A stretch of 64,000 bases of DNA, taken from positions 744,001 through 808,000 of the forward strand of contig NZ_BSTT01000002.1 in the NCBI RefSeq assembly GCF_030269685.1, in the 5' to 3' direction. Within the stretch, counting starts at the first letter, position 1. Every line of letters starts with the position of its first letter. This DNA is from Actinomycetospora sp. NBRC 106378 (lineage in GTDB: Bacteria > Actinomycetota > Actinomycetes > Mycobacteriales > Pseudonocardiaceae). Below are positions 1 through 64,000 of the stretch, piece after piece. The notes below the pieces were generated by a model. That model worked only from the letters and a program-made list of their open reading frames with translations. It was not told the DNA's origin and ran no database searches. The translations under genes and the position numbers were made by a program.

Positions 1-265
1 AGGAGATCGCCTCGAGGGCGATCGCCCCGGCCAGCACGGGGCGGCGCCCGACGTGGTCGGAGAGGGCGCCGACGACGAGGAGTGCGCCGAGCAGTCCGAG
101 CACGTAGACGGCGAAGACGATGGTCAGCGTCGCGGCCGAGAACCCGAAGAGCTGCTGGTAGAGCGGGTACAGCGGGCTCGGCACGCTGGAGGCGGCGGGG
201 AAGAGCACGACGATGCCGCCGACGGCCGCGAACAGCCGGGCACGGGTCCGATCCTCAGAGCGCAC
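1..265 (-). CDS. MFS transporter, N-terminal part (cut by window edge)
   Basis: The complement strand reads a hydrophobic N-terminus with two membrane segments and then the MFS loop 2-3 signature, seen as LSDHVGRRPVLAG. This is a major facilitator pump, probably a drug or metabolite exporter in the inner membrane. Only about 88 residues are inside the window. The start is uncertain: GTG at 265 gives MRSEDRTRARLFAAVGG, and an in-frame GTG at 283 is also possible but would place the first copy of a candidate operator inside the gene. It is divergent from a TetR regulator at 336, the usual arrangement for a TetR-controlled efflux pump. The substrate cannot be told from sequence. Confidence 0.85.
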   Translation of the reverse strand, partial: MRSEDRTRARLFAAVGGIVVLFPAASSVPSPLYPLYQQLFGFSAATLTIVFAVYVLGLLGALLVVGALSDHVGRRPVLAGAIALEAIS

Positions 266-324
266 AGATCGCTGCGTTTGCACGACGGCGACGCTAGCAC
301 GCCTGCGGCAAAGATCGCTGCGTT
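266..324. promoter_or_regulatory. Direct-repeat candidate TetR operator in a divergent promoter
   Basis: The 13-mer AGATCGCTGCGTT occurs at 266-278 and again at 312-324, 46 bp apart, between the divergent MFS and TetR genes. A relatively AT-rich TAGTAT element follows the second copy at 324-329, just before the TetR start at 336. Paired sites in a divergent tetR-pump region are typical operators for the neighbouring TetR. That role is inferred. Confidence 0.5.
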
Positions 325-335
325 AGTATTGCCGT

Positions 336-932
336 ATGAACGAGGCGAGCGGGTCGCGGCCCGGAGGACGGTCCGCGCGGGTGCGTGCGTCGGTGCACCG
401 GGCGGTCGAGGACCTGGTCGCCGAGGGCGTGCGGATCGAGGACCTCACCATCCCGGTCATCGCGGCCCGGGCCGGGGTCCACGCGACGACGGTCTACCGG
501 CGCTGGGGATCGGTGGCGGAGCTGCTGGCCTCGGTCGCGGAGCACCGCTTCACCGGCGACGTGGTGGTGCCCGACACGGGCTCCCTCGGCGCCGACCTCG
601 AGCGGTGGGCCACCGACGTGGCGCGCGACCTCGCCGACCCGGACACCCTCGCGCTGATGCGCGCCTCCATCGGGGCGGGGGAGACCGCCTCGTGCGCCTG
701 CACCGCCGACCGCCGCACCCAGATCGCCGCGGTCCTGGAGCGGGAGACCGCACGCGGGGGAGACGTGCCCGCGGTCGACGCCGTGGTCGACGGCCTCCTC
801 GCGCCGCTGTACTACTCCGCGCTGTTCGTGCCCGCGCACGACGACGGGCCCGCACCCGGGGATCGGGTACGGGCCCTCGTCGGGAAGCTGCTGGGCGGCG
901 ACGTGCTCTCCGCTCAGGCGCTGACGCCGTAG
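336..932 (+). CDS. TetR/AcrR family transcriptional regulator
   Basis: This 198-residue protein has an N-terminal TetR helix-turn-helix at roughly residues 20-65, with the recognition-helix motif HATTVYRRWGS. The C-terminal ligand domain is of the type that often follows VYRRWGS in actinobacteria. It is divergent from the MFS pump gene and probably represses it and itself through the repeated 13-mers between them. The 3' end overlaps the convergent alkB stop by 19 bp. The ligand is unknown. Confidence 0.9.
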   Translation: MNEASGSRPGGRSARVRASVHRAVEDLVAEGVRIEDLTIPVIAARAGVHATTVYRRWGSVAELLASVAEHRFTGDVVVPDTGSLGADLERWATDVARDLADPDTLALMRASIGAGETASCACTADRRTQIAAVLERETARGGDVPAVDAVVDGLLAPLYYSALFVPAHDDGPAPGDRVRALVGKLLGGDVLSAQALTP

Positions 933-2080
933 CGCCGGCGCTTGCGGGGCAGCACGTTGGCGAGCTCGAGGTCGCCGTCGTAGTGCGCCCGGACCTTCGG
1001 GTCCATGACGGCCCGCCACAGCGGCGGGATCACCGCGACGACGATCATCGTGCCGTAGCCGCTGGGCAGCTGCGGCGACTCCTCGAAGTGGCGCAGCGTC
1101 TGGTAGCGGCGCACCGGGTTCGCGTGGTGGTCGGAGTGGCGCTGCAGCTGGTAGAGCAGCAGGTTCGAGACCGTGTGGTCGGCGTTCCAGGAATGGCGCG
1201 GGTCGACCCGCTCGTACCGGCCGTCGGCCCGCTTCTGGCGCTTGAGCCCGTAGTGCTCGAGGTAGTTCACGACCTCGAGCAGGCTGAATCCGACGAACGC
1301 CTGGACCAGCAGCCACCCGAGCACGGTCCAGCCGAAGACCGCGGTGAGGGCGCCGAACAGGACGACGGTCATCGCCCACGCGATCAGGATGTCGTTGCGC
1401 CAGGTCCAGTAGCTCTTGTCGTGGCGCGCGAACCGCTTCTTCTCCAGGTGCCAGGAACTGGTCAGCGAACCCCAGACGCTGCGCGGCAGGAAGCTCAGCC
1501 AGAAGTTCTCACCGAGGCGTGAGCTCGCCGGGTCCTCCGGGGTCGCGACCCGCACGTGGTGACCGCGGTTGTGCTCGACGTAGAAGTGGCCGTACGCGGA
1601 CGTGGCGAGCGCGATCTTCGAGAGCCAGCGCTCGTTCTCCTCGCGCTTGTGCCCGAGCTCGTGCGCGGTGTTGATCGCGACCCCGGAGACGACGCCCATC
1701 GTCAGGGCGAGCCCGAGGTCGCTGTACCAGGGCAGGTCCTGCGTGGCCCAGACCCAGCACGTGAAGACGAGGCTCACGTACTGCACCGGGAGGAACAGGA
1801 AGGTGATCCACCGGTAGTACCGGTCCGCCTCGAGGCGGGCCCGCTCGGACTCCGGCGGGTTGTCGTCGGTGGTGCCGACGAGCAGGTCGAGGGCCGGCAG
1901 CGCTACGAACAGGATGATCGGGCCGAGCCACCAGAACAGACCCAGGCCGGTCGCGTGCACCAGCCCGTATGCGGCGATCGGCAGGGCCGGCATCACCACG
2001 CCCAGTGGCCACAGGTACCGGCGCCGGTCGCGCCACGGCTCCTGCTGCTCGATCGGTTCCCGTGCCTGTTCGATGGTCAT
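914..2080 (-). CDS. alkB: Alkane 1-monooxygenase (AlkB-type membrane di-iron hydroxylase)
   Basis: This is a 388-residue integral-membrane non-haem di-iron hydroxylase, expected to oxidise the terminal methyl of medium-chain alkanes to 1-alkanols. All the histidine signatures are visible: HELGHK near residue 140, EHNRGHH about 30 residues later, the NYLEHYGLKR box, and LQRHSDHH near residue 310. Several hydrophobic segments precede and separate them. The ATG at 2080 was chosen because AGGAGG lies six bases upstream; an upstream in-frame GTG at 2095 overlaps that site. No rubredoxin or rubredoxin reductase gene follows, although actinobacterial alkB is often followed by them, so electron transfer must be encoded elsewhere. 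It converges on tetR. The family is very clear; chain-length range cannot be predicted. Confidence 0.95.
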   Translation of the reverse strand: MTIEQAREPIEQQEPWRDRRRYLWPLGVVMPALPIAAYGLVHATGLGLFWWLGPIILFVALPALDLLVGTTDDNPPESERARLEADRYYRWITFLFLPVQYVSLVFTCWVWATQDLPWYSDLGLALTMGVVSGVAINTAHELGHKREENERWLSKIALATSAYGHFYVEHNRGHHVRVATPEDPASSRLGENFWLSFLPRSVWGSLTSSWHLEKKRFARHDKSYWTWRNDILIAWAMTVVLFGALTAVFGWTVLGWLLVQAFVGFSLLEVVNYLEHYGLKRQKRADGRYERVDPRHSWNADHTVSNLLLYQLQRHSDHHANPVRRYQTLRHFEESPQLPSGYGTMIVVAVIPPLWRAVMDPKVRAHYDGDLELANVLPRKRRRYGVSA

Positions 2081-2182
2081 CGTCGGCCTCCTCACGCTCC
2101 CCGTACTCGAATAACTGTGACAGCGCGTCGCCGTAGAAACAAGACCGAGTTTTTGTCTCAGAACGGGCAGTGGCTCCGGGAC

Positions 2183-2212
2183 GGCGGGTTCCGGGGTGGC
2201 GGGCTCCGGGGT
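2183..2212. repeat. 15-bp tandem duplication
   Basis: GGCGGGTTCCGGGGT at 2183-2197 is followed directly by GGCGGGCTCCGGGGT at 2198-2212, one base different. It abuts the R1 repeat that starts at 2211. Confidence 0.8.
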
Positions 2213-2265
2213 GGCAGGAAAGCGTCGTTGCTGTCATCGGGCGGCAGGGACGCCGCATCCTCGAT
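2211..2265 (+). repeat. Dispersed repeat R1, copy a (intergenic)
   Basis: Begins GTGGCAGGAAAGCGTCGTTG and continues with CTGTCATCGGGCGGCAGG, then ACGCCGCATCCTCGAT. The second half can fold as GCGGC-AGGGAC-GCCGC. The same element recurs seven more times in the window. This copy sits about 130 bp upstream of the alkB start. Confidence 0.85.
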
Positions 2266-2352
2266 CTCTTCCCGACGACGGGTCGGCCCGGCGGGGCCTG
2301 GGCGGGGCGCCCTCCTGGCGTCCTGTCGCGGTCTGCCGTCCGGCCGGGCTGG

Positions 2353-2381
2353 CCTTGTCGTTCTGGTTCACAACGACAAGG
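2353..2381. repeat. Perfect 10-bp inverted repeat (hairpin)
   Basis: CCTTGTCGTT and AACGACAAGG are separated by nine bases. It could form a stable stem-loop in RNA from either strand. There is no T-tract after it. It lies in non-coding sequence between alkB and the NIPSNAP remnant. Confidence 0.6.
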
Positions 2382-2432
2382 TCCGGGGGCGGCTGCGGCT
2401 CGCCACGACAGGGCGTACGCACGGTCGGGAAA

Positions 2433-2516
2433 GCACATGATCACGTCGGTGGGACGCAGGTAGGTGATGTCGATCTTCGAAACAGCCACCACCGTCCCCT
2501 CGACGTGATCATGTGC
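2433..2516. repeat. Perfect 16-bp inverted repeat around a 52-bp centre
   Basis: GCACATGATCACGTCG at 2433-2448 is exactly mirrored by CGACGTGATCATGTGC at 2501-2516. Each arm contains the palindrome TGATCA. The right arm lies at the 3' end of the frameshifted NIPSNAP gene. The structure resembles a minute transposon remnant or an integration/resolution site, but I see no transposase or target duplication. Confidence 0.75.
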
Positions 2517-2824
2517 CGGAGGGGAAGCGGCGGGCGCACGACGGTGCGCTCGTGGCGCAGCACGCGGCCCGACTCGTCGCGGATGCGGTCGGCCGGAAGG
2601 AACTCACGGGCCGCCGTCGACGTGCTGTCGACAGAGCTCGTCGTCCGCGAGGCTCGGGAAGCCGACCAGGGCCAGCGCCTCGTCGCTCGCGCCCTCGCCG
2701 GGCAGGTAGTAGCCGTGGTGGGTGCCTCCGTGGCGGTCGACGAGGTCCATCCAGGTGGCCGCGAACCGTTCGAGGACGTCGATCTCCGGCGGACCGATCG
2801 TGCAGCGGACGACGCAGGTGGTCA
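2441..2824 (-). pseudogene. NIPSNAP-like protein, frameshifted
   Basis: The complement strand from GTG at 2824 reads a clear NIPSNAP/stress-responsive alpha-beta barrel start (MTTCVVRCTIGPPEI, then ATWMDLVDRHGGTHHGYY and ALVGFPSLADDE). It runs into a TGA at 2604. The typical family ending, EFLPADRIRDESG then VLRHERTVVRPP, continues in the next frame and would stop at 2441. A single inserted base between about 2605 and 2650 explains this. The final 20 or so codons run through the right arm of the 16-bp inverted repeat, so the tail may have been replaced. The gene lies 30 bp downstream of a TetR gene on the same strand. A sequencing error remains possible. Confidence 0.7.
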
Positions 2825-2853
2825 CGCCACGCGGACGACCCGGGCGGACATGA

Positions 2854-3462
2854 TCACGAGAGGCAGAGCAGGCAGGCGGCGATCCGGGCGAGGCGGTCCG
2901 CGGCGTCGGCATGGCTGAGGCCGGGGGAGACCAGGTGGCTGATGGTCAGGCGGACGACCGCGTCCACGGCGTCGTCGACGACGCGGCCCTCCACCTCGGG
3001 CGCTCGGCGACGCACCCAGGCGCCGACCAGCCCGGTGCCGCCGGAGATGATCGCGTCGCCGCGGGTGGTGAGGAAGGGCAGGAGACCGGTGTCGCCACTG
3101 CGGCTGCCGGTGAGGATGGCCCGCAGGAGCGGGTTGTCGGCGGCCTCGTCGAGGGTGAAGCGGACCGATGCCCCGACGCCGTCGGGAACGCTCGCCGAGT
3201 CCTCGAGGACCGACGCGATCCCGGTGAAGAAGCGCTCCGCCTCGCGCGCGACCAGGGCCTCGCCGACGCCGTCCTTGGTGCCGAACTCCCGGTAGAGCGT
3301 GGGTCGGGACACCCCCGACGTCGTCGCGACCTCCCCGATCCGGACGCGGTCCCACCCGTGCTCGACGGCGAGCGAGGCGGCGGTGTCGAGCACGCGCTCG
3401 CGCACCTGGCGTCGGAACTCGACGCGGAGAGATTCGCCGGTCATGCGTCGAGTCTCACTCAT
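2854..3462 (-). CDS. TetR/AcrR family transcriptional regulator
   Basis: This 202-residue regulator has an N-terminal helix-turn-helix over about residues 15-60 (RVRIGEVATTSGVSRPTLYREFGTKDG) and a helical effector domain. I prefer ATG at 3462 (MSETRRMTG); ATG at 3444 and an upstream ATG at 3492 are alternatives, and none has a strong ribosome-binding site. A 10-bp palindrome, CGACCGGTCG, at 3465-3474 touches the chosen start and is a plausible autoregulatory operator. The damaged NIPSNAP gene follows on the same strand. Confidence 0.88.
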   Translation of the reverse strand: MSETRRMTGESLRVEFRRQVRERVLDTAASLAVEHGWDRVRIGEVATTSGVSRPTLYREFGTKDGVGEALVAREAERFFTGIASVLEDSASVPDGVGASVRFTLDEAADNPLLRAILTGSRSGDTGLLPFLTTRGDAIISGGTGLVGAWVRRRAPEVEGRVVDDAVDAVVRLTISHLVSPGLSHADAADRLARIAACLLCLS

Positions 3463-3464
3463 AG

Positions 3465-3474
3465 CGACCGGTCG
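3465..3474. promoter_or_regulatory. Short palindrome at the tetR start
   Basis: CGACCGGTCG is perfectly palindromic and lies directly upstream of the chosen tetR start at 3462. An operator role is inferred from position only. Confidence 0.3.
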
Positions 3475-3569
3475 TGACCCGGGAGGACACACATAGCCGC
3501 CGGACGGGTGTCGACACTCCGCCCGTTATCGCATCGTGACCCGACTATTTGGTGGTGGGCGAACGGCCT

Positions 3570-3581
3570 GACCTGCAGGTC
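3570..3581. promoter_or_regulatory. 12-bp palindrome upstream of the secreted-protein gene
   Basis: GACCTGCAGGTC is a perfect palindrome in the 274-bp non-coding gap between tetR (start 3462) and the secreted-protein gene (start 3737). It is a candidate regulator site. I see no convincing -35/-10 pair next to it. Confidence 0.3.
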
Positions 3582-3736
3582 TGGGCGGAGCAAACACAGG
3601 GGGTGTCCGCTAGGCCGACCGAGTGAAGCGATCACACACGGCCAGACGGGTGTAACGCGTTCGTGTGCCTACCGATGAGTCGGCCAGATCAGGTGCTGGA
3701 CAGGTCGTCGGGGCCAACGAACGAGGAGTCGCAAGG

Positions 3737-4681
3737 ATGCGAGCACGTCCCGGGCGGTTGCTGCCGAGTGTCATGGTCGGCGGACTTCTGATCTCCGGAT
3801 TGGCCCTGGGGGCCGGTGTCGCGGGCGCCGCGACGGTCGGTACCGATCAGTGCCTCGTCGGGTCGGACCTCTACAACATCAAGAACTCGACGCTCATCAC
3901 CAAGGACGGGGACAAGTGCTCGTTCGGCGGCGCTGTCGTCACCTCCGTCGCAGATCTCGCGGCCGGGCTTATCGAGAAGGTCCAGACCGCGGCGGAGAAC
4001 CCTGCCACGAAGACCGACCCCGCGACGAAGACCGACCCTGTTCCGAAAACTGACCCGGCTACCGGCTCGGGGACGGGTACTGGGACGACGAGCAGCACGG
4101 GTACTGGCACGGGCACCGCATCGAAGACTGAAGGCACGTCAACCACCCCTCCGGCGCCCGCTCCGGCTCCCCTCGTCGCGGCCCCGCCACCGGCCGCCCT
4201 GCCCGTCGCGGCGCCGGCTGCGCTCGGTGCCGCCGGTCCGGTCGGAGCGCTGCCGCCGCTGGCCGGGATCGCGCCGGCGGGGCTGGCGTCGAACCTGTTC
4301 AGCGCGAACAGCTACGACCCGGGCCTGCTGTTCGGCTCCCCGCTGGGCAACGCGGCGTCGGCGCTGTTCTCCCCGAAGGCCGACTCCGCCGTCACGACCG
4401 TCAGTCAGGCGCAGGCGCTCGCCGCTCCGACCGGAGGCGGTTACGGCACGCCCGCGACGATCGGCGTGGTCATCCTGGCCTGCCTCGTCGGGATCGCCGT
4501 GCGGCACCGGGTGATCAGCCGGATGAAGAGCCGGGAACTGCCCGCCGCCGAGTACCAGCCCCGGCACGCGGCCCCGGAGCCGGAGGACACCGAGCAGGTC
4601 ACCGGACCGGACGCCGAGCCGGAGACGGAGCTGCACGACGCGTCGGAGGCGAGGACGCTCGTCGTGCTCTCCCGTCGCTGA
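3737..4681 (+). CDS. Secreted, membrane-anchored repeat protein of unknown function
   Basis: I do not recognise the family of this 314-residue protein. ATG at 3737 is preceded by AGGAG eight bases upstream and gives a good signal peptide (basic MRARPGRLLPS, hydrophobic core, AGAATVG cleavage region). A short domain with two cysteines follows (DQCLVGSDLYN, KCSFGGAVV). Next come three TKTDP-like repeats, a Gly/Thr-rich stretch, a long Pro/Ala linker, an Ala/Leu-rich region, one membrane helix near residues 255-272 and a basic then acidic cytoplasmic tail. The layout suggests a cell-surface protein whose Pro/Ala stalk spans the wall. A strong hairpin terminator follows at 4691. The longer in-frame start at 3665 would spoil the signal peptide. 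Confidence 0.75.
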   Translation: MRARPGRLLPSVMVGGLLISGLALGAGVAGAATVGTDQCLVGSDLYNIKNSTLITKDGDKCSFGGAVVTSVADLAAGLIEKVQTAAENPATKTDPATKTDPVPKTDPATGSGTGTGTTSSTGTGTGTASKTEGTSTTPPAPAPAPLVAAPPPAALPVAAPAALGAAGPVGALPPLAGIAPAGLASNLFSANSYDPGLLFGSPLGNAASALFSPKADSAVTTVSQAQALAAPTGGGYGTPATIGVVILACLVGIAVRHRVISRMKSRELPAAEYQPRHAAPEPEDTEQVTGPDAEPETELHDASEARTLVVLSRR

Positions 4682-4690
4682 CCCTCGTGC

Positions 4691-4722
4691 GGCACGGGGA
4701 GACGCGCGATACTCCCCGTGCC
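4691..4722 (+). terminator. Hairpin terminator after the secreted-protein gene
   Basis: GGCACGGGGAG and CTCCCCGTGCC form a perfect 11-bp stem with a ten-base loop, starting ten bases after the stop. There is no T-tract, as is common in high-GC actinobacteria. Confidence 0.75.
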
Positions 4723-4911
4723 ACACCGCGAAGCCACCCCGGTCGGTCCGCGCCGACCGACCGGCCTCCGACGGCCGGCCTGCCCCCGGCCGCCACCGAG
4801 GGTCCGGCGGCGCACCCTGGGTGCCGCCGGATCCTCGGACCTCCCCGGGTCCACCCGACGATCCCGACGACCTCCGCGGCGACCCACGACACCCGGCTAG
4901 CGTGACCGCCC

Positions 4912-5466
4912 ATGACCGACACGCCGTGGGAGCCGCCGCTCGCCGGCACGGAGACCCAGCAGCTCGTCGGCGCGCTCGAGCGGCTCCGGGCCACGTTCCG
5001 GTGGAAGGCCGACGGGCTCGACGAGGACGGCCTCGCCGCCACGGTCGGCGTCTCCTCCCTGACCCTCGGCGGGCTCCTCAAGCACCTCGCGTGGGTCGAG
5101 GCCCTGACGTTCCGGGCCAAGCTCCACGGTGATCCGCTCGGCCCGGAGTGGGACGACGCCCCCTGGGACGACGACCCCGACTGGGAGTTCTCCTCGGCCG
5201 CCGCCGACACCCCGGCCACGCTCTACGCGCGCTATGACGCCGCGGTCACCGACGCCCGGGACGCGCTGCAGAAGGCGCTCGACCACGGAGGCCTCGACCG
5301 CGCCGTCCACCTCACCGGTCCCGACGACGAGCCGGTGAGCCTCCGCCGCCTCGTCTGCGACCTCGTCGAGGAGTACGGCCGCCACACCGGCCATGCCGAC
5401 CTGATCCGCGAGTACGTCGACGGCCGGACCGGAGAGGATCCCCCGGCAGGGTGGAGTCCCACGTGA
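4912..5466 (+). CDS. DinB/DUF664 family protein
   Basis: This 184-residue four-helix-bundle protein belongs to the DinB superfamily, DUF664 branch, which includes many metal-dependent thiol transferases; several actinobacterial members use mycothiol. Metal-ligand candidates are the histidine in LLKHLAWVE near residue 63 and the two in RHTGHADLIRE near residue 160. The gene ends in a GTGA overlap with the aldo-keto reductase gene, so the two are co-translated. The substrate is unknown. Confidence 0.85.
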   Translation: MTDTPWEPPLAGTETQQLVGALERLRATFRWKADGLDEDGLAATVGVSSLTLGGLLKHLAWVEALTFRAKLHGDPLGPEWDDAPWDDDPDWEFSSAAADTPATLYARYDAAVTDARDALQKALDHGGLDRAVHLTGPDDEPVSLRRLVCDLVEEYGRHTGHADLIREYVDGRTGEDPPAGWSPT

Positions 5467-6353
5467 GCAGGCTCGTCCTCGGCTGCATGCGCATCGAGGG
5501 TCTCGACGACGGGTCGATCCGGTCGCTGGTCGACACCGCGCTCGACGTCGGGATCACGGAGTTCGACCACGCCGACATCTACGGCTCCACCCGCCACGCG
5601 TGCGAGCGCCGGTTCGGCGAGGCGGCCGGGCTGACCGGCAGCCGCCGGGAGCAGGTGACGATCCAGACCAAGGTCGGCATCCGCGAGGGCTACTACGACT
5701 TCTCCCGCGAGCACGTCCGCCACTCGGTCGACGAGTCCCTCGACGCCCTGCGCACCGACCACGTCGACGTCCTGCTCCTGCACCGGCCGGACGCGCTCGC
5801 GGACCCCGACGACGTCGCCGAGACCCTCGACGGGCTCGTCACCGCGGGCAAGGTCCGGGCGATCGGGGTCTCCAACCACACCTCGGGGCAGATCGAGCTG
5901 CTCGCCCGCTCGCTGCCGCACCCGATCGTCGCGAACCAGATGCAGCTCGGGCTCGGCCACGCCCCGATGATTACGGCCGGGCTCGCGGCCAACGTGGCGG
6001 GCCTCGACCAGTCGGTCGACCGCGACGGCGGGGTGCTCGACGCGTGCCGGCTGCGCGACATCACCGTGCAGGCCTGGTCCCCGTTCGCGGACACGCACGG
6101 CCGGATCGTGCTCGGCGACCGCGAGCACCACCCGGAGCTGAACGACGCGCTCGAGGAGATCGCCGACGCGCACGGCGTCACCCCGACCGCCGTCGCCACC
6201 GCGTGGATCACCACCCACCCGGCGCGGATGCAGGTGGTCCTCGGCTCCACGCGGCCCGAGCGCATCCGCGAGGCCGCCGCGGGCGCGGACCTGCGGCTGA
6301 CGCGGCCCGAGTGGTATCGCCTGGTCGCCGCCGCCGGCTACGCCATTCCCTGA
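5463..6353 (+). CDS. Aldo-keto reductase (YdhF-like)
   Basis: This 296-residue (beta/alpha)8-barrel NADPH-dependent oxidoreductase should reduce aldehydes or ketones. The catalytic tetrad is visible: Asp and Tyr in DHADIYG, Lys in QTKVGI and His in LLHRPDAL. The nucleotide-binding end has STRPERIREA. The GTG at 5463 overlaps the upstream stop as GTGA and starts exactly at the typical MSRLVLGCMRIEG; a start at 5451 adds four non-conserved residues. The physiological substrate is not evident. Confidence 0.9.
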   Translation: MSRLVLGCMRIEGLDDGSIRSLVDTALDVGITEFDHADIYGSTRHACERRFGEAAGLTGSRREQVTIQTKVGIREGYYDFSREHVRHSVDESLDALRTDHVDVLLLHRPDALADPDDVAETLDGLVTAGKVRAIGVSNHTSGQIELLARSLPHPIVANQMQLGLGHAPMITAGLAANVAGLDQSVDRDGGVLDACRLRDITVQAWSPFADTHGRIVLGDREHHPELNDALEEIADAHGVTPTAVATAWITTHPARMQVVLGSTRPERIREAAAGADLRLTRPEWYRLVAAAGYAIP

Positions 6354-6371
6354 CGTAACGCGCTGGTCCGA

Positions 6372-6731
6372 ATGGCCGAACATTCCGACATGGATTCCGT
6401 CGCGAGCTGGGTGGTCCTCGGCCTCGGGCTGCTCGTGATCCCGCTGGTGTCCGCCGTGCTGACCTACCGGCTGCTGCGTGCCCCGGCCCGCCTCTGGCAA
6501 CTGACGCTGGCCCGGACGCTCTCGGGCCTGCCGGCCTTCCTCGGCATCGGCGCCGTCACGACGATCGCCCTGTCGTTCGCGGGTGGCCTGCCCGACGACG
6601 TGGGCGCGGTCGCCGCCGTGGTGACCGGCGTGCTCGTCGCGGGCAGCGTCTGCTTCACCGCCCGCGGGCTCCGGGTGCCGGTCGGCCCCGTGGAGCCGGT
6701 CAGCCCGCCAGACGCACCGGCAGGTGCTTGA
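6372..6731 (+). CDS. Small membrane protein, unknown function
   Basis: This 119-residue protein has three hydrophobic segments (about residues 11-33, 52-72 and 78-98) and a Pro-rich tail. No family is recognised. It starts 18 bp after the reductase stop on the same strand. Its last 32 bp overlap the convergent P450 gene. ATG at 6390 is an alternative start. Regular spacing of hydrophobic residues supports it as real, but no motif confirms it. Confidence 0.55.
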   Translation: MAEHSDMDSVASWVVLGLGLLVIPLVSAVLTYRLLRAPARLWQLTLARTLSGLPAFLGIGAVTTIALSFAGGLPDDVGAVAAVVTGVLVAGSVCFTARGLRVPVGPVEPVSPPDAPAGA

Positions 6732-7932
6732 TCCCGTTCACGAAGATCGACTGCAGTCGGTCGGGCTCGCCGACGACCTCGAGGGTCGGCATCTCGGTCA
6801 GCAGCCGCCGGAACATCACGCCCGCCTCGCGCCGTGCCAGGTGCGCGCCGAGGCAGAAGTGCGGACCGTGCGCCCCGAACCCCTGGTGCGGGTTGGGGGA
6901 GCGGTGCAGGTCGAGCCGGTCGGGCTCGGTGAACACCGACTCGTCGCGGTTGGCCGACCCGTAGAGCAGCAGCAGCTTCTCCCCGGCCGCCACGGGCACC
7001 CCGCCGACCGTCGTGTCCGCGACGACGGTGCGCCGCATCCAGTTGATCGGCGACGCCCAGCGCACCACCTCGTCGACCGCGGTCGGCAGCTCCGGTTCGG
7101 CGGCCCACTGCTTCCGCACGGAGGGGTCGAGGTGCATCCCCCAGACTCCGTGCGTGACGGCGTTGCGGGTCGTCTCGTTCCCGGCGACACACAGCAGGAT
7201 GAAGAACGACGCGATCTCCTGGGGGGAGAGCCGCTCGCCGTCGACCTCGCCGTGCACGAGCGCCGAGAGCACGTCGTCGCGCGGGGTCGCCTCGACGTCC
7301 GCCGCGAGCTCGGTCATCAGGCCCGCGAGGCCCGCGCCCGCCGTGAGGTAGTCCTGCAGCGGGTTCTCCGAGGTGACGTACTCCGGGTCGTCCCCGGCCA
7401 GGATCATGTTCGACCAGGTGAAGACGTCCGCTCGGCGCGACTCCGGGATCCCCATCATGTCGCAGATCAGCAGCAGCGGGAGCGGCGCGGAGATCTCGCT
7501 GACCAGGTCGAACTCGCCGCCCTGCTCGGCCGCCTTCGCCCGCGCCCGCGCGAGGACCTCGTCGGCGATCCGCTCGACGTCGTCGATCAGCCCGGAGACC
7601 CGCTTCGGGGTGAACGCGGCCGCCGCGATCCGGCGGATCTTGGTGTGGCGCGGGGCGTCCATGCTGATCAGCGAGCCGAAGAACTCGTGGGCCTCGGCGG
7701 GCAGGTCCAGGATCGACACCGCACCCTGCCCGGAGCAGAAGCGCTGCGGGTCGCGGCTCACCTCGTCGACGTCGGCGTGCCGGGCGACCACGCGGAACCC
7801 GGGGCCCTTCTCGAAGCCCGGGAACTCCGGCTCCTCGAACCACGGCAGCCCGTCGGTCGCCCGCAACTCCGCGAAGGCGGCGTAGCGGTCCTTCCAGGGC
7901 AGCATCCAGAACTCGCGGTTACCGAGATCCAT
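6700..7932 (-). CDS. Cytochrome P450
   Basis: This 410-residue soluble bacterial P450 shows all landmarks in order: the I-helix oxygen-activation motif AGNETTRN near residue 245, the K-helix ExxR in VDEVVRWASP, and the haem loop FGAHGPHFCLGAHLARRE near residue 355 with the proximal cysteine. The N-terminal style resembles CYP families acting on steroids and terpenoids. It is the last gene of a three-gene operon: ChoD-like flavoprotein, TetR, P450. Its ATG overlaps the TetR stop by one base (TGATG). Co-location with a ChoD-type oxidase suggests a steroid- or terpene-like substrate (inference). Confidence 0.93.
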   Translation of the reverse strand: MDLGNREFWMLPWKDRYAAFAELRATDGLPWFEEPEFPGFEKGPGFRVVARHADVDEVSRDPQRFCSGQGAVSILDLPAEAHEFFGSLISMDAPRHTKIRRIAAAAFTPKRVSGLIDDVERIADEVLARARAKAAEQGGEFDLVSEISAPLPLLLICDMMGIPESRRADVFTWSNMILAGDDPEYVTSENPLQDYLTAGAGLAGLMTELAADVEATPRDDVLSALVHGEVDGERLSPQEIASFFILLCVAGNETTRNAVTHGVWGMHLDPSVRKQWAAEPELPTAVDEVVRWASPINWMRRTVVADTTVGGVPVAAGEKLLLLYGSANRDESVFTEPDRLDLHRSPNPHQGFGAHGPHFCLGAHLARREAGVMFRRLLTEMPTLEVVGEPDRLQSIFVNGIKHLPVRLAG

Positions 7933-8507
7933 CAGTCCTCCAGAACGGTCACGAACGCGGTGGTCAGGAGCTTCCGGACGGCGGGTCGGTCGAGCGAGCC
8001 ACGCACGAGCCACTCGCGCGAGGCGGCCCGGACCATGCCGAAGAAGGCGCGCACGCGGGCGCGCAGCGGTTCGTCGCAGGCGTCGCGGCCGAGCGCGGTG
8101 AGCACCCGGTCGACGGCGGTCTCGTCGGCGTCCTCGACCACGGCGTCGACCTCGGGGTCCCCGGAGAGCCCGATCCCGACCGACAGCCACAGCGAGCGGC
8201 GGTCCTCCACCGTGTCGAGGAACCAGTCGACGGCCGCGCCGGCGCGGTCGTCGGGACGCTGCCCGGCGAGGTCGGTCGCGGCCTGCTCCGGGATCGTCAG
8301 CAGCTCGCGCAGCGCCTCGAGGTAGAGCGCGCGCTTCGTGCCGAAGTAGTGGTTGAGCAGGGCGCGGGCGACGCCCGCCTCCCGGGCGAGCTCCGTCGTC
8401 GACACCTCGCCGTACGGGCGCTCCGCGTAGAGACGCAGCGCGGCGTCGAGGATCTCCGTGCGGCGCGCGTCGGGGTCGAGCCGGCGGCGCGCCGCGAGCT
8501 CGGTCAC
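7932..8507 (-). CDS. TetR family regulator of the choD-P450 operon
   Basis: This 191-residue protein has an N-terminal HTH (GEVSTTELAREAGVARALLNHYFGTKRALY) at about residues 28-57 and a helical C-terminal domain. It sits between the flavoprotein and P450 genes, with GTGA and TGATG overlaps on either side, so it is translationally coupled to both. A pathway-specific repressor sensing the substrate is the natural reading. A candidate operator lies upstream of the first gene at 10249-10267. Confidence 0.9.
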   Translation of the reverse strand: MTELAARRRLDPDARRTEILDAALRLYAERPYGEVSTTELAREAGVARALLNHYFGTKRALYLEALRELLTIPEQAATDLAGQRPDDRAGAAVDWFLDTVEDRRSLWLSVGIGLSGDPEVDAVVEDADETAVDRVLTALGRDACDEPLRARVRAFFGMVRAASREWLVRGSLDRPAVRKLLTTAFVTVLED

Positions 8508-10228
8508 CGCAGCACCGTGAGCGGGAGCCGGAGCGCCGCGGGTGCCTCCTCCGGGACGACGGGTCGGACCGGCGCGACCGGCTCCACCCGGCGGTACGCC
8601 GTGCCCGGCGCGGGCCGTGCGTCGGGCTCGCCCGCGTTCGGCCACAGCGACAGCGCCCGCTCGGCCAGCGCGGTGATCGTCAACGACGGGTTCACCCCGA
8701 GGTTCGACGGGATCGTCGACCCGTCGATCACGTGCACGCCGGGGTGACCGTGCAGGCGGTGGTAGGCGTCGACCACCCCGTCGTCGGGAGTCGACCCGAG
8801 TACCGCGCCGCCCAGGAAGTGCCCGGTCACCGGGATGTTCGCGAGGCTCGACGCCGCGCCCACGGGCACGCCGCGGATGCGCCGCGCGACCCGGCGGGCG
8901 ACCTCGTGCCCGGCCGGGATCCACGGCGGGTTCGACTCGCCGTCGGGCTTGGCGCTCGTGAGGCCGGGCAGGAAGCGGCGCCGGCGGACCGTGAGCGAGT
9001 TGTTCAGCGTCTGCATCACCAGCAGGACGATCGACTCCTCCGACCAGCGCTTCGGCCGGTGGAGCAGGGGGAGTTCCCGACGACGGGTCACGACCTCGCG
9101 CAGGATGCGGCGCCAGCCCGGGCCCTGGCGACCGATCGTCGGGTCGGACGGATCGGCGGAGCCGTCGATGAGCATCGCCGACATCAGGGCGAGCAGGTTC
9201 GACCCGTGCCCGTAGCGCACCGGTTCGACGTGGGTGTTCTCGTCGACGTGGATCGACGACGTGATCGCGACGCCGTCGGTGAAGTCGGCCGCCGGGTCGG
9301 GCGTGCGGGCCGCCAGGATCGCCTCGGAGTTGGTGCGCACGCCGTGGCCGAGCCGGGCCGAGATGCGGGGGAGCAGGCCCTTGTCCCGCTGCCGGTGCAG
9401 GAGCCGCTGCGTGCCCAGGGCGGAGGCGGAGACGACCACCTGACCCGCCGTCAGCACCCGTCGTCGGGAACGGTGGCCGGGACGCGGGGTCTCGCGGACC
9501 TCGACCTCGTAGCCGGAGGCGCCCGAGAGGTCGCCGTGGCGGGGGCGGATCAGGGTCGCGGTGGTCATCGGGTGGACCGTGGCGCCCGCGGCCTCCGCGA
9601 GGTGCAGGTAGTTCTTCGCGACCGTGTTCTTCGCGTTGTGCCGGCACCCGGTCATGCACTCGCCGCAGTCGATGCAGGTGCGCCGGGCGGGTCCGGCGCC
9701 GCCGAAGTAGGGGTCGGGCACCTCGACGCCGGGCTCGTCACCGAAGAGCACCCCGACGTCGGCGTTGCGGTAGGTGTCGCCGACGCCCAGCTCCTCGGCC
9801 ACGTCGCGCATCACGGCGTCCGCCGCGGAGGTGCGCGGGTAGGTCTGCACGCCGAGCATGCGCGAGGCCTGGTCGTAGTGGCGGTCGAGCTCGTCGTCCC
9901 AGTCGACGCCGGCGGGCCAGGTGCCGTCGGCGAACACCCGGGCCGGGGGCCGGTAGAGCGTGTTGGCGTACACCAGCGACCCGCCGCCCACGCCCGCGCC
10001 GGAGAGCACGAGCACGTGGCGCAGCGGGTCGACGCGGAAGATCCCGTGGAAGCCCAGGCGCGGGGCCCACAGGAAGTCGCGCAGGTGCCAGGAGGTGCGG
10101 GCGAAGTCCTGGTCGGCGAATCGGCGGCCCGCTTCGAGCACGCCGACCCGGTAACCCTTCTCGGTGGCTCGCAGCGCGGCGACACCGCCGCCGAATCCCG
10201 AGCCGATCACGAGGACGTCGTAGTCCAT
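8504..10228 (-). CDS. ChoD-like GMC oxidoreductase (cholesterol-oxidase family)
   Basis: This 574-residue FAD enzyme has the dinucleotide fold at the N-terminus (VLVIGSGFGGGVAALR, then VLEAGRRF) and GAGVGGGSLVYAN, typical of the GMC/ChoD group. The cysteine cluster CIDCGECMTGCRHNAKNT near residue 190 is a hallmark of ChoD-like proteins. The C-terminal flavin segment contains HVIDGSTIPSNLGVNPSLTI. Mycobacterial ChoD was named a cholesterol oxidase, but the true substrate in most homologues is unproven. It is first in the operon with TetR and P450, which suggests sequential oxidation of a sterol- or terpenoid-like compound. Confidence 0.9.
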   Translation of the reverse strand: MDYDVLVIGSGFGGGVAALRATEKGYRVGVLEAGRRFADQDFARTSWHLRDFLWAPRLGFHGIFRVDPLRHVLVLSGAGVGGGSLVYANTLYRPPARVFADGTWPAGVDWDDELDRHYDQASRMLGVQTYPRTSAADAVMRDVAEELGVGDTYRNADVGVLFGDEPGVEVPDPYFGGAGPARRTCIDCGECMTGCRHNAKNTVAKNYLHLAEAAGATVHPMTTATLIRPRHGDLSGASGYEVEVRETPRPGHRSRRRVLTAGQVVVSASALGTQRLLHRQRDKGLLPRISARLGHGVRTNSEAILAARTPDPAADFTDGVAITSSIHVDENTHVEPVRYGHGSNLLALMSAMLIDGSADPSDPTIGRQGPGWRRILREVVTRRRELPLLHRPKRWSEESIVLLVMQTLNNSLTVRRRRFLPGLTSAKPDGESNPPWIPAGHEVARRVARRIRGVPVGAASSLANIPVTGHFLGGAVLGSTPDDGVVDAYHRLHGHPGVHVIDGSTIPSNLGVNPSLTITALAERALSLWPNAGEPDARPAPGTAYRRVEPVAPVRPVVPEEAPAALRLPLTVLR

Positions 10229-10248
10229 GTCGAGAACTCTGCGCCGCT

Positions 10249-10267
10249 TGTTGGCAGCTTGTCAACA
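10249..10267. promoter_or_regulatory. Candidate TetR operator upstream of the choD-like operon
   Basis: TGTTGGCAGCTTGTCAACA is an imperfect palindrome (TGTTGnCA, three-base centre, TGnCAACA) about 20 bp upstream of the choD-like start. Size and symmetry suit a TetR dimer. The regulator is probably the TetR encoded within the operon. Confidence 0.55.
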
Positions 10268-10335
10268 GTGGGTCGCCGTTCTGCTCCTGGCGGATCCGGG
10301 GGACGGTGGGCGGCCCGGTCTGCGACCGTGCTCGC

Positions 10336-10707
10336 ATGGGTGAGCTGATTCGGCTGGACGCGCACCGGACGGACCGAGCGACCGGCACTCTCGCGCACGG
10401 AGATGCTGCGAAGGTGCCGCTCGCTCGGGACGCAGCCCCGGAACCCCTGTGGCGCGAGGTGGTCGGCCGCCGGATCCGGGCCGTGCGTCGGGAGCGGGGC
10501 GAGCGCCTGGCCGACACCGCCGAGCGCGCCGGCATGTCGCCGCAGTACCTGTCGGAGGTCGAGCGCGGCCGCAAGGACCCGTCCAGCGAGATCCTCGCGG
10601 CCGTCGCCGGGGCGCTCGGCGTCCCGCTGCGCGACCTGATCGGGCTCGTTCACGCCGACCTCGCCCGCGGTGCCGGGTCCCGGGGGCCGGTGCTGCTCGC
10701 CGCCTGA
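10336..10707 (+). CDS. XRE-family HTH regulator with an in-frame R2 repeat near its N-terminus
   Basis: This 123-residue Cro/CI-type DNA-binding protein has the HTH at residues 45-95 (RIRAVRRERGERLADT, AERAGMSPQYLSEVERGRK), followed by SSEILAAVAGALGVPL. This is the conserved short XRE protein common in actinobacteria. Residues 13-31 (around GTLAHGDAAKVPLARD) are encoded by an R2 palindromic repeat and look like an insertion between the start MGELIRLDA and the conserved PLWREVVG. It is divergent from the choD-like operon. The target is unknown. Confidence 0.88.
   Translation: MGELIRLDAHRTDRATGTLAHGDAAKVPLARDAAPEPLWREVVGRRIRAVRRERGERLADTAERAGMSPQYLSEVERGRKDPSSEILAAVAGALGVPLRDLIGLVHADLARGAGSRGPVLLAA
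10374..10428. repeat. Palindromic repeat R2, copy a (inside the XRE gene)
   Basis: Outer arms CCGAGCGACCGGCAC and GTGCCGCTCGCTCGG pair with one mismatch, and the centre contains TCGCGCA and TGCTGCGA, which also pair. The element adds about 18 codons in frame to the XRE gene. Two relatives occur at 35162 and 38972. Confidence 0.8.
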
Positions 10708-10730
10708 GCGCCGGCGCTCCGGGGGCCCGA

Positions 10731-10882
10731 CCTGCGCGTCGCGCACACCGTTCGAGGACCGGACGCCCCGGCGGCGGCGACCCCTGCGCGTCGCGCACAC
10801 ACGGCCGTCGGATGTGTGCGTCACGCGCAGGGATCGCGCGGGTCGACCGCCGGACCGGCCGGAGTGTGTGCGTCACGCGCGG
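10731..10882. repeat. Four copies of a CTGCGCGTCGCGCACAC element as nested inverted repeats
   Basis: CCTGCGCGTCGCGCACAC occurs at 10731-10748 and 10783-10800. Inverted relatives TGTGTGCGTCACGCGCAGG and GTGTGTGCGTCACGCGCGG lie at 10813-10831 and 10864-10882. The inner pair forms a stem of about 19 bp with two internal mismatches and an 11-base loop; the outer pair could form a second stem. The cluster fills the gap between the convergent XRE and ClpP genes. Confidence 0.8.
10783..10831. terminator. Probable bidirectional hairpin terminator
   Basis: The inner inverted pair of the four-copy cluster forms a long GC-rich stem between two convergent genes (XRE ending 10707, ClpP-like ending 10897). 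The position suits a bidirectional terminator. There is no T-tract. Confidence 0.5.
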
Positions 10883-10896
10883 GTCTCGCCGCGTCA

Positions 10897-11484
10897 TCAG
10901 TGCCGGTCGATCACCTGGTCGACGATCCCGTAGTCGCGGGCCGCGGCGGCGGTGAGGACGAGGTCGCGGTCGGTGTCGCGGCGCAGCACCGCCTCGTCCT
11001 GCCCCGTGTGTCTCGCCAGGATCGCCTCCATCTCCGCGCGGACCCGGACCACCTCGTCCGCGGCCAGGATGAGGTCGGGGATCGCGCCGCGGCCCTGGGC
11101 GGCGGGCTGGTGGAGCACCACCCGGGCGTGGGGGAGCGCCGACCGCCGCCCCGGTGCGCCCGCCGCGAGGAGCACCGCCCCCGCCGCGACCGCCTGGCCG
11201 ACGCACGTCGTCGCCACCGGCGCGCGGACGTACTGGAGGGTGTCGTAGACCGCGAGCATCGCCGCCGTGTCCCCGCCCTCGCAGTTCACGTAGAGCCCGA
11301 TCTCCTGCTCCGGGGCCTCCGCCTCGAGGTGCAGCAGCTGGGCGATCAGCGCGTTCGCGACCCCGGCGTCGATCGCCGTCCCCAGGTACACGATCCGTTG
11401 GCTCAGCAGGTGCGAGTAGACGTCGGTGATCCGCTCGCCCCGGGAGTCCCGGGTCAGGACGTTGGGGATGGTGTAGCTGCTCAC
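10897..11484 (-). CDS. ClpP-like subunit lacking the catalytic serine
   Basis: This 195-residue ClpP-fold protein (LSQRIVYLGTAID, IGLYVNCEGGDTAAMLAVYDTLQYV) retains the catalytic-type His in LPHARVVLHQP and the Asp in DTDRDLVL. Where active ClpPs have QAASMGA, it reads VGQAVAAGAVLL, so the nucleophilic serine is alanine. It resembles ClpR-type inactive subunits of mixed rings. The GTG at 11484 overlaps the stop of the upstream ClpP gene as GTGA, implying paired expression and probably a hetero-oligomer in which only the partner cleaves. The assignment to the ClpP fold is firm; catalytic inactivity is inferred from the missing residue. Confidence 0.88.
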   Translation of the reverse strand: MSSYTIPNVLTRDSRGERITDVYSHLLSQRIVYLGTAIDAGVANALIAQLLHLEAEAPEQEIGLYVNCEGGDTAAMLAVYDTLQYVRAPVATTCVGQAVAAGAVLLAAGAPGRRSALPHARVVLHQPAAQGRGAIPDLILAADEVVRVRAEMEAILARHTGQDEAVLRRDTDRDLVLTAAAARDYGIVDQVIDRH

Positions 11485-12086
11485 GCCGCCACCCCCATCC
11501 CGACGCGCAGCCGCCGCACCGGCATGACCTGGTCGAAGCTCGACACGATCCCGTCGACGAACCCGTAGTCCCGAGCCTCGTCGGCGGTGAACCACCGGTC
11601 GTGCAGCGAGTCCTCGAAGACCCGCTCCGGCGGCTGTCCGGTGTCCTCGGCGATGAGGCCGAGGACGGTGTCGCGGGTGTGCCGCAGGTCGTTGGCCTGC
11701 ACCTCGACCTCGACCGCGGATCCTCCGATCCCCGACGAGCCCTGGTGCATCAGGATCTTCGCGTGCGGCAGCGCGAAGCGCTTGCCCGGCGTGCCGGCCG
11801 AGAGCAGGAACTGGCCGGCGCTGCACGCGAGGCCCAGCGCGAGGGTCGAGACGTCGACTGGCACGAGGCGCATCACGTCCCGGATCGCGAGCATCGCCGG
11901 GACCGACCCGCCGGGGGAGTGGATCCACAGCGCGATGTCCGCCGAGTCGTTCTCCGCGGCGAGGGTGAGCAGGTGGGTGGCGAGGGCGGTGCCGTTGTCG
12001 TCGTCGAGCGCGCCGTCGAGCACGAGCACGCGGTGGCGCAGCAGCTGCGCCCGCAGGTCGGGGGAGAAGGACGTCGGGTCGGTCAT
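11481..12086 (-). CDS. ClpP-family serine protease subunit
   Basis: This 201-residue ClpP-like peptidase keeps the catalytic residues: Ser in LGLACSAGQFLLSAG (near residue 95), His in LPHAKILMHQGSSG (about residue 120) and Asp in SLHDRWFTADEA (about residue 168). The sequence IHSPGGSVPAMLAIRD matches the substrate-binding strand. It is first in a two-gene operon with the serine-less ClpP downstream, resembling secondary clpP pairs (clpP3-clpP4 type) of actinobacteria rather than the housekeeping clpP1P2, which normally precede clpX. ATG at 12086 starts MTDPTSFSPDL. Confidence 0.9.
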   Translation of the reverse strand: MTDPTSFSPDLRAQLLRHRVLVLDGALDDDNGTALATHLLTLAAENDSADIALWIHSPGGSVPAMLAIRDVMRLVPVDVSTLALGLACSAGQFLLSAGTPGKRFALPHAKILMHQGSSGIGGSAVEVEVQANDLRHTRDTVLGLIAEDTGQPPERVFEDSLHDRWFTADEARDYGFVDGIVSSFDQVMPVRRLRVGMGVAA

Positions 12087-12191
12087 GGCCCCGACCCTGA
12101 CTTCCCGACGCCGGGTCCGGCCGCGGCTTCCGCCGTCGGCAGCGTCGCGCTGCTGTGAGCGGCGGGGCTCCGACTCCCTACCCTGGACGCC

Positions 12192-12620
12192 GTGATCGTC
12201 GCCGCCCTCCACGTCGCGCCGGAGCGGAAGGCGCCGATGCAGGCGGTCGAGCGGATCGAACTCGAGGCCGGGAAGGGCGTCGTCGGGGACCGCTACTTCG
12301 GCACCCGACACCGCCACGTGTCCCTGCAGTCGCTCGAGGAGCTCGCCGAGGCGGCCGACGCCCGCGGCGCCCCGGTCCCCGCCGGCGCCACCCGCCGCAC
12401 CGTCACCGTCGACTCCGGCCGCGTCCCCACGACGCCGGGCGCCCGCATCCACCTCGGGGACGTCGAGCTCGAGGTCGTCCGCAAGGCCGCCCCGTGCCGC
12501 GTCATGGAGACCTCCGTCGGTCCCGGCGCCGCCCGCGCGATGCACGAGCGCGGCGGGGCGATCTGCCGGGTCCTGACGTCGGGTGTGGTCGCGCTGGGCA
12601 CGTCCGTGACCCTCGCGTGA
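12192..12620 (+). CDS. MOSC domain protein
   Basis: This 142-residue stand-alone MOSC (Moco sulfurase C-terminal) domain has the core EAGKGVVGDRYFG, the central RRTVTVDSG, and the conserved cysteine in KAAPCRVMETSVGPG near residue 103. MOSC domains handle molybdenum cofactor or its sulfuration, and some are pyridoxal or oxime reductase modules. A molybdopterin oxidoreductase is encoded nearby at 13524-15701, which supports a cofactor link. Its stop overlaps GTG of the damaged P450 as GTGA. Confidence 0.87.
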   Translation: MIVAALHVAPERKAPMQAVERIELEAGKGVVGDRYFGTRHRHVSLQSLEELAEAADARGAPVPAGATRRTVTVDSGRVPTTPGARIHLGDVELEVVRKAAPCRVMETSVGPGAARAMHERGGAICRVLTSGVVALGTSVTLA

Positions 12621-13520
12621 CCGCGGGCGGGGCGCACTCGCCGGATGGGCCTGCGCATCGACCTGCGCGTGGGTTCCGGACGCCGGCCGCCCTGGCCGAC
12701 CCCGCGCCCGTCTACGCGAGACTCCGTCGCCTGGGCCCGGTGCTGCGTGCGCGGGACCTCCTCGGCAGCGGCTACGTGCTCACCCGGCACGAGGACGTCG
12801 CCCGGGTCCTGCGCGATCCGCGCTTCGCCAACGACCGTGGCTCCGTCCCCGGCGTCCGGTCGCTGGACCGGTGGTGGACGCCGTCGATGGCGCGGCTGCT
12901 CGTCTCCAGCATGGTGTTCAAGGACCCGCCGGATCACCGTCGCCTGCGCGGTCTGGTCCAGCAGGCGTTCACCCCCGCCCGCGTCGCCCGCCTCGGCGAA
13001 CGGGTGGCCGAGATCGCCGACGACCTGCTCGACGCCGCGGCCCGGAAGCCGGTCGTCGACCTCATGGCGGACTTCGCGCTCCCCGCTGGTCGACTCCGCC
13101 ATCGAGGAGATCCTGCGGTTCACCAACCCGGTCGGCTTCGTCGCACCCCGCTTCGCCATCGAGGACATGGAGATCGCCGGGGTCCCCCTCCCGCGCGGGA
13201 GCATGGTGACGCCGCTGATCGCGTCGGCGAACCTCGACGAGTCGGCCTTCCCGCGCGCGGACACCCTCGACATCACCCGCAGCCCGAACCGACACCTGTC
13301 CTTCGGGCTCGGGAGCCACTTCTGTCTCGGCGCCCCGCTCGCCCGCCTCGAGGCCCGGATCGCCCTCCCCGCGCTGCTCCGCCGCTTCGAGCGCCTCGAA
13401 CTCGCGGTACCCGTGGAGCAGTTGTCCTGGCGCCCGCACGTCGCGCTGCGCGGGGTCCGGGCGCTGCCCCTCACGGTCACCCCGACGACGGACGCCGCGC
13501 TGCGCTCCGCCGGGACCTGA
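12617..13520 (+). pseudogene. Cytochrome P450 with an internal deletion and frameshift
   Basis: The N-terminal part (GTG 12617 to about 13083) reads normal P450 sequence: VYARLRRLGPVLRARDLL, YVLTRHEDVARVLRDPRFA, FKDPPDHRRLRGLVQQAFTP and DLMADFALP. At about 13084 the P450 frame shifts and resumes at LVDSAIEEILRFTNPVGF with the ExxR region, through FGLGSHFCLGAPLARLEAR (haem cysteine), to a stop at 13520. Around 100-130 residues are missing, including the whole I-helix with its AGxET oxygen-activating motif. The two halves are in different frames, so no active enzyme is possible. This is a recent internal deletion, since both halves are otherwise well preserved. It starts in a GTGA overlap with the MOSC gene. 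Confidence 0.88.
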
Positions 13521-13523
13521 CGT

Positions 13524-15701
13524 TCACGCCGGTGATGGCGAGGCCCGTTCCACGGTGACCTCGTGGGCGAGCATCACGGCCTGACCGCTGACCGGGTCGA
13601 GGTGCGCGGGCCCGCCCGGGATCACGTCGTTGACGTTGACGCCCGGCAGGGCCCGGGCCCGCCGCGGACCCGTGGCGGCGTGGCCCCAGCCGTGCGGCAC
13701 GACGACCACGCCGGGCGCGACGTCGGTGGTGAGCGAGACCGGGAGGGTGATCCGTCCGGTCGGGCTCGACACCTCGACGAGGTCGCCGTCGTCGAGGCCC
13801 CGCGCCGCCCCGTCGTCGGGATGGAGCAGCGCGCTGTTGCCGTCGGGCTGACGGATGTGGCTGTTGTTGTGCATCCACGAGTTGTGCGAGCGGCGGTCGC
13901 GGCGCCCGACGAGCCGCAGCACGCCGGGGCGGGCGAGGTCGGCCTCCGCGGCCTCCAGGCGGGCGAGGTCGGCGAGCAGGTCGGCAGGCGCGAGGTCGAC
14001 CAGGCCGTCGGGGGTGGCCACCCGTCGTCCGAGGAAGGAGCCCGGCTCGGTCGCCGGGAGCAGCACGCCCTCGGGGTGCCGCCGGAGCTCAGCGAGCGTC
14101 GTCCGGCGACCCCAGCGCAGGAGCAGTGCGACGACCTGGTCCGGGCCGACACGCAGCCGACCGCGCAGCCGACCGGGGAGGCGGGCGAGGAGGCGGTCCA
14201 GCCAGGGCAGGACGTGCGCCGCCGTCGTGCCCCAGGGCCGGACCCCGGCCGCGAGGGCGAGGTCGGAGAAGATCCGCCACTCGGTGCGGCGCTCGCCGAG
14301 CGGCGCGACGACGGGCGGGGTCCACTGCGCGTGCGGCACGACCTGCAGCGACTGGTGCGAGGCGGGGAAGTCGCTGCGTTCGAGCATGTCGGTGGCCGGG
14401 AGCACGTAGTCGGCGTGGGCGGCCGTCTCGTTGCGGTAGAGGTCGACGCTGACGAGCAGGTCGAGCTGCGGCAGCGCGTCGCGCAGCTCGCCGCCCGGCA
14501 CCGAGTGCACGGGGTTGCCCGCCGTCACGAACAGCGCCCGCACCCGGTCCGGGTGGTCGGTGGTGATCTCCCCGGCGAGGGCGCCGACCGGGAAGGCGCC
14601 GGCGACCCGGTGCCAGCGGCCGTCGGTGGTGCGGTGCTCGTCGAACCGGCCGAGTCCGATCAGGCCGGCGAGCCGCACGGTGTCGACGGCGCCGCGGGGG
14701 ACCAGCAGCCCGCCGCGCCGATCGAGGTTGCCGGTGAGCAGGTTCAGGCCCTGGATCAGCCAGTAGGCGATCGAGCCGAAGGGCCCCATGTTGACCCCGG
14801 TCGAGCAGTACAGGGCCGCACCGTCGGCGGCCGCGTAGGCCCGGGCCAGCTCCCGGATCGTCGCGGCGGGGATCCCGGTGACGGCTGCGGCGCGCTCGGG
14901 CGTCCACGGCGCGGCGGCCGCGACGAACTCGTCGACCCCACGGGCGACCCGACGGGCGCGCGCGAGGTCGAGGTCGTCCTCGTGGGCCAGGACGTGCAGC
15001 ATCGCGGCGAGCAGGTAGGCGTCGGTGCCCGGACGGATCGGCAGGTGCTCGCCGACGCGTCGGGCGGTCTCCGTGCGGCGCGGGTCGACGATCACCACGC
15101 GGCCGCCGCGCTCGGAGATGCGCTGCAGCACGCCCGCGGCGTCGGCGACGGTGATGACCGACATCTGGCTGACCAGCGGATTGGTCCCGAGACAGACGAA
15201 CATCTCGACGTGGGAGAGGTCGGGCACCGGGTGGACCAGGGAGAGCCCGTACATCTCGGTCGAGACGTGGAACTTGGTGTTGACGTCCACCGAGTGCGAG
15301 GCGAACACGTTGGGGGAACCGAGCGCCTCGACGAACGCCGCCGACATGGTGGTGTGCGCGAAGGAGAAGAAGGTCGGGTTGCCCTGGTAGAGCGCGACCG
15401 ACCGCGCTCCGTGGTGGTCGACCAGCCCCCGCACGCGCGCGCCGATCTCGGCCAGCGCCTGGTCCCAGCCGATCGGCACCAGCTCGCCGTCCACGCGCTT
15501 GAGCGGGGTGTCGACCCGGTCCTCGTCGTGGTGCAGGGCGCCGAGCCCGAGGCCCTTGACGCAGCAGTAGCCCTGCGACACCGGGTGCTCGCGGTCGGGG
15601 CGCACCTTGACCACCTGCTCGTCGACCACGTCCACGACCAGGCCGCAGTGCACCTCGCAGATGCGGCAGAAGGTGCGGACGCTGCGGGGCGGGGCGCTCA
15701 C
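13524..15701 (-). CDS. Molybdopterin-dependent oxidoreductase (bis-MGD family)
   Basis: This 725-residue protein has an N-terminal Fe4S4 domain with CRICEVHCGLVV and a later cysteine in GYCCVKG (residues 12-48). The molybdopterin oxidoreductase core follows, with nucleotide-binding strands GGRVVIVDPRRTETA and HLPIRPGTDAYLLAAMLH. The C-terminal dinucleotide-binding domain has NSWMHNNSHIRQPDGNSALLHPDD and VVVPHGWGH. No Tat signal is seen, so it is probably cytoplasmic. Members include formate-dehydrogenase-like and uncharacterised enzymes; the substrate is unknown. A MOSC protein nearby supports a shared cofactor route. It is convergent with the P450 pseudogene. Confidence 0.92.
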   Translation of the reverse strand: MSAPPRSVRTFCRICEVHCGLVVDVVDEQVVKVRPDREHPVSQGYCCVKGLGLGALHHDEDRVDTPLKRVDGELVPIGWDQALAEIGARVRGLVDHHGARSVALYQGNPTFFSFAHTTMSAAFVEALGSPNVFASHSVDVNTKFHVSTEMYGLSLVHPVPDLSHVEMFVCLGTNPLVSQMSVITVADAAGVLQRISERGGRVVIVDPRRTETARRVGEHLPIRPGTDAYLLAAMLHVLAHEDDLDLARARRVARGVDEFVAAAAPWTPERAAAVTGIPAATIRELARAYAAADGAALYCSTGVNMGPFGSIAYWLIQGLNLLTGNLDRRGGLLVPRGAVDTVRLAGLIGLGRFDEHRTTDGRWHRVAGAFPVGALAGEITTDHPDRVRALFVTAGNPVHSVPGGELRDALPQLDLLVSVDLYRNETAAHADYVLPATDMLERSDFPASHQSLQVVPHAQWTPPVVAPLGERRTEWRIFSDLALAAGVRPWGTTAAHVLPWLDRLLARLPGRLRGRLRVGPDQVVALLLRWGRRTTLAELRRHPEGVLLPATEPGSFLGRRVATPDGLVDLAPADLLADLARLEAAEADLARPGVLRLVGRRDRRSHNSWMHNNSHIRQPDGNSALLHPDDGAARGLDDGDLVEVSSPTGRITLPVSLTTDVAPGVVVVPHGWGHAATGPRRARALPGVNVNDVIPGGPAHLDPVSGQAVMLAHEVTVERASPSPA

Positions 15702-15711
15702 CCGGCCGACC

Positions 15712-15945
15712 CTAGGTCGTCGGACGCGCCGCGAGGACCTGCTCGCGCAGGATGTCCGCGTGCCCCTGGTGCTGGGCGAGCTCGCGCAGCACCTGCAGAT
15801 GGATGCCCCGGACGGTCCGGCCGCGGTCGAGCCCGTCGTCGGGACCCTCCTCCTCGGTCAGCCCGTCGAGCGTGGCGACGAGGCGCTCGCGGTGGTCGTC
15901 GAGCAGGGCGGTGATCGTCCCGAGCTCGGATCCGGTGGTGGTCAT
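15712..15945 (-). pseudogene. DUF664/DinB remnant with missing centre
   Basis: This 77-residue frame starts like a DinB/DUF664 protein (ELGTITALLDDHRERLVATLDGLTEEE) and ends like one (VRGIHLQVLRELAQHQGHADILREQV), with the HQGHAD metal-ligand pair. Family members have about 160 residues, so the central helices, including the first metal histidine, are absent. The junction falls near GPDDGLDRG, at a copy of the CCCGACGACGGG 12-mer (15832-15843). The frame is intact, so a short protein may still be made. Its ATG overlaps the upstream LysR stop. Confidence 0.65.
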
Positions 15946-16934
15946 CGGGGCGACGGTGCGGCCGGAGGCGCGTGAACGGCAAGCGACCTTGCCGGATCGG
16001 CAAGCCCCTGGTGTGAGTCGACCGCACGCTCGAGGCGGCGGCCCACCCCGTCGCAGTGCTCGGCGGTCGTGGCGAGGAAGGCGGCGAGCGGCGGCGAGGC
16101 GTCGTCGGTGCGGAACACGAGGCACAGATCCGGGAGCGGAACCGGCGGGCGGACCTCCACCGTGGTCGTCTCGGGACGCACCGCCGCGCGCGCCCCGGAC
16201 GGCAGCAGGCCCACGCCCAGCCCGCACGCCGCGAGACCGACGATCGTGTGGACGTCGCGGGCGCGGGTCACCGGTGCGGTCGGATCGCGGTCGTGCAGCA
16301 GGTCCGCCAACGCTGCGGTGGTGGCGGGCTCGTCGTCGTCCGAGGTGGCGATGAGCGGGGCGCGGCGCAGCTGGCCGTGGTCGACCGCGCCCGTCGTGGC
16401 GAAGGGGTGGGCGCGGTGGACCACGGCGACGAGCTGGTCGCTCTTCACCGCGACCGAGGTCAGACGCTCGGCGCCGGGGCCGCGCGGCGAGCCGCGGGTG
16501 ATGGCCACGTCCGCCGCGCCGGAGAGCAGGGCGGCTGCCCCCTGGGTGCTGGAGAGCTCCGTGCACTCCAGCGACACCCCGGGGTGGGTCGCCCGGAACC
16601 GCGCGAGCAGCGAGGGCAGCAGCGCGACGAGCGCCGACCCGATGAAGGCCAGCCGCAGCGTCCCCGACTCGCCGCGGGCCGCCCGACGGACGTCGTCCGT
16701 GCCCCGGTCGACCTGACCCAGGACCTGCCGGGCGTGGGAGACGAGCACGGTGCCCGCCGCGGTCGGGACGGCGCCGTGCGCGGTCCGGTCGAACAGCCGG
16801 ACCCCGAGCTGGTCCTCCAGCGCCGCGATCTGGCGCGAGAGCGGGGGTTGGGCGATGCCGAGCGCGCGGGCGGCCCGCCCGAAGTGCCGGTGCTCCTCGA
16901 GTGCCAGCGCATACCTCAGGTGTCGCAGCTCCAC
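15942..16934 (-). CDS. LysR-type transcriptional regulator
   Basis: This 330-residue protein has the N-terminal winged HTH (HLRYALALEEHRHFGRAARALGIAQPPLSRQIAALEDQLG) within residues 1-60, and the periplasmic-binding-protein-like effector domain from about residue 90. It is divergent from an F420-type oxidoreductase gene, with a T-N11-A-like dyad between them, so that gene is its probable target. The DUF664 remnant follows with a 4-bp overlap. Confidence 0.92.
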   Translation of the reverse strand: MELRHLRYALALEEHRHFGRAARALGIAQPPLSRQIAALEDQLGVRLFDRTAHGAVPTAAGTVLVSHARQVLGQVDRGTDDVRRAARGESGTLRLAFIGSALVALLPSLLARFRATHPGVSLECTELSSTQGAAALLSGAADVAITRGSPRGPGAERLTSVAVKSDQLVAVVHRAHPFATTGAVDHGQLRRAPLIATSDDDEPATTAALADLLHDRDPTAPVTRARDVHTIVGLAACGLGVGLLPSGARAAVRPETTTVEVRPPVPLPDLCLVFRTDDASPPLAAFLATTAEHCDGVGRRLERAVDSHQGLADPARSLAVHAPPAAPSPR

Positions 16935-16943
16935 GTCCCCGTC

Positions 16944-16958
16944 ATACCCGAGAGGTAT
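16944..16958. promoter_or_regulatory. LysR-type box between lysR and the LLM oxidoreductase gene
   Basis: ATACC-CGAGA-GGTAT is a perfect 5-bp inverted repeat ten bases upstream of the lysR start and 62 bases before the divergent oxidoreductase gene. The T-N11-A spacing fits LysR binding. Confidence 0.55.
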
Positions 16959-17020
16959 CGGGCGGCGACGGCGCAGGCATCGGGTCGACCCGGGCCCGAC
17001 CCCGTCGTCAGGGTCGGGGC

Positions 17021-17935
17021 ATGCGGATCGGAGTGACCCTCGGGGCGGACCGGGGACGGGTGGACGTGGTCGACGAGGCCGTGGCCGAGGCCCGGGAGGC
17101 GGCCGGGGTGGGCATCGGCTCGGTGTGGTTCGGCCAGCGCTTCGGCACGGACGCGATCGCCCTGGCGGGGCTGGTCGGGCGGGAGGTCCCGGAGATCGAG
17201 GTCGGGGTGAGCGCGGTGCCGGTGTTCGGTCGCCACCCGGTGCTCGTCGGCTCCCAGGCGTTGACCGCGGCGGCGGCCACCGGCAACCGGTTCCGGCTGG
17301 GCCTGGCGATGGGCACGGCCGCCTGGACGGAGCGGGCCTTCGGTGTCCCGCACGAGCGTCCGGCCGCGCGCCTGGCGGAGTTCCTCACGGCGCTCGGGCC
17401 GCTCCTGGCCACCGGCACCACCGACCACCGCGGTGATCTCATCACCGCCGCGACCCCGACCCCCGCCCTGGTGGCCGGCGCGAAGGCCCCGCCCGTCCTC
17501 GTCGCCGCGATGGGCCCGCGGGCGCTGCGGGTCAGCGGGGCGCTGGCGGACGGCATCCTGCCGCGGCTGGCCGGCCCGCGGGTGCTCACCGACCGCATCG
17601 TCCCGACCGTCACCGACGCCGCCCGGACGGCGGGGCGGGGTGACCCGGCCGTGCTCGCGATCGTGCCCGTGACCGTCACCGACCGGCCCGACGAGGCCCG
17701 CGCCGCGGCCCGCGAACGCCTCGCCTTCTACGAGACCGTCCCGGCGTACCGCCGCATCCTCGACGAGGAGGGCGTCGAGCGGGCCGGCGACCTCGCGCTC
17801 GTGGGCGACGAGCGCACCGTGCTCGCGGGGCTGCGCCGGTACGTCGACGCCGGGGCGACGGAGCTGCTCATCGAGACCGACCTCGACGACCCGGACGCCC
17901 GCCGTCGCACCTGGGAGGCCGTGGGCGGGTGGTGA
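17021..17935 (+). CDS. LLM-class (luciferase-like) F420-type oxidoreductase
   Basis: This 304-residue TIM-barrel protein opens with MRIGVTLGADRG and has GSVWFGQRFGTDAIALAGL and the LLM signature RFRLGLAMGTAAWTERAFG. The family includes F420-dependent dehydrogenases and flavin-dependent monooxygenases. In actinobacteria this compact form usually binds F420 (inference). The ATG at 17021 begins exactly at the conserved first strand. It is divergent from LysR and converges on the DUF6069 gene eight bases away. Confidence 0.88.
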   Translation: MRIGVTLGADRGRVDVVDEAVAEAREAAGVGIGSVWFGQRFGTDAIALAGLVGREVPEIEVGVSAVPVFGRHPVLVGSQALTAAAATGNRFRLGLAMGTAAWTERAFGVPHERPAARLAEFLTALGPLLATGTTDHRGDLITAATPTPALVAGAKAPPVLVAAMGPRALRVSGALADGILPRLAGPRVLTDRIVPTVTDAARTAGRGDPAVLAIVPVTVTDRPDEARAAARERLAFYETVPAYRRILDEEGVERAGDLALVGDERTVLAGLRRYVDAGATELLIETDLDDPDARRRTWEAVGGW

Positions 17936-17943
17936 TCAGGTGA

Positions 17944-18324
17944 TCACTGAACGGTGGGGCGCAGCGCGACGACCACCGCGGACGCCACCACCGCGTGCAT
18001 CGCCATCAGGCCGACCACGTTGGCGACGGTCGCGCCCTGGCCGAACAGCAGGAGGTCCGGGATCCAGGTCAGGGCCACGACGACCGGGATGACGACCGGC
18101 AGCGCCCGCGGGGCGACCCGGCGTACGGCGAACCATCCCGCGGTGCCGAGCAGCACGCCGACGACGGTTGCCGGCAGGAACACCGCGGGCTGCAGCCCCA
18201 TCCCGATCCCGCCGTCGTCGAGCGCACCCGCGACGGTGGCGAGCAGCAGGTTGACCAGCGCCGCGACGACGACGGCGACGCCGAGCCGGGCGGGGATGGA
18301 GGTGGTGCGGACGGCGGTCGTCAT
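17944..18324 (-). CDS. DUF6069-like four-helix membrane protein
   Basis: This 126-residue protein has four hydrophobic helices (about residues 13-33, 44-65, 73-93 and 100-122) and the spacing typical of the DUF6069 family, whose function is unknown. It is divergent from a MarR regulator with an inverted repeat in the shared promoter, which suggests that MarR controls it. Confidence 0.75.
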   Translation of the reverse strand: MTTAVRTTSIPARLGVAVVVAALVNLLLATVAGALDDGGIGMGLQPAVFLPATVVGVLLGTAGWFAVRRVAPRALPVVIPVVVALTWIPDLLLFGQGATVANVVGLMAMHAVVASAVVVALRPTVQ

Positions 18325-18340
18325 GACGGGCGCTCCTCGG

Positions 18341-18390
18341 GTTGCGTGTGCAACTCAGAGCATGAGCCGGGTTGCCTGTTAAAGTCAACG
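18341..18390. promoter_or_regulatory. Candidate MarR operator in a divergent promoter
   Basis: GTTGC-GTGT-GCAAC at 18341-18354 is a perfect 5-bp inverted repeat. The half-site GTTGC recurs at 18371, followed by GTCAAC at 18384-18389. These lie between the DUF6069 gene (start 18324) and marR (start 18394). Confidence 0.5.
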
Positions 18391-18393
18391 CTC

Positions 18394-18879
18394 GTGGAGG
18401 ACGAACCGCGCTGGCTCACCGACGAGGAGCGCCCGGCCTGGATCGCGCTGTGCAAGACGCTCATGACGCTGCCGGGCGCGCTGGAGAGCCAGCTGCTGCG
18501 CGACGCGGACCTGACGCTGTTCGGCTACATGATCCTGGCCCGGCTCTCGCTCTCCGAGGGCGGCACGAAGCAGATGAGCGACATCGCCGAGATGGCCAAC
18601 GGGTCGCTCCCACGCACGTCGCACGCGGTGGCCCGACTCGAGGCGCGGGGTTGGGTGACGCGGACGGTGTGCACGGGGCAGGGCCGCCGGTTCACCGTCG
18701 CCACCCTCACCGACGCGGGCCGCGCGCACCTGGAGGCGGCCGCCCCGGCGCACGTGGCCGAGGTGCGGCGCCTCGTCGTCGATCCGCTCGGCGGGGACCT
18801 GCTCGCCGTCGGCGGCGCCATGGAGCGTGTCGTCGCCGCCCTCGGCCTGCCGGCGGGCTCCCTCGCGCCCGGCGACTGA
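18394..18879 (+). CDS. MarR family transcriptional regulator
   Basis: This 161-residue winged-HTH protein shows the MarR pattern: FGYMILARLSLSEGGTKQMSDIAEMANGSLPRTSHAVARLEARGWVTR around residues 45-95, then the wing GRRFTVATLTDAGRAHLE. It probably autoregulates and controls the divergent membrane gene. GTG at 18394 is the start nearest the conserved WLTDEERPAW. Confidence 0.9.
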   Translation: MEDEPRWLTDEERPAWIALCKTLMTLPGALESQLLRDADLTLFGYMILARLSLSEGGTKQMSDIAEMANGSLPRTSHAVARLEARGWVTRTVCTGQGRRFTVATLTDAGRAHLEAAAPAHVAEVRRLVVDPLGGDLLAVGGAMERVVAALGLPAGSLAPGD

Positions 18880-18891
18880 CCGCAGCCCCGA

Positions 18892-19731
18892 TCAGCGCCG
18901 CACGAGCAGCGGCACCGCCACGTCCCGCAGCGGGCCCGGCTGCACGAGCCGGTCGCAGGCGTCGAAGTGGGTGCCGCCCTCCTGCGCCAGCACGTCGGTG
19001 GGCACCCCCGGCCACGCGTCGACGAGCAGCCGCTGCTGGCGGTCGAACTCGCCGGGCTCGTCGCCGCCGCAGGTCAGGAGCAGCGGCCCCGGCCCGGTCG
19101 GGGTCATGTGCACGGGGCTCGCGCCGTGCGCGGTCGACTCGCTCATCGCCAGCACGTCGTTGAGGTAGGAGCGCCGGATCGGGTCGAGGTCGTAGAGCCC
19201 GCTGATCCCGACGACGGGTCCGACGGTGTCGGCCGGGAGGTCGTGCGCCGCCCAGTCGGTCGCCATCGCCGTCGTCACGAGGTGCCCGCCCGCGGAGTGC
19301 CCGACGAGACCGATCGCGGTGCCGGACGCGCCGAGATCGGGAGCTCGCCGGGCGAGCTCGGCGATCCCGGCGCGCACGTCGGCGACCACGTCGTCGATCG
19401 CCACGTCCGGCACCAGCCGGTAGTCGAGCGAGGCGAAGACGGCACCAGCCGTCAGGAAGGGCTCGGCGAGGAACCCGAAGGTCTCCTTGTCGAGCGCCTG
19501 CCAGTAGCCGCCGTGGACGAACACGACGAGCGGCGAGGTGCCGCCGCCCGGGGCGGGGGAGTAGACGTCGGCGGCCTGCCGCGGGTCGTCGCCGTAGCGG
19601 ATCGTCAGCGGCGGGTGCTCCCGCCGCAGCGCGTCGCTACGGGCCGCCCAGTCCGCGATGATCGCGTCCGCGTCGTCCACCAGCGCCCGCGCGTCGTACT
19701 GCGCATCGAGCCATTCCCTCGTCGCCGCCAT
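18892..19731 (-). CDS. Alpha/beta hydrolase, kynurenine-formamidase/esterase-like
   Basis: This 279-residue hydrolase has the oxyanion motif FVHGGYWQALDK near residue 73, the nucleophile elbow GHSAGGHLV near residue 145, Asp in GGDEPGEFDRQ and His in GTHFDACD near residue 255. The HGGYW type matches arylformamidase-like carboxyl-ester and formamide hydrolases. No kynurenine pathway gene is adjacent, so the substrate is open. Confidence 0.88.
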   Translation of the reverse strand: MAATREWLDAQYDARALVDDADAIIADWAARSDALRREHPPLTIRYGDDPRQAADVYSPAPGGGTSPLVVFVHGGYWQALDKETFGFLAEPFLTAGAVFASLDYRLVPDVAIDDVVADVRAGIAELARRAPDLGASGTAIGLVGHSAGGHLVTTAMATDWAAHDLPADTVGPVVGISGLYDLDPIRRSYLNDVLAMSESTAHGASPVHMTPTGPGPLLLTCGGDEPGEFDRQQRLLVDAWPGVPTDVLAQEGGTHFDACDRLVQPGPLRDVAVPLLVRR

Positions 19732-19760
19732 GGGCCCGGTCTACCCGGCCGGCGGCCACC

Positions 19761-20384
19761 TCAGCGCGTGAACTCGTCGACGCCGAGGGCGAAGTCCCAG
19801 TGGGTCATCCCGTGGTTGGCGAGCGCCACGGTCACCAGGCCCATCCCCTCCAGCCAGTGCGCCATCGCGAGGCCGCCGACGTCGAGCGGTCGCAACCCGA
19901 GGCTCTCGACGAAGGCCGCGACCCGTGCCTTGGCCTCCGCGTCGTCCCCGGCGAGGAAGACCGCCGGCCGACCCTTCTCCAGCACCCCCGCGAAGATCGT
20001 GTTGAACGCCTTGACCACGGCCGTGTCCGCCGGGGCCACGGCGGCGGCCTCCCGTGCGACGGAGGTCTCGGTGTCGTGGGCGAGCCCGTCGAAGGTGGCG
20101 TTGAAGGGGTTGCTGATGTCGACGACGACCTTGCCCGCGAGGGCGTCGCCGTACTCGGCGACGACCGGGACGACGCTGTCGGCCAGCAGGGCGGTGACGA
20201 CGATGTCACCGGCGGGGACCGCTCCCCACGTGCCGGTCGTCGCGCCGTCGCCCAGCGTGTTCGCCAGGGCGTCCGCCTTGCCCTGGTCGCGCCCCATGAC
20301 CTCCACGGCGTTGCCGCCGGTGAGGGCCAGGGCGCCGAGGGTGCGGGCCATGTTCCCGGTGCCGATGATCGTGATGGTGGCCAT
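19761..20384 (-). CDS. NADPH-dependent F420 reductase-like protein
   Basis: This 207-residue Rossmann protein opens with TITIIGTGNMARTLGALALTGG and has the second-strand VMGRDQGKADALA and VVVDISNPFNATFDG, typical of the F420H2:NADP oxidoreductase/NADP-binding family. It may shuttle hydride between NADPH and F420 for the LLM oxidoreductases in this window, or act as a small ketoreductase. It is divergent from LysR across a strong dyad and is probably controlled by it. Confidence 0.83.
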   Translation of the reverse strand: MATITIIGTGNMARTLGALALTGGNAVEVMGRDQGKADALANTLGDGATTGTWGAVPAGDIVVTALLADSVVPVVAEYGDALAGKVVVDISNPFNATFDGLAHDTETSVAREAAAVAPADTAVVKAFNTIFAGVLEKGRPAVFLAGDDAEAKARVAAFVESLGLRPLDVGGLAMAHWLEGMGLVTVALANHGMTHWDFALGVDEFTR

Positions 20385-20476
20385 GAGAGGTGCCTGTTCT
20401 CGAGTGCCGGACGGTGTCGCTGACGTCCTCGACCCTCCGCCCGCCCCGCCGCCGACGTCCAAGACCGTTTCCGGCC

Positions 20477-20503
20477 GCGGTGATAGCGTCGAGGTATCAC
20501 CGC
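20477..20503. promoter_or_regulatory. Strong LysR-type dyad
   Basis: GCGGTGATA and TATCACCGC form perfect 9-bp arms around a nine-base centre, ending 13 bp before the lysR start. This is a classic LysR box and should control the divergent F420-reductase-like gene as well as lysR. Confidence 0.7.
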
Positions 20504-20516
20504 CCCGGGAGGCGCC

Positions 20517-21398
20517 GTGGACCTCGACCTGCGGAAACTGCGCTACTTCGTCGCGGTCGCCGACCGGCTGCACTTCGGCCGGGCCGCGGACGACCTGCAC
20601 ATCGCACAGCCCGCGCTCAGCCGCCAGATCAGCGCCCTGGAGCACGACCTCGGCGCCCCGCTGTTCGTCCGCGACCGGCACGGGGTGGCGCTGACCGACG
20701 CCGGCCGCCGGCTGCACACCGACGCCGGTCCGCTGCTCGCCTCGGCGGCCGCGGTCCGGCGGCACGTCCAGGCGGCCGCGCGCGGCGGGAGGCGGCTCGT
20801 CGTCGGCTTCCGGACCGGCATCCCGGTCATCCCCGCGGAACGGGCGTTCGCGGCCCGCCACCCCGACGCCGTGGTGGAGGTGCAGCGGACCGAGGCCGAC
20901 GACCAGGCCGCGATGCTGCTCGACGGCCGGGTCGACGTCGGCTACGTGCGCCTCCCGGTCGACGAGACCGGCCTGCGGGTCGTCCCGCTCTACACCGACC
21001 CGTGGATGGTGGCGCTGCCGGCGGCGCACCGCCTGGCCGGCAAGGAGGAGGTCGCCGAGGCCGACCTCGCCGGGGAGACGCTGGTCTGGCACGACGGTGC
21101 CCCGCCGACCCGGCGCTCCCTCCCGGACGCGGGGTTCCGGGCGCGCGGGGTGGAGGAGAAGCTCGAGCACGTCGCCGCCGGTCGGGGCATCTCGTTCGTG
21201 GCCCGCTCGGAGACGACCTTCCACTCCCGCCCGGACATCGGCTACGTGGCCATCCCGGAGCTCCCGCCCAGCCAGGTCGCCCTCGCGATCGCCGCGGCCC
21301 GGCACTCGTCCCTCGCCGAGGACTTCGTCACCGCGGCCCGGGCGAGCGCCCAGATCACGGCGGAGTGCGGCGCCGTCCCGAGTACCGCCGGAGGCTGA
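20517..21398 (+). CDS. LysR-type transcriptional regulator
   Basis: This 293-residue protein has the N-terminal HTH (LRYFVAVADRLHFGRAADDLHIAQPALSRQISALEHDLG) and an effector domain from about residue 88. GTG at 20517 follows the dyad and puts the start at the usual LysR position (MDLDLRKLRYF). It probably governs the divergent reductase-like gene. Confidence 0.93.
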   Translation: MDLDLRKLRYFVAVADRLHFGRAADDLHIAQPALSRQISALEHDLGAPLFVRDRHGVALTDAGRRLHTDAGPLLASAAAVRRHVQAAARGGRRLVVGFRTGIPVIPAERAFAARHPDAVVEVQRTEADDQAAMLLDGRVDVGYVRLPVDETGLRVVPLYTDPWMVALPAAHRLAGKEEVAEADLAGETLVWHDGAPPTRRSLPDAGFRARGVEEKLEHVAAGRGISFVARSETTFHSRPDIGYVAIPELPPSQVALAIAAARHSSLAEDFVTAARASAQITAECGAVPSTAGG

Positions 21399-21509
21399 GC
21401 ACCCGCGCGCGCCCGGGCCGGGCGCGGCAGGGGTGCTGCTGCGCGCCGCGCCGCCGTACGGTCGGCGCATGGCGGACGGCGGGGCGCTCGACGTGACCGG
21501 GGCCGGGTC

Positions 21510-22217
21510 GTGAGCGCGCACCCGGGCGCCGCGGTCACGGCGCCGTCGGACGCGCGACGGGAGGTCCTGACGCGCCGGGTCCGGGTGCTGGTCGCCGTGA
21601 CCATCACCTACAACGTGATCGAGGCCGCGATCGCGTTGGCCGCGGGGACGGTGTCGTCGTCGACCGCCCTGGTCGGCTTCGGGCTGGACTCGGTGATCGA
21701 GGTGTCCTCGGCCGCCGTGGTGGCCTGGCAGTTCGCCGGCCGGGATCCCGCGGCACGGGAGAGGGTGGCGCTCCGGCTGATCACGGGCTCCTTCGTGGCG
21801 CTGGCGATCTACGTGTCGGTGGAGTCGGTGCGGGCCCTGGTCGGCCTCGCCGAGCCCGCACACTCGCCGGTGGGGATCGGGCTGGCGGCGGCGTCGCTCG
21901 TGGTGATGCCGTGGTTGTCGTGGGCGCAGCGCCGCGTGGGTCGCGAGCTCGGGTCGGCCTCGGCCGTGGCGGACTCCCGGCAGACGCTGCTGTGCACCTA
22001 TCTCTCGGCGGTGGTGCTGGTCGGGTTGGTGCTGAACAGCACGCTCGGCTGGTGGTGGGCCGACCCGGTGGCGGGGCTGGTCATCGCGGTGATCGCGCTC
22101 AAGGAGGCCCGGAGCGCCTGGCGCGGTGAGGGGTGCTGCGCCCCGACGTCGCCGCCCGTCGCCGCCGGGGCGTGCTCCTGCTGCGAGATCGGCTCCGGCG
22201 ATCGGTGCTGTTCCTGA
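21510..22217 (+). CDS. Cation-efflux-like transporter with Cys-rich tail
   Basis: This 235-residue membrane protein is of the cation diffusion facilitator type, with five to six hydrophobic segments, GFGLDSVIEVSSAAVVAWQF in the early helices and WWWADPVAGLVIAVIALKEA in the last. Aspartates in helices 2 and 5 (LDSVIE and ADPVAG) match the metal-binding positions of CDF proteins. The last 35 residues carry seven cysteines (GCCAPTS, ACSCCE, DRCCS), an unusual tail suited to binding soft or divalent metal. GTG at 21510 is preceded closely by a tiny 14-codon frame. Confidence 0.8.
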   Translation: MSAHPGAAVTAPSDARREVLTRRVRVLVAVTITYNVIEAAIALAAGTVSSSTALVGFGLDSVIEVSSAAVVAWQFAGRDPAARERVALRLITGSFVALAIYVSVESVRALVGLAEPAHSPVGIGLAAASLVVMPWLSWAQRRVGRELGSASAVADSRQTLLCTYLSAVVLVGLVLNSTLGWWWADPVAGLVIAVIALKEARSAWRGEGCCAPTSPPVAAGACSCCEIGSGDRCCS

Positions 22218-22329
22218 CGCCGTCCGGATGACGCGGTTCGGGCGCGGCGGTGGCGGGGTCGGCCGTAGAATCCGTGGGTCGACCGGGACCTCGATGCGGT
22301 GCCGAGGTGAGGACCGCGGAGGTGGAGAC

Positions 22330-24237
22330 GTGGCGGAGGAGACGGCAGCGGCCGCCGTCGCGTGCGGTGGTGTCACCGACCCCGAGCGGTTGACCGCCCT
22401 GCAGCGGTCGGGCCTGGGCCCCCGCGCCGACGCGACCATGCAGTGGTTCGCCGAGCGGGTGCAGCGCTGGGTGGGGGTCCCGGTGGCGTTGGTGTCCCTG
22501 ATCCGCGCCGACGAGCAGGTCTTCCCCGGTGCGGTCGGACTCGAGGGGCCGTTCGGCGAGGCGCGTCGGACCGGGTTGTCGCACTCGTTCTGCCAGCACG
22601 TGGTGGCGAACGGCGGACCGTTGATCGTCGGCGACGCCCGCACGGACCCGGTCCTGGCGACGAACCTGGCGGTCCCGGAGCTCGGGGTGGTGGCGTACGC
22701 GGGGATGCCGTTGACCGACGGGTCCGGGCACGTGCTCGGGGCGTTGGCGGCGATCGACCACGAGCCGCGCGCGTGGGCGCCGGCGGAGATCGAGCTGCTG
22801 CGCGACCTCGCGACGGCGTGTTCGACCGAGCTGCGGCTCCGCCTGGCGCGCGTCGACGCCGAGACCGACCGGGCCCGCCGGGACCGGCTGGAGCTCTCGT
22901 TGCGGGAGTCGTTCGAGCGGTCCCAGCTGCTGCTCGAGGTGTCCCGGTCGGTGGGCGACAGCACGTCGACCGAGCAGGTCCGCGCCGGGCTGGCGGACGT
23001 GGCCGGCGGTGTCCTCGGCGCCGACCACGTGGCCCTGTTCGCCGTCGACGGCGACGACCTGCGTCTGCTCGTGGCGCCCGGCACCGAGGGGACCGACACG
23101 AACCGGGCCTGGTCGGCGCTCGAGGTCGACGAGCAGGCTCCTCCGTGGCGGGCGGTGCGCGAGCAGCGGATCGTGTTCTGCGCGACCCGCGACGAGTGCG
23201 ACGAGCAGTTCTCGGCCGCGGCGCGCGCGTTCGACCTGCAGGCGGTGGTGGCGGCGCCGGTGCCCGACCCACGCGGCGTCCTGGGCGCCCTGATGCTCGG
23301 GTGGAGCGGGCCCCGCGAGTTCTCCCCGGCGGACCTGCTGCTGGTGAACACCGTCGCGGCCTACACGGCCCGGGCGTTCGACCACGTCGACTGGGTGCAG
23401 CACCGGGTGACGGTGGCCCGGGAGATGCAGCAGGCGATGCTGACCACGCTGCCCGAGGTGCCGGGACTGGAGCTGGCGGCGCGCTACCAACCGGCGGACG
23501 GTCGGGAGTACGTGGGCGGGGACTGGTACGACGCGTTCCCCCTCCCCGACGGCGGCCACCCCGGGGACGCGGTGGTGACGGTGTCGGTCGGCGACATCAT
23601 CGGGCACGAGCTGGGCGCGGCGATCGACATGGGGAAGGTGCGCTCGATGCTGCGCCAGACCGCCTGGGACCGCGCCGGCGAGCCGCCGTCCGCCGTCGTG
23701 CACGCCTTCGAGACCGCGAACACCGGCCTCGGTCTCGACGCGGCCGGCACCGCCGTGCTGGCCCGCCTGGAGCGCCGCGGCGAGCGCGGACCGTGGTCGA
23801 TGACGTGGGTGAACGCCGGGCACCCGCCCCCGGTGCTGGTCGACGCGGACGGGAGAACCGCGCTGCTCGAGGGCCACGGACGCCTGTTCGGGCTGCCGCG
23901 CGGGGTCCTCGAGCCACGCGAGGACCTCGAGGTCGCGCTGCCCGCCGGGAGCACGGTGGTCCTCTACACCGACGGCCTGGTGGAGCGCCGCGGTGTCGAT
24001 CTCGACGAGCGCACCGGGGAGCTGTGCCGGTTCCTGTCCGGCCACGCCGCGTCGGACCCGGACGCCCTCGTGGACGCGGTCCTGGCCGAGTTCGGCCGGG
24101 GGGCCGGCGACGACGTCGTCGTCCTCGCGGTCCGGGTCACCGGAGCGGGCGACGCCGACCCGGAGGCCGGACGCGGGCCGGGCGTGACGGGTCGCGTCAC
24201 ACCGGTGATCGGTGGCAGGCCCGCGTACGACCTCTAA
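22330..24237 (+). CDS. GAF-GAF-SpoIIE (PP2C-type) phosphatase
   Basis: This 635-residue signalling protein has a first GAF domain at about residues 30-170 (VALVSLIRADEQVFPG, SHSFCQHVV), a second GAF-like domain at 200-350, and a C-terminal SpoIIE phosphatase domain from residue 360 (MQQAMLTTLPEVPGLELAARYQPA, GGDWYDAFPLPDG, VGDIIGHELGAAIDMG, VLYTDGLVERR, GAGDDVVVLAVRV) with the metal-binding aspartates in place. Such proteins usually dephosphorylate anti-anti-sigma factors in partner-switching cascades, and are often stimulated by redox or small ligands at GAF. No STAS or RsbW gene is adjacent. GTG at 22330 follows GGAGG; upstream starts lack homology. Confidence 0.92.
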   Translation: MAEETAAAAVACGGVTDPERLTALQRSGLGPRADATMQWFAERVQRWVGVPVALVSLIRADEQVFPGAVGLEGPFGEARRTGLSHSFCQHVVANGGPLIVGDARTDPVLATNLAVPELGVVAYAGMPLTDGSGHVLGALAAIDHEPRAWAPAEIELLRDLATACSTELRLRLARVDAETDRARRDRLELSLRESFERSQLLLEVSRSVGDSTSTEQVRAGLADVAGGVLGADHVALFAVDGDDLRLLVAPGTEGTDTNRAWSALEVDEQAPPWRAVREQRIVFCATRDECDEQFSAAARAFDLQAVVAAPVPDPRGVLGALMLGWSGPREFSPADLLLVNTVAAYTARAFDHVDWVQHRVTVAREMQQAMLTTLPEVPGLELAARYQPADGREYVGGDWYDAFPLPDGGHPGDAVVTVSVGDIIGHELGAAIDMGKVRSMLRQTAWDRAGEPPSAVVHAFETANTGLGLDAAGTAVLARLERRGERGPWSMTWVNAGHPPPVLVDADGRTALLEGHGRLFGLPRGVLEPREDLEVALPAGSTVVLYTDGLVERRGVDLDERTGELCRFLSGHAASDPDALVDAVLAEFGRGAGDDVVVLAVRVTGAGDADPEAGRGPGVTGRVTPVIGGRPAYDL

Positions 24238-24389
24238 GGTGTCGGACGTGCTCCACACCGCCGTGCTCGAGCAAGTGCGTGACGAGTTCTGGCCGAGTCG
24301 CCGCCTCGACGCGTTCGACGAGTTCTGTCGACGCTGAGACGCTGTCCGATTCCACCGGCCCGAGCCACGCACTCCAGGAGACCTCCAGC

Positions 24390-25709
24390 ATGAGCACGCC
24401 CGACGCCCCCGGGGCGAACTGGTCCTTCGAGACCAAGCAGATCCACTCCGGCGCCGCGCCCGACACCGCCACGGGTGCCCGCGCCACGCCGATCTACCAG
24501 ACGACGTCCTACGTCTTCCGCGACACCCAGCACGGCGCCGACCTGTTCTCGCTGGCCGAGCCGGGCAACATCTACACGCGGATCATGAACCCGACGCAGG
24601 ACGTGTTCGAGCAGCGCGTCGCCGCGCTCGAGGGCGGCGTGGCCGCGCTGGCGTTCGCCTCCGGGTCGGCCGCCACCACCGCCGCGATCCTCAACATCGC
24701 GAACTCGGGCGACCACTTCGTGTCGAGCCCGAGCCTCTACGGCGGCACGTACAACCTGTTCCACTACACGCTGCCCAAGCTGGGCATCGAGGTCACGTTC
24801 GTCGAGGACCAGGACGACCTCGAGCAGTGGCGCAACGCCGTGCGGCCGAACACCAAGCTGTTCTTCGCCGAGACGATCGCCAACCCGGGCTCGAACGTCC
24901 TCGACATCGCCGGCGTCTCCGGTGTCGCCCACGAGATCGGCGTGCCGCTGCTCGTGGACAACACGGTGCCCACGCCCTACCTGCTCCGCCCGATCGAGCA
25001 CGGCGCCGACGTCGTCATCCACTCCGCCACCAAGTACCTCGGCGGTCACGGCACCACGGTCGCGGGCATCGTCGTCGATGGCGGCACCTTCGACTTCGGC
25101 GCCCACGGCGACCGCTTCCCGGGCTTCACCGAGCCCGACCCGAGCTACCACGGCCTGAAGTTCTGGGAGGCCCTCGGCCCGGGCGCCTACGCCGCCAAGC
25201 TGCGCGTGCAGCTGCTGCGCGACACCGGCGCGGCGATCGCCCCGTTCAACTCCTTCCTCATCATCCAGGGGATCGAGACGCTCTCGCTGCGCCTGGAGCG
25301 CCACGTCCAGAACGCCCAGGCGCTCGCGGAGTGGCTCGAGGCGCGCGACGAGGTGGAGAAGGTCTACTACGCGGGCCTGCCGTCGAGCCCCTGGTACGAG
25401 GCAGGGAGGAAGTACCTGCCCAAGGGCGTCGGTGCGATCGTCTCCTTCGAGCTGCGCGGCGGCGTCGAGGCCGGCCGCGCGTTCGTCGACGGGACCAGTC
25501 TGCACTCGCAGCTGGTCAACATCGGCGACGTGCGCTCGCTCATCGCCCACCCGGCGTCGACCACGCACAGCCAGCTCTCGGAGAACGAGCAGGAGGCCAG
25601 CGGCGTGACCCCCGGCCTGGTGCGCCTCGCCGTCGGGATCGAGAACGTCGAGGACCTCAAGGCCGACCTCGAGGCAGGCTTCACCGCGGCGAAGTCGAAG
25701 ACTGCGTGA
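24390..25709 (+). CDS. metY: O-acetylhomoserine sulfhydrylase (MetY)
   Basis: This 439-residue PLP enzyme converts O-acetylhomoserine and sulfide to homocysteine. Cys/Met-metabolism signatures are visible: QTTSYVFRDTQHGADLF, YTRIMNPT, the cofactor-ring stacking region SPSLYGGTYNLF, DNTVPTPYLLRP, and the Schiff-base lysine in VIHSATKYLGGHG near residue 214. The length over 430 and FWEALGPGAYAAKLR favour MetY over MetB. ATG at 24390 follows AGGAGA. metX begins in a GTGA overlap at its end, forming a direct-sulfhydrylation operon. Confidence 0.95.
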   Translation: MSTPDAPGANWSFETKQIHSGAAPDTATGARATPIYQTTSYVFRDTQHGADLFSLAEPGNIYTRIMNPTQDVFEQRVAALEGGVAALAFASGSAATTAAILNIANSGDHFVSSPSLYGGTYNLFHYTLPKLGIEVTFVEDQDDLEQWRNAVRPNTKLFFAETIANPGSNVLDIAGVSGVAHEIGVPLLVDNTVPTPYLLRPIEHGADVVIHSATKYLGGHGTTVAGIVVDGGTFDFGAHGDRFPGFTEPDPSYHGLKFWEALGPGAYAAKLRVQLLRDTGAAIAPFNSFLIIQGIETLSLRLERHVQNAQALAEWLEARDEVEKVYYAGLPSSPWYEAGRKYLPKGVGAIVSFELRGGVEAGRAFVDGTSLHSQLVNIGDVRSLIAHPASTTHSQLSENEQEASGVTPGLVRLAVGIENVEDLKADLEAGFTAAKSKTA

Positions 25710-26938
25710 CGGACTCCCAGGTCGAGCTCCGCCCCGCTGCGTCTCCGGTGCTCCTCCCCGGCGGTGTCCCGGCCGGCTCGCCGGGGCCGCTTCCCGACGA
25801 CGGCTCGGTGCCGGTCCTCCCTCCCGCCACGGGTGCGTGGCGGGAGGGGGACCCGGTCGGCGGGCGCCGGTTCGTGACGCTGCCCGACCCGCTCCCGCTC
25901 GAGAGCGGGTCGGCCCTGCCCGACGCCACCGTCGCCTACGAGTCGTGGGGCCGCTTCGACGGCTCGAACGCGATCCTCGTGCTGCACGCGCTGACCGGCG
26001 ACTCCCACGTCGTCGGGCCGGCGGGGCTCGGGCACCCGACGCCGGGCTGGTGGGCCGGGATCATCGGCCCGGGCCTGCCGATCGACACCGACCGCTGGTA
26101 CGTCGTCGCGCCCAACGTCCTCGGCGGGTGCCAGGGCACCACCGGGCCGGCGTCGGCGGCACCGGACGGCCGGGCCTGGGGCTCACGGTTCCCGCGCACC
26201 ACCGTGCGCGACCAGGTCGCCCTCGAGGTCCGGCTCGCCGACCAGCTCGGGATCGGCTCGTGGGCGGCCGTCCTCGGCGGCTCCATGGGCGGGATGCGGG
26301 CGGTCGAGTGGGCGGTGACCCACCCCGACCGCGTGGAGCGGCTGCTGCTGCTCGCGACGTGCGCCGCCGCGTCGGCGGACCAGATCGCGTGGGCCGCACC
26401 GCAGCTCGCGGCCATCCGCGAGGACCCGAACTGGTGCGGCGGGGACTACCACGACCGCGGCCGGGGTCTCGGGCCGCACATCGGCCTCGGGGTCGCCCGG
26501 CGCATCGCGCACGCGACGTACCGGACCGCCGAGGAGCTCGACACCCGCTTCGGGCGGCGGCCGCAGCCGGGGGAGGACCCCTACGACGCCGCGTCACCGG
26601 GACGGTTCGCGGTCGAGTCCTACCTCGACCACCACGCCGAGAAGCTCGTGCACCGGTTCGACGCCGGGTCCTACGTGACCCTGACGGCGGCCATGAACGC
26701 CCACGACGTCTCCCGCGGTCGCGGCACGATGGCGCAGGCCCTCGCGCGCGTCACCGCGCGCACCGTCGTGGCCGGTTCGACCACCGACCGGCTCTACCCG
26801 CTCTCGCAGCAGGAGGAGCTGGCCGAGCTGATCCCGGGCGCGGGCCCGGTGGAGCGCATCGAGTCGCCCTACGGGCACGACGCGTTCCTCATCGAGACGC
26901 GGCGCCTCGCGGAGATCCTGTCGACCCTGATGGGGTGA
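25706..26938 (+). CDS. metX: Homoserine O-acetyltransferase (MetX)
   Basis: This 410-residue alpha/beta-hydrolase-fold acetyltransferase makes O-acetylhomoserine for MetY. The catalytic triad is seen as Ser in LGGSMGGMRAVEW, Asp in GSTTDRLYPL and His in YGHDAFLIE. LHALTGDSHVVGP and PRTTVRDQVALEV are family signatures. An extended N-terminus of about 50 residues rich in Pro and Gly precedes the core, starting at the GTG that overlaps metY. The 3' end overlaps the convergent arsR gene by 50 bp. Confidence 0.95.
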   Translation: MTDSQVELRPAASPVLLPGGVPAGSPGPLPDDGSVPVLPPATGAWREGDPVGGRRFVTLPDPLPLESGSALPDATVAYESWGRFDGSNAILVLHALTGDSHVVGPAGLGHPTPGWWAGIIGPGLPIDTDRWYVVAPNVLGGCQGTTGPASAAPDGRAWGSRFPRTTVRDQVALEVRLADQLGIGSWAAVLGGSMGGMRAVEWAVTHPDRVERLLLLATCAAASADQIAWAAPQLAAIREDPNWCGGDYHDRGRGLGPHIGLGVARRIAHATYRTAEELDTRFGRRPQPGEDPYDAASPGRFAVESYLDHHAEKLVHRFDAGSYVTLTAAMNAHDVSRGRGTMAQALARVTARTVVAGSTTDRLYPLSQQEELAELIPGAGPVERIESPYGHDAFLIETRRLAEILSTLMG

Positions 26939-27311
26939 GCGGGGCGAACGGCTCGACCGACCCGGCGTCGTGGATGCGGTCCAGCAGGTCCTTCACGACG
27001 GCGTCGGCGAGGCGGTAGCGCACCACGCGGCCGTCGCGGTGCGCGCTGACCAGGTTCTGCGCGCGCAGCAGCCGCAGGGCCTGGCTGGTGGTGGAGTCCT
27101 TCAGCCCGGCGGCGAGCGCGAGGTCGGACACGCAGATCTCGCCGACCTCGTGGATGCAGAGCAGCAGCGTCAGCCGTGTCGGGTCGGCCAGCAGTGCGAA
27201 GCGGGACACCCAGCCGTGCATCGTGGCCGCGTCCGGCAGCGCCTCCACGGCGGCACAGACACGGTGGTCGCCGTCGACGCCGATCGCGTCCGGATCCCCG
27301 GTGAGATGCAC
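26889..27311 (-). CDS. ArsR/SmtB family regulator
   Basis: This 140-residue winged-HTH protein reads ADPTRLTLLLCIHEVGEICVSDLALAAGLKDSTTSQALRLLRAQNLVSAHRDGRVVRYRLAD at residues 35-97. Cysteines in LLCIH and EICVSD lie where CadC/CmtR-type metal sensors coordinate, so metal sensing is possible. Its C-terminal 17 codons lie antisense to the end of metX (50-bp overlap). GTG at 27311 is the first reasonable start. The target is not evident, since no metal pump is adjacent. Confidence 0.85.
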   Translation of the reverse strand: MHLTGDPDAIGVDGDHRVCAAVEALPDAATMHGWVSRFALLADPTRLTLLLCIHEVGEICVSDLALAAGLKDSTTSQALRLLRAQNLVSAHRDGRVVRYRLADAVVKDLLDRIHDAGSVEPFAPLTPSGSTGSPRGAASR

Positions 27312-27360
27312 GGTCGGAGTATCCCACGGGGAGCGGGGGCGCCGGGTAGCGTGCCGGGAC

Positions 27361-28137
27361 GTGGCGACGGACGTGGCGACGGACGTGGTGAGCCCGGACC
27401 CGACGGTCGCGGTCCGCTCCGCTCCGACTCCGCTCGTCCCGCCCTTCCGCGGGAACCTCCTCGGGGAGTCCCGGTTCCAGCTCGAGCTCCTGGCGCTCCT
27501 GGCGTCGGGGGTGCACCGGGGGAAGGACGTCCGACCGGGCGACGGCGACCCGGTGCTCACCGTCCCCGGGTTCCTCGCCGGGGACGCGTCCCTGGCGGTG
27601 CTGCGGGCGTGGCTGCGGCGCTGCGGCTACCGCGCCTACCGGTCGGGGATCGCCTGGAACGTGGACTGCTCCGAGGCCGCCGTGCGCCGCCTGGACCGTC
27701 GTCTCGCCGACGTGGCGGAGCGCGCGGGCCGGCCGGTCACGGTCATCGGGCACAGCCGCGGCGGGCTGCTGGCCCACGCCGTCGCCGTCCGCCGGCCGGG
27801 CCGGGTGCGGCGGGTGATCACGCTGGGCAGCCCGTTGTCCTCGCCGTTCGACGCCTCGGTGCTCACCCTCGCGGCCGTCGGCGGGGCCCGGCTCGGCCAG
27901 AACCTGCTGCGGCCCGCCCGACCGCAGTGCCTCACCGTCGACTGCCCCTGCGCCTTCGGCCGCGACCTGCGCGCGCCGCTGCCGGTGCCGCTGACCAGCA
28001 TCCGCACCGTCGAGGACGGCATCGTGCGCCCAGAGTCGTGCGTGGTCGACGGCGCCGACAACGTGGCGGTGCGGGGCAGCCACATCGGGTTGTGCGTGAA
28101 CGCGGAGGTGTACTCCCGGATCGCGCGTCTGCTCTGA
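27361..28137 (+). CDS. Alpha/beta hydrolase, lipase-like
   Basis: This 258-residue hydrolase has VLTVPGFLAGDASLAVLRAWLR (oxyanion region) near residue 65, the nucleophile elbow VIGHSRGGLLAHAVA near residue 130, and a terminal His in GSHIGLCVNAEVY as the likely third triad member. It resembles actinobacterial triacylglycerol-lipase-like proteins without a signal peptide. The start is uncertain: a 12-bp unit GTGGCGACGGAC is tandemly repeated at 27361-27384, giving GTG starts at 27361, 27373, 27385 and 27388. Confidence 0.82.
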   Translation: MATDVATDVVSPDPTVAVRSAPTPLVPPFRGNLLGESRFQLELLALLASGVHRGKDVRPGDGDPVLTVPGFLAGDASLAVLRAWLRRCGYRAYRSGIAWNVDCSEAAVRRLDRRLADVAERAGRPVTVIGHSRGGLLAHAVAVRRPGRVRRVITLGSPLSSPFDASVLTLAAVGGARLGQNLLRPARPQCLTVDCPCAFGRDLRAPLPVPLTSIRTVEDGIVRPESCVVDGADNVAVRGSHIGLCVNAEVYSRIARLL

Positions 28138-28159
28138 GCCGGGCGGGTAGTAGGAGGCC

Positions 28160-29056
28160 ATGGCCCCGTGGACCTCCGCCGACATCCCCGACCAGACCGG
28201 CCGCACCTTCGTGGTGACCGGGGCGAACTCCGGCCTCGGCCTCGTCGCCGCCACCGAGCTGGTGGCGCACGGCGCCCACGTGGTGCTGGCCTGCCGCAAC
28301 ACCGACAAGGGCGAGCAGGCCGCCGCCCGCATCGCCGCCGACGGCGGGCCGGGCACCACCGCCGTCGAGGAGCTCGACCTCGCCGACCTCGCATCGGTGC
28401 GCAAGTTCGCCGCGCGGCTCGACGGGCCGGTCGACGTGCTCGTCAACAACGCCGGGCTGATGGCGGTCCCGTTCCGCCGCACGGTCGACGGTTTCGAGAT
28501 GCAGTTCGGGACGAACGTCCTCGGCCACGTCGCGCTGACCGGCCTGCTGCTCGACCGGCTCACCGACCGCGTCGTCACGATGTCGAGCCTGGCCCACCGC
28601 ATGGGCTCGATCCGCCTGGACGATCTCAACTGGGAGCGTCGCCGCTACCAGCGCTGGCTGGCGTACGGCCAGTCGAAGCTCGCCGACCTGATGTTCGCCT
28701 ACGAGCTCGAGCGCCGCTTCGTCGCCGCCGGGTCGCCGCTGCGGTCGATGGCCGCGCACCCCGGTTACAGCGCGACCAACCTGCAGTCGCGGACCGAGTC
28801 GGTCCAGGACGCGATCATGGGGCTCGGCAACCGGGTGATCGCGCAGGGTCCGGAGATGGGCGCCCTGCCGGAGCTGTACGCGGCGACGGACCCCGACCTG
28901 CCCGGCGGGGTGTACATCGGCCCCGACGGCCCGGTCGAGGCGTGGGGGCACCCCATCCCGGTCGGCTCCACGGCCGCCTCGCACGACCGCGAGGTCCAGA
29001 AGGCCCTCGTTCGGGCGTGCGAGGAGCTGACCGGTGTAACGGTCGCCGTGTCCTGA
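28160..29056 (+). CDS. Short-chain dehydrogenase/reductase
   Basis: This 298-residue Rossmann oxidoreductase has the coenzyme motif TGANSGLGLVAATEL, the structural NNAG in DVLVNNAGLMAVPF, catalytic Ser in MSSLAHRMG and the YGQSK active-site motif near residue 170. It resembles the retinol-dehydrogenase/protochlorophyllide-reductase-like SDR branch common in actinobacteria, which mostly acts on hydrophobic alcohols or ketones. The substrate is unknown. Confidence 0.9.
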   Translation: MAPWTSADIPDQTGRTFVVTGANSGLGLVAATELVAHGAHVVLACRNTDKGEQAAARIAADGGPGTTAVEELDLADLASVRKFAARLDGPVDVLVNNAGLMAVPFRRTVDGFEMQFGTNVLGHVALTGLLLDRLTDRVVTMSSLAHRMGSIRLDDLNWERRRYQRWLAYGQSKLADLMFAYELERRFVAAGSPLRSMAAHPGYSATNLQSRTESVQDAIMGLGNRVIAQGPEMGALPELYAATDPDLPGGVYIGPDGPVEAWGHPIPVGSTAASHDREVQKALVRACEELTGVTVAVS

Positions 29057-29134
29057 GGCGGCCGTTCGGGGGACACACGTCGCATATCCCCGCCCGACCG
29101 TCGCCCCGTCGGATCGATTGGGCATGATCGGCGC

Positions 29135-29968
29135 GTGAGCGACCGAGTGGAGACCGGCGGTGAGGCGACGGACGACCCGGCGCCGCTGGCCGTCCTGCGC
29201 CGGTTGGTCGCGGAGGAGGCCCCGCTCGCGCCGATCCACGCCGCGACCCACGCGCGGCTGACCCGCGTCGAGCGGGGATGCTGCGAGGCGCGGATGCCGA
29301 CGACGATCGGCGACGGGCTGCTCGAGTCGCTCCTCGTCCTCGCCGACTTCGTGCTCGGGGTGTCCTACTCGAGCTCCCTGCGCGCCGGCGACCGGATCGT
29401 CACCGTGCGACTGGCCGTGCAACTGCTCGGGCGGCCGCTCGCGGGGGAGGACCTCTACGCGACCGGCGCCCTCGACGACGCCCGCCGCGGGGTCGGTCTG
29501 AGCTCGGCGACCATCACCGACCGCGAGGGCCGCACGGTCGCCCGCTGCGTGGGCCGCAACGCCGTCCTCACCGACGGGCTGGCCGACCAGTACGGCCGGA
29601 CCGCACCGACGTGGGCCAAGCGCCCGTCGGGCTGGCGGCTGCTGATGCCGCACCGCGGGGAGGACCCCACCCGCGACGGCACCACCCTGGTGGCCCATCC
29701 CGACCCGTCCACGCGGAACTCCGCCGGCGTGGTCCAGGGCGGCGCGCTCGCCGGGCTCGCCGCCCGCGGCCTCTCGCACGCGCTCGACGTCATGCCCGAC
29801 GACTTCGCGGTCAGCTTCGTGCGCCCGGTCCGCCCCGGCGACCACCCGGTGATGTGCCGCGTGGTGGTCGAGCACGGTGGCCGCCGCATGCGCGTCGGGC
29901 GGGCCGAGCTCGTCGACGACCGCGGGCGCCTCCTCGCGACGGCGTCGGGGACGTCGTTCAGGCACTGA
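29135..29968 (+). CDS. Double-hotdog PaaI-like thioesterase
   Basis: This 277-residue protein has two hotdog halves. The second contains NSAGVVQGGALAGLAARGLSHAL, the PaaI/YbgC-type active-site helix, and SFVRPVRPGDHPVMCRV. The first has LLVLADFVLGVSYSS. It is predicted to hydrolyse an acyl-CoA or bind acyl chains. The 3' end overlaps the convergent membrane gene by 11 bp. The substrate is unknown. Confidence 0.83.
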   Translation: MSDRVETGGEATDDPAPLAVLRRLVAEEAPLAPIHAATHARLTRVERGCCEARMPTTIGDGLLESLLVLADFVLGVSYSSSLRAGDRIVTVRLAVQLLGRPLAGEDLYATGALDDARRGVGLSSATITDREGRTVARCVGRNAVLTDGLADQYGRTAPTWAKRPSGWRLLMPHRGEDPTRDGTTLVAHPDPSTRNSAGVVQGGALAGLAARGLSHALDVMPDDFAVSFVRPVRPGDHPVMCRVVVEHGGRRMRVGRAELVDDRGRLLATASGTSFRH

Positions 29969-30626
29969 CCGCCGCGGCCGCCCGGGCCCGGCCGGCCCGC
30001 GCCGACGCAGCGCCCCAGACGGTGGTCGCGACGACGAGCAGCCCGATCACGACGGCGGGGACCACGGCGTTGACCACGACCATCGTCGGGACCGGCAGGC
30101 GGTAGGTCAGGACGATCCGCACGACGGCCTCGCCGAGCAGCCCGAGGCCCCACATCACGGTCAGCCCGCGCTGGGTGCGGCGGAAGCCCGGGTACTGCCA
30201 CAGCCCGTTCCACCACGCGATCCGGGCCGGGTCGCCGTTCGTCGCGAACCGGCGCCCGAACAGGAACATCACCGGCCGCGGCGCCAGGAGGCTGCCGAGG
30301 AACACGAGGCCGACCAGCCCGGTCACGGCCGACTCCTTGAGCAGCAGCAGCCGCGGGTCGTCGAAGAACAGCGACGTGATCACCCCGACGGCGAGCAGCG
30401 TCAGGATGAACAGGCTGAACTCGTCGACCCGGCGTCGGACGGCGACCGAGAGCAGGGTGCTGAGCGCCGGCCCGATCGCCGAGAGCAGCAGCGCGGGCAC
30501 GTCGGCGAGCCCGGCGTCGGTGGCGACGTCGTAGATCACGATCGGGGCGGCGATGTCGAGCACCGCCATCGACACCCAGGGAAGGATCTTGGCCAGCATC
30601 GCGTCGCCCCCGTCATGTGACATCAT
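29958..30626 (-). CDS. VC0807-like multi-pass membrane protein
   Basis: This 222-residue protein has about six hydrophobic helices and the pattern of the VC0807/DUF3159-like family (VATDAGLADVPALLLSAIGPAL, FGRRFATNGDPARIAWWNGLWQYPGFRRTQR), whose function is unknown. It is divergent from paaX-like with only 11 bp between starts if ATG at 30626 is used; an internal ATG at 30599 (MLAKILPWVSM) leaves room for a promoter and may be the true start. Confidence 0.75.
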   Translation of the reverse strand: MMSHDGGDAMLAKILPWVSMAVLDIAAPIVIYDVATDAGLADVPALLLSAIGPALSTLLSVAVRRRVDEFSLFILTLLAVGVITSLFFDDPRLLLLKESAVTGLVGLVFLGSLLAPRPVMFLFGRRFATNGDPARIAWWNGLWQYPGFRRTQRGLTVMWGLGLLGEAVVRIVLTYRLPVPTMVVVNAVVPAVVIGLLVVATTVWGAASARAGRARAAAAVSA

Positions 30627-30637
30627 CGCTCCCGACC

Positions 30638-31540
30638 GTGAACGAGAACGTACACCGAGATCGCCGCCAGGGAACCCCCGCCGCCCTGGTCGCCGGCCTG
30701 TTCGGCACGGCGGGGCGCTCCGTCCTGCCCGGCCCCGCGCTCGTCGCCCTGCTCGGTGACCTCGGCCTCCGTCCCGACGCGGCCCGCCGCGCCCTCGCCC
30801 GCATGCGCGAGGCCGGCCAGCTGACCACCACGCGACGCGGACGCCGGGTCGACCACCACCTCGCGGGCGCCTTCGGGGCCTCCGTGCTGCGGCTGCGCGA
30901 CGACCGCGGGACCCCGCCGCGCTGGGACGGCGCGTTCCACACGCTGCTGCACCACGTCCCGGAGTCCGCCCGCCCCTACCGCGACCGGTTCCGCCGGGCT
31001 GCCGTCCTCGTCGGCTACGGCCCGTGGCAGCCCGGCGTGCTCATCAGCCCGGTCGACCGCTCCGCCGGGCTCCGCGACGTCCTGGCCGACGTCCCACCGG
31101 AGGCGTCGGTGGTGCTGGGGCGTCTCGTTCCCGACGACGGGTGGGGCGGCTCGGTCGGCTCGGTCGGCTCGGTCGGCGATGGCGCTCTGCTCGCGCCGGG
31201 TGGGAGCGGCGGGACATCGTCGACCACCGTGGCCGCCGCGATGGCCCGCCGGGCGTGGGCGCTCGACGACGTGGCGGCGGACCTGCGCGCCCACCACGCG
31301 CGGTTGCTGGACGTGCTGGACCGTCCGGTGCCGGACGACGGGGCGGCGGCGTTGAAGCGCCTGTCCGACGCCACGGGGCCGGTGTACGTCGACCTGCTGC
31401 GCGACCCGGGCCTGCCGGTCGAACTGCTGCCCGCCGACTGGCCCGGCGCCGACCTGCGCGCCGCGCTGGGCCGGGTCGCGGTGGCCTACCTGCCGACCGT
31501 GGTCGCGCACGTCCACGCCCGGATCGCCGACGTGGGCTGA
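30638..31540 (+). CDS. PaaX-family transcriptional regulator with an extended linker
   Basis: This 300-residue protein is PaaX-like: an N-terminal winged HTH (LVAGLFGTAGRSVLPGPALVALLGDLGLRPDAARRALARMREAGQLTTTRRG), a central domain, and a C-terminal region with RRAWALDDVAADLRAH. PaaX proteins repress phenylacetate-type catabolic operons on sensing acyl-CoAs. Residues 169-200 (after VPDDGWGG) are an insertion: a 9-bp unit repeated three times codes GSVGSVGSV, followed by a degenerate R1 element. No paa operon is in the window, so its target is unknown; the nearby thioesterase and LLM enzyme are candidates. Confidence 0.82.
   Translation: MNENVHRDRRQGTPAALVAGLFGTAGRSVLPGPALVALLGDLGLRPDAARRALARMREAGQLTTTRRGRRVDHHLAGAFGASVLRLRDDRGTPPRWDGAFHTLLHHVPESARPYRDRFRRAAVLVGYGPWQPGVLISPVDRSAGLRDVLADVPPEASVVLGRLVPDDGWGGSVGSVGSVGDGALLAPGGSGGTSSTTVAAAMARRAWALDDVAADLRAHHARLLDVLDRPVPDDGAAALKRLSDATGPVYVDLLRDPGLPVELLPADWPGADLRAALGRVAVAYLPTVVAHVHARIADVG
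31147..31178 (+). repeat. 9-bp tandem repeat inside paaX
   Basis: The unit GGCTCGGTC is repeated three times in a row from about 31148, coding Gly-Ser-Val repeats in a linker, and directly precedes the degenerate R1 copy. Confidence 0.8.
31177..31224 (-). repeat. Dispersed repeat R1, degenerate copy h (inside paaX)
   Basis: Read on the complement strand it begins GTCGACGATGT, the same 11 bases that border copy e. It then follows the R1 pattern with many changes (GCTCCCAC, then GGCGCGAGCAGAGCGC). It is in frame within paaX. The weaker similarity makes this an older copy or a chance match. Confidence 0.45.
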
Positions 31541-31557
31541 ATCCGCCCCCACCCCCG

Positions 31558-31612
31558 GTGGCAGGAAAGCGTCGTTGCTGTCATCCAGCGGGAGGAACGC
31601 CGCATCGTCGAC
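31558..31612 (+). repeat. Dispersed repeat R1, copy b (intergenic)
   Basis: GTGGCAGGAAAGCGTCGTTG followed by CTGTCATCCAGCGGGAGG and AACGCCGCATCGTCGAC. It starts 17 bp after the paaX stop, where it could act as a transcript end. A CCCGG-rich run (GGCCC units) follows. Confidence 0.85.
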
Positions 31613-31821
31613 CCGGCCCGGCCCGGCCCGCTCCGGGCTCGGCGCGCGACCGCGAGATGCACGGAGGGCAGGTTCCGGGCGGCCCGCGCATGCCTGGTGT
31701 GCACCTCGGCGGCAGAACCGGCCCGACCGGCACCGTCCCGGCGTCGGGAAAACCCCCATGGACATCGGCGCTCGGACCGACCTAGCGTGACGTGGCTGAC
31801 ACTCATCGTGGAGGAGAGCTC

Positions 31822-33012
31822 GTGAGCAGGCTGCGTTTCGGCACGTTCCTCGCCCCGTTCCACCGCGCCGGGGAGAACCCGACGCTCGCGCTGCAGCGCG
31901 ATCTGGAGCTCATCGAGCACCTGGACCGCCTCGGCGTCGACGAGGCCTGGATCGGCGAGCACCACTCCGCGGGCAGCGAGATCATCGCCTCGCCGGAGAT
32001 CTTCATCGCGGCCGCGGCGGAGCGGACGAAGCGCATCAAGCTGGGTACGGGTGTGACCTCGGCGGCGTACCACAACCCGCTCTGGGTGGCCGACCGGATG
32101 GTCCTGCTCGACCACCTCACGCGCGGTCGGACGATGCTCGGCGTCGGGCCGGGTTCGCTCCCGAGCGACTCCGCGATGATCGGGCTGAACCCGACCGACA
32201 CGCGGGAGCTGCTCGACGTCAACCTCGACATCATCATGCGGCTGCTCGCGGGGGAGACCGTCACCGCGCAGACGAAGACCCACAACCTCGTGGAGGCCAG
32301 GCTCCAGCTCCGGCCCTACACGGAGCCGTGCTTCGACATCGTCGTCGCCGCGGTGGCATCGCCGACCGGACCGCGCATGGCGGGCCGCCACGGGGTGGGC
32401 CTGCTCAACATCGGCGCGACGATGACCCAGGACGGGTTCGACGCCCTGGCCCACCACTGGAACGTCGTGAAGGAGCGGGCGGAGCACTACGGGCAGCCCG
32501 AGCCCGACCGCGACTCCTGGCGTCTCGTCGGCCTCATGCACATCGCGGAGACCAAGGAGCAGGCCTACCGCGACGTGGAGTACGGCATCGAGTCGTGGTT
32601 CCGGTACTTCCAGAAGACGGCGGCCTTCCCGCAGATGGCGGTCGAGGGCGGCGACGTCAAGGAGATGATCGACTTCATCAACGAGGCCGGCATCGGGGCG
32701 ATCGGCACCGCGGAGGACGCCCGCGCCCAGGTGCAGCGCCTCGCCGACCAGTCCGGCGGCTTCGGCGCGATGCTGCTGCTCGGGCACGAGTGGGCCAACC
32801 CGGAGGCGACGAAGCGTTCCTGGGAGCTCCTCGCCCAGCACGTCATGCCGCACTTCCAGGGCCGGACCAGGGGCGGGGTGTCGCACGCCGAGTCCACCCA
32901 GCAGGCCAAGGAGCGGGCCGGCCTCAAGCGCGACGAGTACGCGGCGACCCAGCTGACCGCCGTCGAGCACATGACCCAGAAGTACGCCGACGAGGTGGCG
33001 GCGAAGGGCTGA
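31822..33012 (+). CDS. LLM-class flavin monooxygenase, limonene-monooxygenase-like
   Basis: This 396-residue luciferase-like TIM-barrel monooxygenase has FGTFLAPFHRAGENPTLALQRDLELIEHLDRLGVDEAWIGEHHSAG (the EHH motif of bacterial-luciferase-like alkanal monooxygenases), LGTGVTSAAYHNPLWVADRMVLLDHL and RTMLGVGPGSLPSD. These match limonene 1,2-monooxygenase (LimB)-type enzymes that use FMNH2 supplied by a reductase. No reductase is adjacent. GTG at 31822 is preceded by GGAGGAGAG. The preference for a terpene substrate is inferred from family. Confidence 0.87.
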   Translation: MSRLRFGTFLAPFHRAGENPTLALQRDLELIEHLDRLGVDEAWIGEHHSAGSEIIASPEIFIAAAAERTKRIKLGTGVTSAAYHNPLWVADRMVLLDHLTRGRTMLGVGPGSLPSDSAMIGLNPTDTRELLDVNLDIIMRLLAGETVTAQTKTHNLVEARLQLRPYTEPCFDIVVAAVASPTGPRMAGRHGVGLLNIGATMTQDGFDALAHHWNVVKERAEHYGQPEPDRDSWRLVGLMHIAETKEQAYRDVEYGIESWFRYFQKTAAFPQMAVEGGDVKEMIDFINEAGIGAIGTAEDARAQVQRLADQSGGFGAMLLLGHEWANPEATKRSWELLAQHVMPHFQGRTRGGVSHAESTQQAKERAGLKRDEYAATQLTAVEHMTQKYADEVAAKG

Positions 33013-33021
33013 GCCACCCTC

Positions 33022-33076
33022 GTGGCAGGAACGCGTCGTTGCTGTCGCCGGGCGGGAGGAACGCCACTCCCTCGAC
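33022..33076 (+). repeat. Dispersed repeat R1, copy c (intergenic)
   Basis: GTGGCAGGAACGCGTCGTTG then CTGTCGCCGGGCGGGAGG and AACGCCACTCCCTCGAC. It begins nine bases after the LLM stop and 69 bases before cobL. Confidence 0.85.
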
Positions 33077-33144
33077 CGGGTCGCCGCGGGCGGCCCGGCC
33101 GTTAGGGTGGCGCCCGTGCTGGACCGAGACCCCGCTGCCGACCG

Positions 33145-34413
33145 GTGACCGTCACCGTCGTCGGCATCGGCGCCGACGGGTGGCCCGGACTCGCCCCGCC
33201 CGCACGCACGGCCTGTGAGAAGGCGGCCGTCGTCCTCGGGGCGCCGCGCCAGCTCGACCTGCTGCCCGCGGCCGTGACCGCCCGCCGCGAGGAGTGGCCG
33301 GCCCCGATGATGCCGTCGCTGCCGAGCCTGCTCGACCGGCTGGGCGGCGAGGAGCTCGTCGTCCTGGCCAGCGGCGACCCGATGTTCTTCGGGATCGGCA
33401 CCAGCGTGCTGCGGCTGCGCCCGGACGCCACGGTGGTGCCGCACCCGTCGTCGGTCGCGCTCGCCTGCGCGCGCCTGGGGTGGGCCGAGCAGGACGCGGT
33501 GGTGGTCTCCGCGGTCGGGCGACCGCTCGAGGCGGTCCGGGCGGCGCTCGCGCCGCGTCGCCGGCTGCTCGTGCTCGCGGACTCCGGCGCCCTGCCGGGC
33601 CGCCTCGCCGCGCTGCTCGTCGGCGCCGGTTACGGAGAGGCACGGCTCTGCGTGCTCGGTTCCCTCGGGGCCGAGCACGAGTCGCGGGTCGACGGTGTCG
33701 CCGCGAGCTGGAGCGCCCCCGACGGCGACCCGCTCGCCGTCGTCGCCGTCGACTGCCCCGCCCTTCCCGACGACGGGTGGCTCGGTCGGGCCCCCGGCCT
33801 CCCCGACGACGCGTACACCCACGACGGCCAGCTCACCAAGACCGAGATGCGGGCGCTCTCGGTGGCCGCCCTGCGCCCGCTGCCCGGTCAGCTGCTCTGG
33901 GACGTCGGCGGCGGGGCGGGCTCGATCGGCATCGAGTGGTGCCGGGCCGAGCCGACGGCGCGGGCGATCGCGGTCGAGTCCCGCGAGGACCGTGCCGCAC
34001 GCATCGTCGAGAACGCGGCGGCCCTGGGCGCGCCCGCGGTGCGGGTCGTGCCGGGCCACGCGCCCGAGGTGCTGTCCGGGCTGGAGACGCCGGACGCCGT
34101 CTTCGTCGGGGGCGGCGTGTCCGTGCCCGGCATGCTCGAGGCCTGCCGCCGGGCACTGCGCCCCGGCGGACGGCTCGTGGCGAACGCGGTGACGCTGGAG
34201 GGCGAGGTGGCCCTCGCGGCGGCGCGGGCCGAGTACGGCGGCGAGGTGCGGCGGATCGCGGTGTCCCGGGGCCGCCCGGTCGGCCGCTACCTGGGTTGGA
34301 AGGCCCTCGCGCCCGTGACGCAGTGGGTGCTGCACGTCGGGACCACCGACGCCGGTCCGGCCACGGCCGGCGACGTCCCACCGCCGACCCCGCCTCCCTG
34401 GAGACTCTCGTGA
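33145..34413 (+). CDS. cobL: Precorrin-6Y C5,15-methyltransferase (decarboxylating)
   Basis: This 422-residue protein is a CbiE-CbiT fusion that methylates C5 and C15 of the corrin ring and removes the C12 acetate carboxyl. The N-terminal CbiE half has VTVVGIGADGWPGL and VVLASGDPMFFGIG. The C-terminal CbiT half has LTKTEMRALSVAALRP, the SAM motif LWDVGGGAGSIGIEWCR near residue 252, and DAVFVGGGVSVPGMLE. It heads cobL-cobM-cobK, with GTGA overlap to cobM, in the aerobic cobalamin route. Confidence 0.95.
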   Translation: MTVTVVGIGADGWPGLAPPARTACEKAAVVLGAPRQLDLLPAAVTARREEWPAPMMPSLPSLLDRLGGEELVVLASGDPMFFGIGTSVLRLRPDATVVPHPSSVALACARLGWAEQDAVVVSAVGRPLEAVRAALAPRRRLLVLADSGALPGRLAALLVGAGYGEARLCVLGSLGAEHESRVDGVAASWSAPDGDPLAVVAVDCPALPDDGWLGRAPGLPDDAYTHDGQLTKTEMRALSVAALRPLPGQLLWDVGGGAGSIGIEWCRAEPTARAIAVESREDRAARIVENAAALGAPAVRVVPGHAPEVLSGLETPDAVFVGGGVSVPGMLEACRRALRPGGRLVANAVTLEGEVALAAARAEYGGEVRRIAVSRGRPVGRYLGWKALAPVTQWVLHVGTTDAGPATAGDVPPPTPPPWRLS

Positions 34414-35153
34414 CCGTCCGCTTCGTCGGCGCGGGCCCCGGTGCCGCCGACCTCATCACCATCCGCGGCCTGCGCGCGATCGCGACCAGCCCGGTGTGCC
34501 TCTACGCCGGTTCGCTCGTGCCGGAGGACCTGCTCGCGCAGTGCCCGCCGCACGCCCACAAGGTCGACACGGCGCGCCTCACCCTCGACGAGATCGTCGC
34601 CGAGCTGGTCGCCGCGGACGCGGCGGGCCACGATGTCGCGCGCCTGTGCTCGGGTGATCCCGCCGTGTTCTCCGCGGTCGCCGAGCAGACCCGCCGGCTC
34701 GACGAGGCCGGGATCGCCTGGGAGATCGTGCCCGGCGTCCCGGCCTTCGCCGCGGCGGCCGCGGCGCTGCGCACGGAGCTCACCGTGCCCGGCGTCGGGC
34801 AGTCCGTCGTGCTCACCCGCGACGCGGCGAACGCGACCCCGATGCCCGAGGGCGAGTCGCTCGACGTCTGGGCCGCCACCGGCGGGACGCTCGTGCTGCA
34901 CCTCGCCGTGCAGCGGTGCGCGGAGGTCGTCGGGACCCTGCTGCGGCACCGCCCGCCCCACGAGCCGGTGGCCGTCGTCGCCCGGGCCTCCCGCGACGAC
35001 GAGCTGGTGCTGCGCGGCACGCTCGCCGACATCGCCGAGAAGGTCGAGGCCGCCGGGGTGAAGCGGACCGCGGTGATCGTGGTCGGACCCGTCGTCGGGA
35101 CCCGGGACGGCTGCGAGTCGCACCTCTACTCGGCGCAGCGCGTTCGTCCGTGA
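34410..35153 (+). CDS. cobM: Precorrin-4 C11-methyltransferase
   Basis: This 247-residue SAM-dependent tetrapyrrole methylase carries the family marks VRFVGAGPGAADLITIRG at the start, LCSGDPAVFSAVAEQ near residue 78, IVPGVPAFAAAAAAL and TLVLHLAVQR. The acceptor-specific segment VCLYAGSLVPEDLL is typical of CobM/CbiF. GTG at 34410 overlaps the cobL stop; the stop overlaps cobK. Confidence 0.95.
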   Translation: MTVRFVGAGPGAADLITIRGLRAIATSPVCLYAGSLVPEDLLAQCPPHAHKVDTARLTLDEIVAELVAADAAGHDVARLCSGDPAVFSAVAEQTRRLDEAGIAWEIVPGVPAFAAAAAALRTELTVPGVGQSVVLTRDAANATPMPEGESLDVWAATGGTLVLHLAVQRCAEVVGTLLRHRPPHEPVAVVARASRDDELVLRGTLADIAEKVEAAGVKRTAVIVVGPVVGTRDGCESHLYSAQRVRP

Positions 35154-35935
35154 GCGAGCCCGTCCTTCCGAGCGAACGGCACTCTCGCAGCATCTATGTG
35201 CGCGAAAGTGCCGCTCGTTCAGGACGGCGGGTCCTCGTCCTCGGCGGCACCGCCGAGGCCCGGGCACTGGCCGACACCCTGACCGCCCGGGGACACCACG
35301 TCACCACCTCCCTGGCCGGACGCACCCGCGACCCGCGCCTGCCGGCCGGGGAGATCCGAACCGGCGGGTTCGGCGGCGCCGAGGGTCTCGCGGCCGCCCT
35401 GCACCACGTCGAGCTGCTCGTCGACGCGACCCACCCCTTCGCCGCGCGCATGACCGACCACGCCGCGCAGGCCGCCGCGGCCACCGGCACGCCGTGGGTG
35501 GTGCTGCGCCGGCCCGGCTGGGTCGAGCAGCCCGGCGACCGCTGGGTCCGCGTCCCGACGACGGGTGCGGCGGCCTCGGCGCTCGGGGACGCGGCCCGCG
35601 TGTTCCTCGCGATCGGGCGCCAGGGCGTGCACCACTTCGGGCACCTCGACACCGTCCGCCTCGTCCGCGCGATCGAACCGCCCGAGGTGCTCCCGCCGCA
35701 CGCACACCTGATCCTGGCGCGCGGCCCGTTCGACCCGGACGACGAGCGCGCGCTGCTCGCGGCGCACCGGATCGACGCGATCGTCGCGAAGGACTCCGGC
35801 GGCGCCACCGAGGCGAAGCTGGTCGCGGCACGGGAGGCGGGCGTCCTCGTCGTGCTGGTGGACCGACCCGCGCTGCCTGCGGGAGCGACCGTCGTCGCCG
35901 ATGCCGATCGCGCGGCCGAGTGGGTGGAGCGATGA
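35150..35935 (+). CDS. cobK: Precorrin-6A reductase with a repeat-encoded N-terminal extension
   Basis: This 261-residue NADPH-dependent enzyme reduces precorrin-6A in the aerobic route. The typical start is RRVLVLGGTAEARALADTL at about residue 27, followed by VELLVDATHPFAARMTDHAA, ARVFLAIGRQGV and VAKDSGGATEAKL. The first 26 codons are almost entirely an R2 palindromic repeat (35162-35225), read as VLPSERHSRSIYVRES. The only start consistent with GTGA coupling to cobM is before this repeat, so the enzyme should carry the extra N-terminal peptide unless an internal start is used. The stop overlaps the downstream regulator. Confidence 0.93.
   Translation: MSEPVLPSERHSRSIYVRESAARSGRRVLVLGGTAEARALADTLTARGHHVTTSLAGRTRDPRLPAGEIRTGGFGGAEGLAAALHHVELLVDATHPFAARMTDHAAQAAAATGTPWVVLRRPGWVEQPGDRWVRVPTTGAAASALGDAARVFLAIGRQGVHHFGHLDTVRLVRAIEPPEVLPPHAHLILARGPFDPDDERALLAAHRIDAIVAKDSGGATEAKLVAAREAGVLVVLVDRPALPAGATVVADADRAAEWVER
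35162..35225. repeat. Palindromic repeat R2, copy b (5' end of cobK)
   Basis: A long inverted repeat bounded by GTCCT and AGGAC, with arms GAGCGAACGGCACT and AGTGCCGCTCGTTC and an inner pair CTCGCAGCAT and ATGTGCGCGA. It occupies codons 5-25 of cobK. Confidence 0.85.
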
Positions 35936-37797
35936 CGGGACGGGATCCGGTGCGCCGGGCGTCCGGAGTGCTCCCATGCACCGTGCTCGTGGACGCCCTG
36001 CGGCTGCTCGCCGACGACGGCCCCGCCGCGGACCTCGAGCGGGCCGCGGCGGAGCTCGCCGCCACCGACCCGGCAGCGGCCGCCCTCGTGCTGCGGGTGC
36101 GCTCGACGATCGAGGCGGGCCGGCGGCGGGAGGCCGAGCTCGCGGCGCTCGTCGACACCGCGCGGGACCTCGCCGGGGAGTCCGACCCGGGCCTCGTCCT
36201 CGATGCCATCGTGCGCCGGGCCCGGGCCCTGCTCGGCACCGACGTCGCCTACCTGACCCTGTACGACGCCGAGCGCGGCGACACCTTCATGCGCGCGACG
36301 GCGGGGTCGGTGTCGGCGGCGTTCCAGGCGCTGCGCCTGCCCGTCGGGGCCGGCCTGGGCGGGCTCGTGGCGCAGTCGCGGCACGCGCACTGGACCACCC
36401 GCTACCCGGCCGACCCCCGGTACCGCCACACCGACGAGATCGACGCGGCGGTGGGGGAGGAGGGCATCGTCGCGATCTGCGGGACCCCGCTGCTGGTCGG
36501 GGAGGAGTTCGTCGGCGTGCTCTTCGCGGCCAACCGCTCCGCCCGGCCGTTCACCCCCGACGACGTCGCCCTGCTCGGGTCGCTCGCCGCCCTCGCGGCC
36601 GTGTCGCTCACCCAGACCCGGGCCGCCGCGGAGACGGCGACGGCCCTGGCCGGGCTCCGCGCGGCGCACGCCGACCTGGCGCGGGCCGCGGACGCCCACG
36701 ACCGGTTCGCCGCCCTGGTCCTCGGCGGCGGCGACGTCACCGATCTCGCGGCCGCCCTCGCGGACCTGCTGCACGGCTGGGTCCGGGTCGTCGACGACGC
36801 CGCCGCCCCGATCGCCGCCGCCGGTCCGGTGCCGGACGATCTCGACGCCGCCGCCTGTGTCCGGGCCGCCGCGGCCGACCCGGGTCGGCTCGTCGCCGCC
36901 GAGGGGGCGGAGGCCGTGACCGTCGTGGCCGACCACCAGCAGCTCGCCACCCTGATCGTCGCGCCGCCCGCGCCGGGCGGGACCTCGCGGGGGCCCCGGT
37001 CGCGGATCGTCGAGCGCGCGGCCACGGTGAGCGCACTGGTCCTGCTCTTCCGCGCGCAGGCGTCGGAGTCGGAGCAGCGCCATCGAGGGGAGGCGCTGCT
37101 CGAGCTGCTGGACGGGGAGACGCCCAGCGCGGCGCTGCGTGACCGGGTCCGCGCGCTCGGCGTCGAGATCCGCCGCCCGCACCGGGTGCTCGTCGCCCGC
37201 TGCGCCGAGCACCAACGGGCGCGGCTCGCCGTCGACGCCGCCCACGCGGCGGGACGGACCGGGCTCGTCGCCGAACGACCCGACGCCGTCGTCGTGCTCC
37301 TTCCCGACGACGGGAGTGCTCGGCTGGCCGAGGACCTCGCCCGTCCGGCGTCGGACGAGTCGACCGCGGTGACGGTCGGGGTGTCGGAGCCGGTGCTGCC
37401 CGCGGACGGCCTGGCCGGGGCGGCGGCGGACGCGCGGCGGGCCGCCGAGGCCCTCGTGGCGCTCGGGCGGGAGGGGCGCGCCGGGTCGGTGGCCGAGCTG
37501 GGCTTCGCGGCCCTCCTGCTCTCGCGCAGCCCGGACGTCGGCGGGTACGTGGAGAGCGTCCTCGGCCCGCTCCTGGAACACGACCGTCGGCGGGGCACCG
37601 ACCTCGTCGGCACCCTCGCGGCCTGGTTCGCCGCCGGGCGCTCGCCGACCCGCGCCGCGAGCGCCCTGCACGTGCACGTCAACACGGTCACGCAGCGCCT
37701 GGAGCGGGTGCGCGCCGTGCTGGGCGAGGACTGGCAGGAGCCCGAGCGCACCCTCGAGCTGCACCTCGCCCTGCGGCTGCGGGGCCTGGCGCGCTAG
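35932..37797 (+). CDS. GAF-containing PucR/CdaR-type transcriptional regulator
   Basis: This 621-residue regulator has a GAF domain at about residues 75-225 (VLDAIVRRARALLGTDVAYLTLYDAERGDTF, GIVAICGTPLLVGEEFVGVLFAANR), a central domain, and a C-terminal PucR HTH_30 segment (DLVGTLAAWFAAGRSPTRAASALHVHVNTVTQRLERVRAVLG) near residues 560-605. This architecture is common for regulators of catabolic operons sensing an effector through GAF. It is translationally coupled to cobK by an ATGA overlap, but a role in cobalamin control is uncertain. The divergence in theme suggests it may regulate the downstream LLM gene. Confidence 0.9.
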   Translation: MTGRDPVRRASGVLPCTVLVDALRLLADDGPAADLERAAAELAATDPAAAALVLRVRSTIEAGRRREAELAALVDTARDLAGESDPGLVLDAIVRRARALLGTDVAYLTLYDAERGDTFMRATAGSVSAAFQALRLPVGAGLGGLVAQSRHAHWTTRYPADPRYRHTDEIDAAVGEEGIVAICGTPLLVGEEFVGVLFAANRSARPFTPDDVALLGSLAALAAVSLTQTRAAAETATALAGLRAAHADLARAADAHDRFAALVLGGGDVTDLAAALADLLHGWVRVVDDAAAPIAAAGPVPDDLDAAACVRAAAADPGRLVAAEGAEAVTVVADHQQLATLIVAPPAPGGTSRGPRSRIVERAATVSALVLLFRAQASESEQRHRGEALLELLDGETPSAALRDRVRALGVEIRRPHRVLVARCAEHQRARLAVDAAHAAGRTGLVAERPDAVVVLLPDDGSARLAEDLARPASDESTAVTVGVSEPVLPADGLAGAAADARRAAEALVALGREGRAGSVAELGFAALLLSRSPDVGGYVESVLGPLLEHDRRRGTDLVGTLAAWFAAGRSPTRAASALHVHVNTVTQRLERVRAVLGEDWQEPERTLELHLALRLRGLAR

Positions 37798-37832
37798 GGG
37801 AACAACGCTGGACCCGTCGGGGTTGGGGCGGC

Positions 37833-37854
37833 TACAGTAGTTGACAGTTCAACT
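37833..37854 (+). promoter_or_regulatory. Promoter with operator dyad before the LLM gene
   Basis: AGTTGA-CAGT-TCAACT at 37839-37854 is a perfect 6-bp inverted repeat. A -10-like TACAGT lies just upstream at 37833-37838, and AGGAGG with ATG at 37868 follows. A repressor bound here would block initiation. The upstream PucR-type regulator or an unlinked protein could be the binder. Confidence 0.5.
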
Positions 37855-37867
37855 TCAGGAGGTCGTC

Positions 37868-38962
37868 ATGCAGTTCGGGGTCTTCACCGTCGGCGACGTG
37901 ACGCCCGACCCGACCACGGGCCGCGAGCCGACCGAGGCCGAGCGCATCCGCGCGATGGTGACGATCGCGCGGAAGGCCGAGGAGGTCGGGCTCGACGTCT
38001 TCGCCACCGGCGAGCACCACAACCCGCCGTTCGTGCCCTCCTCGCCCACCACGCTGCTGGGTTACGTCGCCGCGCAGACCGAGCGGCTGGTGCTCTCCAC
38101 GTCCACGACGCTGATCACGACCAACGACCCGGTCAAGATCGCCGAGGACTACGCGATGCTGCAGCACCTCGCCGAGGGGCGCGTCGACCTCATGATGGGA
38201 CGCGGCAACACCGGACCGGTCTACCCCTGGTTCGGCCAGGACATCCGCCAGGGCATCCCGCTCGCGCTGGAGAACTACGCCCTGCTGCGCCGGCTCTGGA
38301 CCGAGGACGTCGTGGACTGGGAGGGCCGCTTCCGCACGCCGCTGCACGGGTTCACCTCGACCCCGCGCCCGCTCGACGGCGTCGCCCCGTTCGTCTGGCA
38401 CGGCTCGATCCGCTCGCCCGAGATCGCCGAGCAGGCCGCCTTCTACGGCGACGGCTTCTTCCACAACCACATCTTCTGGCCCGCGTCGCACACGAAGCAG
38501 ATGGTGGAGTTCTACCGCCGCCGCTTCGAGTTCCACGGCCACGGCTCGGCCGACCAGGCGATCGTCGGGCTCGGCGGGCAGGTGTTCATGCGGAAGAACT
38601 CGCAGGACGCGGTCGACGAGTTCCGCCCGTACTTCGACCGGGCCCCGGTCTACGGCGGCGGACCCTCGCTCGAGGACTTCTCGTCGCAGACCCCGCTGAC
38701 CGTGGGCTCGCCGCAGGAGGTCATCGACCGCACCCTGGGCTTCCGCGACTACGTCGGTGACTACCAGCGCCAGCTGTTCCTCATCGATCACGCGGGCCTG
38801 CCGCTGAAGACGGTCCTGGAGCAGATGGACCTGCTCGGTGAGGAGGTCGTGCCGGTGCTGCGCCGCGAGTTCGCCGCCCTGAAGCCGGCCCACGTCCCGG
38901 ACGCGCCGACGCACGCCTCCCTCCTCGCGGCCCGCGACGCGCAGGAGCTGGCCGCGGTCTGA
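37868..38962 (+). CDS. LLM-class flavin-dependent oxidoreductase
   Basis: This 364-residue luciferase-like protein has MQFGVFTVGDVTPDP, VGLDVFATGEHHNPPFVPSSPTTLLGYVA with the EHH motif, VLSTSTTLITTNDPVKIAEDYAMLQHLAEGRVDLMMGRGN, and a C-terminal GSPQEVIDRTLGFRDYVGDYQRQLF. It is typical of actinobacterial FMN/F420-using alkanal-monooxygenase-like enzymes of unknown substrate. ATG at 37868 has AGGAGG six bases upstream, so the upstream in-frame ATG at 37841 is rejected. Confidence 0.88.
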   Translation: MQFGVFTVGDVTPDPTTGREPTEAERIRAMVTIARKAEEVGLDVFATGEHHNPPFVPSSPTTLLGYVAAQTERLVLSTSTTLITTNDPVKIAEDYAMLQHLAEGRVDLMMGRGNTGPVYPWFGQDIRQGIPLALENYALLRRLWTEDVVDWEGRFRTPLHGFTSTPRPLDGVAPFVWHGSIRSPEIAEQAAFYGDGFFHNHIFWPASHTKQMVEFYRRRFEFHGHGSADQAIVGLGGQVFMRKNSQDAVDEFRPYFDRAPVYGGGPSLEDFSSQTPLTVGSPQEVIDRTLGFRDYVGDYQRQLFLIDHAGLPLKTVLEQMDLLGEEVVPVLRREFAALKPAHVPDAPTHASLLAARDAQELAAV

Positions 38963-38971
38963 CCATGGTTT

Positions 38972-39030
38972 CCGAACGAGCGGCACGTTCGCGCATACAG
39001 ATGCTGCGACCGTGCCGCTCGCTCGTTCCG
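38972..39030. repeat. Palindromic repeat R2, copy c (intergenic)
   Basis: CCGAACGAGCGGCAC and GTGCCGCTCGCTCGTTCCGG pair, with a centre TTCGCGCAT-ACAG-ATGCTGCGA that pairs again. It lies ten bases after the LLM stop, and the CCCGACGACGGG 12-mer follows at 39037-39048. Confidence 0.85.
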
Positions 39031-39058
39031 GGATGGCCCGACGACGGGTCGGTCGATT

Positions 39059-39100
39059 TCAGTGGCATCGGGTGCACCGGACGCGCCGTGGTGCCACTGA
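39059..39100. terminator. Hairpin between convergent LLM and MFS genes
   Basis: TCAGTGGCA and TGCCACTGA are perfect 9-bp arms around a 24-base loop that itself contains GGTGCACC. Its position between convergent stops (38962 and 39115) suits a bidirectional terminator. Confidence 0.5.
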
Positions 39101-39114
39101 CGTCCGCCGGACCC

Positions 39115-40326
39115 TCACGGGGCCGTGGCCGGCTCCAGGTCGCGCAGCGCACCGGACAGGCCGACCACGAGGACGACGACCACCCACACCGCCACCACCG
39201 AGAGCCCGGCCGCCACGGGGGACCCGACCTCCGCCACGACACCCGCCAGACCGATGCCCGCCGGTGCCGCGACCTGCAGCGACGCGTTCTGCAGCGAGAG
39301 CACCCGGCCGTGGGTGGCATCGGGGATCCGCTCCGCCTGCAGCACCCCGAGGATCGCGCTGAGCGTGGCGTTCGACAGCCCGAGCACCACGGCCCCGGCG
39401 AGCACGACGACCGGCGACGCGAGGCTCGCGATGGCGACGAACCCGCCCGTGGTCCCGACGAGCGCCCCGACGGTCCACCAGCCGCGGGAGCCGCGCACCC
39501 CCGCCGTCGCGAAGGCGGTGGTCCCGACGAGCATGCCCAGGGCGAGCGCCGTGAGGACGAGCCCGAGCAGGTCGGGGCGGCCGAGGGCACTGAACCAGAC
39601 CGGCAGCACCAGCCCCTGCAGGCCGCCGAGGACGACGGCGAGCCCGAGCGTGAGCGCGACGGTCCCGCCGAGGAACCGGCTGCGCCGCAGGACGCGCGCG
39701 CCCGCGAGGAGTTCGGCGAGGACCGAGGTGCGGGCCGGGGCGGCCTCGACCCGTCCCAGCCGGTGGGGGAGCGCGAGCGTGAGCAGCGCGGCCGCGGCCG
39801 AGGTGGCGGCGGTGACGAACAGGACGGTGCTGCCGTCGAACAGCGTGAGCAGCGTGCCCGCGGCGGCCGGCCCGACGACGAGGGCGATCGAGGTCGTCGC
39901 CTGACGCAGCCCGACGAGCCGCTCCACCGACATCCCCGTGTGCCGGGCGACCGCCGGGACCAGCACCTGACGGGCGGTGAGCCCGGGGACGTCGCCGAAC
40001 GACCCGACGACCGCCAGCACGATCAGCCAGCCCAGCGTCAGGCCCGAGACCAGGTCGACCACCGGGATCGCGGCGACGGCGAGCGCGGAGACGACGTCGG
40101 CGAGGATCGAGCTCGTCCGGCGGTGGACCCGGTCGATGACCAGCCCTGCCGCGAGGCCGACGACGAGGGCCGGTCCGGCCGTCGCCACCGAGACGGCCCC
40201 GACGCTCGCGGGACTGCCCGTGGCCTGCAGGACGATCAGGGGCAGCGCGACGGCGGCGAGCCCGTTGCCGAGCAGGCTGAACAGGTGGGCGCCGAGGTAG
40301 GCGAGGGCGACCGGCCGCACCGTCAC
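39115..40326 (-). CDS. MFS transporter
   Basis: This 403-residue major facilitator has about 12 hydrophobic segments. The N-terminal half reads YLGAHLFSLLGNGLAAVALPLIVLQATGSPASVG, and the loop 2-3 motif appears as GLVIDRVHRRTSSI. It resembles enterobactin-exporter-like (EntS) and macrolide-efflux-like MFS proteins. The GTG at 40326 overlaps the stop of an upstream membrane-protein gene as GTGA, so both are expressed from the leaderless promoter at 40960-40991. The location next to a MerR-linked regulon suggests stress- or drug-induced efflux (inference). Confidence 0.88.
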   Translation of the reverse strand: MTVRPVALAYLGAHLFSLLGNGLAAVALPLIVLQATGSPASVGAVSVATAGPALVVGLAAGLVIDRVHRRTSSILADVVSALAVAAIPVVDLVSGLTLGWLIVLAVVGSFGDVPGLTARQVLVPAVARHTGMSVERLVGLRQATTSIALVVGPAAAGTLLTLFDGSTVLFVTAATSAAAALLTLALPHRLGRVEAAPARTSVLAELLAGARVLRRSRFLGGTVALTLGLAVVLGGLQGLVLPVWFSALGRPDLLGLVLTALALGMLVGTTAFATAGVRGSRGWWTVGALVGTTGGFVAIASLASPVVVLAGAVVLGLSNATLSAILGVLQAERIPDATHGRVLSLQNASLQVAAPAGIGLAGVVAEVGSPVAAGLSVVAVWVVVVLVVGLSGALRDLEPATAP

Positions 40327-40952
40327 GGTCTCCGGTCGACGAGCCGGCCCCGCAGGGTGAGGGCGCGTTCCGTGGCGGCGACCGCGCCCGCGATCCCGAT
40401 GGCCGTCAACCACCCCGCGGACAGGGTCCAGGGCAGCGTGATCGTGCCGATCCGCGCGGCGACCTCGGGGTGGCGGGTCACCGACTGTGCGGCGTGGGCC
40501 AGCTCGACCGCACCGGCCACGAGGACGAGGAAGGTCGCGAGCGTGCCGAGCACGCGGCTCGCGGTCGGGAAGCGTCGGCCGAGGTTCGTCCGCCGGCCCT
40601 CGAGCGTGCGCGGGTGCGGATCCAGGGTCCGGTCCGTGCCGTCGTGCGCCACGTACGCGACCCGTTTCAGGCCGTGCTCGTTCTCGGCGATCTCGATGAC
40701 CCCGGGCACCACGAAGGTGGCGGGCAGGCGGGACCGGGCGACCTGGACACGGTCGCGGTACAGCGTGGCGACGCTGTGCCCGCTGTTCGGGTCGGCGCCG
40801 TAGCGGACGTCGACGTCGAAGCGGTGGACCTCGACGTCGAGCCCGAAGCGGGTCCGGGTGAACAGGTGCCGGACGCGGAGCTCGGGGAGGGCGCTCCCGT
40901 CGCCGGGTCGGACACGGGCGAGCTGTCGCTGTCGGCGGTAGGTCGTGAGCAT
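40323..40952 (-). CDS. Membrane protein of unknown function, co-transcribed with MFS
   Basis: I do not recognise the family of this 209-residue protein. The N-terminal 120 residues are soluble and beta-rich in appearance (VRHLFTRTRFGLDVEVHRFDVDVRYG, ATFVVPGVIEIAENEHGLKRVAYVAHDG). Two membrane helices follow (about residues 140-158 and 175-195) before a basic tail. ATG at 40952 is preferred over GTG at 40967, because it sits seven bases after the -10-like box in the same geometry as two neighbouring promoters, implying a leaderless mRNA. It overlaps the MFS gene by 4 bp. Confidence 0.72.
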   Translation of the reverse strand: MLTTYRRQRQLARVRPGDGSALPELRVRHLFTRTRFGLDVEVHRFDVDVRYGADPNSGHSVATLYRDRVQVARSRLPATFVVPGVIEIAENEHGLKRVAYVAHDGTDRTLDPHPRTLEGRRTNLGRRFPTASRVLGTLATFLVLVAGAVELAHAAQSVTRHPEVAARIGTITLPWTLSAGWLTAIGIAGAVAATERALTLRGRLVDRRP

Positions 40953-40959
40953 GCCGACG

Positions 40960-40991
40960 ACGCTCACCCGTGCCGTCGCGGCACGCTCCAG
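40960..40991 (-). promoter_or_regulatory. Leaderless promoter with MerR-type dyad (regulon site 1)
   Basis: Reading on the complement: CTGGAG (40991-40986), one base, dyad GTGCCGCGACGGCAC (40984-40970), then 20 bases after the first box a weak -10-like GAGCGT (40965-40960). The ATG of the membrane-protein gene follows seven bases later at 40952. Sites 2 and 3 have the same boxes and spacing. Confidence 0.65.
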
Positions 40992-41028
40992 TGCGAGTGG
41001 TCCACGCCACAGGCCCCTCGCGTCGCGA

Positions 41029-41060
41029 CTTGAGGATGCCGCGACGGCATCGTTTCTCCT
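41029..41060 (+). promoter_or_regulatory. Leaderless promoter with MerR-type dyad (regulon site 2)
   Basis: CTTGAG (41029-41034), one base, dyad ATGCCGCGACGGCAT (41036-41050), then -10-like TCTCCT (41055-41060) 20 bases after the first box, and the peptidase ATG six bases later at 41067. There is no ribosome-binding site, which supports a leaderless mRNA. Confidence 0.7.
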
Positions 41061-41066
41061 GCGCGC

Positions 41067-42971
41067 ATGACCCGTTCCGACGTCCGAACCCGCCCGGTGT
41101 CCGTGGAGGACCTGTTCGCCCCTCCCGAGCGTGGCCGCCCCTCGATCTCGCCGGACGGCCGCCGGCTCGCGTTCCTCGCGCCCTGGCGCTCCCGCCTGAA
41201 CGTCTGGGTGGTCGACCTGGGCGCCCAGGGGCAGGTCGATCTCGACCGCGCCCGCCGCGTCACCGCCGACGACCACCGCCCCGTGATCGACCACCGCTGG
41301 ACCGACGACCCGCGCTTCCTGCTCTACCTGCAGGACGACGACGGCGACGAGAACCACCACGTGTTCCGGGTGGACCTCGACGACCCGGAGGCCGTGGCCG
41401 TGGACCTCACCCCCTACCCGGGGGCCCGCGTGTGGGAGATGGTCGAGGTGCCCGGACTGCCCGGCTCCGTCGTCGTGAGCCTCAACCACGTCGACCCCGC
41501 CCGGATCGACCTGTGCGAGCTCGACGTCGCGACCGGGGGGCTCACCGTCCTCGCCGAGGGTGGCGACGGGGCGTCCTGGTTCGTGACGAGCCGTCGCGAG
41601 CTCTACGAGGTGGCCGTCACCGAGGACGGATGGGAGCTGCGGCAGGGCCTCGACGACGGCGGGCGGCGCGTGGTCGCCACGTTCGCGGGGGACGACTTCC
41701 CCTACGGCCCGATGACCCACCCCGCTCCCGACGGCGCGGGCCTGTGGTTCGGTGCCTACGGCGACCACGACCAGCTCGCGCCCGCCCGGCTCGACCTCGC
41801 GACCGGCGAGGTCACCGAGATCGACCGGCACCCGACCCACGACCTCGACACGATCTCCGTGGTCGCCCCGCTGCTGCCGTCGCCCTGGATCACCGACCGC
41901 GCGAGCGGTGAGCTGGTCGGGGTGCGCTACTCCCGGGAGCGCCAGGTGATCCACCCGCTGACCCCGGGTTTCGCGGAGGTCCTGGCCGCGCTCGAACCCC
42001 TGTCCGACGGCGACCTCGGCCCGGTGACCTCGGACCGGTCCGGCCGGTTCTGGGTGGCGTCGTTCCTGCACGACCGGAACCCGTCGTCGTGGCTCTACGA
42101 CCACACCACCGGCGAGGCGCGACCGCTGTTCCGTCCGCTGGGACGGATCGACCCCGAGGCGCTGGCCCCGACCCGTCCGGTGTCGGTCACGGCGCGGGAC
42201 GGCCTCGAGCTGCCCTCGTACCTGACGCTCCCCGTGGGGTGGGACCGCGAGGAGCACACGCCGCCGCCGCTGGTGCTCATGCCGCACGGCGGGCCGTGGT
42301 TCCGGGACGTCTGGAGCCTGGACCTGCAGGTCCAGTACTTCGCCACCCGGGGCTACGCCGTGCTGCGACCCCAGTTCCGGGGGTCCACCGGCTTCGGCCG
42401 GCGCCATCTGCAGGCCGCCGTCGGCGAGTTCGGGGGCGCCATGCACGACGACCTGGTCGACGCCGTCGAGTGGACCGTGACCCACGGGTACGCCGACCCG
42501 GCCCGCGTCGCGATCTTCGGTGGGTCCTACGGCGGCTACGCGGCGCTGGTCGGGGTGACGTCCACGCCGCACCTCTTCGCCGCCGCCGTGGACTACGTCG
42601 GGGTCTCCGACCTCGCGGCCACCCTGCGCAGCTTCCCCGAGGCCGTGCGGCCGGGCCTGCGGCACAACTTCCACCGCTACGTCGGCGACCCGGACGTTCC
42701 GGAGCAGGAGGCCGACATGCTCGCCCGGTCGCCGATCAGGCACCTGGACCGCGTCGAGACGCCCCTCATGATCTTCCAGGGGGCGAACGACGTCCGGGTC
42801 CGGCAGTCGGAGTCCGACAACGTCGTCGAGCGGCTCCGGGGCCGCGGCGTCGAGGTGGCCTACCGCGTCTTCGCCGACGAGGGCCACGCCTTCGTCAACC
42901 CGGAGAACCTCATGACGATGTTCCGGGAGGCGGGGGAGTTCCTGGCGCGGCATCTGGGCGGGCGGCCGTAG
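41067..42971 (+). CDS. S9-family serine peptidase (prolyl-oligopeptidase-like)
   Basis: This 634-residue protein has an N-terminal beta-propeller (SVEDLFAPPERGRPSISPDGRRLAFLAPW and repeated strands to about residue 370) and a C-terminal alpha/beta-hydrolase peptidase domain. The catalytic Ser is in VAIFGGSYGGYAALVG near residue 490, Asp in FQGANDVRVRQSES near residue 573 and His in FADEGHAFVNPEN near residue 606. It should be a cytoplasmic di- or oligopeptidase acting on short peptides, since no signal peptide is seen. It is driven by a leaderless promoter with the shared dyad. The 3' end overlaps the convergent merR by 62 bp. Peptide-antibiotic breakdown is one possibility given its efflux neighbours (speculation). 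Confidence 0.93.
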   Translation: MTRSDVRTRPVSVEDLFAPPERGRPSISPDGRRLAFLAPWRSRLNVWVVDLGAQGQVDLDRARRVTADDHRPVIDHRWTDDPRFLLYLQDDDGDENHHVFRVDLDDPEAVAVDLTPYPGARVWEMVEVPGLPGSVVVSLNHVDPARIDLCELDVATGGLTVLAEGGDGASWFVTSRRELYEVAVTEDGWELRQGLDDGGRRVVATFAGDDFPYGPMTHPAPDGAGLWFGAYGDHDQLAPARLDLATGEVTEIDRHPTHDLDTISVVAPLLPSPWITDRASGELVGVRYSRERQVIHPLTPGFAEVLAALEPLSDGDLGPVTSDRSGRFWVASFLHDRNPSSWLYDHTTGEARPLFRPLGRIDPEALAPTRPVSVTARDGLELPSYLTLPVGWDREEHTPPPLVLMPHGGPWFRDVWSLDLQVQYFATRGYAVLRPQFRGSTGFGRRHLQAAVGEFGGAMHDDLVDAVEWTVTHGYADPARVAIFGGSYGGYAALVGVTSTPHLFAAAVDYVGVSDLAATLRSFPEAVRPGLRHNFHRYVGDPDVPEQEADMLARSPIRHLDRVETPLMIFQGANDVRVRQSESDNVVERLRGRGVEVAYRVFADEGHAFVNPENLMTMFREAGEFLARHLGGRP

Positions 42972-43689
42972 CCCGCTCGGCCCGACCGAGCGTCCGGAGC
43001 CGCCGGAGGACGTCGAGCTGGGCGGGGTGGAACACCTCCGCCGACACCTGCTCGACCGTCCTCCGGTACCGGTGCGGGTTCTGCGACCCGAGCGTGTCGA
43101 GGCCGGGGAACCGGGCCCGGAGCAGCTGGAGGTCGGCCAGCATCCGCCGGGCGAGGTCGTCGCGCGCGGCCTCGTCCGCGTCGGGTGGGAGGGCGTCGAA
43201 GTCGTCGTCACTGGCCGAGCGGACGTCGTCGCTCAGCAGCTCGGCGTAGAGGCTGCGCTGCTCCGCAGGCAGCAGCCGCCCCATCACGGCCGCGAACCGC
43301 CGGTCCGGCTCGGAGAGCGCGGCGGCCTTCCCGACGACGGCGAACTCGGCCGGCAGGTCGGTCGGCAGCCGCTGTTCGAGCATCGCCGCCACCTCCTCCC
43401 GGACCTGCTGCAGGCGCTCGATCTGCGCGACGAGGTCGGCGTCGAGCGCCCGCAGGGCCTCCTCCGGGTGCTCGTCGCGGTCGCCGAGCTCGGCGATCTG
43501 CGCCAGGCCGAAGCCGAGTTCGACGAGCCGCGTGATGCGCAGCAGCCGGATCAGGTGGGTGACGCCGTACTGCTTGTAGCCGTTCGACCGCCGTTCGGGC
43601 TCGGGGAGGAGCCCGACGTCGTGGTAGTGCCGCACGCTGCGCAGACTCGTCCCGGCGAGGTCGGCGATCTCCCGGGTGCTCCAGGTCAT
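42910..43689 (-). CDS. MerR family regulator, probable regulator of three dyad promoters
   Basis: This 259-residue protein has an N-terminal MerR HTH (WSTREIADLAGTSLRSVRHYHDVGLLPEPERRSNGYKQYG, residues 2-42), the second helical pair, a dimerisation coiled coil near residues 80-110 (ALDADLVAQIERLQQVREEVAAML), and a larger C-terminal domain with no metal-binding cysteines, as in ligand- or drug-sensing MerR proteins (BmrR/TipA-like size class). It is co-transcribed with the upstream membrane gene (ATGA overlap) from a promoter bearing the same dyad as two others, so it probably regulates all three. Its C-terminal Pro-rich end lies antisense to the peptidase gene by 62 bp. Confidence 0.87.
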   Translation of the reverse strand: MTWSTREIADLAGTSLRSVRHYHDVGLLPEPERRSNGYKQYGVTHLIRLLRITRLVELGFGLAQIAELGDRDEHPEEALRALDADLVAQIERLQQVREEVAAMLEQRLPTDLPAEFAVVGKAAALSEPDRRFAAVMGRLLPAEQRSLYAELLSDDVRSASDDDFDALPPDADEAARDDLARRMLADLQLLRARFPGLDTLGSQNPHRYRRTVEQVSAEVFHPAQLDVLRRLRTLGRAERATAARPDAAPGTPPPPGTSS

Positions 43690-44333
43690 CGGCTGCTCCT
43701 CGTCCCCCGAGCGGCCACCCGGACCGGGGTGACGAGGCGGTGGGTCGTCCGGCGGAACGCCCAGAAGACCACGAGGGTGACCAGTGCCGTCAAGGGGACA
43801 CCGAGGGCGATCCGGGCGGTGGCGAGCCCCGCGACCGACCCGGTCCACCAGAGCATGCCGCTGACCAGCGCCCGGGCCCCGAGCATGGCCGCGACGGCGA
43901 GTGTGGCGAGATCGTGCGCCTGACGCGAGGGCCGGTCGGAGCGCCACGGGTGGCCACCGCCGTGCAGCACGTTCCAGAGCAGCCCGGTCACGGGCCGACC
44001 GACGACGAACGACGCCGCGACGGGTCCGAAGAGGGCGGCGGACGTCACGATGCCGACGAGGAAGAAGTCGCTCGCCGACCCGGTCCACAGCGCGATCCCG
44101 GCCGCCACCGCGACACCCAGCACGCCCCCGAGCGCGGCGGCGGTCTCCTCGCCGCGGAGCCTGCGCACGACCCCGAACGCGGCCGCGACGGCGAACGCGA
44201 CCCCCGCGGTCACCGGCAGCGTGGTCAGGTTCGTGAGCACGACGAACATGACCTGCGGGAGCCCGGTGCCGACGATGCCCCACCAGCCGCCGAGGCGGTC
44301 GAGGAGGGTCAGGTGTGGGGTCTCGGTGAGCAT
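43686..44333 (-). CDS. DUF3159-like multi-pass membrane protein
   Basis: This 215-residue protein has about six membrane helices (LPQVMFVVLTNLTTLPVTAGVAFAVAAAFGVVRRLRGE, FFLVGIVTSAALFGPVAASFVVGRPVTGLLWNVLHG). It matches the DUF3159/VC0807-like group of unknown function. It is first in a two-gene operon with merR and starts seven bases after the -10-like box of a leaderless promoter. Confidence 0.8.
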   Translation of the reverse strand: MLTETPHLTLLDRLGGWWGIVGTGLPQVMFVVLTNLTTLPVTAGVAFAVAAAFGVVRRLRGEETAAALGGVLGVAVAAGIALWTGSASDFFLVGIVTSAALFGPVAASFVVGRPVTGLLWNVLHGGGHPWRSDRPSRQAHDLATLAVAAMLGARALVSGMLWWTGSVAGLATARIALGVPLTALVTLVVFWAFRRTTHRLVTPVRVAARGTRSSR

Positions 44334-44340
44334 GCCCGGC

Positions 44341-44372
44341 AGGACACGCCATGCCGTCGCGGCACACTCAAG
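44341..44372 (-). promoter_or_regulatory. Leaderless promoter with MerR-type dyad (regulon site 3)
   Basis: Reading on the complement: CTTGAG (44372-44367), one base, dyad GTGCCGCGACGGCAT (44365-44351), -10-like TGTCCT (44346-44341), then seven bases to ATG at 44333. It drives the membrane gene and merR. Confidence 0.7.
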
Positions 44373-44396
44373 CTCGGGCGGTCGACCGGCGCGCCG

Positions 44397-44960
44397 TCAG
44401 GCCCGGAGGCCGGCCAGCGCCACGTACGCCGCCACCGCCGCGTCGACCAGGTCACCGCGGACGTCCGGGTCCTCGTCGATCCGCTCGGCGAAGCGCCGGA
44501 CGATCCCGGTGATCGCCTCGGACACGAGGAGCGGTGCCATGACCGGCGCCGCCCGGCCCTCGTCCGCCAGGCGGGCCAGGAACCGGGCGTTGCGCCGGTG
44601 CACGCGGTCGAGCAGCTCGGTCTGCACCGAGGAGTACGCCGGGTCGGTGCGGGCGAGCTGGGCGAGGACCTCGAGGACCCGGCGGTGGCGCACCGTGAGG
44701 TCGAGGTAGTCGGTGATCGCGCGGCGGGCGATGGTCGTCGGGTCGGAGGTGTCGCGGACCTCCTGGGCGGCGAGCACGTCGTCGCGGACCCGGGCGACCA
44801 GCGCGGCCACCACGTCGGCCTTGCCGGCCGGGAAGTGCGCGTAGACCGTCGGGCGGGTGACCCCGGCGGCCTCGGCCAGCTCGCCGACCGACGCCGCGTC
44901 CACGCCCCGACGCACGAGCACGCCCTCGGCGCCCGCGAGGATCGCCTCCCGGGTGCTCAC
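44397..44960 (-). CDS. TetR family regulator of the acyl-CoA carboxylase operon
   Basis: This 187-residue protein has the HTH VDAASVGELAEAAGVTRPTVYAHFPAGKADVVAALV near residues 19-54 and a helical ligand domain (RRAITDYLDLTVRHRRVLEVLAQLA). GTG at 44960 overlaps the carboxylase stop as GTGA. It is last in the ligase-carboxylase-TetR operon and likely senses an acyl-CoA intermediate. The operator was not identified. Confidence 0.9.
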   Translation of the reverse strand: MSTREAILAGAEGVLVRRGVDAASVGELAEAAGVTRPTVYAHFPAGKADVVAALVARVRDDVLAAQEVRDTSDPTTIARRAITDYLDLTVRHRRVLEVLAQLARTDPAYSSVQTELLDRVHRRNARFLARLADEGRAAPVMAPLLVSEAITGIVRRFAERIDEDPDVRGDLVDAAVAAYVALAGLRA

Positions 44961-47900
44961 CGGGTGTCCACGATCGCCCGCCGGGGCGGCAGGGGCCCGT
45001 CGGCCGCGGCCAGGGCGGCGAGGACGACCGCGGCCGTGTCGGCCGGGTCGATCACGTCGTCGATCTCGACCACCTCGGCCGCCGAGAGGGCCTTGCCCTG
45101 CTCGTAGAGCGCGGCGACCAGCTCGTCGTAGCGGGCCTGGCGTTCGGCGGGCCCGAGCGCCGCCAGCTCCTTCGCGTAGCCGAGCCGGACCGCGCCCTCC
45201 AGGCCCATCCCGCCGAACTCGCCGCTCGGCCACGCGACGGTCGCGACCGGCACCCGCATCGATCCGCCCGCCATGGCCATCGCGCCCAGCCCGTAGGCCT
45301 TGCGGAGCACCACGCACACCACCGGCACCCGCAGGTTCGCCCCGGCCACGAACATCCGGGAGAAGCGGCGCACCGTCGCGGTGGCCTCGGCGTCGGGACC
45401 GACCATGAAGCCCGGGGTGTCGCACAGCGAGACCACCGGCAGCCCACGGGCGTCGCAGAGCTGCAGGAACCGTGCCGCCTTCTCCGCGGCCTCGGCGTCG
45501 ATCGCGCCGCCGAGCCGCCGGGGGTCGTTGGCCATCAGCCCGACGGGCCGGCCGTCGAGCCGGGCGAACGCGGTCACGATCCCGACCCCGTACTCCGGCC
45601 GCAGCTCCAGGACCGACCCCTCGTCGGCCAGCCCCTGCACGGCCGCGCGGACGTCGTAGACCCGGAGCCGGTTCTCGGGGACGACGTGGCGCAGGAGCCG
45701 GGCGTCGGGCCGCGCACCGGGCACGACGCGGTCGAGGGCGAGGTAGCGCCGGGCCACCGCGATCGCTGCCGCCTCGTCCGGGACCAGCACGTCCACGACC
45801 CCGTTCGGCACCTGGACCGAGGTCGGCCCGACGTCGTGGGGGTCGACCTCGCCGAGCCCGCCGCCGGCGATCATCGCCGGGCCGCCCATCCCGAGGTTCG
45901 CGCCCTCGACGGCGACGAGCAGGTCGGCGCACCCGGCGAGCGCGGCGTTGCCGGCGAAGCAGTAGCCGGCGACCACGGCCACCGTCGGGACCCGCCCGGA
46001 GAGGCGCGCGAACAGGGCGAACGTCGGCACGTCGAGCTGGGCGACCGCGATCGTGTCGGTCTCGCCGGGGCGTCCGCCGCCGCCCTCGGCGAAGAGCACG
46101 ACGGGCAGGTCGTGGTCGAGCGCGAGGTTCAGGGCGCGGTCGGTCTTCGCGTGCGAGAGGACGCCCTGGGTGCCCGCGAGCACCGTGTAGTCGTAGGCGA
46201 GCACCACGACGCGGCGCCCGTCGACCGCGCCGATCCCGGTGACGATGCCGTCGGCCGGGGTGCGTTCGCGCAGGTCCGCCAGGGTGCGCCGCGCCCGCTG
46301 CGCGGCGACGGCGAACGCGCCGTACTCGACGAACGTGCCCTCGTCGCACAGGTCGGCCACGTTCTCCCGCGCGGTGCGCCGGCCCGCGTCCCGACGGCGG
46401 GTCACGGCGGCCGGGCGGGCCTCGTCGCGGGTGAGGTGTCGCCGGTCGAGGACCTCGGCGAGGTCGGGACGGACGTGGTCGGGGTCGATCTCGCGGTCGG
46501 CCTGCTCGGCCGTGTCGTGGGCGCCGGGCGCGAGGACCGCCAGCACGTCGCCCTCGGAGACGACCTCCCCGACGGCGACGACGACCTCGACGACCGTCCC
46601 GGCGCCCGGGACCCCGACGACGTGCTCCATCTTCATCGCCTCGAGCACGACGACGGCGGCACCCGCGGCGACGGTGTCCCCGGGACCCGCCTCGACGGCG
46701 ACGACCGTGCCGGCGGTCGTCGCCCGGAGCTCCGTCCCGTCCTCCTCTCCTTCCTGTGTGAGGGGAACCCTCGTGCCATCAGAGCGCTCGGATCCTCCCC
46801 TCACGATCTCGGGGAGCAGCCGCTCGACGAGGCCGGTGTCGGGGGTGGGCACCTCCGGGCGGGCCAGCAGCGCCCGCAGCACCGGGACCGTCGTCGGGAC
46901 CCCGTCGACGTCGAACGCGGCGAGGGCGCGGTCGAGGTGGCCGAGGGCGCGGCCGAGGTCGGTGTCGTGCACGACGACCTTCGCGAGCAGCGAGTCGTAC
47001 CGCGGGTCGACGGTCAGGCCGACCCGTCCGTGCGTGTCGACCCGAACCCCCCGGCCCGACGGCGGGGTGAAGCGGGTGAGCGTGCCCGCGGCGGCCCGGA
47101 CCGACCCGTCCGCGTCGATCGTCTCCGCGCACACCCGGGCCTGCACGGCCACGCCGCGCGGAACCGTCGGCAGGGTGAGGTCGGCGAGGCCGGCCCCGGC
47201 GGCGATCCGGAGCCCGGCGCCGACCAGGTCGATCCCGAGGACCTCCTCGGTGACCGTGTGCTCGACCTGCAGGCGCGGGTTGACCTCGAGGAACGCGATC
47301 TCGGCGCCGGCGACGAGGAACTCCACGGTCGCGAGTCCCCGGAGCGCGGTGGAGGCGCCGAGGGCGTGCGCGTGCTCGTGGAGCCGGGCCCGGACGTCGT
47401 CGGGGAGGTCCGGGGCCGGGGCGATCTCGACCATCTTCTGGTGCCGTCGCTGCAGGCTGCAGTCGCGGTCGGCGAGCACGGCCACGTCGTGCCCGTCGCC
47501 GAGCAGCTGCACCTCGACGTGGCGCGCGCCCTCGAGGTAGCGCTCGACGAACACGCGGTCGTCGCCGAACGCGGCCCGCGCCTCGGCCGCGGCGGCCCGG
47601 CGCGCCTCGTCGAGTTCCGTCCGGTCCCGGACCACCCGCATCCCGCGACCCCCGCCGCCCGCGACGGCCTTCACGACGACCGGCGTAATGGTGCCGTCGT
47701 CGTCGAGCACCGGCACCCCGAGCTCGACGGCACGGTCCCGGGCCCGGACCTTGTCGCCGAACAGCTCCAGCGTGGCGGGGGAGGGGCCGACGGTCGTGAT
47801 GCCGGCGTCCTCGCACGCCCGCGCCAGCGCCGGGTTCTCGGACAGGAACCCGTACCCGGGGTGCACGGCGTCGGCCCCGGACTCCTTCGCCGCGGCGACG

Positions 47901-48106
47901 ACGGCGTCGACGTCGAGGTAGGCGCCGGGTCCGGTGCCGGGGAGCGCCACCTCCCGTGGCAGGAAAGCGTCGTTGCTGTCACCGGACGCCAGGGAATCCG
48001 CGTCGTCGGCGGCCCGCACGAGCACCGCCTCCAGCCCGAGGGCCGCGACCGCATCGGCGATCCGGACGGCGATCTCGCCGCGGTTGGCGATCAGGACACG
48101 GTGCAC
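44957..48106 (-). CDS. Single-chain acyl-CoA carboxylase (BC-BCCP-CT fusion)
   Basis: This 1049-residue fused biotin enzyme carboxylates an acyl-CoA. The biotin carboxylase domain (residues 1-435) has MHRVLIANRGEIAVRI, HPGYGFLSENPALA, VKAVAGGGGRGMRV and EVNPRLQVEHTVTEE. The biotinyl domain near residues 455-520 carries the biotin lysine in VLEAMKMEHVVG. The carboxyltransferase follows, with VLAYDYTVLAGTQGVLSHAK, VVAGYCFAGNAALAG and LCDTPGFMVGPD. The layout equals the single-chain long-chain acyl-CoA carboxylases known from actinobacteria. Residues 33-51 (SLASGDSNDAFLP) come from an in-frame R1 repeat. A 9-bp inverted repeat (46758-46804) codes the BC-BCCP linker. It lies between an acyl-CoA ligase gene (1-bp gap) and tetR. 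Confidence 0.94.
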   Translation of the reverse strand: MHRVLIANRGEIAVRIADAVAALGLEAVLVRAADDADSLASGDSNDAFLPREVALPGTGPGAYLDVDAVVAAAKESGADAVHPGYGFLSENPALARACEDAGITTVGPSPATLELFGDKVRARDRAVELGVPVLDDDGTITPVVVKAVAGGGGRGMRVVRDRTELDEARRAAAAEARAAFGDDRVFVERYLEGARHVEVQLLGDGHDVAVLADRDCSLQRRHQKMVEIAPAPDLPDDVRARLHEHAHALGASTALRGLATVEFLVAGAEIAFLEVNPRLQVEHTVTEEVLGIDLVGAGLRIAAGAGLADLTLPTVPRGVAVQARVCAETIDADGSVRAAAGTLTRFTPPSGRGVRVDTHGRVGLTVDPRYDSLLAKVVVHDTDLGRALGHLDRALAAFDVDGVPTTVPVLRALLARPEVPTPDTGLVERLLPEIVRGGSERSDGTRVPLTQEGEEDGTELRATTAGTVVAVEAGPGDTVAAGAAVVVLEAMKMEHVVGVPGAGTVVEVVVAVGEVVSEGDVLAVLAPGAHDTAEQADREIDPDHVRPDLAEVLDRRHLTRDEARPAAVTRRRDAGRRTARENVADLCDEGTFVEYGAFAVAAQRARRTLADLRERTPADGIVTGIGAVDGRRVVVLAYDYTVLAGTQGVLSHAKTDRALNLALDHDLPVVLFAEGGGGRPGETDTIAVAQLDVPTFALFARLSGRVPTVAVVAGYCFAGNAALAGCADLLVAVEGANLGMGGPAMIAGGGLGEVDPHDVGPTSVQVPNGVVDVLVPDEAAAIAVARRYLALDRVVPGARPDARLLRHVVPENRLRVYDVRAAVQGLADEGSVLELRPEYGVGIVTAFARLDGRPVGLMANDPRRLGGAIDAEAAEKAARFLQLCDARGLPVVSLCDTPGFMVGPDAEATATVRRFSRMFVAGANLRVPVVCVVLRKAYGLGAMAMAGGSMRVPVATVAWPSGEFGGMGLEGAVRLGYAKELAALGPAERQARYDELVAALYEQGKALSAAEVVEIDDVIDPADTAAVVLAALAAADGPLPPRRAIVDTR
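46758..46804. repeat. Inverted repeat in the BC-BCCP linker of the carboxylase gene
   Basis: GTGAGGGGA and TCCCCTCAC are perfect 9-bp arms, 29 bases apart. They code for the linker around SERSDGTRVPLTQEGEED. The linker composition (Ser, Arg, Glu, Thr) differs from the Ala/Val-rich surroundings, so a small insertion is possible. Confidence 0.5.
47956..48010 (+). repeat. Dispersed repeat R1, copy d (inside the carboxylase gene)
   Basis: GTGGCAGGAAAGCGTCGTTG, then CTGTCACCGGACGCCAGG and GAATCCGCGTCGTCGGC. Read by the gene on the other strand it codes DSLASGDSNDAFLPREV, replacing the usual HVRLADEA-type segment of biotin carboxylases. Confidence 0.85.
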
Positions 48107-48107
48107 G

Positions 48108-49685
48108 TCAGCTGTTCCTCGTCACGCGGATGCCGGCGGCCTCGCGGTCCCAGGTGGCCGGGCCGACCCCGGCGTCGCGCAGGAGGTTCTTCTGGACCTT
48201 GTGGGTCGGGGTCTTCGGCAGCGCGTCCGCCGTCTCCACGTAGCGCGGCACCATGAAGTAGGGCAGCCGGTCGACCAGGAAGGTCGTCAGCTCGGCCGGG
48301 TCGAGCTCGGCGTCGGGCTGGAGCACGACGACGACCTTGATCTCGTCCTCGGTGAGCGCCGACGGGACGGCGACCACCGCGCTCTCGTACACCGCCGGGT
48401 GCTCGTTGACCGTGCGCTCGACCTCGAAGCTGGAGATGTTCTCCCCGCGGCGGCGCAGCGCGTCCTTCATGCGGTCGCAGAAGAAGAAGCGGCCGGCGTC
48501 GTCGGTGCGGAAGGCGTCGCCGGTGTGCAGCCAGCCGTCGCGCACGACGCGGGCGGTCTCCTCGGGCCGGCCGTGGTAGCCGGCCATCACGGTGTGCGGC
48601 ACCTGCGGACGCACGAGCAGCTCGCCGATCTCGCCGGGCCCGACGTCGCGGCCGTCGACGTCGACCAGCCGCAGGTCGTAGCCCTCGCGCGGGAAGCCGG
48701 CCTCGCCGCCGACCACCGTCTCCGGTGGCCCGTCGAGCACCGCGCCGATCTCGCTCATCCCATAGACGGCGGCGAGGTCGACGCCGAAGCGCCGCCGGAA
48801 GGACGCGACGTCGCTCGCGAGGGGAGCCATGATCGCGAGCTCGAGCGGGTTGTCGGCGTCGTCGGGAGCGGGCGCGCGCTGGGCGAGCAGCTCGGCCATC
48901 GCACCCAGCAGCACCGTGATGGTGATGCCGTGCTCGCGCACCGTCGGCCAGAACCCGCCGACCGAGAACCCCGGCTCGAGCACGCACGGGATGGCGTGGA
49001 TCAGGGCCTGGTAGACGCCGTACCACTGGCCCGCGAGGTGAAACACCGGCAACGTGACCAGCGCCCGGTCGCCCGCGCGCGGTCGTTCCTGGTGCTCGCG
49101 GCTGGCGTAGGTGTAGGCGTGCGCGTGGGGGACCAGGACGCCCTTGGAGAGTCCGGTCGTCCCCGACGTGTACATGATGGCGTGCAGGTCCTCGGGGCGG
49201 CGACGGACCGGGTTCGCCGGGGCGTCCACCTCGTCCAGCCCGATCACGCGGAACCGCCCCGGCGGCAGGACGTGCCCGTCGACCGGGCCGCGGACCACGA
49301 CCGTCCGCAGCGCCGGGACCTCGTCCGCGATCCGCGCGAGCCGGTCGAGGTAGTGGGCCTCGACGACGAGGGTCACGGCGCCGCAGTCGCGGAGCACGTG
49401 GGCGAGGAAGGCGCCCTTGTAGGCGGTGTTGACCGGTACCTCGACCCCGCCGGTCAGCACCACGCCGAGCCAGACGTGCACCGCGTCGAGGGAGTTGTCC
49501 AGCAGCAGCGCGACGGGCCGGTCGACTCCTGCCCCGAGGCCGCCGCCGACGCGCAGGGACCGCTCGAACGCCTGCTCCAGCGTCCACGTCCCGGTCCGGT
49601 CGGTCTGCGTGACGGCGTCCCCGACGGCGAGGGCGCGTTCCACCGCGGCCAGCAGGGTCCGGTCCTCGAGTGCGGGCAGGCCCAC
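48108..49685 (-). CDS. Acyl-CoA ligase (AMP-dependent synthetase, CaiC-like)
   Basis: This 525-residue adenylate-forming ligase activates a carboxylic acid to its CoA ester. The AMP-binding motif is AIMYTSGTTGLSKGVLVPH near residue 165. YGMSEIGAVLDG, GWLHTGDAFRTDDAGRFFFCDRMKDALRRRGENISSFEVE and the catalytic lysine region LPKTPTHKVQKNLL near residue 508 follow. The pattern resembles CaiC-type crotonobetaine/carnitine CoA ligases and fatty-acid-like ligases. It is first in the operon, with the acyl-CoA carboxylase one base downstream, so the pair probably makes and then carboxylates the same acyl-CoA. ATG at 49685 is the first start with homology. Confidence 0.93.
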   Translation of the reverse strand: MGLPALEDRTLLAAVERALAVGDAVTQTDRTGTWTLEQAFERSLRVGGGLGAGVDRPVALLLDNSLDAVHVWLGVVLTGGVEVPVNTAYKGAFLAHVLRDCGAVTLVVEAHYLDRLARIADEVPALRTVVVRGPVDGHVLPPGRFRVIGLDEVDAPANPVRRRPEDLHAIMYTSGTTGLSKGVLVPHAHAYTYASREHQERPRAGDRALVTLPVFHLAGQWYGVYQALIHAIPCVLEPGFSVGGFWPTVREHGITITVLLGAMAELLAQRAPAPDDADNPLELAIMAPLASDVASFRRRFGVDLAAVYGMSEIGAVLDGPPETVVGGEAGFPREGYDLRLVDVDGRDVGPGEIGELLVRPQVPHTVMAGYHGRPEETARVVRDGWLHTGDAFRTDDAGRFFFCDRMKDALRRRGENISSFEVERTVNEHPAVYESAVVAVPSALTEDEIKVVVVLQPDAELDPAELTTFLVDRLPYFMVPRYVETADALPKTPTHKVQKNLLRDAGVGPATWDREAAGIRVTRNS

Positions 49686-49788
49686 GGTTCGTCCCCTCTC
49701 GCAGCGTCGCTCCGAGGACTTTACAGAGCTGCCAAGCCTCGAGAGGCACGACGACGCGCCCTGCCCGGGGAGCCGCGCCCGTCGGAGG

Positions 49789-51327
49789 TCATGCCGGGCC
49801 GGAGGTCCACCGCCGGGGACTGAAGACGCGGTCGGCCACCCAGCGCGTCTGCGACGACCCGATGATCAGCAGGGTCCGCATGTCGATCTCGGACGGCTCC
49901 AGCGCACCGAGCTCGACGACGCGCACCGACTCCTCGGGCCCGTCGACGTCGCGCCCGACGATCACCGGGGTCGCGTCGTCGCGGTACTTGAGCAGCAGCT
50001 CCTTGGCCGCCTCGACCTGCCACGTCCGGGAGCGGGACGCCGGGTTGTAGAGGGCGATCACCATGTCGGCGTCGGCCACCGCGGCGAGCCGGCGCTCGAC
50101 GACCTCCCACGACTTCAGGCGGTCCGACAGCGAGATCGTCGCGTAGTCGTGGCCCAACGGCGCCCCGATGCGGGCGGCCACGGCATGGGCGGCGGTCACG
50201 CCGGGGAGCACCCGCACCTCGACGTCGGGGTAGTCCTCCGCCGCGACCTCGACGACCGCCGAGGCCATCGCGAAGACCCCGGGGTCGCCCGAGGAGACCA
50301 CCGCGACCCGTCGTCCGGAACGGGCCAGATCCAGGGCGAAGGCGGCGCGCTCGGACTCGACCTTGTTGTCCGACCCGTGGACGCGCTGACGCGGGTTCAC
50401 CGGCACCCGGGCCACGTAGGTGGTGTAGCCGACGACGTCGTCCGCGGCCGTGAGCGCGCTGAACGCCTCCGGGGTGAGCCGGTCGCGGCTGCCCGGGCCG
50501 AGTCCGACGACGGTGACGAGGCCGGTCGACGATGTGGCGTCACTGTCACTGGATGCCAGCAACGACGCTTTTCTGTCACGCGGGGCGCCGTCCGCCCGCG
50601 CCTGCTCCGTCGTCGCCACGTGCACCCGCGAGGGCACGATCCCGACGCTGAAGTACGGCACCGACGCCGGGTCGACGTCCTCGAGCCGGCCCTGGCGCTC
50701 CTCGGGCTGGCTGGCGCGCTCGACGTACCGGGCCTCGTCGGCACGGCCCGCGACGCGCAGCGCCGTCCGGACCCCCGTGAAGGTGCGGCCCAGCTTCATC
50801 ACGGCGGCGGCATCGGTGTCGGCCAGGCGCCGGGCGAGCTCGTCGGGCGGGAGCGTGCCGGGCAGCACGGTGAGGACCTCGTCGCGCTCCACCAGCGGCG
50901 TCCCGAGCGTCGCGGCCGCGGCGGACACGCTGGTCACCCCGGGCACCACCTCCGCGGCGTACCGGTGCGCCAGCCGCTTGTGCAGGTGCATGTAGGAGCC
51001 GTAGAAGAACGGGTCGCCCTCGGAGAGCACCACCACGTCGCGGCCGGCGTCGAGGTGGGCGGCCAGCCGGGCGGCCGCCTCGGTGTAGAAGGCGTCGATG
51101 CGGCCCTGGTAGTCGTCGGTGTCCTCGGTCGTGACCGGGTAGGTCAGCGCCTCCTCGATCTGCGTGCCGAGGTATCCCGCCGCGATCCGCCGGGCGTTGG
51201 AGCGCCCGTGCCGTGCGCAGTGGTAGGCGACGACGTCGGCGGCGCGGATCAGGTCGACGGCCTTCACCGTCATCAGCCCGGGGTCGCCCGGACCGACGCC
51301 CACGCCGTAGAGCCGGCCCGTCGTCAT
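49789..51327 (-). CDS. cobIJ: Precorrin-2 C20 / precorrin-3B C17 methyltransferase fusion
   Basis: This 512-residue bifunctional enzyme has a CobI half at residues 1-245 (RLYGVGVGPGDPGLMTVKAVDLI, VVVLSEGDPFFYGSYMHLHKRL, VVPGVTSVSAAAA) and a CobJ half from about residue 270 (VTVVGLGPGSRDRLTPEAFSAL, VAVVSSGDPGVFAMASAV, VLPGVTAAHAVAARIGAPLGHD, ALYNPASRSR). Both are SAM-dependent tetrapyrrole methylases, as in other actinobacteria. The linker at residues 250-267 (DRKASLLASSDSDATSS) is an R1 repeat. It is last in cobG-cobH-cobIJ, with ATGA overlap to cobH. Confidence 0.95.
   Translation of the reverse strand: MTTGRLYGVGVGPGDPGLMTVKAVDLIRAADVVAYHCARHGRSNARRIAAGYLGTQIEEALTYPVTTEDTDDYQGRIDAFYTEAAARLAAHLDAGRDVVVLSEGDPFFYGSYMHLHKRLAHRYAAEVVPGVTSVSAAAATLGTPLVERDEVLTVLPGTLPPDELARRLADTDAAAVMKLGRTFTGVRTALRVAGRADEARYVERASQPEERQGRLEDVDPASVPYFSVGIVPSRVHVATTEQARADGAPRDRKASLLASSDSDATSSTGLVTVVGLGPGSRDRLTPEAFSALTAADDVVGYTTYVARVPVNPRQRVHGSDNKVESERAAFALDLARSGRRVAVVSSGDPGVFAMASAVVEVAAEDYPDVEVRVLPGVTAAHAVAARIGAPLGHDYATISLSDRLKSWEVVERRLAAVADADMVIALYNPASRSRTWQVEAAKELLLKYRDDATPVIVGRDVDGPEESVRVVELGALEPSEIDMRTLLIIGSSQTRWVADRVFSPRRWTSGPA
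50526..50580 (-). repeat. Dispersed repeat R1, copy e (inside cobIJ)
   Basis: On the complement it reads GTGACAGAAAAGCGTCGTTG, then CTGGCATCCAGTGACAGTG and ACGCCACATCGTCGAC. It has the same orientation as cobIJ and supplies the linker between its two domains. Confidence 0.85.
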
Positions 51328-52013
51328 GCCTTCGCCCCGAGAGCCAGTGCGTTCACGGCCCCGACCGTCATCGCCGATCCACCCCGGCGGCCGTGCACCA
51401 CGACGTGCTCGAGCTCCGAGGGATGTCCGGCCAGCGCCGCCTTCGACTCCATCGCGCCCACGAAGCCGACGGGCAGGCCCAGGACGACGGCGGGTCTCGG
51501 TGCGCCGGCCTCGATCAGCTCCAGCAGGCGGAACAGTGCCGTCGGGGCGTTGCCGATGGCGACGACGGCGCCCTCCAGCAGCGGCATCCACAGGTCCAGC
51601 GCGGCGGCGGACCGGGTCGTCCCGAGCGCCGCGGCCTTCGCCGGGACGTCCGGGTCGTTCAGGGTGCACACCACGTCGTTGCCCGCCGGCAGGAACCGCC
51701 GCGTGATCCCGGAGGCGACCATCATCGCGTCGCACAGCACCGGCGCCCCCGCCCGCAGCGCCTCGTGGGCGGCGGCGACGGCACCGGGCGTGATCGCGGT
51801 GTCGGCCCCGAGGTCGGTCATCCCGCAGGAGTGGATCATCCGTACGACCAGATCGTGGGCGTCCGCCGGCAGGTGCTCCAGCGACGCCTCGGACCGGATG
51901 ATCGCGAAGGAGCGCCGGTAGATCTCGTCGCCGTCGACCACGTGGGCAGGGATCGCCCGCGAGTCCGGCTCATGAATGACGCCCGCCGTCGGAGCCACGT
52001 CGCCCGAGATCAT
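51324..52013 (-). CDS. cobH: Precorrin-8X methylmutase
   Basis: This 229-residue enzyme moves the C11 methyl to C12, forming hydrogenobyrinate. Family marks include EIYRRSFAIIRSEASLEHLPAD, the catalytic histidine in VVRMIHSCGMTDL near residue 60, GAPVLCDAMMVASGITR and AVVLGLPVGFVGAMESKAAL. ATG at 52013 overlaps the cobG stop and its own stop overlaps cobIJ, in a tight operon. Confidence 0.95.
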   Translation of the reverse strand: MISGDVAPTAGVIHEPDSRAIPAHVVDGDEIYRRSFAIIRSEASLEHLPADAHDLVVRMIHSCGMTDLGADTAITPGAVAAAHEALRAGAPVLCDAMMVASGITRRFLPAGNDVVCTLNDPDVPAKAAALGTTRSAAALDLWMPLLEGAVVAIGNAPTALFRLLELIEAGAPRPAVVLGLPVGFVGAMESKAALAGHPSELEHVVVHGRRGGSAMTVGAVNALALGAKA

Positions 52014-53182
52014 CCGTTCACCTTCCCCGAGCGCACGATCGTCCGGTACGTGCCGCTCGTCTCCGCTTCCACCACGGCGACCCTGCCACCCGGGGTCCCG
52101 CACGCCCGCGAGCAGCCCACCCAGTGCTGCCGCACCTGCCCGCCGACGTGCCCGGACGCCACGGCGGCCGCCAGGTCACCCCGTACGTCGGTCAGCGACT
52201 TCCGGCACCGCGGCGCCCCCACGCACGCCGAGATCCCACGCCAGCGCGACGACGGATCGGTCTCCACCAGCCCACGGAGCCGCTGCGCGGCGTCCGCCGG
52301 TGCGTCGCGCAGCACGAGCGTGCGCCAGGGTGTCGCGCGCAGCGTCGCGCCCCGGTCCAGCAGCTCCAGCAGTGCCATGACCGTCGGCAGGTCGACCTCC
52401 CCGAGCCGGGGGAGCACCTCCAGCGCGGTGCCGTCCGTGCCCAGGCTCGTGGGGTCCGCCGGTCCGGGCTCCAGGGTCCCGACGCCGGGTGTGGTCACCT
52501 CGGCGAGCTCGGCCCCGACCGCGGCCCGGGCCGCGTCGTCGAGCTCGCGCACCCGCCAGGCGGACCCGCGGTGCGTCGTGAACGCGTCGACGGCGGCGAG
52601 GGCGAGGACGGCCGGGTCGTCGTGCCGCAGTCCGGTGTCGACGCCGTCGAGCAGCAGGGCAGCCCCGTCGTCGTCGGGAAGGACGACCGTGATGTCGCCG
52701 CCCTGCCCGCTGACGTCCCCCTCGGTGGCAGGAAAGCGTCGTTGCCGGCGTCCAGTGGCAGGAGAGCCACTCCGTCGGTCCTCGATGGCCACCAGCAGCC
52801 GCCCGGGCACGTCCACCCGGCCCCGCAGCCCCGTCGCCACCGCCCCGGCCACCGGGTCGACGGCCGTCGACCGGGGGGAGGCGATGATGCTGCAGGGCAC
52901 GTCGCGGCCGCGGGCGTCGACGAGGGCGTCGGGGCGGTCGTCACGGAGCGCATCGGCGAGGTCGTCGGCGGTGGTACCGGCGAGCCCGCGCACCTGCCAC
53001 GATCCCCGGGAGGTCAGTTCGATCGGCGACCCGCCGGCCGCGGCCGCGCCCGCCAGCAGGCGGAGCTCGGTGGCGGTGGTGGCCCCGCCGACCGGGCGGA
53101 ACCGGGCCAGTGCGCCGTCGGCGGCGTCGTGCCGGCGCCAGGCGCCGGGGCAGGCGTCGGGCCGGGATCGGGTGCGGGGCAT
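52010..53182 (-). CDS. cobG: Precorrin-3B synthase (aerobic ring-contraction monooxygenase)
   Basis: This 390-residue Fe4S4 protein of the nitrite/sulfite-reductase fold makes the gamma-lactone precorrin-3B with O2, which marks the aerobic pathway. Visible features are ADGALARFRPVGGATTATELRLLA (N-terminal half), VTTPGVGTL, and the cluster cysteines in ACVGAPRCRKSL and VGCSRACGTPGG near the C-terminus. ATG at 53182 is preferred; an in-frame ATG at 53191 lies upstream. Residues 134-152 (GSPATGRRQRRFPATEG) are an R1 repeat. It is divergent from cobN, with only about 50 bp between starts. Confidence 0.93.
   Translation of the reverse strand: MPRTRSRPDACPGAWRRHDAADGALARFRPVGGATTATELRLLAGAAAAGGSPIELTSRGSWQVRGLAGTTADDLADALRDDRPDALVDARGRDVPCSIIASPRSTAVDPVAGAVATGLRGRVDVPGRLLVAIEDRRSGSPATGRRQRRFPATEGDVSGQGGDITVVLPDDDGAALLLDGVDTGLRHDDPAVLALAAVDAFTTHRGSAWRVRELDDAARAAVGAELAEVTTPGVGTLEPGPADPTSLGTDGTALEVLPRLGEVDLPTVMALLELLDRGATLRATPWRTLVLRDAPADAAQRLRGLVETDPSSRWRGISACVGAPRCRKSLTDVRGDLAAAVASGHVGGQVRQHWVGCSRACGTPGGRVAVVEAETSGTYRTIVRSGKVNG
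52726..52780 (+). repeat. Dispersed repeat R1, copy f (inside cobG)
   Basis: GTGGCAGGAAAGCGTCGTTG then CCGGCGTCCAGTGGCAGG and AGAGCCACTCCGTCGGT. The second half folds as AGTGGC-AGGAGA-GCCACT. cobG reads it on the complement strand in a different frame from copies d and g. Confidence 0.85.
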
Positions 53183-53229
53183 CCGCCACACAGTACGGCC
53201 GATGACACACGGTGTGCGCAGATGATGAG

Positions 53230-56200
53230 ATGTTGCGCGTGCTCCTCCTCCTCTCGACGTCCGACACCGACCTCCGCTCGGCCCGGGCCGGCAGCGAGGG
53301 AGCGGCCGACCAGGCCCTGACGTGGCGCTGGGCCAACCCGTCCCGGCTCGACCCGGAGAGCGACCTGCCCGCCCTGCTCGACGGCGTCGACCTCGTCGTC
53401 GTGCGCCTGCTCGGGTCGCGGCAGTCGTGGGAGACCGGGCTCGACCTGCTGGCCGCCGGCCCGCGACCCGTCGTCGTGCTCGGCGGGGAGCAGGCGCCGG
53501 ACGCGCAGCTGATGGAGTCGTCGACGGTCCCCATCGGGGTCGCGACCCAGGCGCACCTCTACCTCGCCCAGGGCGGCCCGGACAACCTGCGCGAGCTCGC
53601 CGCGTTCCTCTCCGACACCGTGCTGCTCACCGGACACGGGTTCGCGCCGCCGGCGGAGCTGCCGACGTGGGGTCGTCTGCCGGGCTGGTCGGCCGACGAT
53701 GTGGCGGAACTGCCACTGGACGCCAGCAACGACGCTTTCCTGCCACAAGAGCCGAGGGTCGCCGTCGTCTACTACCGCGCGCACCACATGGCCGGGAACA
53801 CCGCGTTCGTCGACGCCCTGTGCCACGCCGTGGTCGAGGCCGGGGGAGTCCCCGAGCCGGTGTTCTGCTCCAGCCTCCGCAGCCCCGACGCCGAGCTGCT
53901 CGACGTGCTGAAGACCGCGGACGTGCTGGTCACGACGGTGCTCGCCGCCGGCGGCTCGAAGCCCGCGGCCGCGAGCGCGGGGGAGGACGACGAGTCGTGG
54001 GACACCGGCGCGCTCGCCGCCCTCGACGTCCCGATCCTGCAGGCGCTCTGCCTCACCCGCAGCCGCGACGAGTGGCTCTCCGACGACGACGGCGTGAGCC
54101 CGCTGGACGCCGCGAACCAGGTCGCGGTCCCGGAGTTCGACGGCCGGATCATCACCGTGCCGTTCTCGTTCAAGGAGACCGACGCCGACGGCCTGCCGGT
54201 CTACGTCGCCGACCCCGAGCGCGTCGCCCGCGTCGCCGGGCTCGCCGTGTCCCACGGCCGGCTGCGCCACCTCACGAACGCCGACAAGAAGGTCGCGCTC
54301 GTGCTGAGTGCCTACCCGACGAAGCACGCCCGGATCGGCAACGCGGTCGGCCTCGACACCCCGGCCTCGGTCGTCGCCCTGCTCCACGCCATGCGCGACG
54401 CCGGCTACCGGATCGGCGACGTGCCCGGGCTGGAGGAGCACGACGGCGACCTGCTCATCCGTGCCCTCATCGACGCCGGCGGCTACGACCAGGACTGGCT
54501 CACCGAGGAGCAGATGGCGGCCAACCCGGTCCGCATCGACGCCGACGAGTACACGGCCTGGTTCGAGACCCTGCCGCAGGACTTCCGCGACGGCGTCACC
54601 GAGCACTGGGGCGCCGCGCCGGGCTCGATGTTCCTCGACCAGGGGGCCATCGTGCTGGCGGCGATCGAGCGCGAGCACGTCGTCGTCATGATGCAGCCGC
54701 CGCGCGGGTTCGGGGAGAACCCGATCGCGATCTACCACGACCCCGACCTGCCGCCCTCGCACCACTACCTCGCCGCCTACCGCTGGCTGCAGACCGGCTT
54801 CGGGGCGGACGCGCTGATCCACGTCGGCAAGCACGGGAACCTGGAGTGGCTGCCGGGCAAGACGGCGGCGCTGTCGGCGTCCTGCGCGCCCGACCCGATC
54901 CTCGGGAACCTGCCGCTGGTCTACCCGTTCCTGGTCAACGACCCGGGCGAGGGCACGCAGGCCAAGCGCCGCGCCCACGCCACGCTGGTCGACCACCTCG
55001 TGCCGCCGATGGCGCGCGCCGAGTCCTACGGCGACCTCGCACGGCTGGAGCAGCTGCTCGACGAGTACGCGTCGATCCAGGCGATGGACCCCGGCAAGAT
55101 CGAGGCGATCCGCGGGCAGATCTGGCAGCTCATCCAGGCCGCGAAGCTGGACAGCGACCTGGGCGTGTCCGAGGCGCCGGACGGGGAGCGCTTCGACGAC
55201 TTCATCATGCATCTCGACGGCTGGCTCTGTGAGATCAAGGACGCGCAGATCCGCGACGGCCTCCACGTCCTCGGCAAGGCCCCGGCCGGTCAGGAGCGGG
55301 TCGACATGGTGCTCGCGGTGCTCCGGGCGCGGCAGATGTGGTCGGGCACGCAGGCGCTGCCGGGGCTGCGCGAGGCACTGGGTCTCGACGAGGCGGCCGG
55401 TGCGGCCTCCCGGATCGACGTCGACCGCGCGGAGGAACTCGCGCACTCGCTCGTCGTCGGGATGGAGAAGCGCGACTGGAACCCGGCCGACGCCGCCGAC
55501 GTGGCCACGGAGATCCTCGGGCGAGGACCCGACGAGGACGTGGTCAGGATCCTGCGCTTCGCGGCGACCGAGGTCGTCCCGCGCCTCGACCGCACCACCG
55601 AGGAGATCGACGGCGTGCTGCACGCCCTGGCCGGCGGACACGTGAAGGCCGGGCCGTCGGGGTCGCCGCTGCGCGGGCTGGTCAACGTGCTGCCGACCGG
55701 ACGGAACTTCTACTCGATCGACCCGCGCGCGGTCCCGTCGCGCCTGGCGTGGGAGACCGGCCAGATGCTGGCCGACTCGCTGCTCGAGCGCTACCGCGCC
55801 GACCACGACGGCGAGTGGCCCACCAGCGTGGGCCTGTCGCTGTGGGGCACGGCCGCGATGCGGACCAGCGGGGACGACGTCGCCGAGGCACTCGCGCTCA
55901 TGGGCGTCCGGCCCGTGTGGGACGAGGCGTCGCGCCGCGTCACGGGGCTGGAGGTGGTCGACGCCGACGAGCTCGGCCGGCCCCGCGTCGACGTCGTCCT
56001 GCGGATCTCGGGCTTCTTCCGGGACGCGTTCCCGCACGTGGTGGCGACGATGGACGACGCCGTGCAGCTCGTGGCGAACCTCGACGAGCCCGACGAGGAC
56101 AACTTCGTGGCCGCCCACGCGCGGGCGGACCTGTCGTCGGGAAGCACCTGGCAGGCCGCGACGACGCGCATCTTCGGCTCGCCGCCCGGGGCCTACGGTG

Positions 56201-56886
56201 CCGGTCTGCTGCAGGCGATGGACTCGCGGGACTGGCGCGGGGACGCCGACCTCGCCGCGATCTACACGACGTGGGGCGGGCACGCCTACGGCCGCGACCG
56301 GCACGGCGAGTCCGCCGTCGAGGAGATGAACGCGGCCTACCGGCGGATCGCGGTCGCGGCGAAGAACATCGACACCCGCGAGCACGACATCGCCGACTCC
56401 GACGACTACTACCAGTACCACGGCGGCATGATCGCGACGGTCCGCGCGCTGACCGGGGTCGCGCCGGCCGCCTACGTCGGGGACTCGACGCGGCCCGAGG
56501 CGGTGCGCACCCGGTCCCTGGTGGAGGAGACCGCCCGGGTGTTCCGGTCCCGCGTGGTGAACCCGCGCTGGATGGCCGCGATGCGCCGGCACGGCTACAA
56601 GGGCGCCTTCGAGATGGCGGCGACCGTGGACTACCTGTTCGGCTGGGACGCGACGGCGGGCACCGTGAGCGACTGGATGTACGGCTCGCTGACCGAGAAC
56701 TACGTCCTCGACCCGGAGAACCGGGAGTTCCTCCGCGAGGCGAACCCGTGGGCGCTGCACGGCATGGCCGAGCGGCTCCTCGAGGCCGTGGACCGGGGTC
56801 TCTGGGAGAACCCGGACCCGGCCATGGTCGAGTCGCTGCGCGAGGCGTTCCTCGAGGCGGAGGGGGATGCCGAGGGAGGTGCCTAG
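53230..56886 (+). CDS. cobN: Aerobic cobaltochelatase, large subunit CobN
   Basis: This 1218-residue magnesium-chelatase-H-type subunit inserts cobalt into hydrogenobyrinic acid a,c-diamide with the CobS and CobT subunits, which are not in this window. The family is clear from [123 protein letters not shown] and [18 protein letters not shown]. ATG at 53230 starts [15 protein letters not shown]. Residues 155-172 ([13 protein letters not shown]) come from an R1 repeat. It is divergent from cobG-cobH-cobIJ. No cobalamin riboswitch is visible upstream, and there is no room for one. Confidence 0.96.
   Translation: [1218 protein letters not shown]
53692..53746 (-). repeat. Dispersed repeat R1, copy g (inside cobN)
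   Basis: On the complement it reads GTGGCAGGAAAGCGTCGTTG, then CTGGCGTCCAGTGGCAG and TTCCGCCACATCGTCGGC. The second half folds as GTGGC-AGTTCC-GCCAC. cobN reads [13 protein letters not shown] through it, just before the conserved PRVAVVYYR. Confidence 0.85.
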
Positions 56887-56929
56887 CGGCTCGTGAGCAC
56901 GACGTGGGCCGATCGCCCCAACGTGGTGC

Positions 56930-58168
56930 TCACCTGCCCGGAAGGCACAACCCGGGCGGCGTCGCCGTCCGTCCGACGTTCCGGCTCCACGTGTTCGCGG
57001 TGCCCAGCGTCCCGGTGCCCGTCGAGGCGTCGGCGCAGTCCGTCCCGACGCTGCCCGTCGCCACGTTGCGGGTGAAGGTCACCCCGGTCGCCGTGGCCGC
57101 GGCGGCGATGCCGTTCGTGCCGGAGGCGGTGACGACGTTGCCGGTCACGACGCCGCTGCCCTCGTTGACGACGATGCCGGTGCCCGTGCGGCCGCGGATC
57201 GTGTTGGTGTCGATCACCAGGTTCGTGCTCGGGGCCGCGCCGAACGGGACGGCGCCGTTGGTCGAGAGCCCGTTGCCGGTCCCGCCGGTGAGGACGTTCC
57301 GGCTGACCGTGAGCCGGTCGGTGTTGCCCACGACGAAGATGCCCGTACCGGCGACGGCGGACGGCGCCTTCGTGGCGATGTTCCGGGTGACCAGCGCACC
57401 GTCGGCGTTGTTGATCACGGCCAGGTTGCCGTCGTCGACGCTGCGGTTGTCCCGGACGACGAGACCCCGCGACCGGGACGTCGGGTCCCCGATCGAGTTC
57501 ACGGCGGCGCTCCGGTGCCCGCTGAACAGGTTGTCGCCGATCGTCAGGGCGTTGCCGGGCCCGGAGGTGATGAGCACCCCCGCGCCACCCTGCGGGTCGG
57601 GCACCGCGTCGTTCGCCACGAACCGGTTCCGGGCGATCGTCGAGGGCGCCGGGCCGGCGGCGTCGACGTTCATCCCGTTGGCGTTGCCGGTGATCACGTT
57701 GTCGACGAAGGAGAAGCCGGAGCCCCGCGCGAACGCGTCGATGCCGTCGCCCGCGTTGGAGGCGATCGTGAACCCGTCGATCACCACGCCGTCGACCGCG
57801 CCCACCGTGAAGCCCGCGCCCGCGGACCCGGTGACCACGGACTCGTCCGCCACGGTCGTCCGGCCCGTCCGCGCGTCCCGTCCGTACTGCGCCCCGAGCA
57901 GGCGCACGGGCCGGTCGATCGTGACGCGCTCGCGGTAGGTCCCGGCGCAGACGAAGATCGTCGACCGCGGCGCCGCGGCCGCGACGGCCGCCTGGATCGT
58001 CGGGAAGGTCGCCGGGCAGCGGGCGGACCGCGTGCCCACCACCGCTGCGCCCGACGGCGCCGGGGCCGGTGCGGCCGCGGCGGCCACCCCCGCCGTCGTG
58101 ACCGCGCAGACGAGCACCGTCGCCCCCGCCAGCACCGTCCTCGAGAACCGCTCAGCCCGCATCCCCAT
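56930..58168 (-). CDS. Secreted right-handed beta-helix protein
   Basis: This 412-residue exported protein has a signal peptide (MRAERFSRTVLAGATVLVCAVTTAGVAAAAA) and then FPTIQAAVAAAAPRSTIFVCAGTYRERVTIDRPVRLLG, the start typical of pectin-lyase-fold/NosD-like beta-helices. Many degenerate 22-25 residue turns follow (SNAGDGIDAF, TGNANGMNVD, TNTIRGRTGTGIVVNEGSG). Such proteins bind or cleave polysaccharides at the surface. No catalytic set for a given lyase is evident. ATG at 58168 or 58162 could start it. Confidence 0.82.
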   Translation of the reverse strand: MGMRAERFSRTVLAGATVLVCAVTTAGVAAAAAPAPAPSGAAVVGTRSARCPATFPTIQAAVAAAAPRSTIFVCAGTYRERVTIDRPVRLLGAQYGRDARTGRTTVADESVVTGSAGAGFTVGAVDGVVIDGFTIASNAGDGIDAFARGSGFSFVDNVITGNANGMNVDAAGPAPSTIARNRFVANDAVPDPQGGAGVLITSGPGNALTIGDNLFSGHRSAAVNSIGDPTSRSRGLVVRDNRSVDDGNLAVINNADGALVTRNIATKAPSAVAGTGIFVVGNTDRLTVSRNVLTGGTGNGLSTNGAVPFGAAPSTNLVIDTNTIRGRTGTGIVVNEGSGVVTGNVVTASGTNGIAAAATATGVTFTRNVATGSVGTDCADASTGTGTLGTANTWSRNVGRTATPPGLCLPGR

Positions 58169-58299
58169 CGCCCCCCGGCGTCCCCCCGTGCGACCCGTCC
58201 GGGGCGCGGCGGAAGTCTGCTCGTGACGGCCCGCGTACCGCGCCTACACGATGGGGTGACGTCCGGTCGCCGACGTCCGGGCGGGACGACGGCGGGTGA

Positions 58300-59136
58300 T
58301 CACCGGTGGGTCGCCGCGAGCGCCGCGTAGATCCCCGCCGGCTCGGTCCCGGAGGCCAGCGGCCAGTCGACGACGTCGACGACGCCGGGCGGGAGGACGT
58401 CCCACCGCCCGAGGATGCGGGTGAGCTCGGCCCGGCTCCGCAGTCGGAGCGGAGCCATGGTCGACTCGATGACCGGAGGGACCTCGACGATCTCGGTGCC
58501 GTCGAGCAGGTCGGGGTGCGGGACGCTCAGCACCAGCAGGCTGCCGGGCGGCAGGGCCGCGCGGTAGCGCTCGAGGGAGGCGGCGAGGTCGTCGGCGTCG
58601 CTGTCCGCGACCCACTGCAGGACGGCGTTGCAGACGATCGCCACGGGCCGGTCGAGGTCGAGCAGTCCGGTCTCACGCGCCTCGTCGAGCACGCGGTCGG
58701 CCTCGCGGAGATCGGCGCGCACCGCCGCGGTCCGGCTGACCTCCTTCTGGTCGGCCAGGAGCTCGCAGGTGTGCGCCACCGCGACGGGGTCGACGTCGAC
58801 GTAGACCACCCGGGCGCCGGCCGGGCCGACCAGCCTGTGCAGGCCACCGGGGGACGGGATGCCGGAGCCGAGTTCGAGGAACTGGTCGACGCCGCGGTCG
58901 AGCGCCGTCCGGACCGCCCGTCCGACGAAGGCACGCGACGCGCGGAACCGGGTGCCGACCGCGGGGTCCATCGCGAGCAGCGCGTTGATCGCGGCGCGGT
59001 CGGCCGCGAAGTTGGCGCCCCCGCCGACGAGGTAGTTCGTCGCCCGGGCGAGGTTCGGCCGCTCCATGGCGTCGAGGTCGGTCGAGGCGACGTCCGCCAG
59101 GATCCGTTCCATCCCACCCCCTGTGTCCGCCGTCAT
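58300..59136 (-). CDS. SAM-dependent methyltransferase (Methyltransf_19/DUF574 type)
   Basis: This 278-residue protein shows the actinobacterial DUF574 pattern: RPNLARATNYLVGGGANFAADRAAINALLA near residue 26, FVGRAVRTALDRGVDQFLELGSGIPSPGGLHRL (SAM-binding motif I), RVVYVDVDPVAVAHT and VAIVCNAVLQWV. Most members have no known substrate. The start may be ATG at 59136 or the later in-frame ATG at 59112 (MERILADVAS). Confidence 0.87.
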   Translation of the reverse strand: MTADTGGGMERILADVASTDLDAMERPNLARATNYLVGGGANFAADRAAINALLAMDPAVGTRFRASRAFVGRAVRTALDRGVDQFLELGSGIPSPGGLHRLVGPAGARVVYVDVDPVAVAHTCELLADQKEVSRTAAVRADLREADRVLDEARETGLLDLDRPVAIVCNAVLQWVADSDADDLAASLERYRAALPPGSLLVLSVPHPDLLDGTEIVEVPPVIESTMAPLRLRSRAELTRILGRWDVLPPGVVDVVDWPLASGTEPAGIYAALAATHR

Positions 59137-59206
59137 GCCTCGGTCATCGTTCTAGGCCGTTCAGGTGTAACAGGTGCGCTGTAAGGACCATCGCGGAACG
59201 CGAGGC

Positions 59207-59704
59207 TCAGGAGCCGCAGGTACCCCCGTAGGTGGTGATCTTGTAGTCGACGACGGCGAGCGCGGTCTGGAGGTCGCGCAGGTGCGAGACGACGGCGGCG
59301 CGGTGCTCGAGGAGCAGGGCGAGCCGTTCGTCGGCGGTGTGGGTCCCGGCCTGGGCCAGCTCCACGTACCGCGTCACCGAGGCGATCGGCATGCCCGAGA
59401 GTCGCAGCCACGTGACGAACATGATGCGTCCGAGCGCCGCGCGGTCGTAGGCGCGGCGACCGGCCGCGTCCCGGGCCACGACGACGAGTCCGATCCGCTC
59501 GTAGTAACGCAGGGTGTGCGCCGTGATACCGGTCAGGTCGGCGACCTCCGCGATGCCCAGCGTCTCGGGCAGGTCCTCGGGCAGGGCCATCGCGCGCACC
59601 AGCTCCTGGTCGAGCGGCGGCAGCGTGCCGTCGTCGGCCGCGGCCGACTCGAGGACGGTCCGGAGGCGGGTGGCCGGGTGGTGGTGCTCCAGCGTGCTCG
59701 TCAC
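59207..59704 (-). CDS. MerR family transcriptional regulator
   Basis: This 165-residue protein has the MerR HTH (TLGIAEVADLTGITAHTLRYYERIGLVVVARDAAGRRAYDRAALGRIMFV) at about residues 48-97, followed by a coiled-coil dimerisation helix. A C-terminal cysteine in GGTCGS may be redox-active or incidental. GTG at 59704 is chosen because it lies eight bases after the -10 box of a MerR-type promoter, giving a leaderless mRNA; GTG at 59710 is two codons earlier. It is probably autoregulated through the 18-bp palindrome. Confidence 0.88.
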   Translation of the reverse strand: MTSTLEHHHPATRLRTVLESAAADDGTLPPLDQELVRAMALPEDLPETLGIAEVADLTGITAHTLRYYERIGLVVVARDAAGRRAYDRAALGRIMFVTWLRLSGMPIASVTRYVELAQAGTHTADERLALLLEHRAAVVSHLRDLQTALAVVDYKITTYGGTCGS

Positions 59705-59712
59705 GGTCACCG

Positions 59713-59746
59713 AACCTAGGACTTCGAGTGCACTCGAAGCCAGTCC
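59713..59746 (-). promoter_or_regulatory. MerR-type promoter with a perfect 18-bp palindrome
   Basis: CTTCGAGTGCACTCGAAG (59722-59739) is fully palindromic. On the complement, a CTGGCT -35-like box overlaps its left edge and TAGGTT (59718-59713) follows it by three bases, the same geometry as SoxR- and MerR-type promoters. It precedes the merR gene and probably also affects the divergent small gene. Confidence 0.7.
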
Positions 59747-59795
59747 GCGACGCGGTACTGCTCACGTTGACGAGTACCTGTTACCGCCGGTATCG

Positions 59796-60017
59796 GTGGA
59801 GGATGTGAAGGCCTCCGCGTTCGCCGACCTCCTGCAGGACGTCGCGTTCCCGGTCCGCCGCCCGCAGATCGCGGCGGCCGTCGAGGGCCGCGGGGTCGAC
59901 CCGCTGGTGCGCCGCAAGATCGAGCAGATCCCGGACCGGGAGTACACCGACGTCTTCGACATCGTGGTCGCCCTCTCGCTCACACCGGCGCACCTGAAGG
60001 GGCGCCGACCCCTGTAG
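59796..60017 (+). CDS. DUF2795-like small protein
   Basis: This 73-residue protein reads SAFADLLQDVAFPVRRPQIAAAVEGRGVDPLVRRKIEQIPDREYTDVFDIVVALSL, which fits the DUF2795 pattern (a conserved small helical domain of unknown function, with P-DREY near the middle). It starts at GTG 59796 or 59805. It is divergent from merR, 92 bp apart, and may be its regulated target. Confidence 0.7.
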   Translation: MEDVKASAFADLLQDVAFPVRRPQIAAAVEGRGVDPLVRRKIEQIPDREYTDVFDIVVALSLTPAHLKGRRPL

Positions 60018-60162
60018 ACGTACCGCCCGAACCGCACGCACCGGCCCTACCGAGGCACGAATCAGGCGTTCCACCTGCGAAAACGGTGTGGGGTGATCAC
60101 GGACCCGCTCCGGGGGATGTGCCACTGTGGTGCCCGGCGTGTGCGGCGCCGGGGAGCGAGGC

Positions 60163-61368
60163 ATGGTCGTGCTGGGGTCCACACCGACGGGTGCGCGAAC
60201 GGGCGTCCCGCTGCTGCTGGCGGTCCTCGCCGCCGTCGTGGCGGTGCTCACCGCCTGCTCGTCCGGAGGCACGGGCGGTGTCGGCGACGCCTCGCCCGCC
60301 GCCTCCGCCTCGCCCACGGTGCCGCCGCCGGGTCCGCGGGTGACCGTCGACCCCGCCGTCGCCGTGAACCCGACCACGCCGGTCCACGTGCACGCCGACG
60401 GAGGCCGGCTGACCTCGGTGCGGATGACCAATCCCGCAGGGGACCAGGTCACCGGGACGACCGCCGCGGACGGCGCCACCTGGACCACCGATGAGCCGCT
60501 CGCCTACGGCCGCACGTACACCGTGGTCACCGACGCGGTCTCCCCGCAGGGCGCCCCCACCCACCTGCAGTCGACCGTCACGACCCTCGACCCGAAGCAG
60601 ACCGACACCGCCGCGGTCGATCCGGGCACGACCGACGTCGGCGTCGGGCAGCCGATCGCGGTCACGTTCAGTCACGCCGTGAACGACAAGGACGCCGCGG
60701 TGAAGGCCCTGACCGTGACCTCCACGCCGCCCCAGACCGGTGCCTGGCACTGGATCTCCTCGACACAGGTCGACTACCGCCCGGCGGAGTACTGGAAGCC
60801 CGGCACCGCCGTCACGCTGGACGGCAAGCTCTACGGCGCCGACCTCGGGGGTGGCGCGTTCGGCGCGAAGGACATCCACGAGACCTTCCACGTCCACGAC
60901 GCCTGGATCGCGAAGGCCGACGGTGCCAGCGAGCAGATGCAGATCTTCGACAACGGTGCCCTGGTGAAGACGATGAAGATCAGCCTGGGTGGGCCGAAGT
61001 TCCCGACCCACCTCGGGCCGCACGTCATCTCCGACAAGCAGCCGAGCGTCGTCATGGACTCCGCCACCTTCGGCGTCATGCCCGGTCAGCCCGGCTACTA
61101 CAAGGAGACCGTCCAGCTCGACGAACGGATCTCGAACGACGGCGAGTTCGTGCACTCGGCGCCGTGGTCGGTGGGCCAGCAGGGCAACGCCAACGTCTCC
61201 AACGGCTGTGTGAACCTCAGCCCGGCCGACGCCCAGTGGTTCTACGACCACTTCGGCATCGGCGACGTCGTCGAGGTCACGAACTCGGGTGGTCAGACGC
61301 TCCCGATCTGGGACCGCTGGGGCGACTGGGAGCTGCCGTTCAGCCAGTGGCAGGCCGGGACCGGCTGA
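60163..61368 (+). CDS. L,D-transpeptidase lipoprotein with altered catalytic motif
   Basis: This 401-residue cell-wall cross-linking enzyme makes 3-3 (meso-DAP to meso-DAP) bridges. It has a lipobox (VAVLTACSS, lipidated Cys near residue 29), a Pro-rich stretch, two Ig-like domains (about residues 55-260) and a C-terminal YkuD domain. The layout resembles mycobacterial Ldt enzymes. The active site reads HSAPWSVGQQGNANVSNGCVNLS: the cysteine and first histidine are kept, but the usual SHGC histidine is asparagine (SNGC). ATG at 60163 has GGGGAGCGAG just upstream. Confidence 0.92.
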   Translation: MVVLGSTPTGARTGVPLLLAVLAAVVAVLTACSSGGTGGVGDASPAASASPTVPPPGPRVTVDPAVAVNPTTPVHVHADGGRLTSVRMTNPAGDQVTGTTAADGATWTTDEPLAYGRTYTVVTDAVSPQGAPTHLQSTVTTLDPKQTDTAAVDPGTTDVGVGQPIAVTFSHAVNDKDAAVKALTVTSTPPQTGAWHWISSTQVDYRPAEYWKPGTAVTLDGKLYGADLGGGAFGAKDIHETFHVHDAWIAKADGASEQMQIFDNGALVKTMKISLGGPKFPTHLGPHVISDKQPSVVMDSATFGVMPGQPGYYKETVQLDERISNDGEFVHSAPWSVGQQGNANVSNGCVNLSPADAQWFYDHFGIGDVVEVTNSGGQTLPIWDRWGDWELPFSQWQAGTG

Positions 61369-61393
61369 CCCGGCCCTGTCAGCCGCGTGGTGA

Positions 61394-62083
61394 TCAGCCC
61401 CGTGTAATCAGCAGCGTGGTGAAGGCGCCCACGTGCACCCGGTCGCCCTCGTGCAGCGGGACCACGGTGTCGAGGGCGATCGGGTCGTCGCCGTAGTTGA
61501 TCGTGGTGCCGTTCGTCGAACCGGGGTCGAGCACCGACCAGCCGCCGTCATCGGGTCGCGGCAGCAGCACGGCGTGCAGGTGCGACACCCCCGGGTCCAG
61601 GGGCGGCCCGGCCAGGTCGATCTGGGGCGGCGGAGCCGAACCGTTGACCCGGCGCCGCCCGATCCGCACCTCCGCGCCGGCGAGCGCGAGCTCGGTGCGC
61701 GGGTAGTAGTGCGGGAAGGTCACCGCGGCGATGTCCGGGCCCTCCCGGGCCAGGACGGTCTCGTAGTAGCGACGGTCCGCGTCGACGGTCACGGTCCAGG
61801 GCCCCGTTCCCGACGTCGGCCCGGGCCCGGTCCCGACGGCGGGTGCGGCCGGCGGGGAGGCGACGCCGCCCTGCACCACGAAGTCGTGCCCGTCCTCCTC
61901 GCAGAACCGACCGGCGCGGGGCGTGCCGCACACCGGGCACACCTGCGTCGGGCCCTCCACGACCTCGTCGGGCTCCGCACCGGAGAGCGCACCGGGGACG
62001 GGATCGCCGCCGATCGGCACCCCGCACTCGTCGCAGAAGTCCGTGGTCTCCGAGACGTGGCCCTGGCGGCAGGTCACGCTCAT
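61394..62083 (-). CDS. FHA-domain protein with zinc-ribbon-like cysteines
   Basis: This 229-residue protein has two cysteine-pair clusters (MSVTCRQGHVSE, FCDECGVPIG; VCPVCGTPRAGRFCEEDG) in the first 75 residues, a linker, and a C-terminal FHA domain (VRIGRRRVNG, GVSHLHAVLLPRPDDGGWSVLDPGSTNGTTIN) that binds phosphothreonine peptides. The stop of the VWA gene overlaps its ATG. FHA proteins recruit substrates to Ser/Thr kinases and phosphatases, consistent with PP2C two genes upstream. Confidence 0.9.
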   Translation of the reverse strand: MSVTCRQGHVSETTDFCDECGVPIGGDPVPGALSGAEPDEVVEGPTQVCPVCGTPRAGRFCEEDGHDFVVQGGVASPPAAPAVGTGPGPTSGTGPWTVTVDADRRYYETVLAREGPDIAAVTFPHYYPRTELALAGAEVRIGRRRVNGSAPPPQIDLAGPPLDPGVSHLHAVLLPRPDDGGWSVLDPGSTNGTTINYGDDPIALDTVVPLHEGDRVHVGAFTTLLITRG

Positions 62084-63387
62084 CCGCTCTCCCGCACCCG
62101 CGCGGTCCGCGTGGACCGGACGTCGAGGGTCATCTCGTCGGCCGCCGTGACCTCCCGGCGCAGCCGCACCCGACCGGTGGCCGGGTCGTCGACCTCCACG
62201 ACCTTCTCGAGCAGCGCCGAGGTCTCGGCGTTGCCGGAGGCGGTCGCGAGCGCGACCGCCCGTCCGAGCCGGGCGGTCGCGGTGGGCACGTCGCCGGCCC
62301 GGCGGGCGTCGAGTCCCTCCTGGATGGCCTCGGCGAGCTCGGCCTGGCCCGTGTAGTGGGCGACCCGCGGGTTCAGCCTTGTCGACAGCGCCGGGTCGCC
62401 GGTCCACGTCACCGGCACCCGGGTCTCGGCGAGGACCTCCACCGCCGACCCGGTCCCGGCCCCGGGGGCGGCGACACCCACCCGCGCGGCCAGGATCTCC
62501 TCCCCGACGGCGAGCGGCTCCAGCGCGATCCGGACGTGGTACTCGCGGGTCTCGTCGCCCCACGAGCCGAGCGGGTAGAGCCCGACGAGGGGCTTGGCCG
62601 GGTCCGGGGTGCGGCGGTCGGTGAGATCCTCGACGGCGGGGGAGACCTGCTTCACCGAGCGCACCGTGGCGCCCCGGGGCGCCCACACCCGCAGGGCGAC
62701 GTCGCCGACACCCTTGCCCATCGCGCGCTCGACGATGCCCTCGAAGTCGGCCGCGAGGCCCTCGGGCTCGGCGACGATGTCGGCGGTGCCGAGCAGCCGG
62801 CCCGCGATGCCCCGCACCTCCTCCACCACCCAGTCGGTGCCGATCCCGCGCGCGTCGCAGGTGAAGACGCCCTCGCACGTCGACAGCGCCGCGGCGAGGT
62901 CCTCCGGTGTCTCGTGCTCGTCGCGGCCGTCGGTCAGCATGATCGCGTGCCGCAGCCGCCGGGGGTGGGGCGTCAGCAGCCGCTGCGCGAGGGTGAGCCA
63001 CGTGCCGATCGCGGTGCCGCCAGACGGTGCGAGCGTCTCGACCGCCGCGTGGGCCTGCCGCCGCGTGGTCCGGTCGAGGACCACCAGGCGTTCCGCCGTC
63101 GGGAACACCATCCGGGCGTCGTGCCGCCCGGCGACCACGGCGACGAGCACCCCGTCCGGCAGGGCGTCCAGTGCGGCGCGGGTGGCGCGCCGCGCGGCCG
63201 CGATCTTGGTCGACGGGTCGCCCATCGAGCCCGAGCAGTCGATCATGACCACGACGGCCGACTCGGTGGTGGCACCCGCCGCCGCCGTGTCGTCGGCCGT
63301 GACCGCCACGATGGCGTCGACCTCCCGCCCGCCCTCGGGCAGGTGCGCCTCGTGAAACGCCTCGAGGGTGAACCGGGGACCGCTCAC
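62080..63387 (-). CDS. VWA-domain protein
   Basis: This 435-residue protein has a von Willebrand A domain with a complete MIDAS (VVVMIDCSGSMGDPSTK near residue 46, the threonine in APSGGTAIGTW and the aspartate in MLTDGRDEHET), then a beta-rich C-terminal half with a short helical region (AELAEAIQEGLDARRAGDVPTATARLGRAVALA). Such proteins scaffold metal-dependent complexes. It is the middle gene of PP2C-VWA-FHA, with overlaps on both sides, an arrangement linked in actinobacteria to Ser/Thr phospho-signalling and sometimes stress or secretion. Confidence 0.9.
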   Translation of the reverse strand: MSGPRFTLEAFHEAHLPEGGREVDAIVAVTADDTAAAGATTESAVVVMIDCSGSMGDPSTKIAAARRATRAALDALPDGVLVAVVAGRHDARMVFPTAERLVVLDRTTRRQAHAAVETLAPSGGTAIGTWLTLAQRLLTPHPRRLRHAIMLTDGRDEHETPEDLAAALSTCEGVFTCDARGIGTDWVVEEVRGIAGRLLGTADIVAEPEGLAADFEGIVERAMGKGVGDVALRVWAPRGATVRSVKQVSPAVEDLTDRRTPDPAKPLVGLYPLGSWGDETREYHVRIALEPLAVGEEILAARVGVAAPGAGTGSAVEVLAETRVPVTWTGDPALSTRLNPRVAHYTGQAELAEAIQEGLDARRAGDVPTATARLGRAVALATASGNAETSALLEKVVEVDDPATGRVRLRREVTAADEMTLDVRSTRTARVRESG

Positions 63388-64000
63388 GACGACCCGCCGA
63401 CGGGAGCCACGACGTCGACGACCACGAGCGTCGTGTTGTCCGTACCCCCGTCGTCGAGCGCGGCGTCCAGCATCGCGGTCGCCGTGTCGGCCGGGGCGTC
63501 GGCGACGAGCCGGGCGAGGTCGGCGGGGGAGGGGACGTGGTTCCACAGCCCGTCGCTGCAGATCAGGACGATCCCCGAGCGGTCGGCCGCGTGGGCGATC
63601 ACGTGCGCGGGCCCGGGCGGCGCGTCGGCCGCGACCCAGCGGGTGATCGCGTGGGCGCGCGGGTCGGCGTACGCGGCGGCGGCGTCGAGCAGGCCGATCG
63701 CGACCGCCTCGGCCGCCCACGAGTCGTCCGTGGTGAGCACGACCGACTCCTCCGGGGCGTCGGGCACCAGCCAGTACGCCCGGCTGTCGCCGATCCAGCT
63801 GATCACGAGGATCTCGTCGACCACGAGCGCGGAGACATAGGTGCACGCGGGCGCGTCCCGTCCCGCGGCCAGGGCGGTGACGGCGTCCATGGCGGCGTCC
63901 GCGCACACGTGGGCGAGCTCGGTGAGGTCGACCCCGCCGGTGGCCGCGAGGTCCGGATCATCGACGTCGGGATGCGCGAGCGCGTCGCGGGCGGCCTCGA
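63384..64000 (-). CDS. PP2C-type Ser/Thr phosphatase (cut by right edge)
   Basis: The window shows the last 205 residues of a PP2C phosphatase. Conserved parts include TYVSALVVDEILVISWIGDSRAYWL (GDSRAY motif), VLTTDDSWAAEAV, VLICSDGLWNHVP and DGGTDNTTLVVVDV, with the metal-binding aspartates in GDSRAY, CSDGLW and TDNTT. The N-terminal DGMGG region lies beyond position 64000. It is first in the operon with the VWA and FHA genes (GTGA overlap), suggesting the opposing phosphatase of an FHA-read Ser/Thr kinase signal. Confidence 0.92.
   Translation of the reverse strand, partial: EAARDALAHPDVDDPDLAATGGVDLTELAHVCADAAMDAVTALAAGRDAPACTYVSALVVDEILVISWIGDSRAYWLVPDAPEESVVLTTDDSWAAEAVAIGLLDAAAAYADPRAHAITRWVAADAPPGPAHVIAHAADRSGIVLICSDGLWNHVPSPADLARLVADAPADTATAMLDAALDDGGTDNTTLVVVDVVAPVGGSS

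Follow-up and report, generated by a model that had tools for sequence, protein, structure and literature searches.

The analysed window, a 64,000-nt stretch of Actinomycetospora sp. NBRC 106378, carries a short repeat, R1, four copies of which (d–g) lie in frame within a carboxylase fusion gene, cobIJ, cobG and cobN (Table 1). A sequence-only reading of the window had proposed these in-gene copies, and scoring against a 53-bp R1 consensus, with 20 letter shuffles of the window as control, bore them out; the carboxylase, cobIJ and cobN identities also hold. Copies d, e, f and g encode ADDADSLASGDSNDAFLPR, RDRKASLLASSDSDATSS, RRSGSPATGRRQRRFPAT and ADDVAELPLDASNDAFLPQ, respectively, stop-free, in three codon phases and in both orientations, as had been stated. 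Copy d sits within the N-terminal domain of the biotin carboxylase, while copy e occupies the linker joining the CobI and CobJ halves and copy g directly precedes PRVAVVYYR in a CobN with 15 additional residues relative to 7c6o, both in agreement with the earlier placement. When mapped on AlphaFold models, as that reading had suggested, the inserts of CobIJ (pLDDT about 44–56) and CobG (56–63) fall in predicted low-confidence loops. A second repeat, R3, lies in the same carboxylase, separating the biotin carboxylase C-terminal and biotinyl domains.

Table 1. Genes and repeat copies in the window; mismatches are to the 53-bp R1 consensus.
Feature	Position	Strand	Description
R1 copy a	2211..2263	+	5/53 mismatches; not scored in a gene
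PaaX match (PF07848)	30725-30865		frame ends at 31540
Best R1-like place in paaX (copy h)	31170-31222		25/53 mismatches; rejected
R1 copy b	31558..31610	+	2/53 mismatches; 18 nt past the end of the PaaX-matching frame
R1 copy c	33022..33074	+	11/53 mismatches; not scored in a gene
Carboxylase gene	44957-48106	-	biotin carboxylase/carboxyltransferase fusion
R3 copy (GTGAGGGGAACCCT...TCCCCTCAC)	46748..46801	-	in frame; carboxylase residues 436-453
R1 copy d	47956..48008	+	10/53 mismatches, arm letter-perfect; carboxylase residues 33-51
cobIJ gene	49789-51327	-	CobI, residues 2-233; CobJ, residues 271-507
R1 copy e	50527..50579	-	7/53 mismatches; cobIJ residues 250-267
cobG gene	52010-53191	-	CobG the sole NCBIfam match, under the curated cut-off (107 vs 234.8 bits)
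R1 copy f	52725..52777	+	8/53 mismatches; cobG residues 139-156
cobN gene	53212-56886	+	identity as CobN upheld
R1 copy g	53694..53746	-	6/53 mismatches; cobN residues 161-179

R1 is a dispersed repeat restricted to the genus Actinomycetospora. Its 21-nt arm has 254 genome sites at ≤3 mismatches, and the repeat was found in 6 of 18 Actinomycetospora genomes; in a family sample of 279 genomes beyond the genus, it appeared in three, each time as a single imperfect site, fewer than the 11 genomes with a site for the reversed control. The 53-bp form comprises two consecutive hairpins (GTGGCAG-loop-CTGTCAC, then GTGGC-loop-GCCAC) followed by an ATCGTCG tail, while in the 57-bp form the first hairpin is joined to its own inverse to give a palindrome, without the tail. 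Stems start with GT, and the loop of hairpin 1 measures 9–13 nt. The degenerate copy h that the sequence-only reading placed in paaX was rejected, as its 25 mismatches are at the level of random stretches of the same length (null mean 25.7, 5% point 24).

Orthologous sites both with and without inserts occur among the congeners, and their alignments support the view that R1 in cobN, cobG, cobIJ and a fifth gene, encoding a GGACT-domain protein, represents insertions into linkers. For cobN, 16 congeners were scoreable, the split gene of G012 being unscored, and the site is clean in three of them; clean sites number 8 of 13 for cobIJ and 10 of 14 for the GGACT gene, and the insert is absent at 10 of 14 named congener loci for cobG. 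Gene alignments in the GGACT round covered 15 of 18 genomes each, with G011, G014 and G015 left out (gene absent, fragmentary or split, or genome not taken up). The comparison with homologues proposed earlier gave clean short linkers for these four proteins. For the carboxylase it held in part, R1 having taken the place of native residues, at least partly, and left no clean gap. Across the cobIJ, cobG and cobN spans, the offset from the window was a multiple of three at all seven loci compared. The three species with an empty cobN site are nested among occupied ones, so losses or repeated gains are required. At one intergenic site, the sequence of A. soli is longer by 72 bases, R1 among them, and A. 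termitidis is empty; no direct target-site duplication is evident at this sole clean empty site, the boundaries of which are uncertain. Outside the cob genes, two of five alignable places hold unrelated sequence of similar length; such sequence stands in A. endophytica at the place orthologous to copy c.

Different hairpin dialects occupy the same linkers in different species. The T dialect has 80 sites in A. termitidis and at most three in every other genome; the A. termitidis carboxylase site holds dialect B rather than T. R4 is present in exactly the 12 of 18 genomes that are without R1, and sits in cobN of several of them. The encoded peptides differ as well: CobIJ and the GGACT protein of A. 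termitidis both have VSSAAML, and the window species has SNDAFLP or RKASLL. In a comparison omitting the cobG rows of A. termitidis and TBRC 11914, hairpins of the window species were more alike within the genome (identity 0.89) than to their orthologues (0.70–0.78), whereas those of A. chiangmaiensis pointed in the opposite direction (0.72 within the genome versus 0.83 to A. soli orthologues). Lenient BLAST insert counts were informative for R1-type inserts, but not for those of A. endophytica, which remained at shuffle level, or for native sequence, which gave hits everywhere; a listing of repeated words within loci was swamped by G+C-rich coding words.

Pairing of the first hairpin is conserved across dialects. 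The covariation set comprised 16 of 21 gapless 27-mers; the five others were set aside because they belong to other families, namely the cobG rows of A. termitidis and TBRC 11914 and the cobN rows of NBRC 106375, A. lutea and A. callitridis, which form 5, 8, 4, 9 and 7 of 9 pairs, respectively. Seven to nine of the nine pairs form in 15 of the 16 rows used, as they do in 2.9% of random 27-mers, and the pairing score was 0.281 versus 0.031–0.099 with slid partners. Against letter shuffles (n = 500) the covariation was only moderate: 8 reached its score, 23 the percentage paired and 217 the number of pair types.

A search for a mover returned no Y1/RAYT transposase (PF01797) in any of the 18 genus genomes, with 5 of 14 control genomes positive. 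Rfam gave no match in the window at the gathering score. Long palindromes with 45-nt arms, sought as a parent element, numbered five in 2.46 Mb, one being an R1 palindrome. An insertion-sequence origin from facing R1 copies 1.2–1.4 kb apart was rejected, the two inspected pairs enclosing frames that by eye are not transposase-like.

We consider it probable (roughly 80%) that one Actinomycetospora clade carries R1 as a small hairpin element, dispersed and non-autonomous, with an in-gene set filtered by selection and a site content that turns over. R1 would spread chiefly into intergenic places, and in-gene copies would survive only where the frame is kept, no stop arises and the site is a flexible linker; the in-gene set would therefore be the remnant of selection rather than the outcome of targeting. 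Occupied positions would persist, with the hairpin swapped, by new insertion or gene conversion, for the dialect active in that species. We infer these roles of transposition as movement, selection as filter and exchange in place from sequence comparison.

Alternatively, R1 copies, those in genes included, could be functional sites under selection, such as terminators, RNA-processing hairpins or targets of a dialect-specific DNA-binding protein. Copies often lie behind stop codons, after a pyrimidine tract, pairing is maintained across dialects, and the species dialects are reminiscent of a co-evolving binding factor. Nonetheless, the absence of R1 from two-thirds of the congeners (12/18) and the empty in-gene sites of many species make this account unlikely.

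The sequence-only reading itself favored a peptide-coding repeat, open in several frames and adapted for inserting into protein linkers, a proposal that gains from the six in-gene copies found in 464 kb, all in frame and four of them within 5.8 kb, and from the five of six frames that are open in the R1 consensus. Such openness is at genome background, however, with 39% of random 53-mers of the window genome open in six frames and 41% in five (80% in five or six), and by a crude codon-usage rule the other 13 of the 19 elements in the 464 kb are not scored as in genes. A stop trinucleotide lies ≤22 nt upstream of 23 of 41 sampled R1 arm copies, compared to a background of 18%, and three different peptides are produced, so no single peptide is kept. 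What stands of that proposal is a dispersed, mobile-looking repeat whose insertions in cobN, cobG, cobIJ and the GGACT gene occupy linkers without disturbing the frame, as expected after selection; adaptation to linkers is very unlikely.

It is also highly improbable that each site records one old insertion followed by ordinary divergence, with the dialects as drifted descendants and no exchange. Related hairpins do have most letters in common, and the GGACT insert is confined to a single five-species clade, but the A. termitidis cobIJ and GGACT hairpins equal that species' own 80-site T consensus letter for letter while differing from their orthologues at ≥8 of 27 positions, exact matches that already place this reading under strain, and the cobG site of two species (L031 and L033) is filled by the unrelated R3. 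Chance similarity in a G+C-rich genome is a negligible prospect despite the many weak repeat families of the window: it is refuted for copies a–g by 254 arm sites versus 0 for the reversed control and by best matches of 19–25 mismatches in the window shuffles versus 2–11, and holds for copy h.

A more specific form of the exchange that we favor is possible, though tentative: a trans-acting, dialect-specific process, either gene conversion templated by the repeats or a transposase of a type not yet known, might overwrite hairpins at fixed, long-kept sites upon dialect takeover, in which case several unrelated enzymes would change the same linker peptide together. Across the genus, shared codon positions in these enzymes occur naturally in a range of states: empty, R1, B, T, R3 and R4. 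Two questions thereby become testable, namely by what route hairpin repeats lacking a known transposase are moved or converted, and what share of protein linker variation stems from DNA repeats. For annotation, repeat-coded residues should not be taken for conserved protein sequence.

Several known systems resemble R1 in part. Bacterial MITEs (ERIC, RUP and NEMIS) are described as small and non-autonomous, with occasional in-frame fusions to genes (PMC10969869, PMC2229807). R1 is shorter, and by eye no parent transposon stood between the two facing pairs inspected; at the one clean empty site, with its uncertain boundaries, no target-site duplication is evident. GTAG REPs (REPIN/RAYT), portrayed in PMC3733652 as short high-copy palindromes, single or in inverted pairs, mostly at gene 3′ ends and sometimes intragenic, share with R1 its short, high-copy, palindromic and partly intragenic nature, but in none of the R1 copies read does GTAG stand at either end of the hairpin, and the Y1 transposase was detected in none of the 18 genomes. 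CGTC REPs, which include RPE-4 and RPE-6, form inverted dimers and have intragenic copies, as R1 does, and are characterized as lacking a known dedicated transposase; they are defined there by an 8–9 bp stem starting with AT, a 4–5 nt loop and a CCA tail (PMC3733652). By contrast, R1 hairpin 1 starts with GT and has a loop of ≥9 nt, though CGTC does occur unpaired in the tail of the 53-bp form (ATCGTCG), a tail that the palindrome form lacks.

The comparison with Rickettsia palindromic elements (RPEs) drawn by the sequence-only reading was apt. Some RPEs lie in frame within enzymes and an orthologous locus sometimes bears another RPE group (PMC3767692), and R1, like RPEs and the Wolbachia WPEs, is palindromic, dispersed and in frame in enzymes (PMC3767692, PMC2229807). 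Both palindromic inserts that keep the frame and the occupation of one orthologous site by different repeats are already known from Rickettsia and Xanthomonas (PMC3767692, PMC3733652), and R1 is not the new kind of peptide-coding element once supposed. R1 appears to work like an RPE yet would not be one, being of apparently different sequence, 53–57 bp long and from another phylum, against about 100–150 bp in the Rickettsiales. The range of in-frame palindromic inserts now takes in an actinomycete that is free-living and has numerous sequenced congeners, in which, compared to RPEs, dialects are counted per genome and mutually exclusive families stand at the same codons.

Within the window, copies d, e, f and g of the hairpin repeat R1 fall inside genes, which family matches assign to a biotin carboxylase/carboxyltransferase fusion, cobIJ, cobG and cobN, respectively, CobG being the sole NCBIfam match of its gene, at a score under the NCBIfam cut-off. 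As the sequence-only reading had stated, all four are read in frame, each coding for 18–19 residues and none giving a stop, with three codon phases used among them, and copy e indeed stands at the cobIJ inter-domain linker, between the CobI match (2–233) and the CobJ match (271–507). Copy g corresponds to 15 extra residues in the window CobN relative to the solved CobN structure 7c6o. In AlphaFold2 models of the window CobIJ and CobG proteins, the inserts fall in low-confidence loops: mean pLDDT per block is 44, 46 and 56 across CobIJ residues 241–270, and 56 and 63 across CobG residues 141–160. Two more in-gene R1 copies were found in 400 kb of the window species' own genome: one N-terminal of the GGACT domain of a GGACT-domain protein, the other in the variable N terminus of a 159-aa protein that matched no Pfam or NCBIfam family, and for which comparison with congeners is ambiguous at that position. 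The carboxylase also carries a copy of a second repeat family, R3 (see table).

Homologues free of the repeat, with clean flanks, had been expected if R1 was inserted, and were found for the three cob genes. The cobN linker was clean (8–11 nt between flanks) in 3 of 16 other genus genomes and occupied (41–89 nt) in 13, a count that leaves out one genome (G012) that could not be scored. The cobG site was clean in 10 of 14 congener loci and, outside those 14, occupied by length in genomes G005 and G011 (164 and 65 nt); the cobIJ linker was short in 8 of 13 loci. Four Pseudonocardia rows were short at cobN and cobG and varied in cobIJ linker length. In all seven loci compared, the aligned spans of cobIJ, cobG and cobN differed from the window by a multiple of three. 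An in-frame TAG was seen in the search alignment of cobN from congener G015 (locus L122). The GGACT gene gives a clean picture, with no insert in 10 of 14 other genomes and an insert in four, all close relatives. The carboxylase is not a clean insertion: three of the four other genus rows that could be aligned contain a repeat-like insert, and relative to the fourth (A. endophytica) the net gain amounts to no more than a few residues, which means that at least some native residues gave way to R1. Outside the cob genes, five places could be aligned: one was empty in A. termitidis, where A. soli has 72 more bases, two contained the hairpin repeat T and two held unrelated sequence of similar length.

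Different repeats share the same codons across the genus. R1 is present in 6 of 18 Actinomycetospora genomes and R4 in the other 12, with zero overlap (R4 counts range from 1 to 119 per genome, with some places counted on both strands because its pattern is near-palindromic). R4 fills the cobN site in several of the species that bear it. T arms number 80 in A. termitidis and at most three in any other of the 18 genomes; in that species T matches its consensus without a single mismatch at the cobIJ and GGACT sites, and it also stands at two places where A. soli has R1. A further repeat, B, with six arms in the A. soli sample (400 kb), one in that of A. chiangmaiensis and none in the other four species samples, fills the cobIJ and GGACT sites of both A. 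soli and A. chiangmaiensis, as well as the A. termitidis carboxylase site. At the cobG site, both A. chiangmaiensis and A. termitidis carry R3, whose 16-nt core has six exact occurrences in the A. chiangmaiensis sample and none in that of A. termitidis.

The cobN tree groups the four close species with A. termitidis in a single clade (99/99), to which the GGACT insertion is limited; the simplest reading of this site is a single old insertion, with its content exchanged afterwards. By eye, the G005 insert retains, ahead of its R1 palindrome, the opening bases of the insert type found in A. soli, which supports such an exchange. Independent insertions at a hot spot are a possible alternative to a single insertion. 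At cobN, three nested species have an empty site, which calls for losses or repeated gains.

The seven R1 copies in the window differ from the 53-bp consensus by 2–11 mismatches, and the 21-nt arm has 254 genome sites at ≤3 mismatches versus none for the reversed pattern. R1 has two architectures: a 53-bp form made of two successive hairpins plus the tail ATCGTCG, and a palindrome of 57 bp that continues from the first hairpin into its inverse. Upstream of 41 distinct arm copies (palindromes contributing both arms) lies a pyrimidine tract, with a 10-nt mean of 79% C/T versus a background of 50% and a C at −5 in 36 copies; a stop trinucleotide falls within the upstream 22 nt in 23 of the 41 (background 18%). 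Of 279 genomes outside Actinomycetospora in the family sample, three had a single imperfect R1 site, compared with 11 that had a site for the reversed control. A search for PF01797 (Y1/RAYT) was negative in all 18 Actinomycetospora genomes and positive in 5 of 14 control genomes.

For covariation, 16 sequences of the first hairpin were scored, drawn from six species and covering four genes. Standard pairs fill 85% of pair cells, both partners vary in five of the nine pairs, and the score is 0.281 versus 0.031–0.099 with slid partners. Among 500 shuffles, 8 reached the score, 23 the percentage paired and 217 the number of pair types; since this control is weaker and the rows are related, support for hairpin conservation is moderate. 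The GGACT-protein linker insert of A. soli (locus L268) is an in-frame composite palindrome of ~130 nt with both element halves, and the same linker of A. chiangmaiensis (L253) also carries a composite palindrome of ~130 nt in frame. Other repeats were noted as well (see table); exact 15-mers of the one around CTTCCCGACGACGGGT number 10–21 per 400 kb in four of the six species sampled and 0–1 in the remaining two.

Positions of repeat features in the window and, in the last row, in the joined A. endophytica sample
Feature	Positions	Remark
R1 copies d–g	47956–53746	
R3 in the carboxylase	46748–46801	in frame, between the biotin carboxylase C-terminal and biotinyl domains
Short repeat around CTTCCCGACGACGGGT	2268–2303, 33763–33798, 37300–37335	frequent
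Third family, around CGAGCGAACGGCACTCTCGC	10374–10427, 35168–35221, 38972–39025	both orientations
Long palindromes with GTGAGCANTAATTGACGCTA arms	near 39092 and 398196	distinct repeat of A. endophytica (loci L231–L250)

R1 had been proposed to be adapted for insertion into protein linkers and open in several frames. Such openness proved to be at background level rather than a special trait. Among 19 R1 elements in 464 kb (400 kb of one contig plus the window), a crude codon-usage rule placed five in genes, missing copy d owing to its closeness to the gene start; with copy d added, the in-gene total is six, and the other 13 were not scored as in-gene. Since actinomycete genomes are mostly coding, this distribution appears to reflect R1 being depleted from genes, not targeted to them. 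One gene cluster holds four of the six in-gene copies in a stretch of 5.8 kb.

In search listings of open-access literature, we found no report of in-frame palindromic inserts in actinomycetes, Actinobacteria, Actinomycetospora or Streptomyces, and the word Actinobacteria is absent from PMC3733652. Both such inserts and differing repeats at one site are already known elsewhere. Rickettsia has palindromic elements (RPEs) in frame within enzymes, and its orthologues may carry different RPE groups at or near one locus, shared loci being attributed to hot spots or common origin (PMC3767692); RPEs have been reviewed as unusually frequent in-frame inserts (PMC10969869), and an insert-bearing Rickettsia guanylate kinase is active (PMC2229807). 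REPs are likewise known inside genes, with recB of two Xanthomonas species carrying different REPs at roughly one site (PMC3733652). Beside these precedents, the worth of the Actinomycetospora finding is a clear series of site states within one genus.
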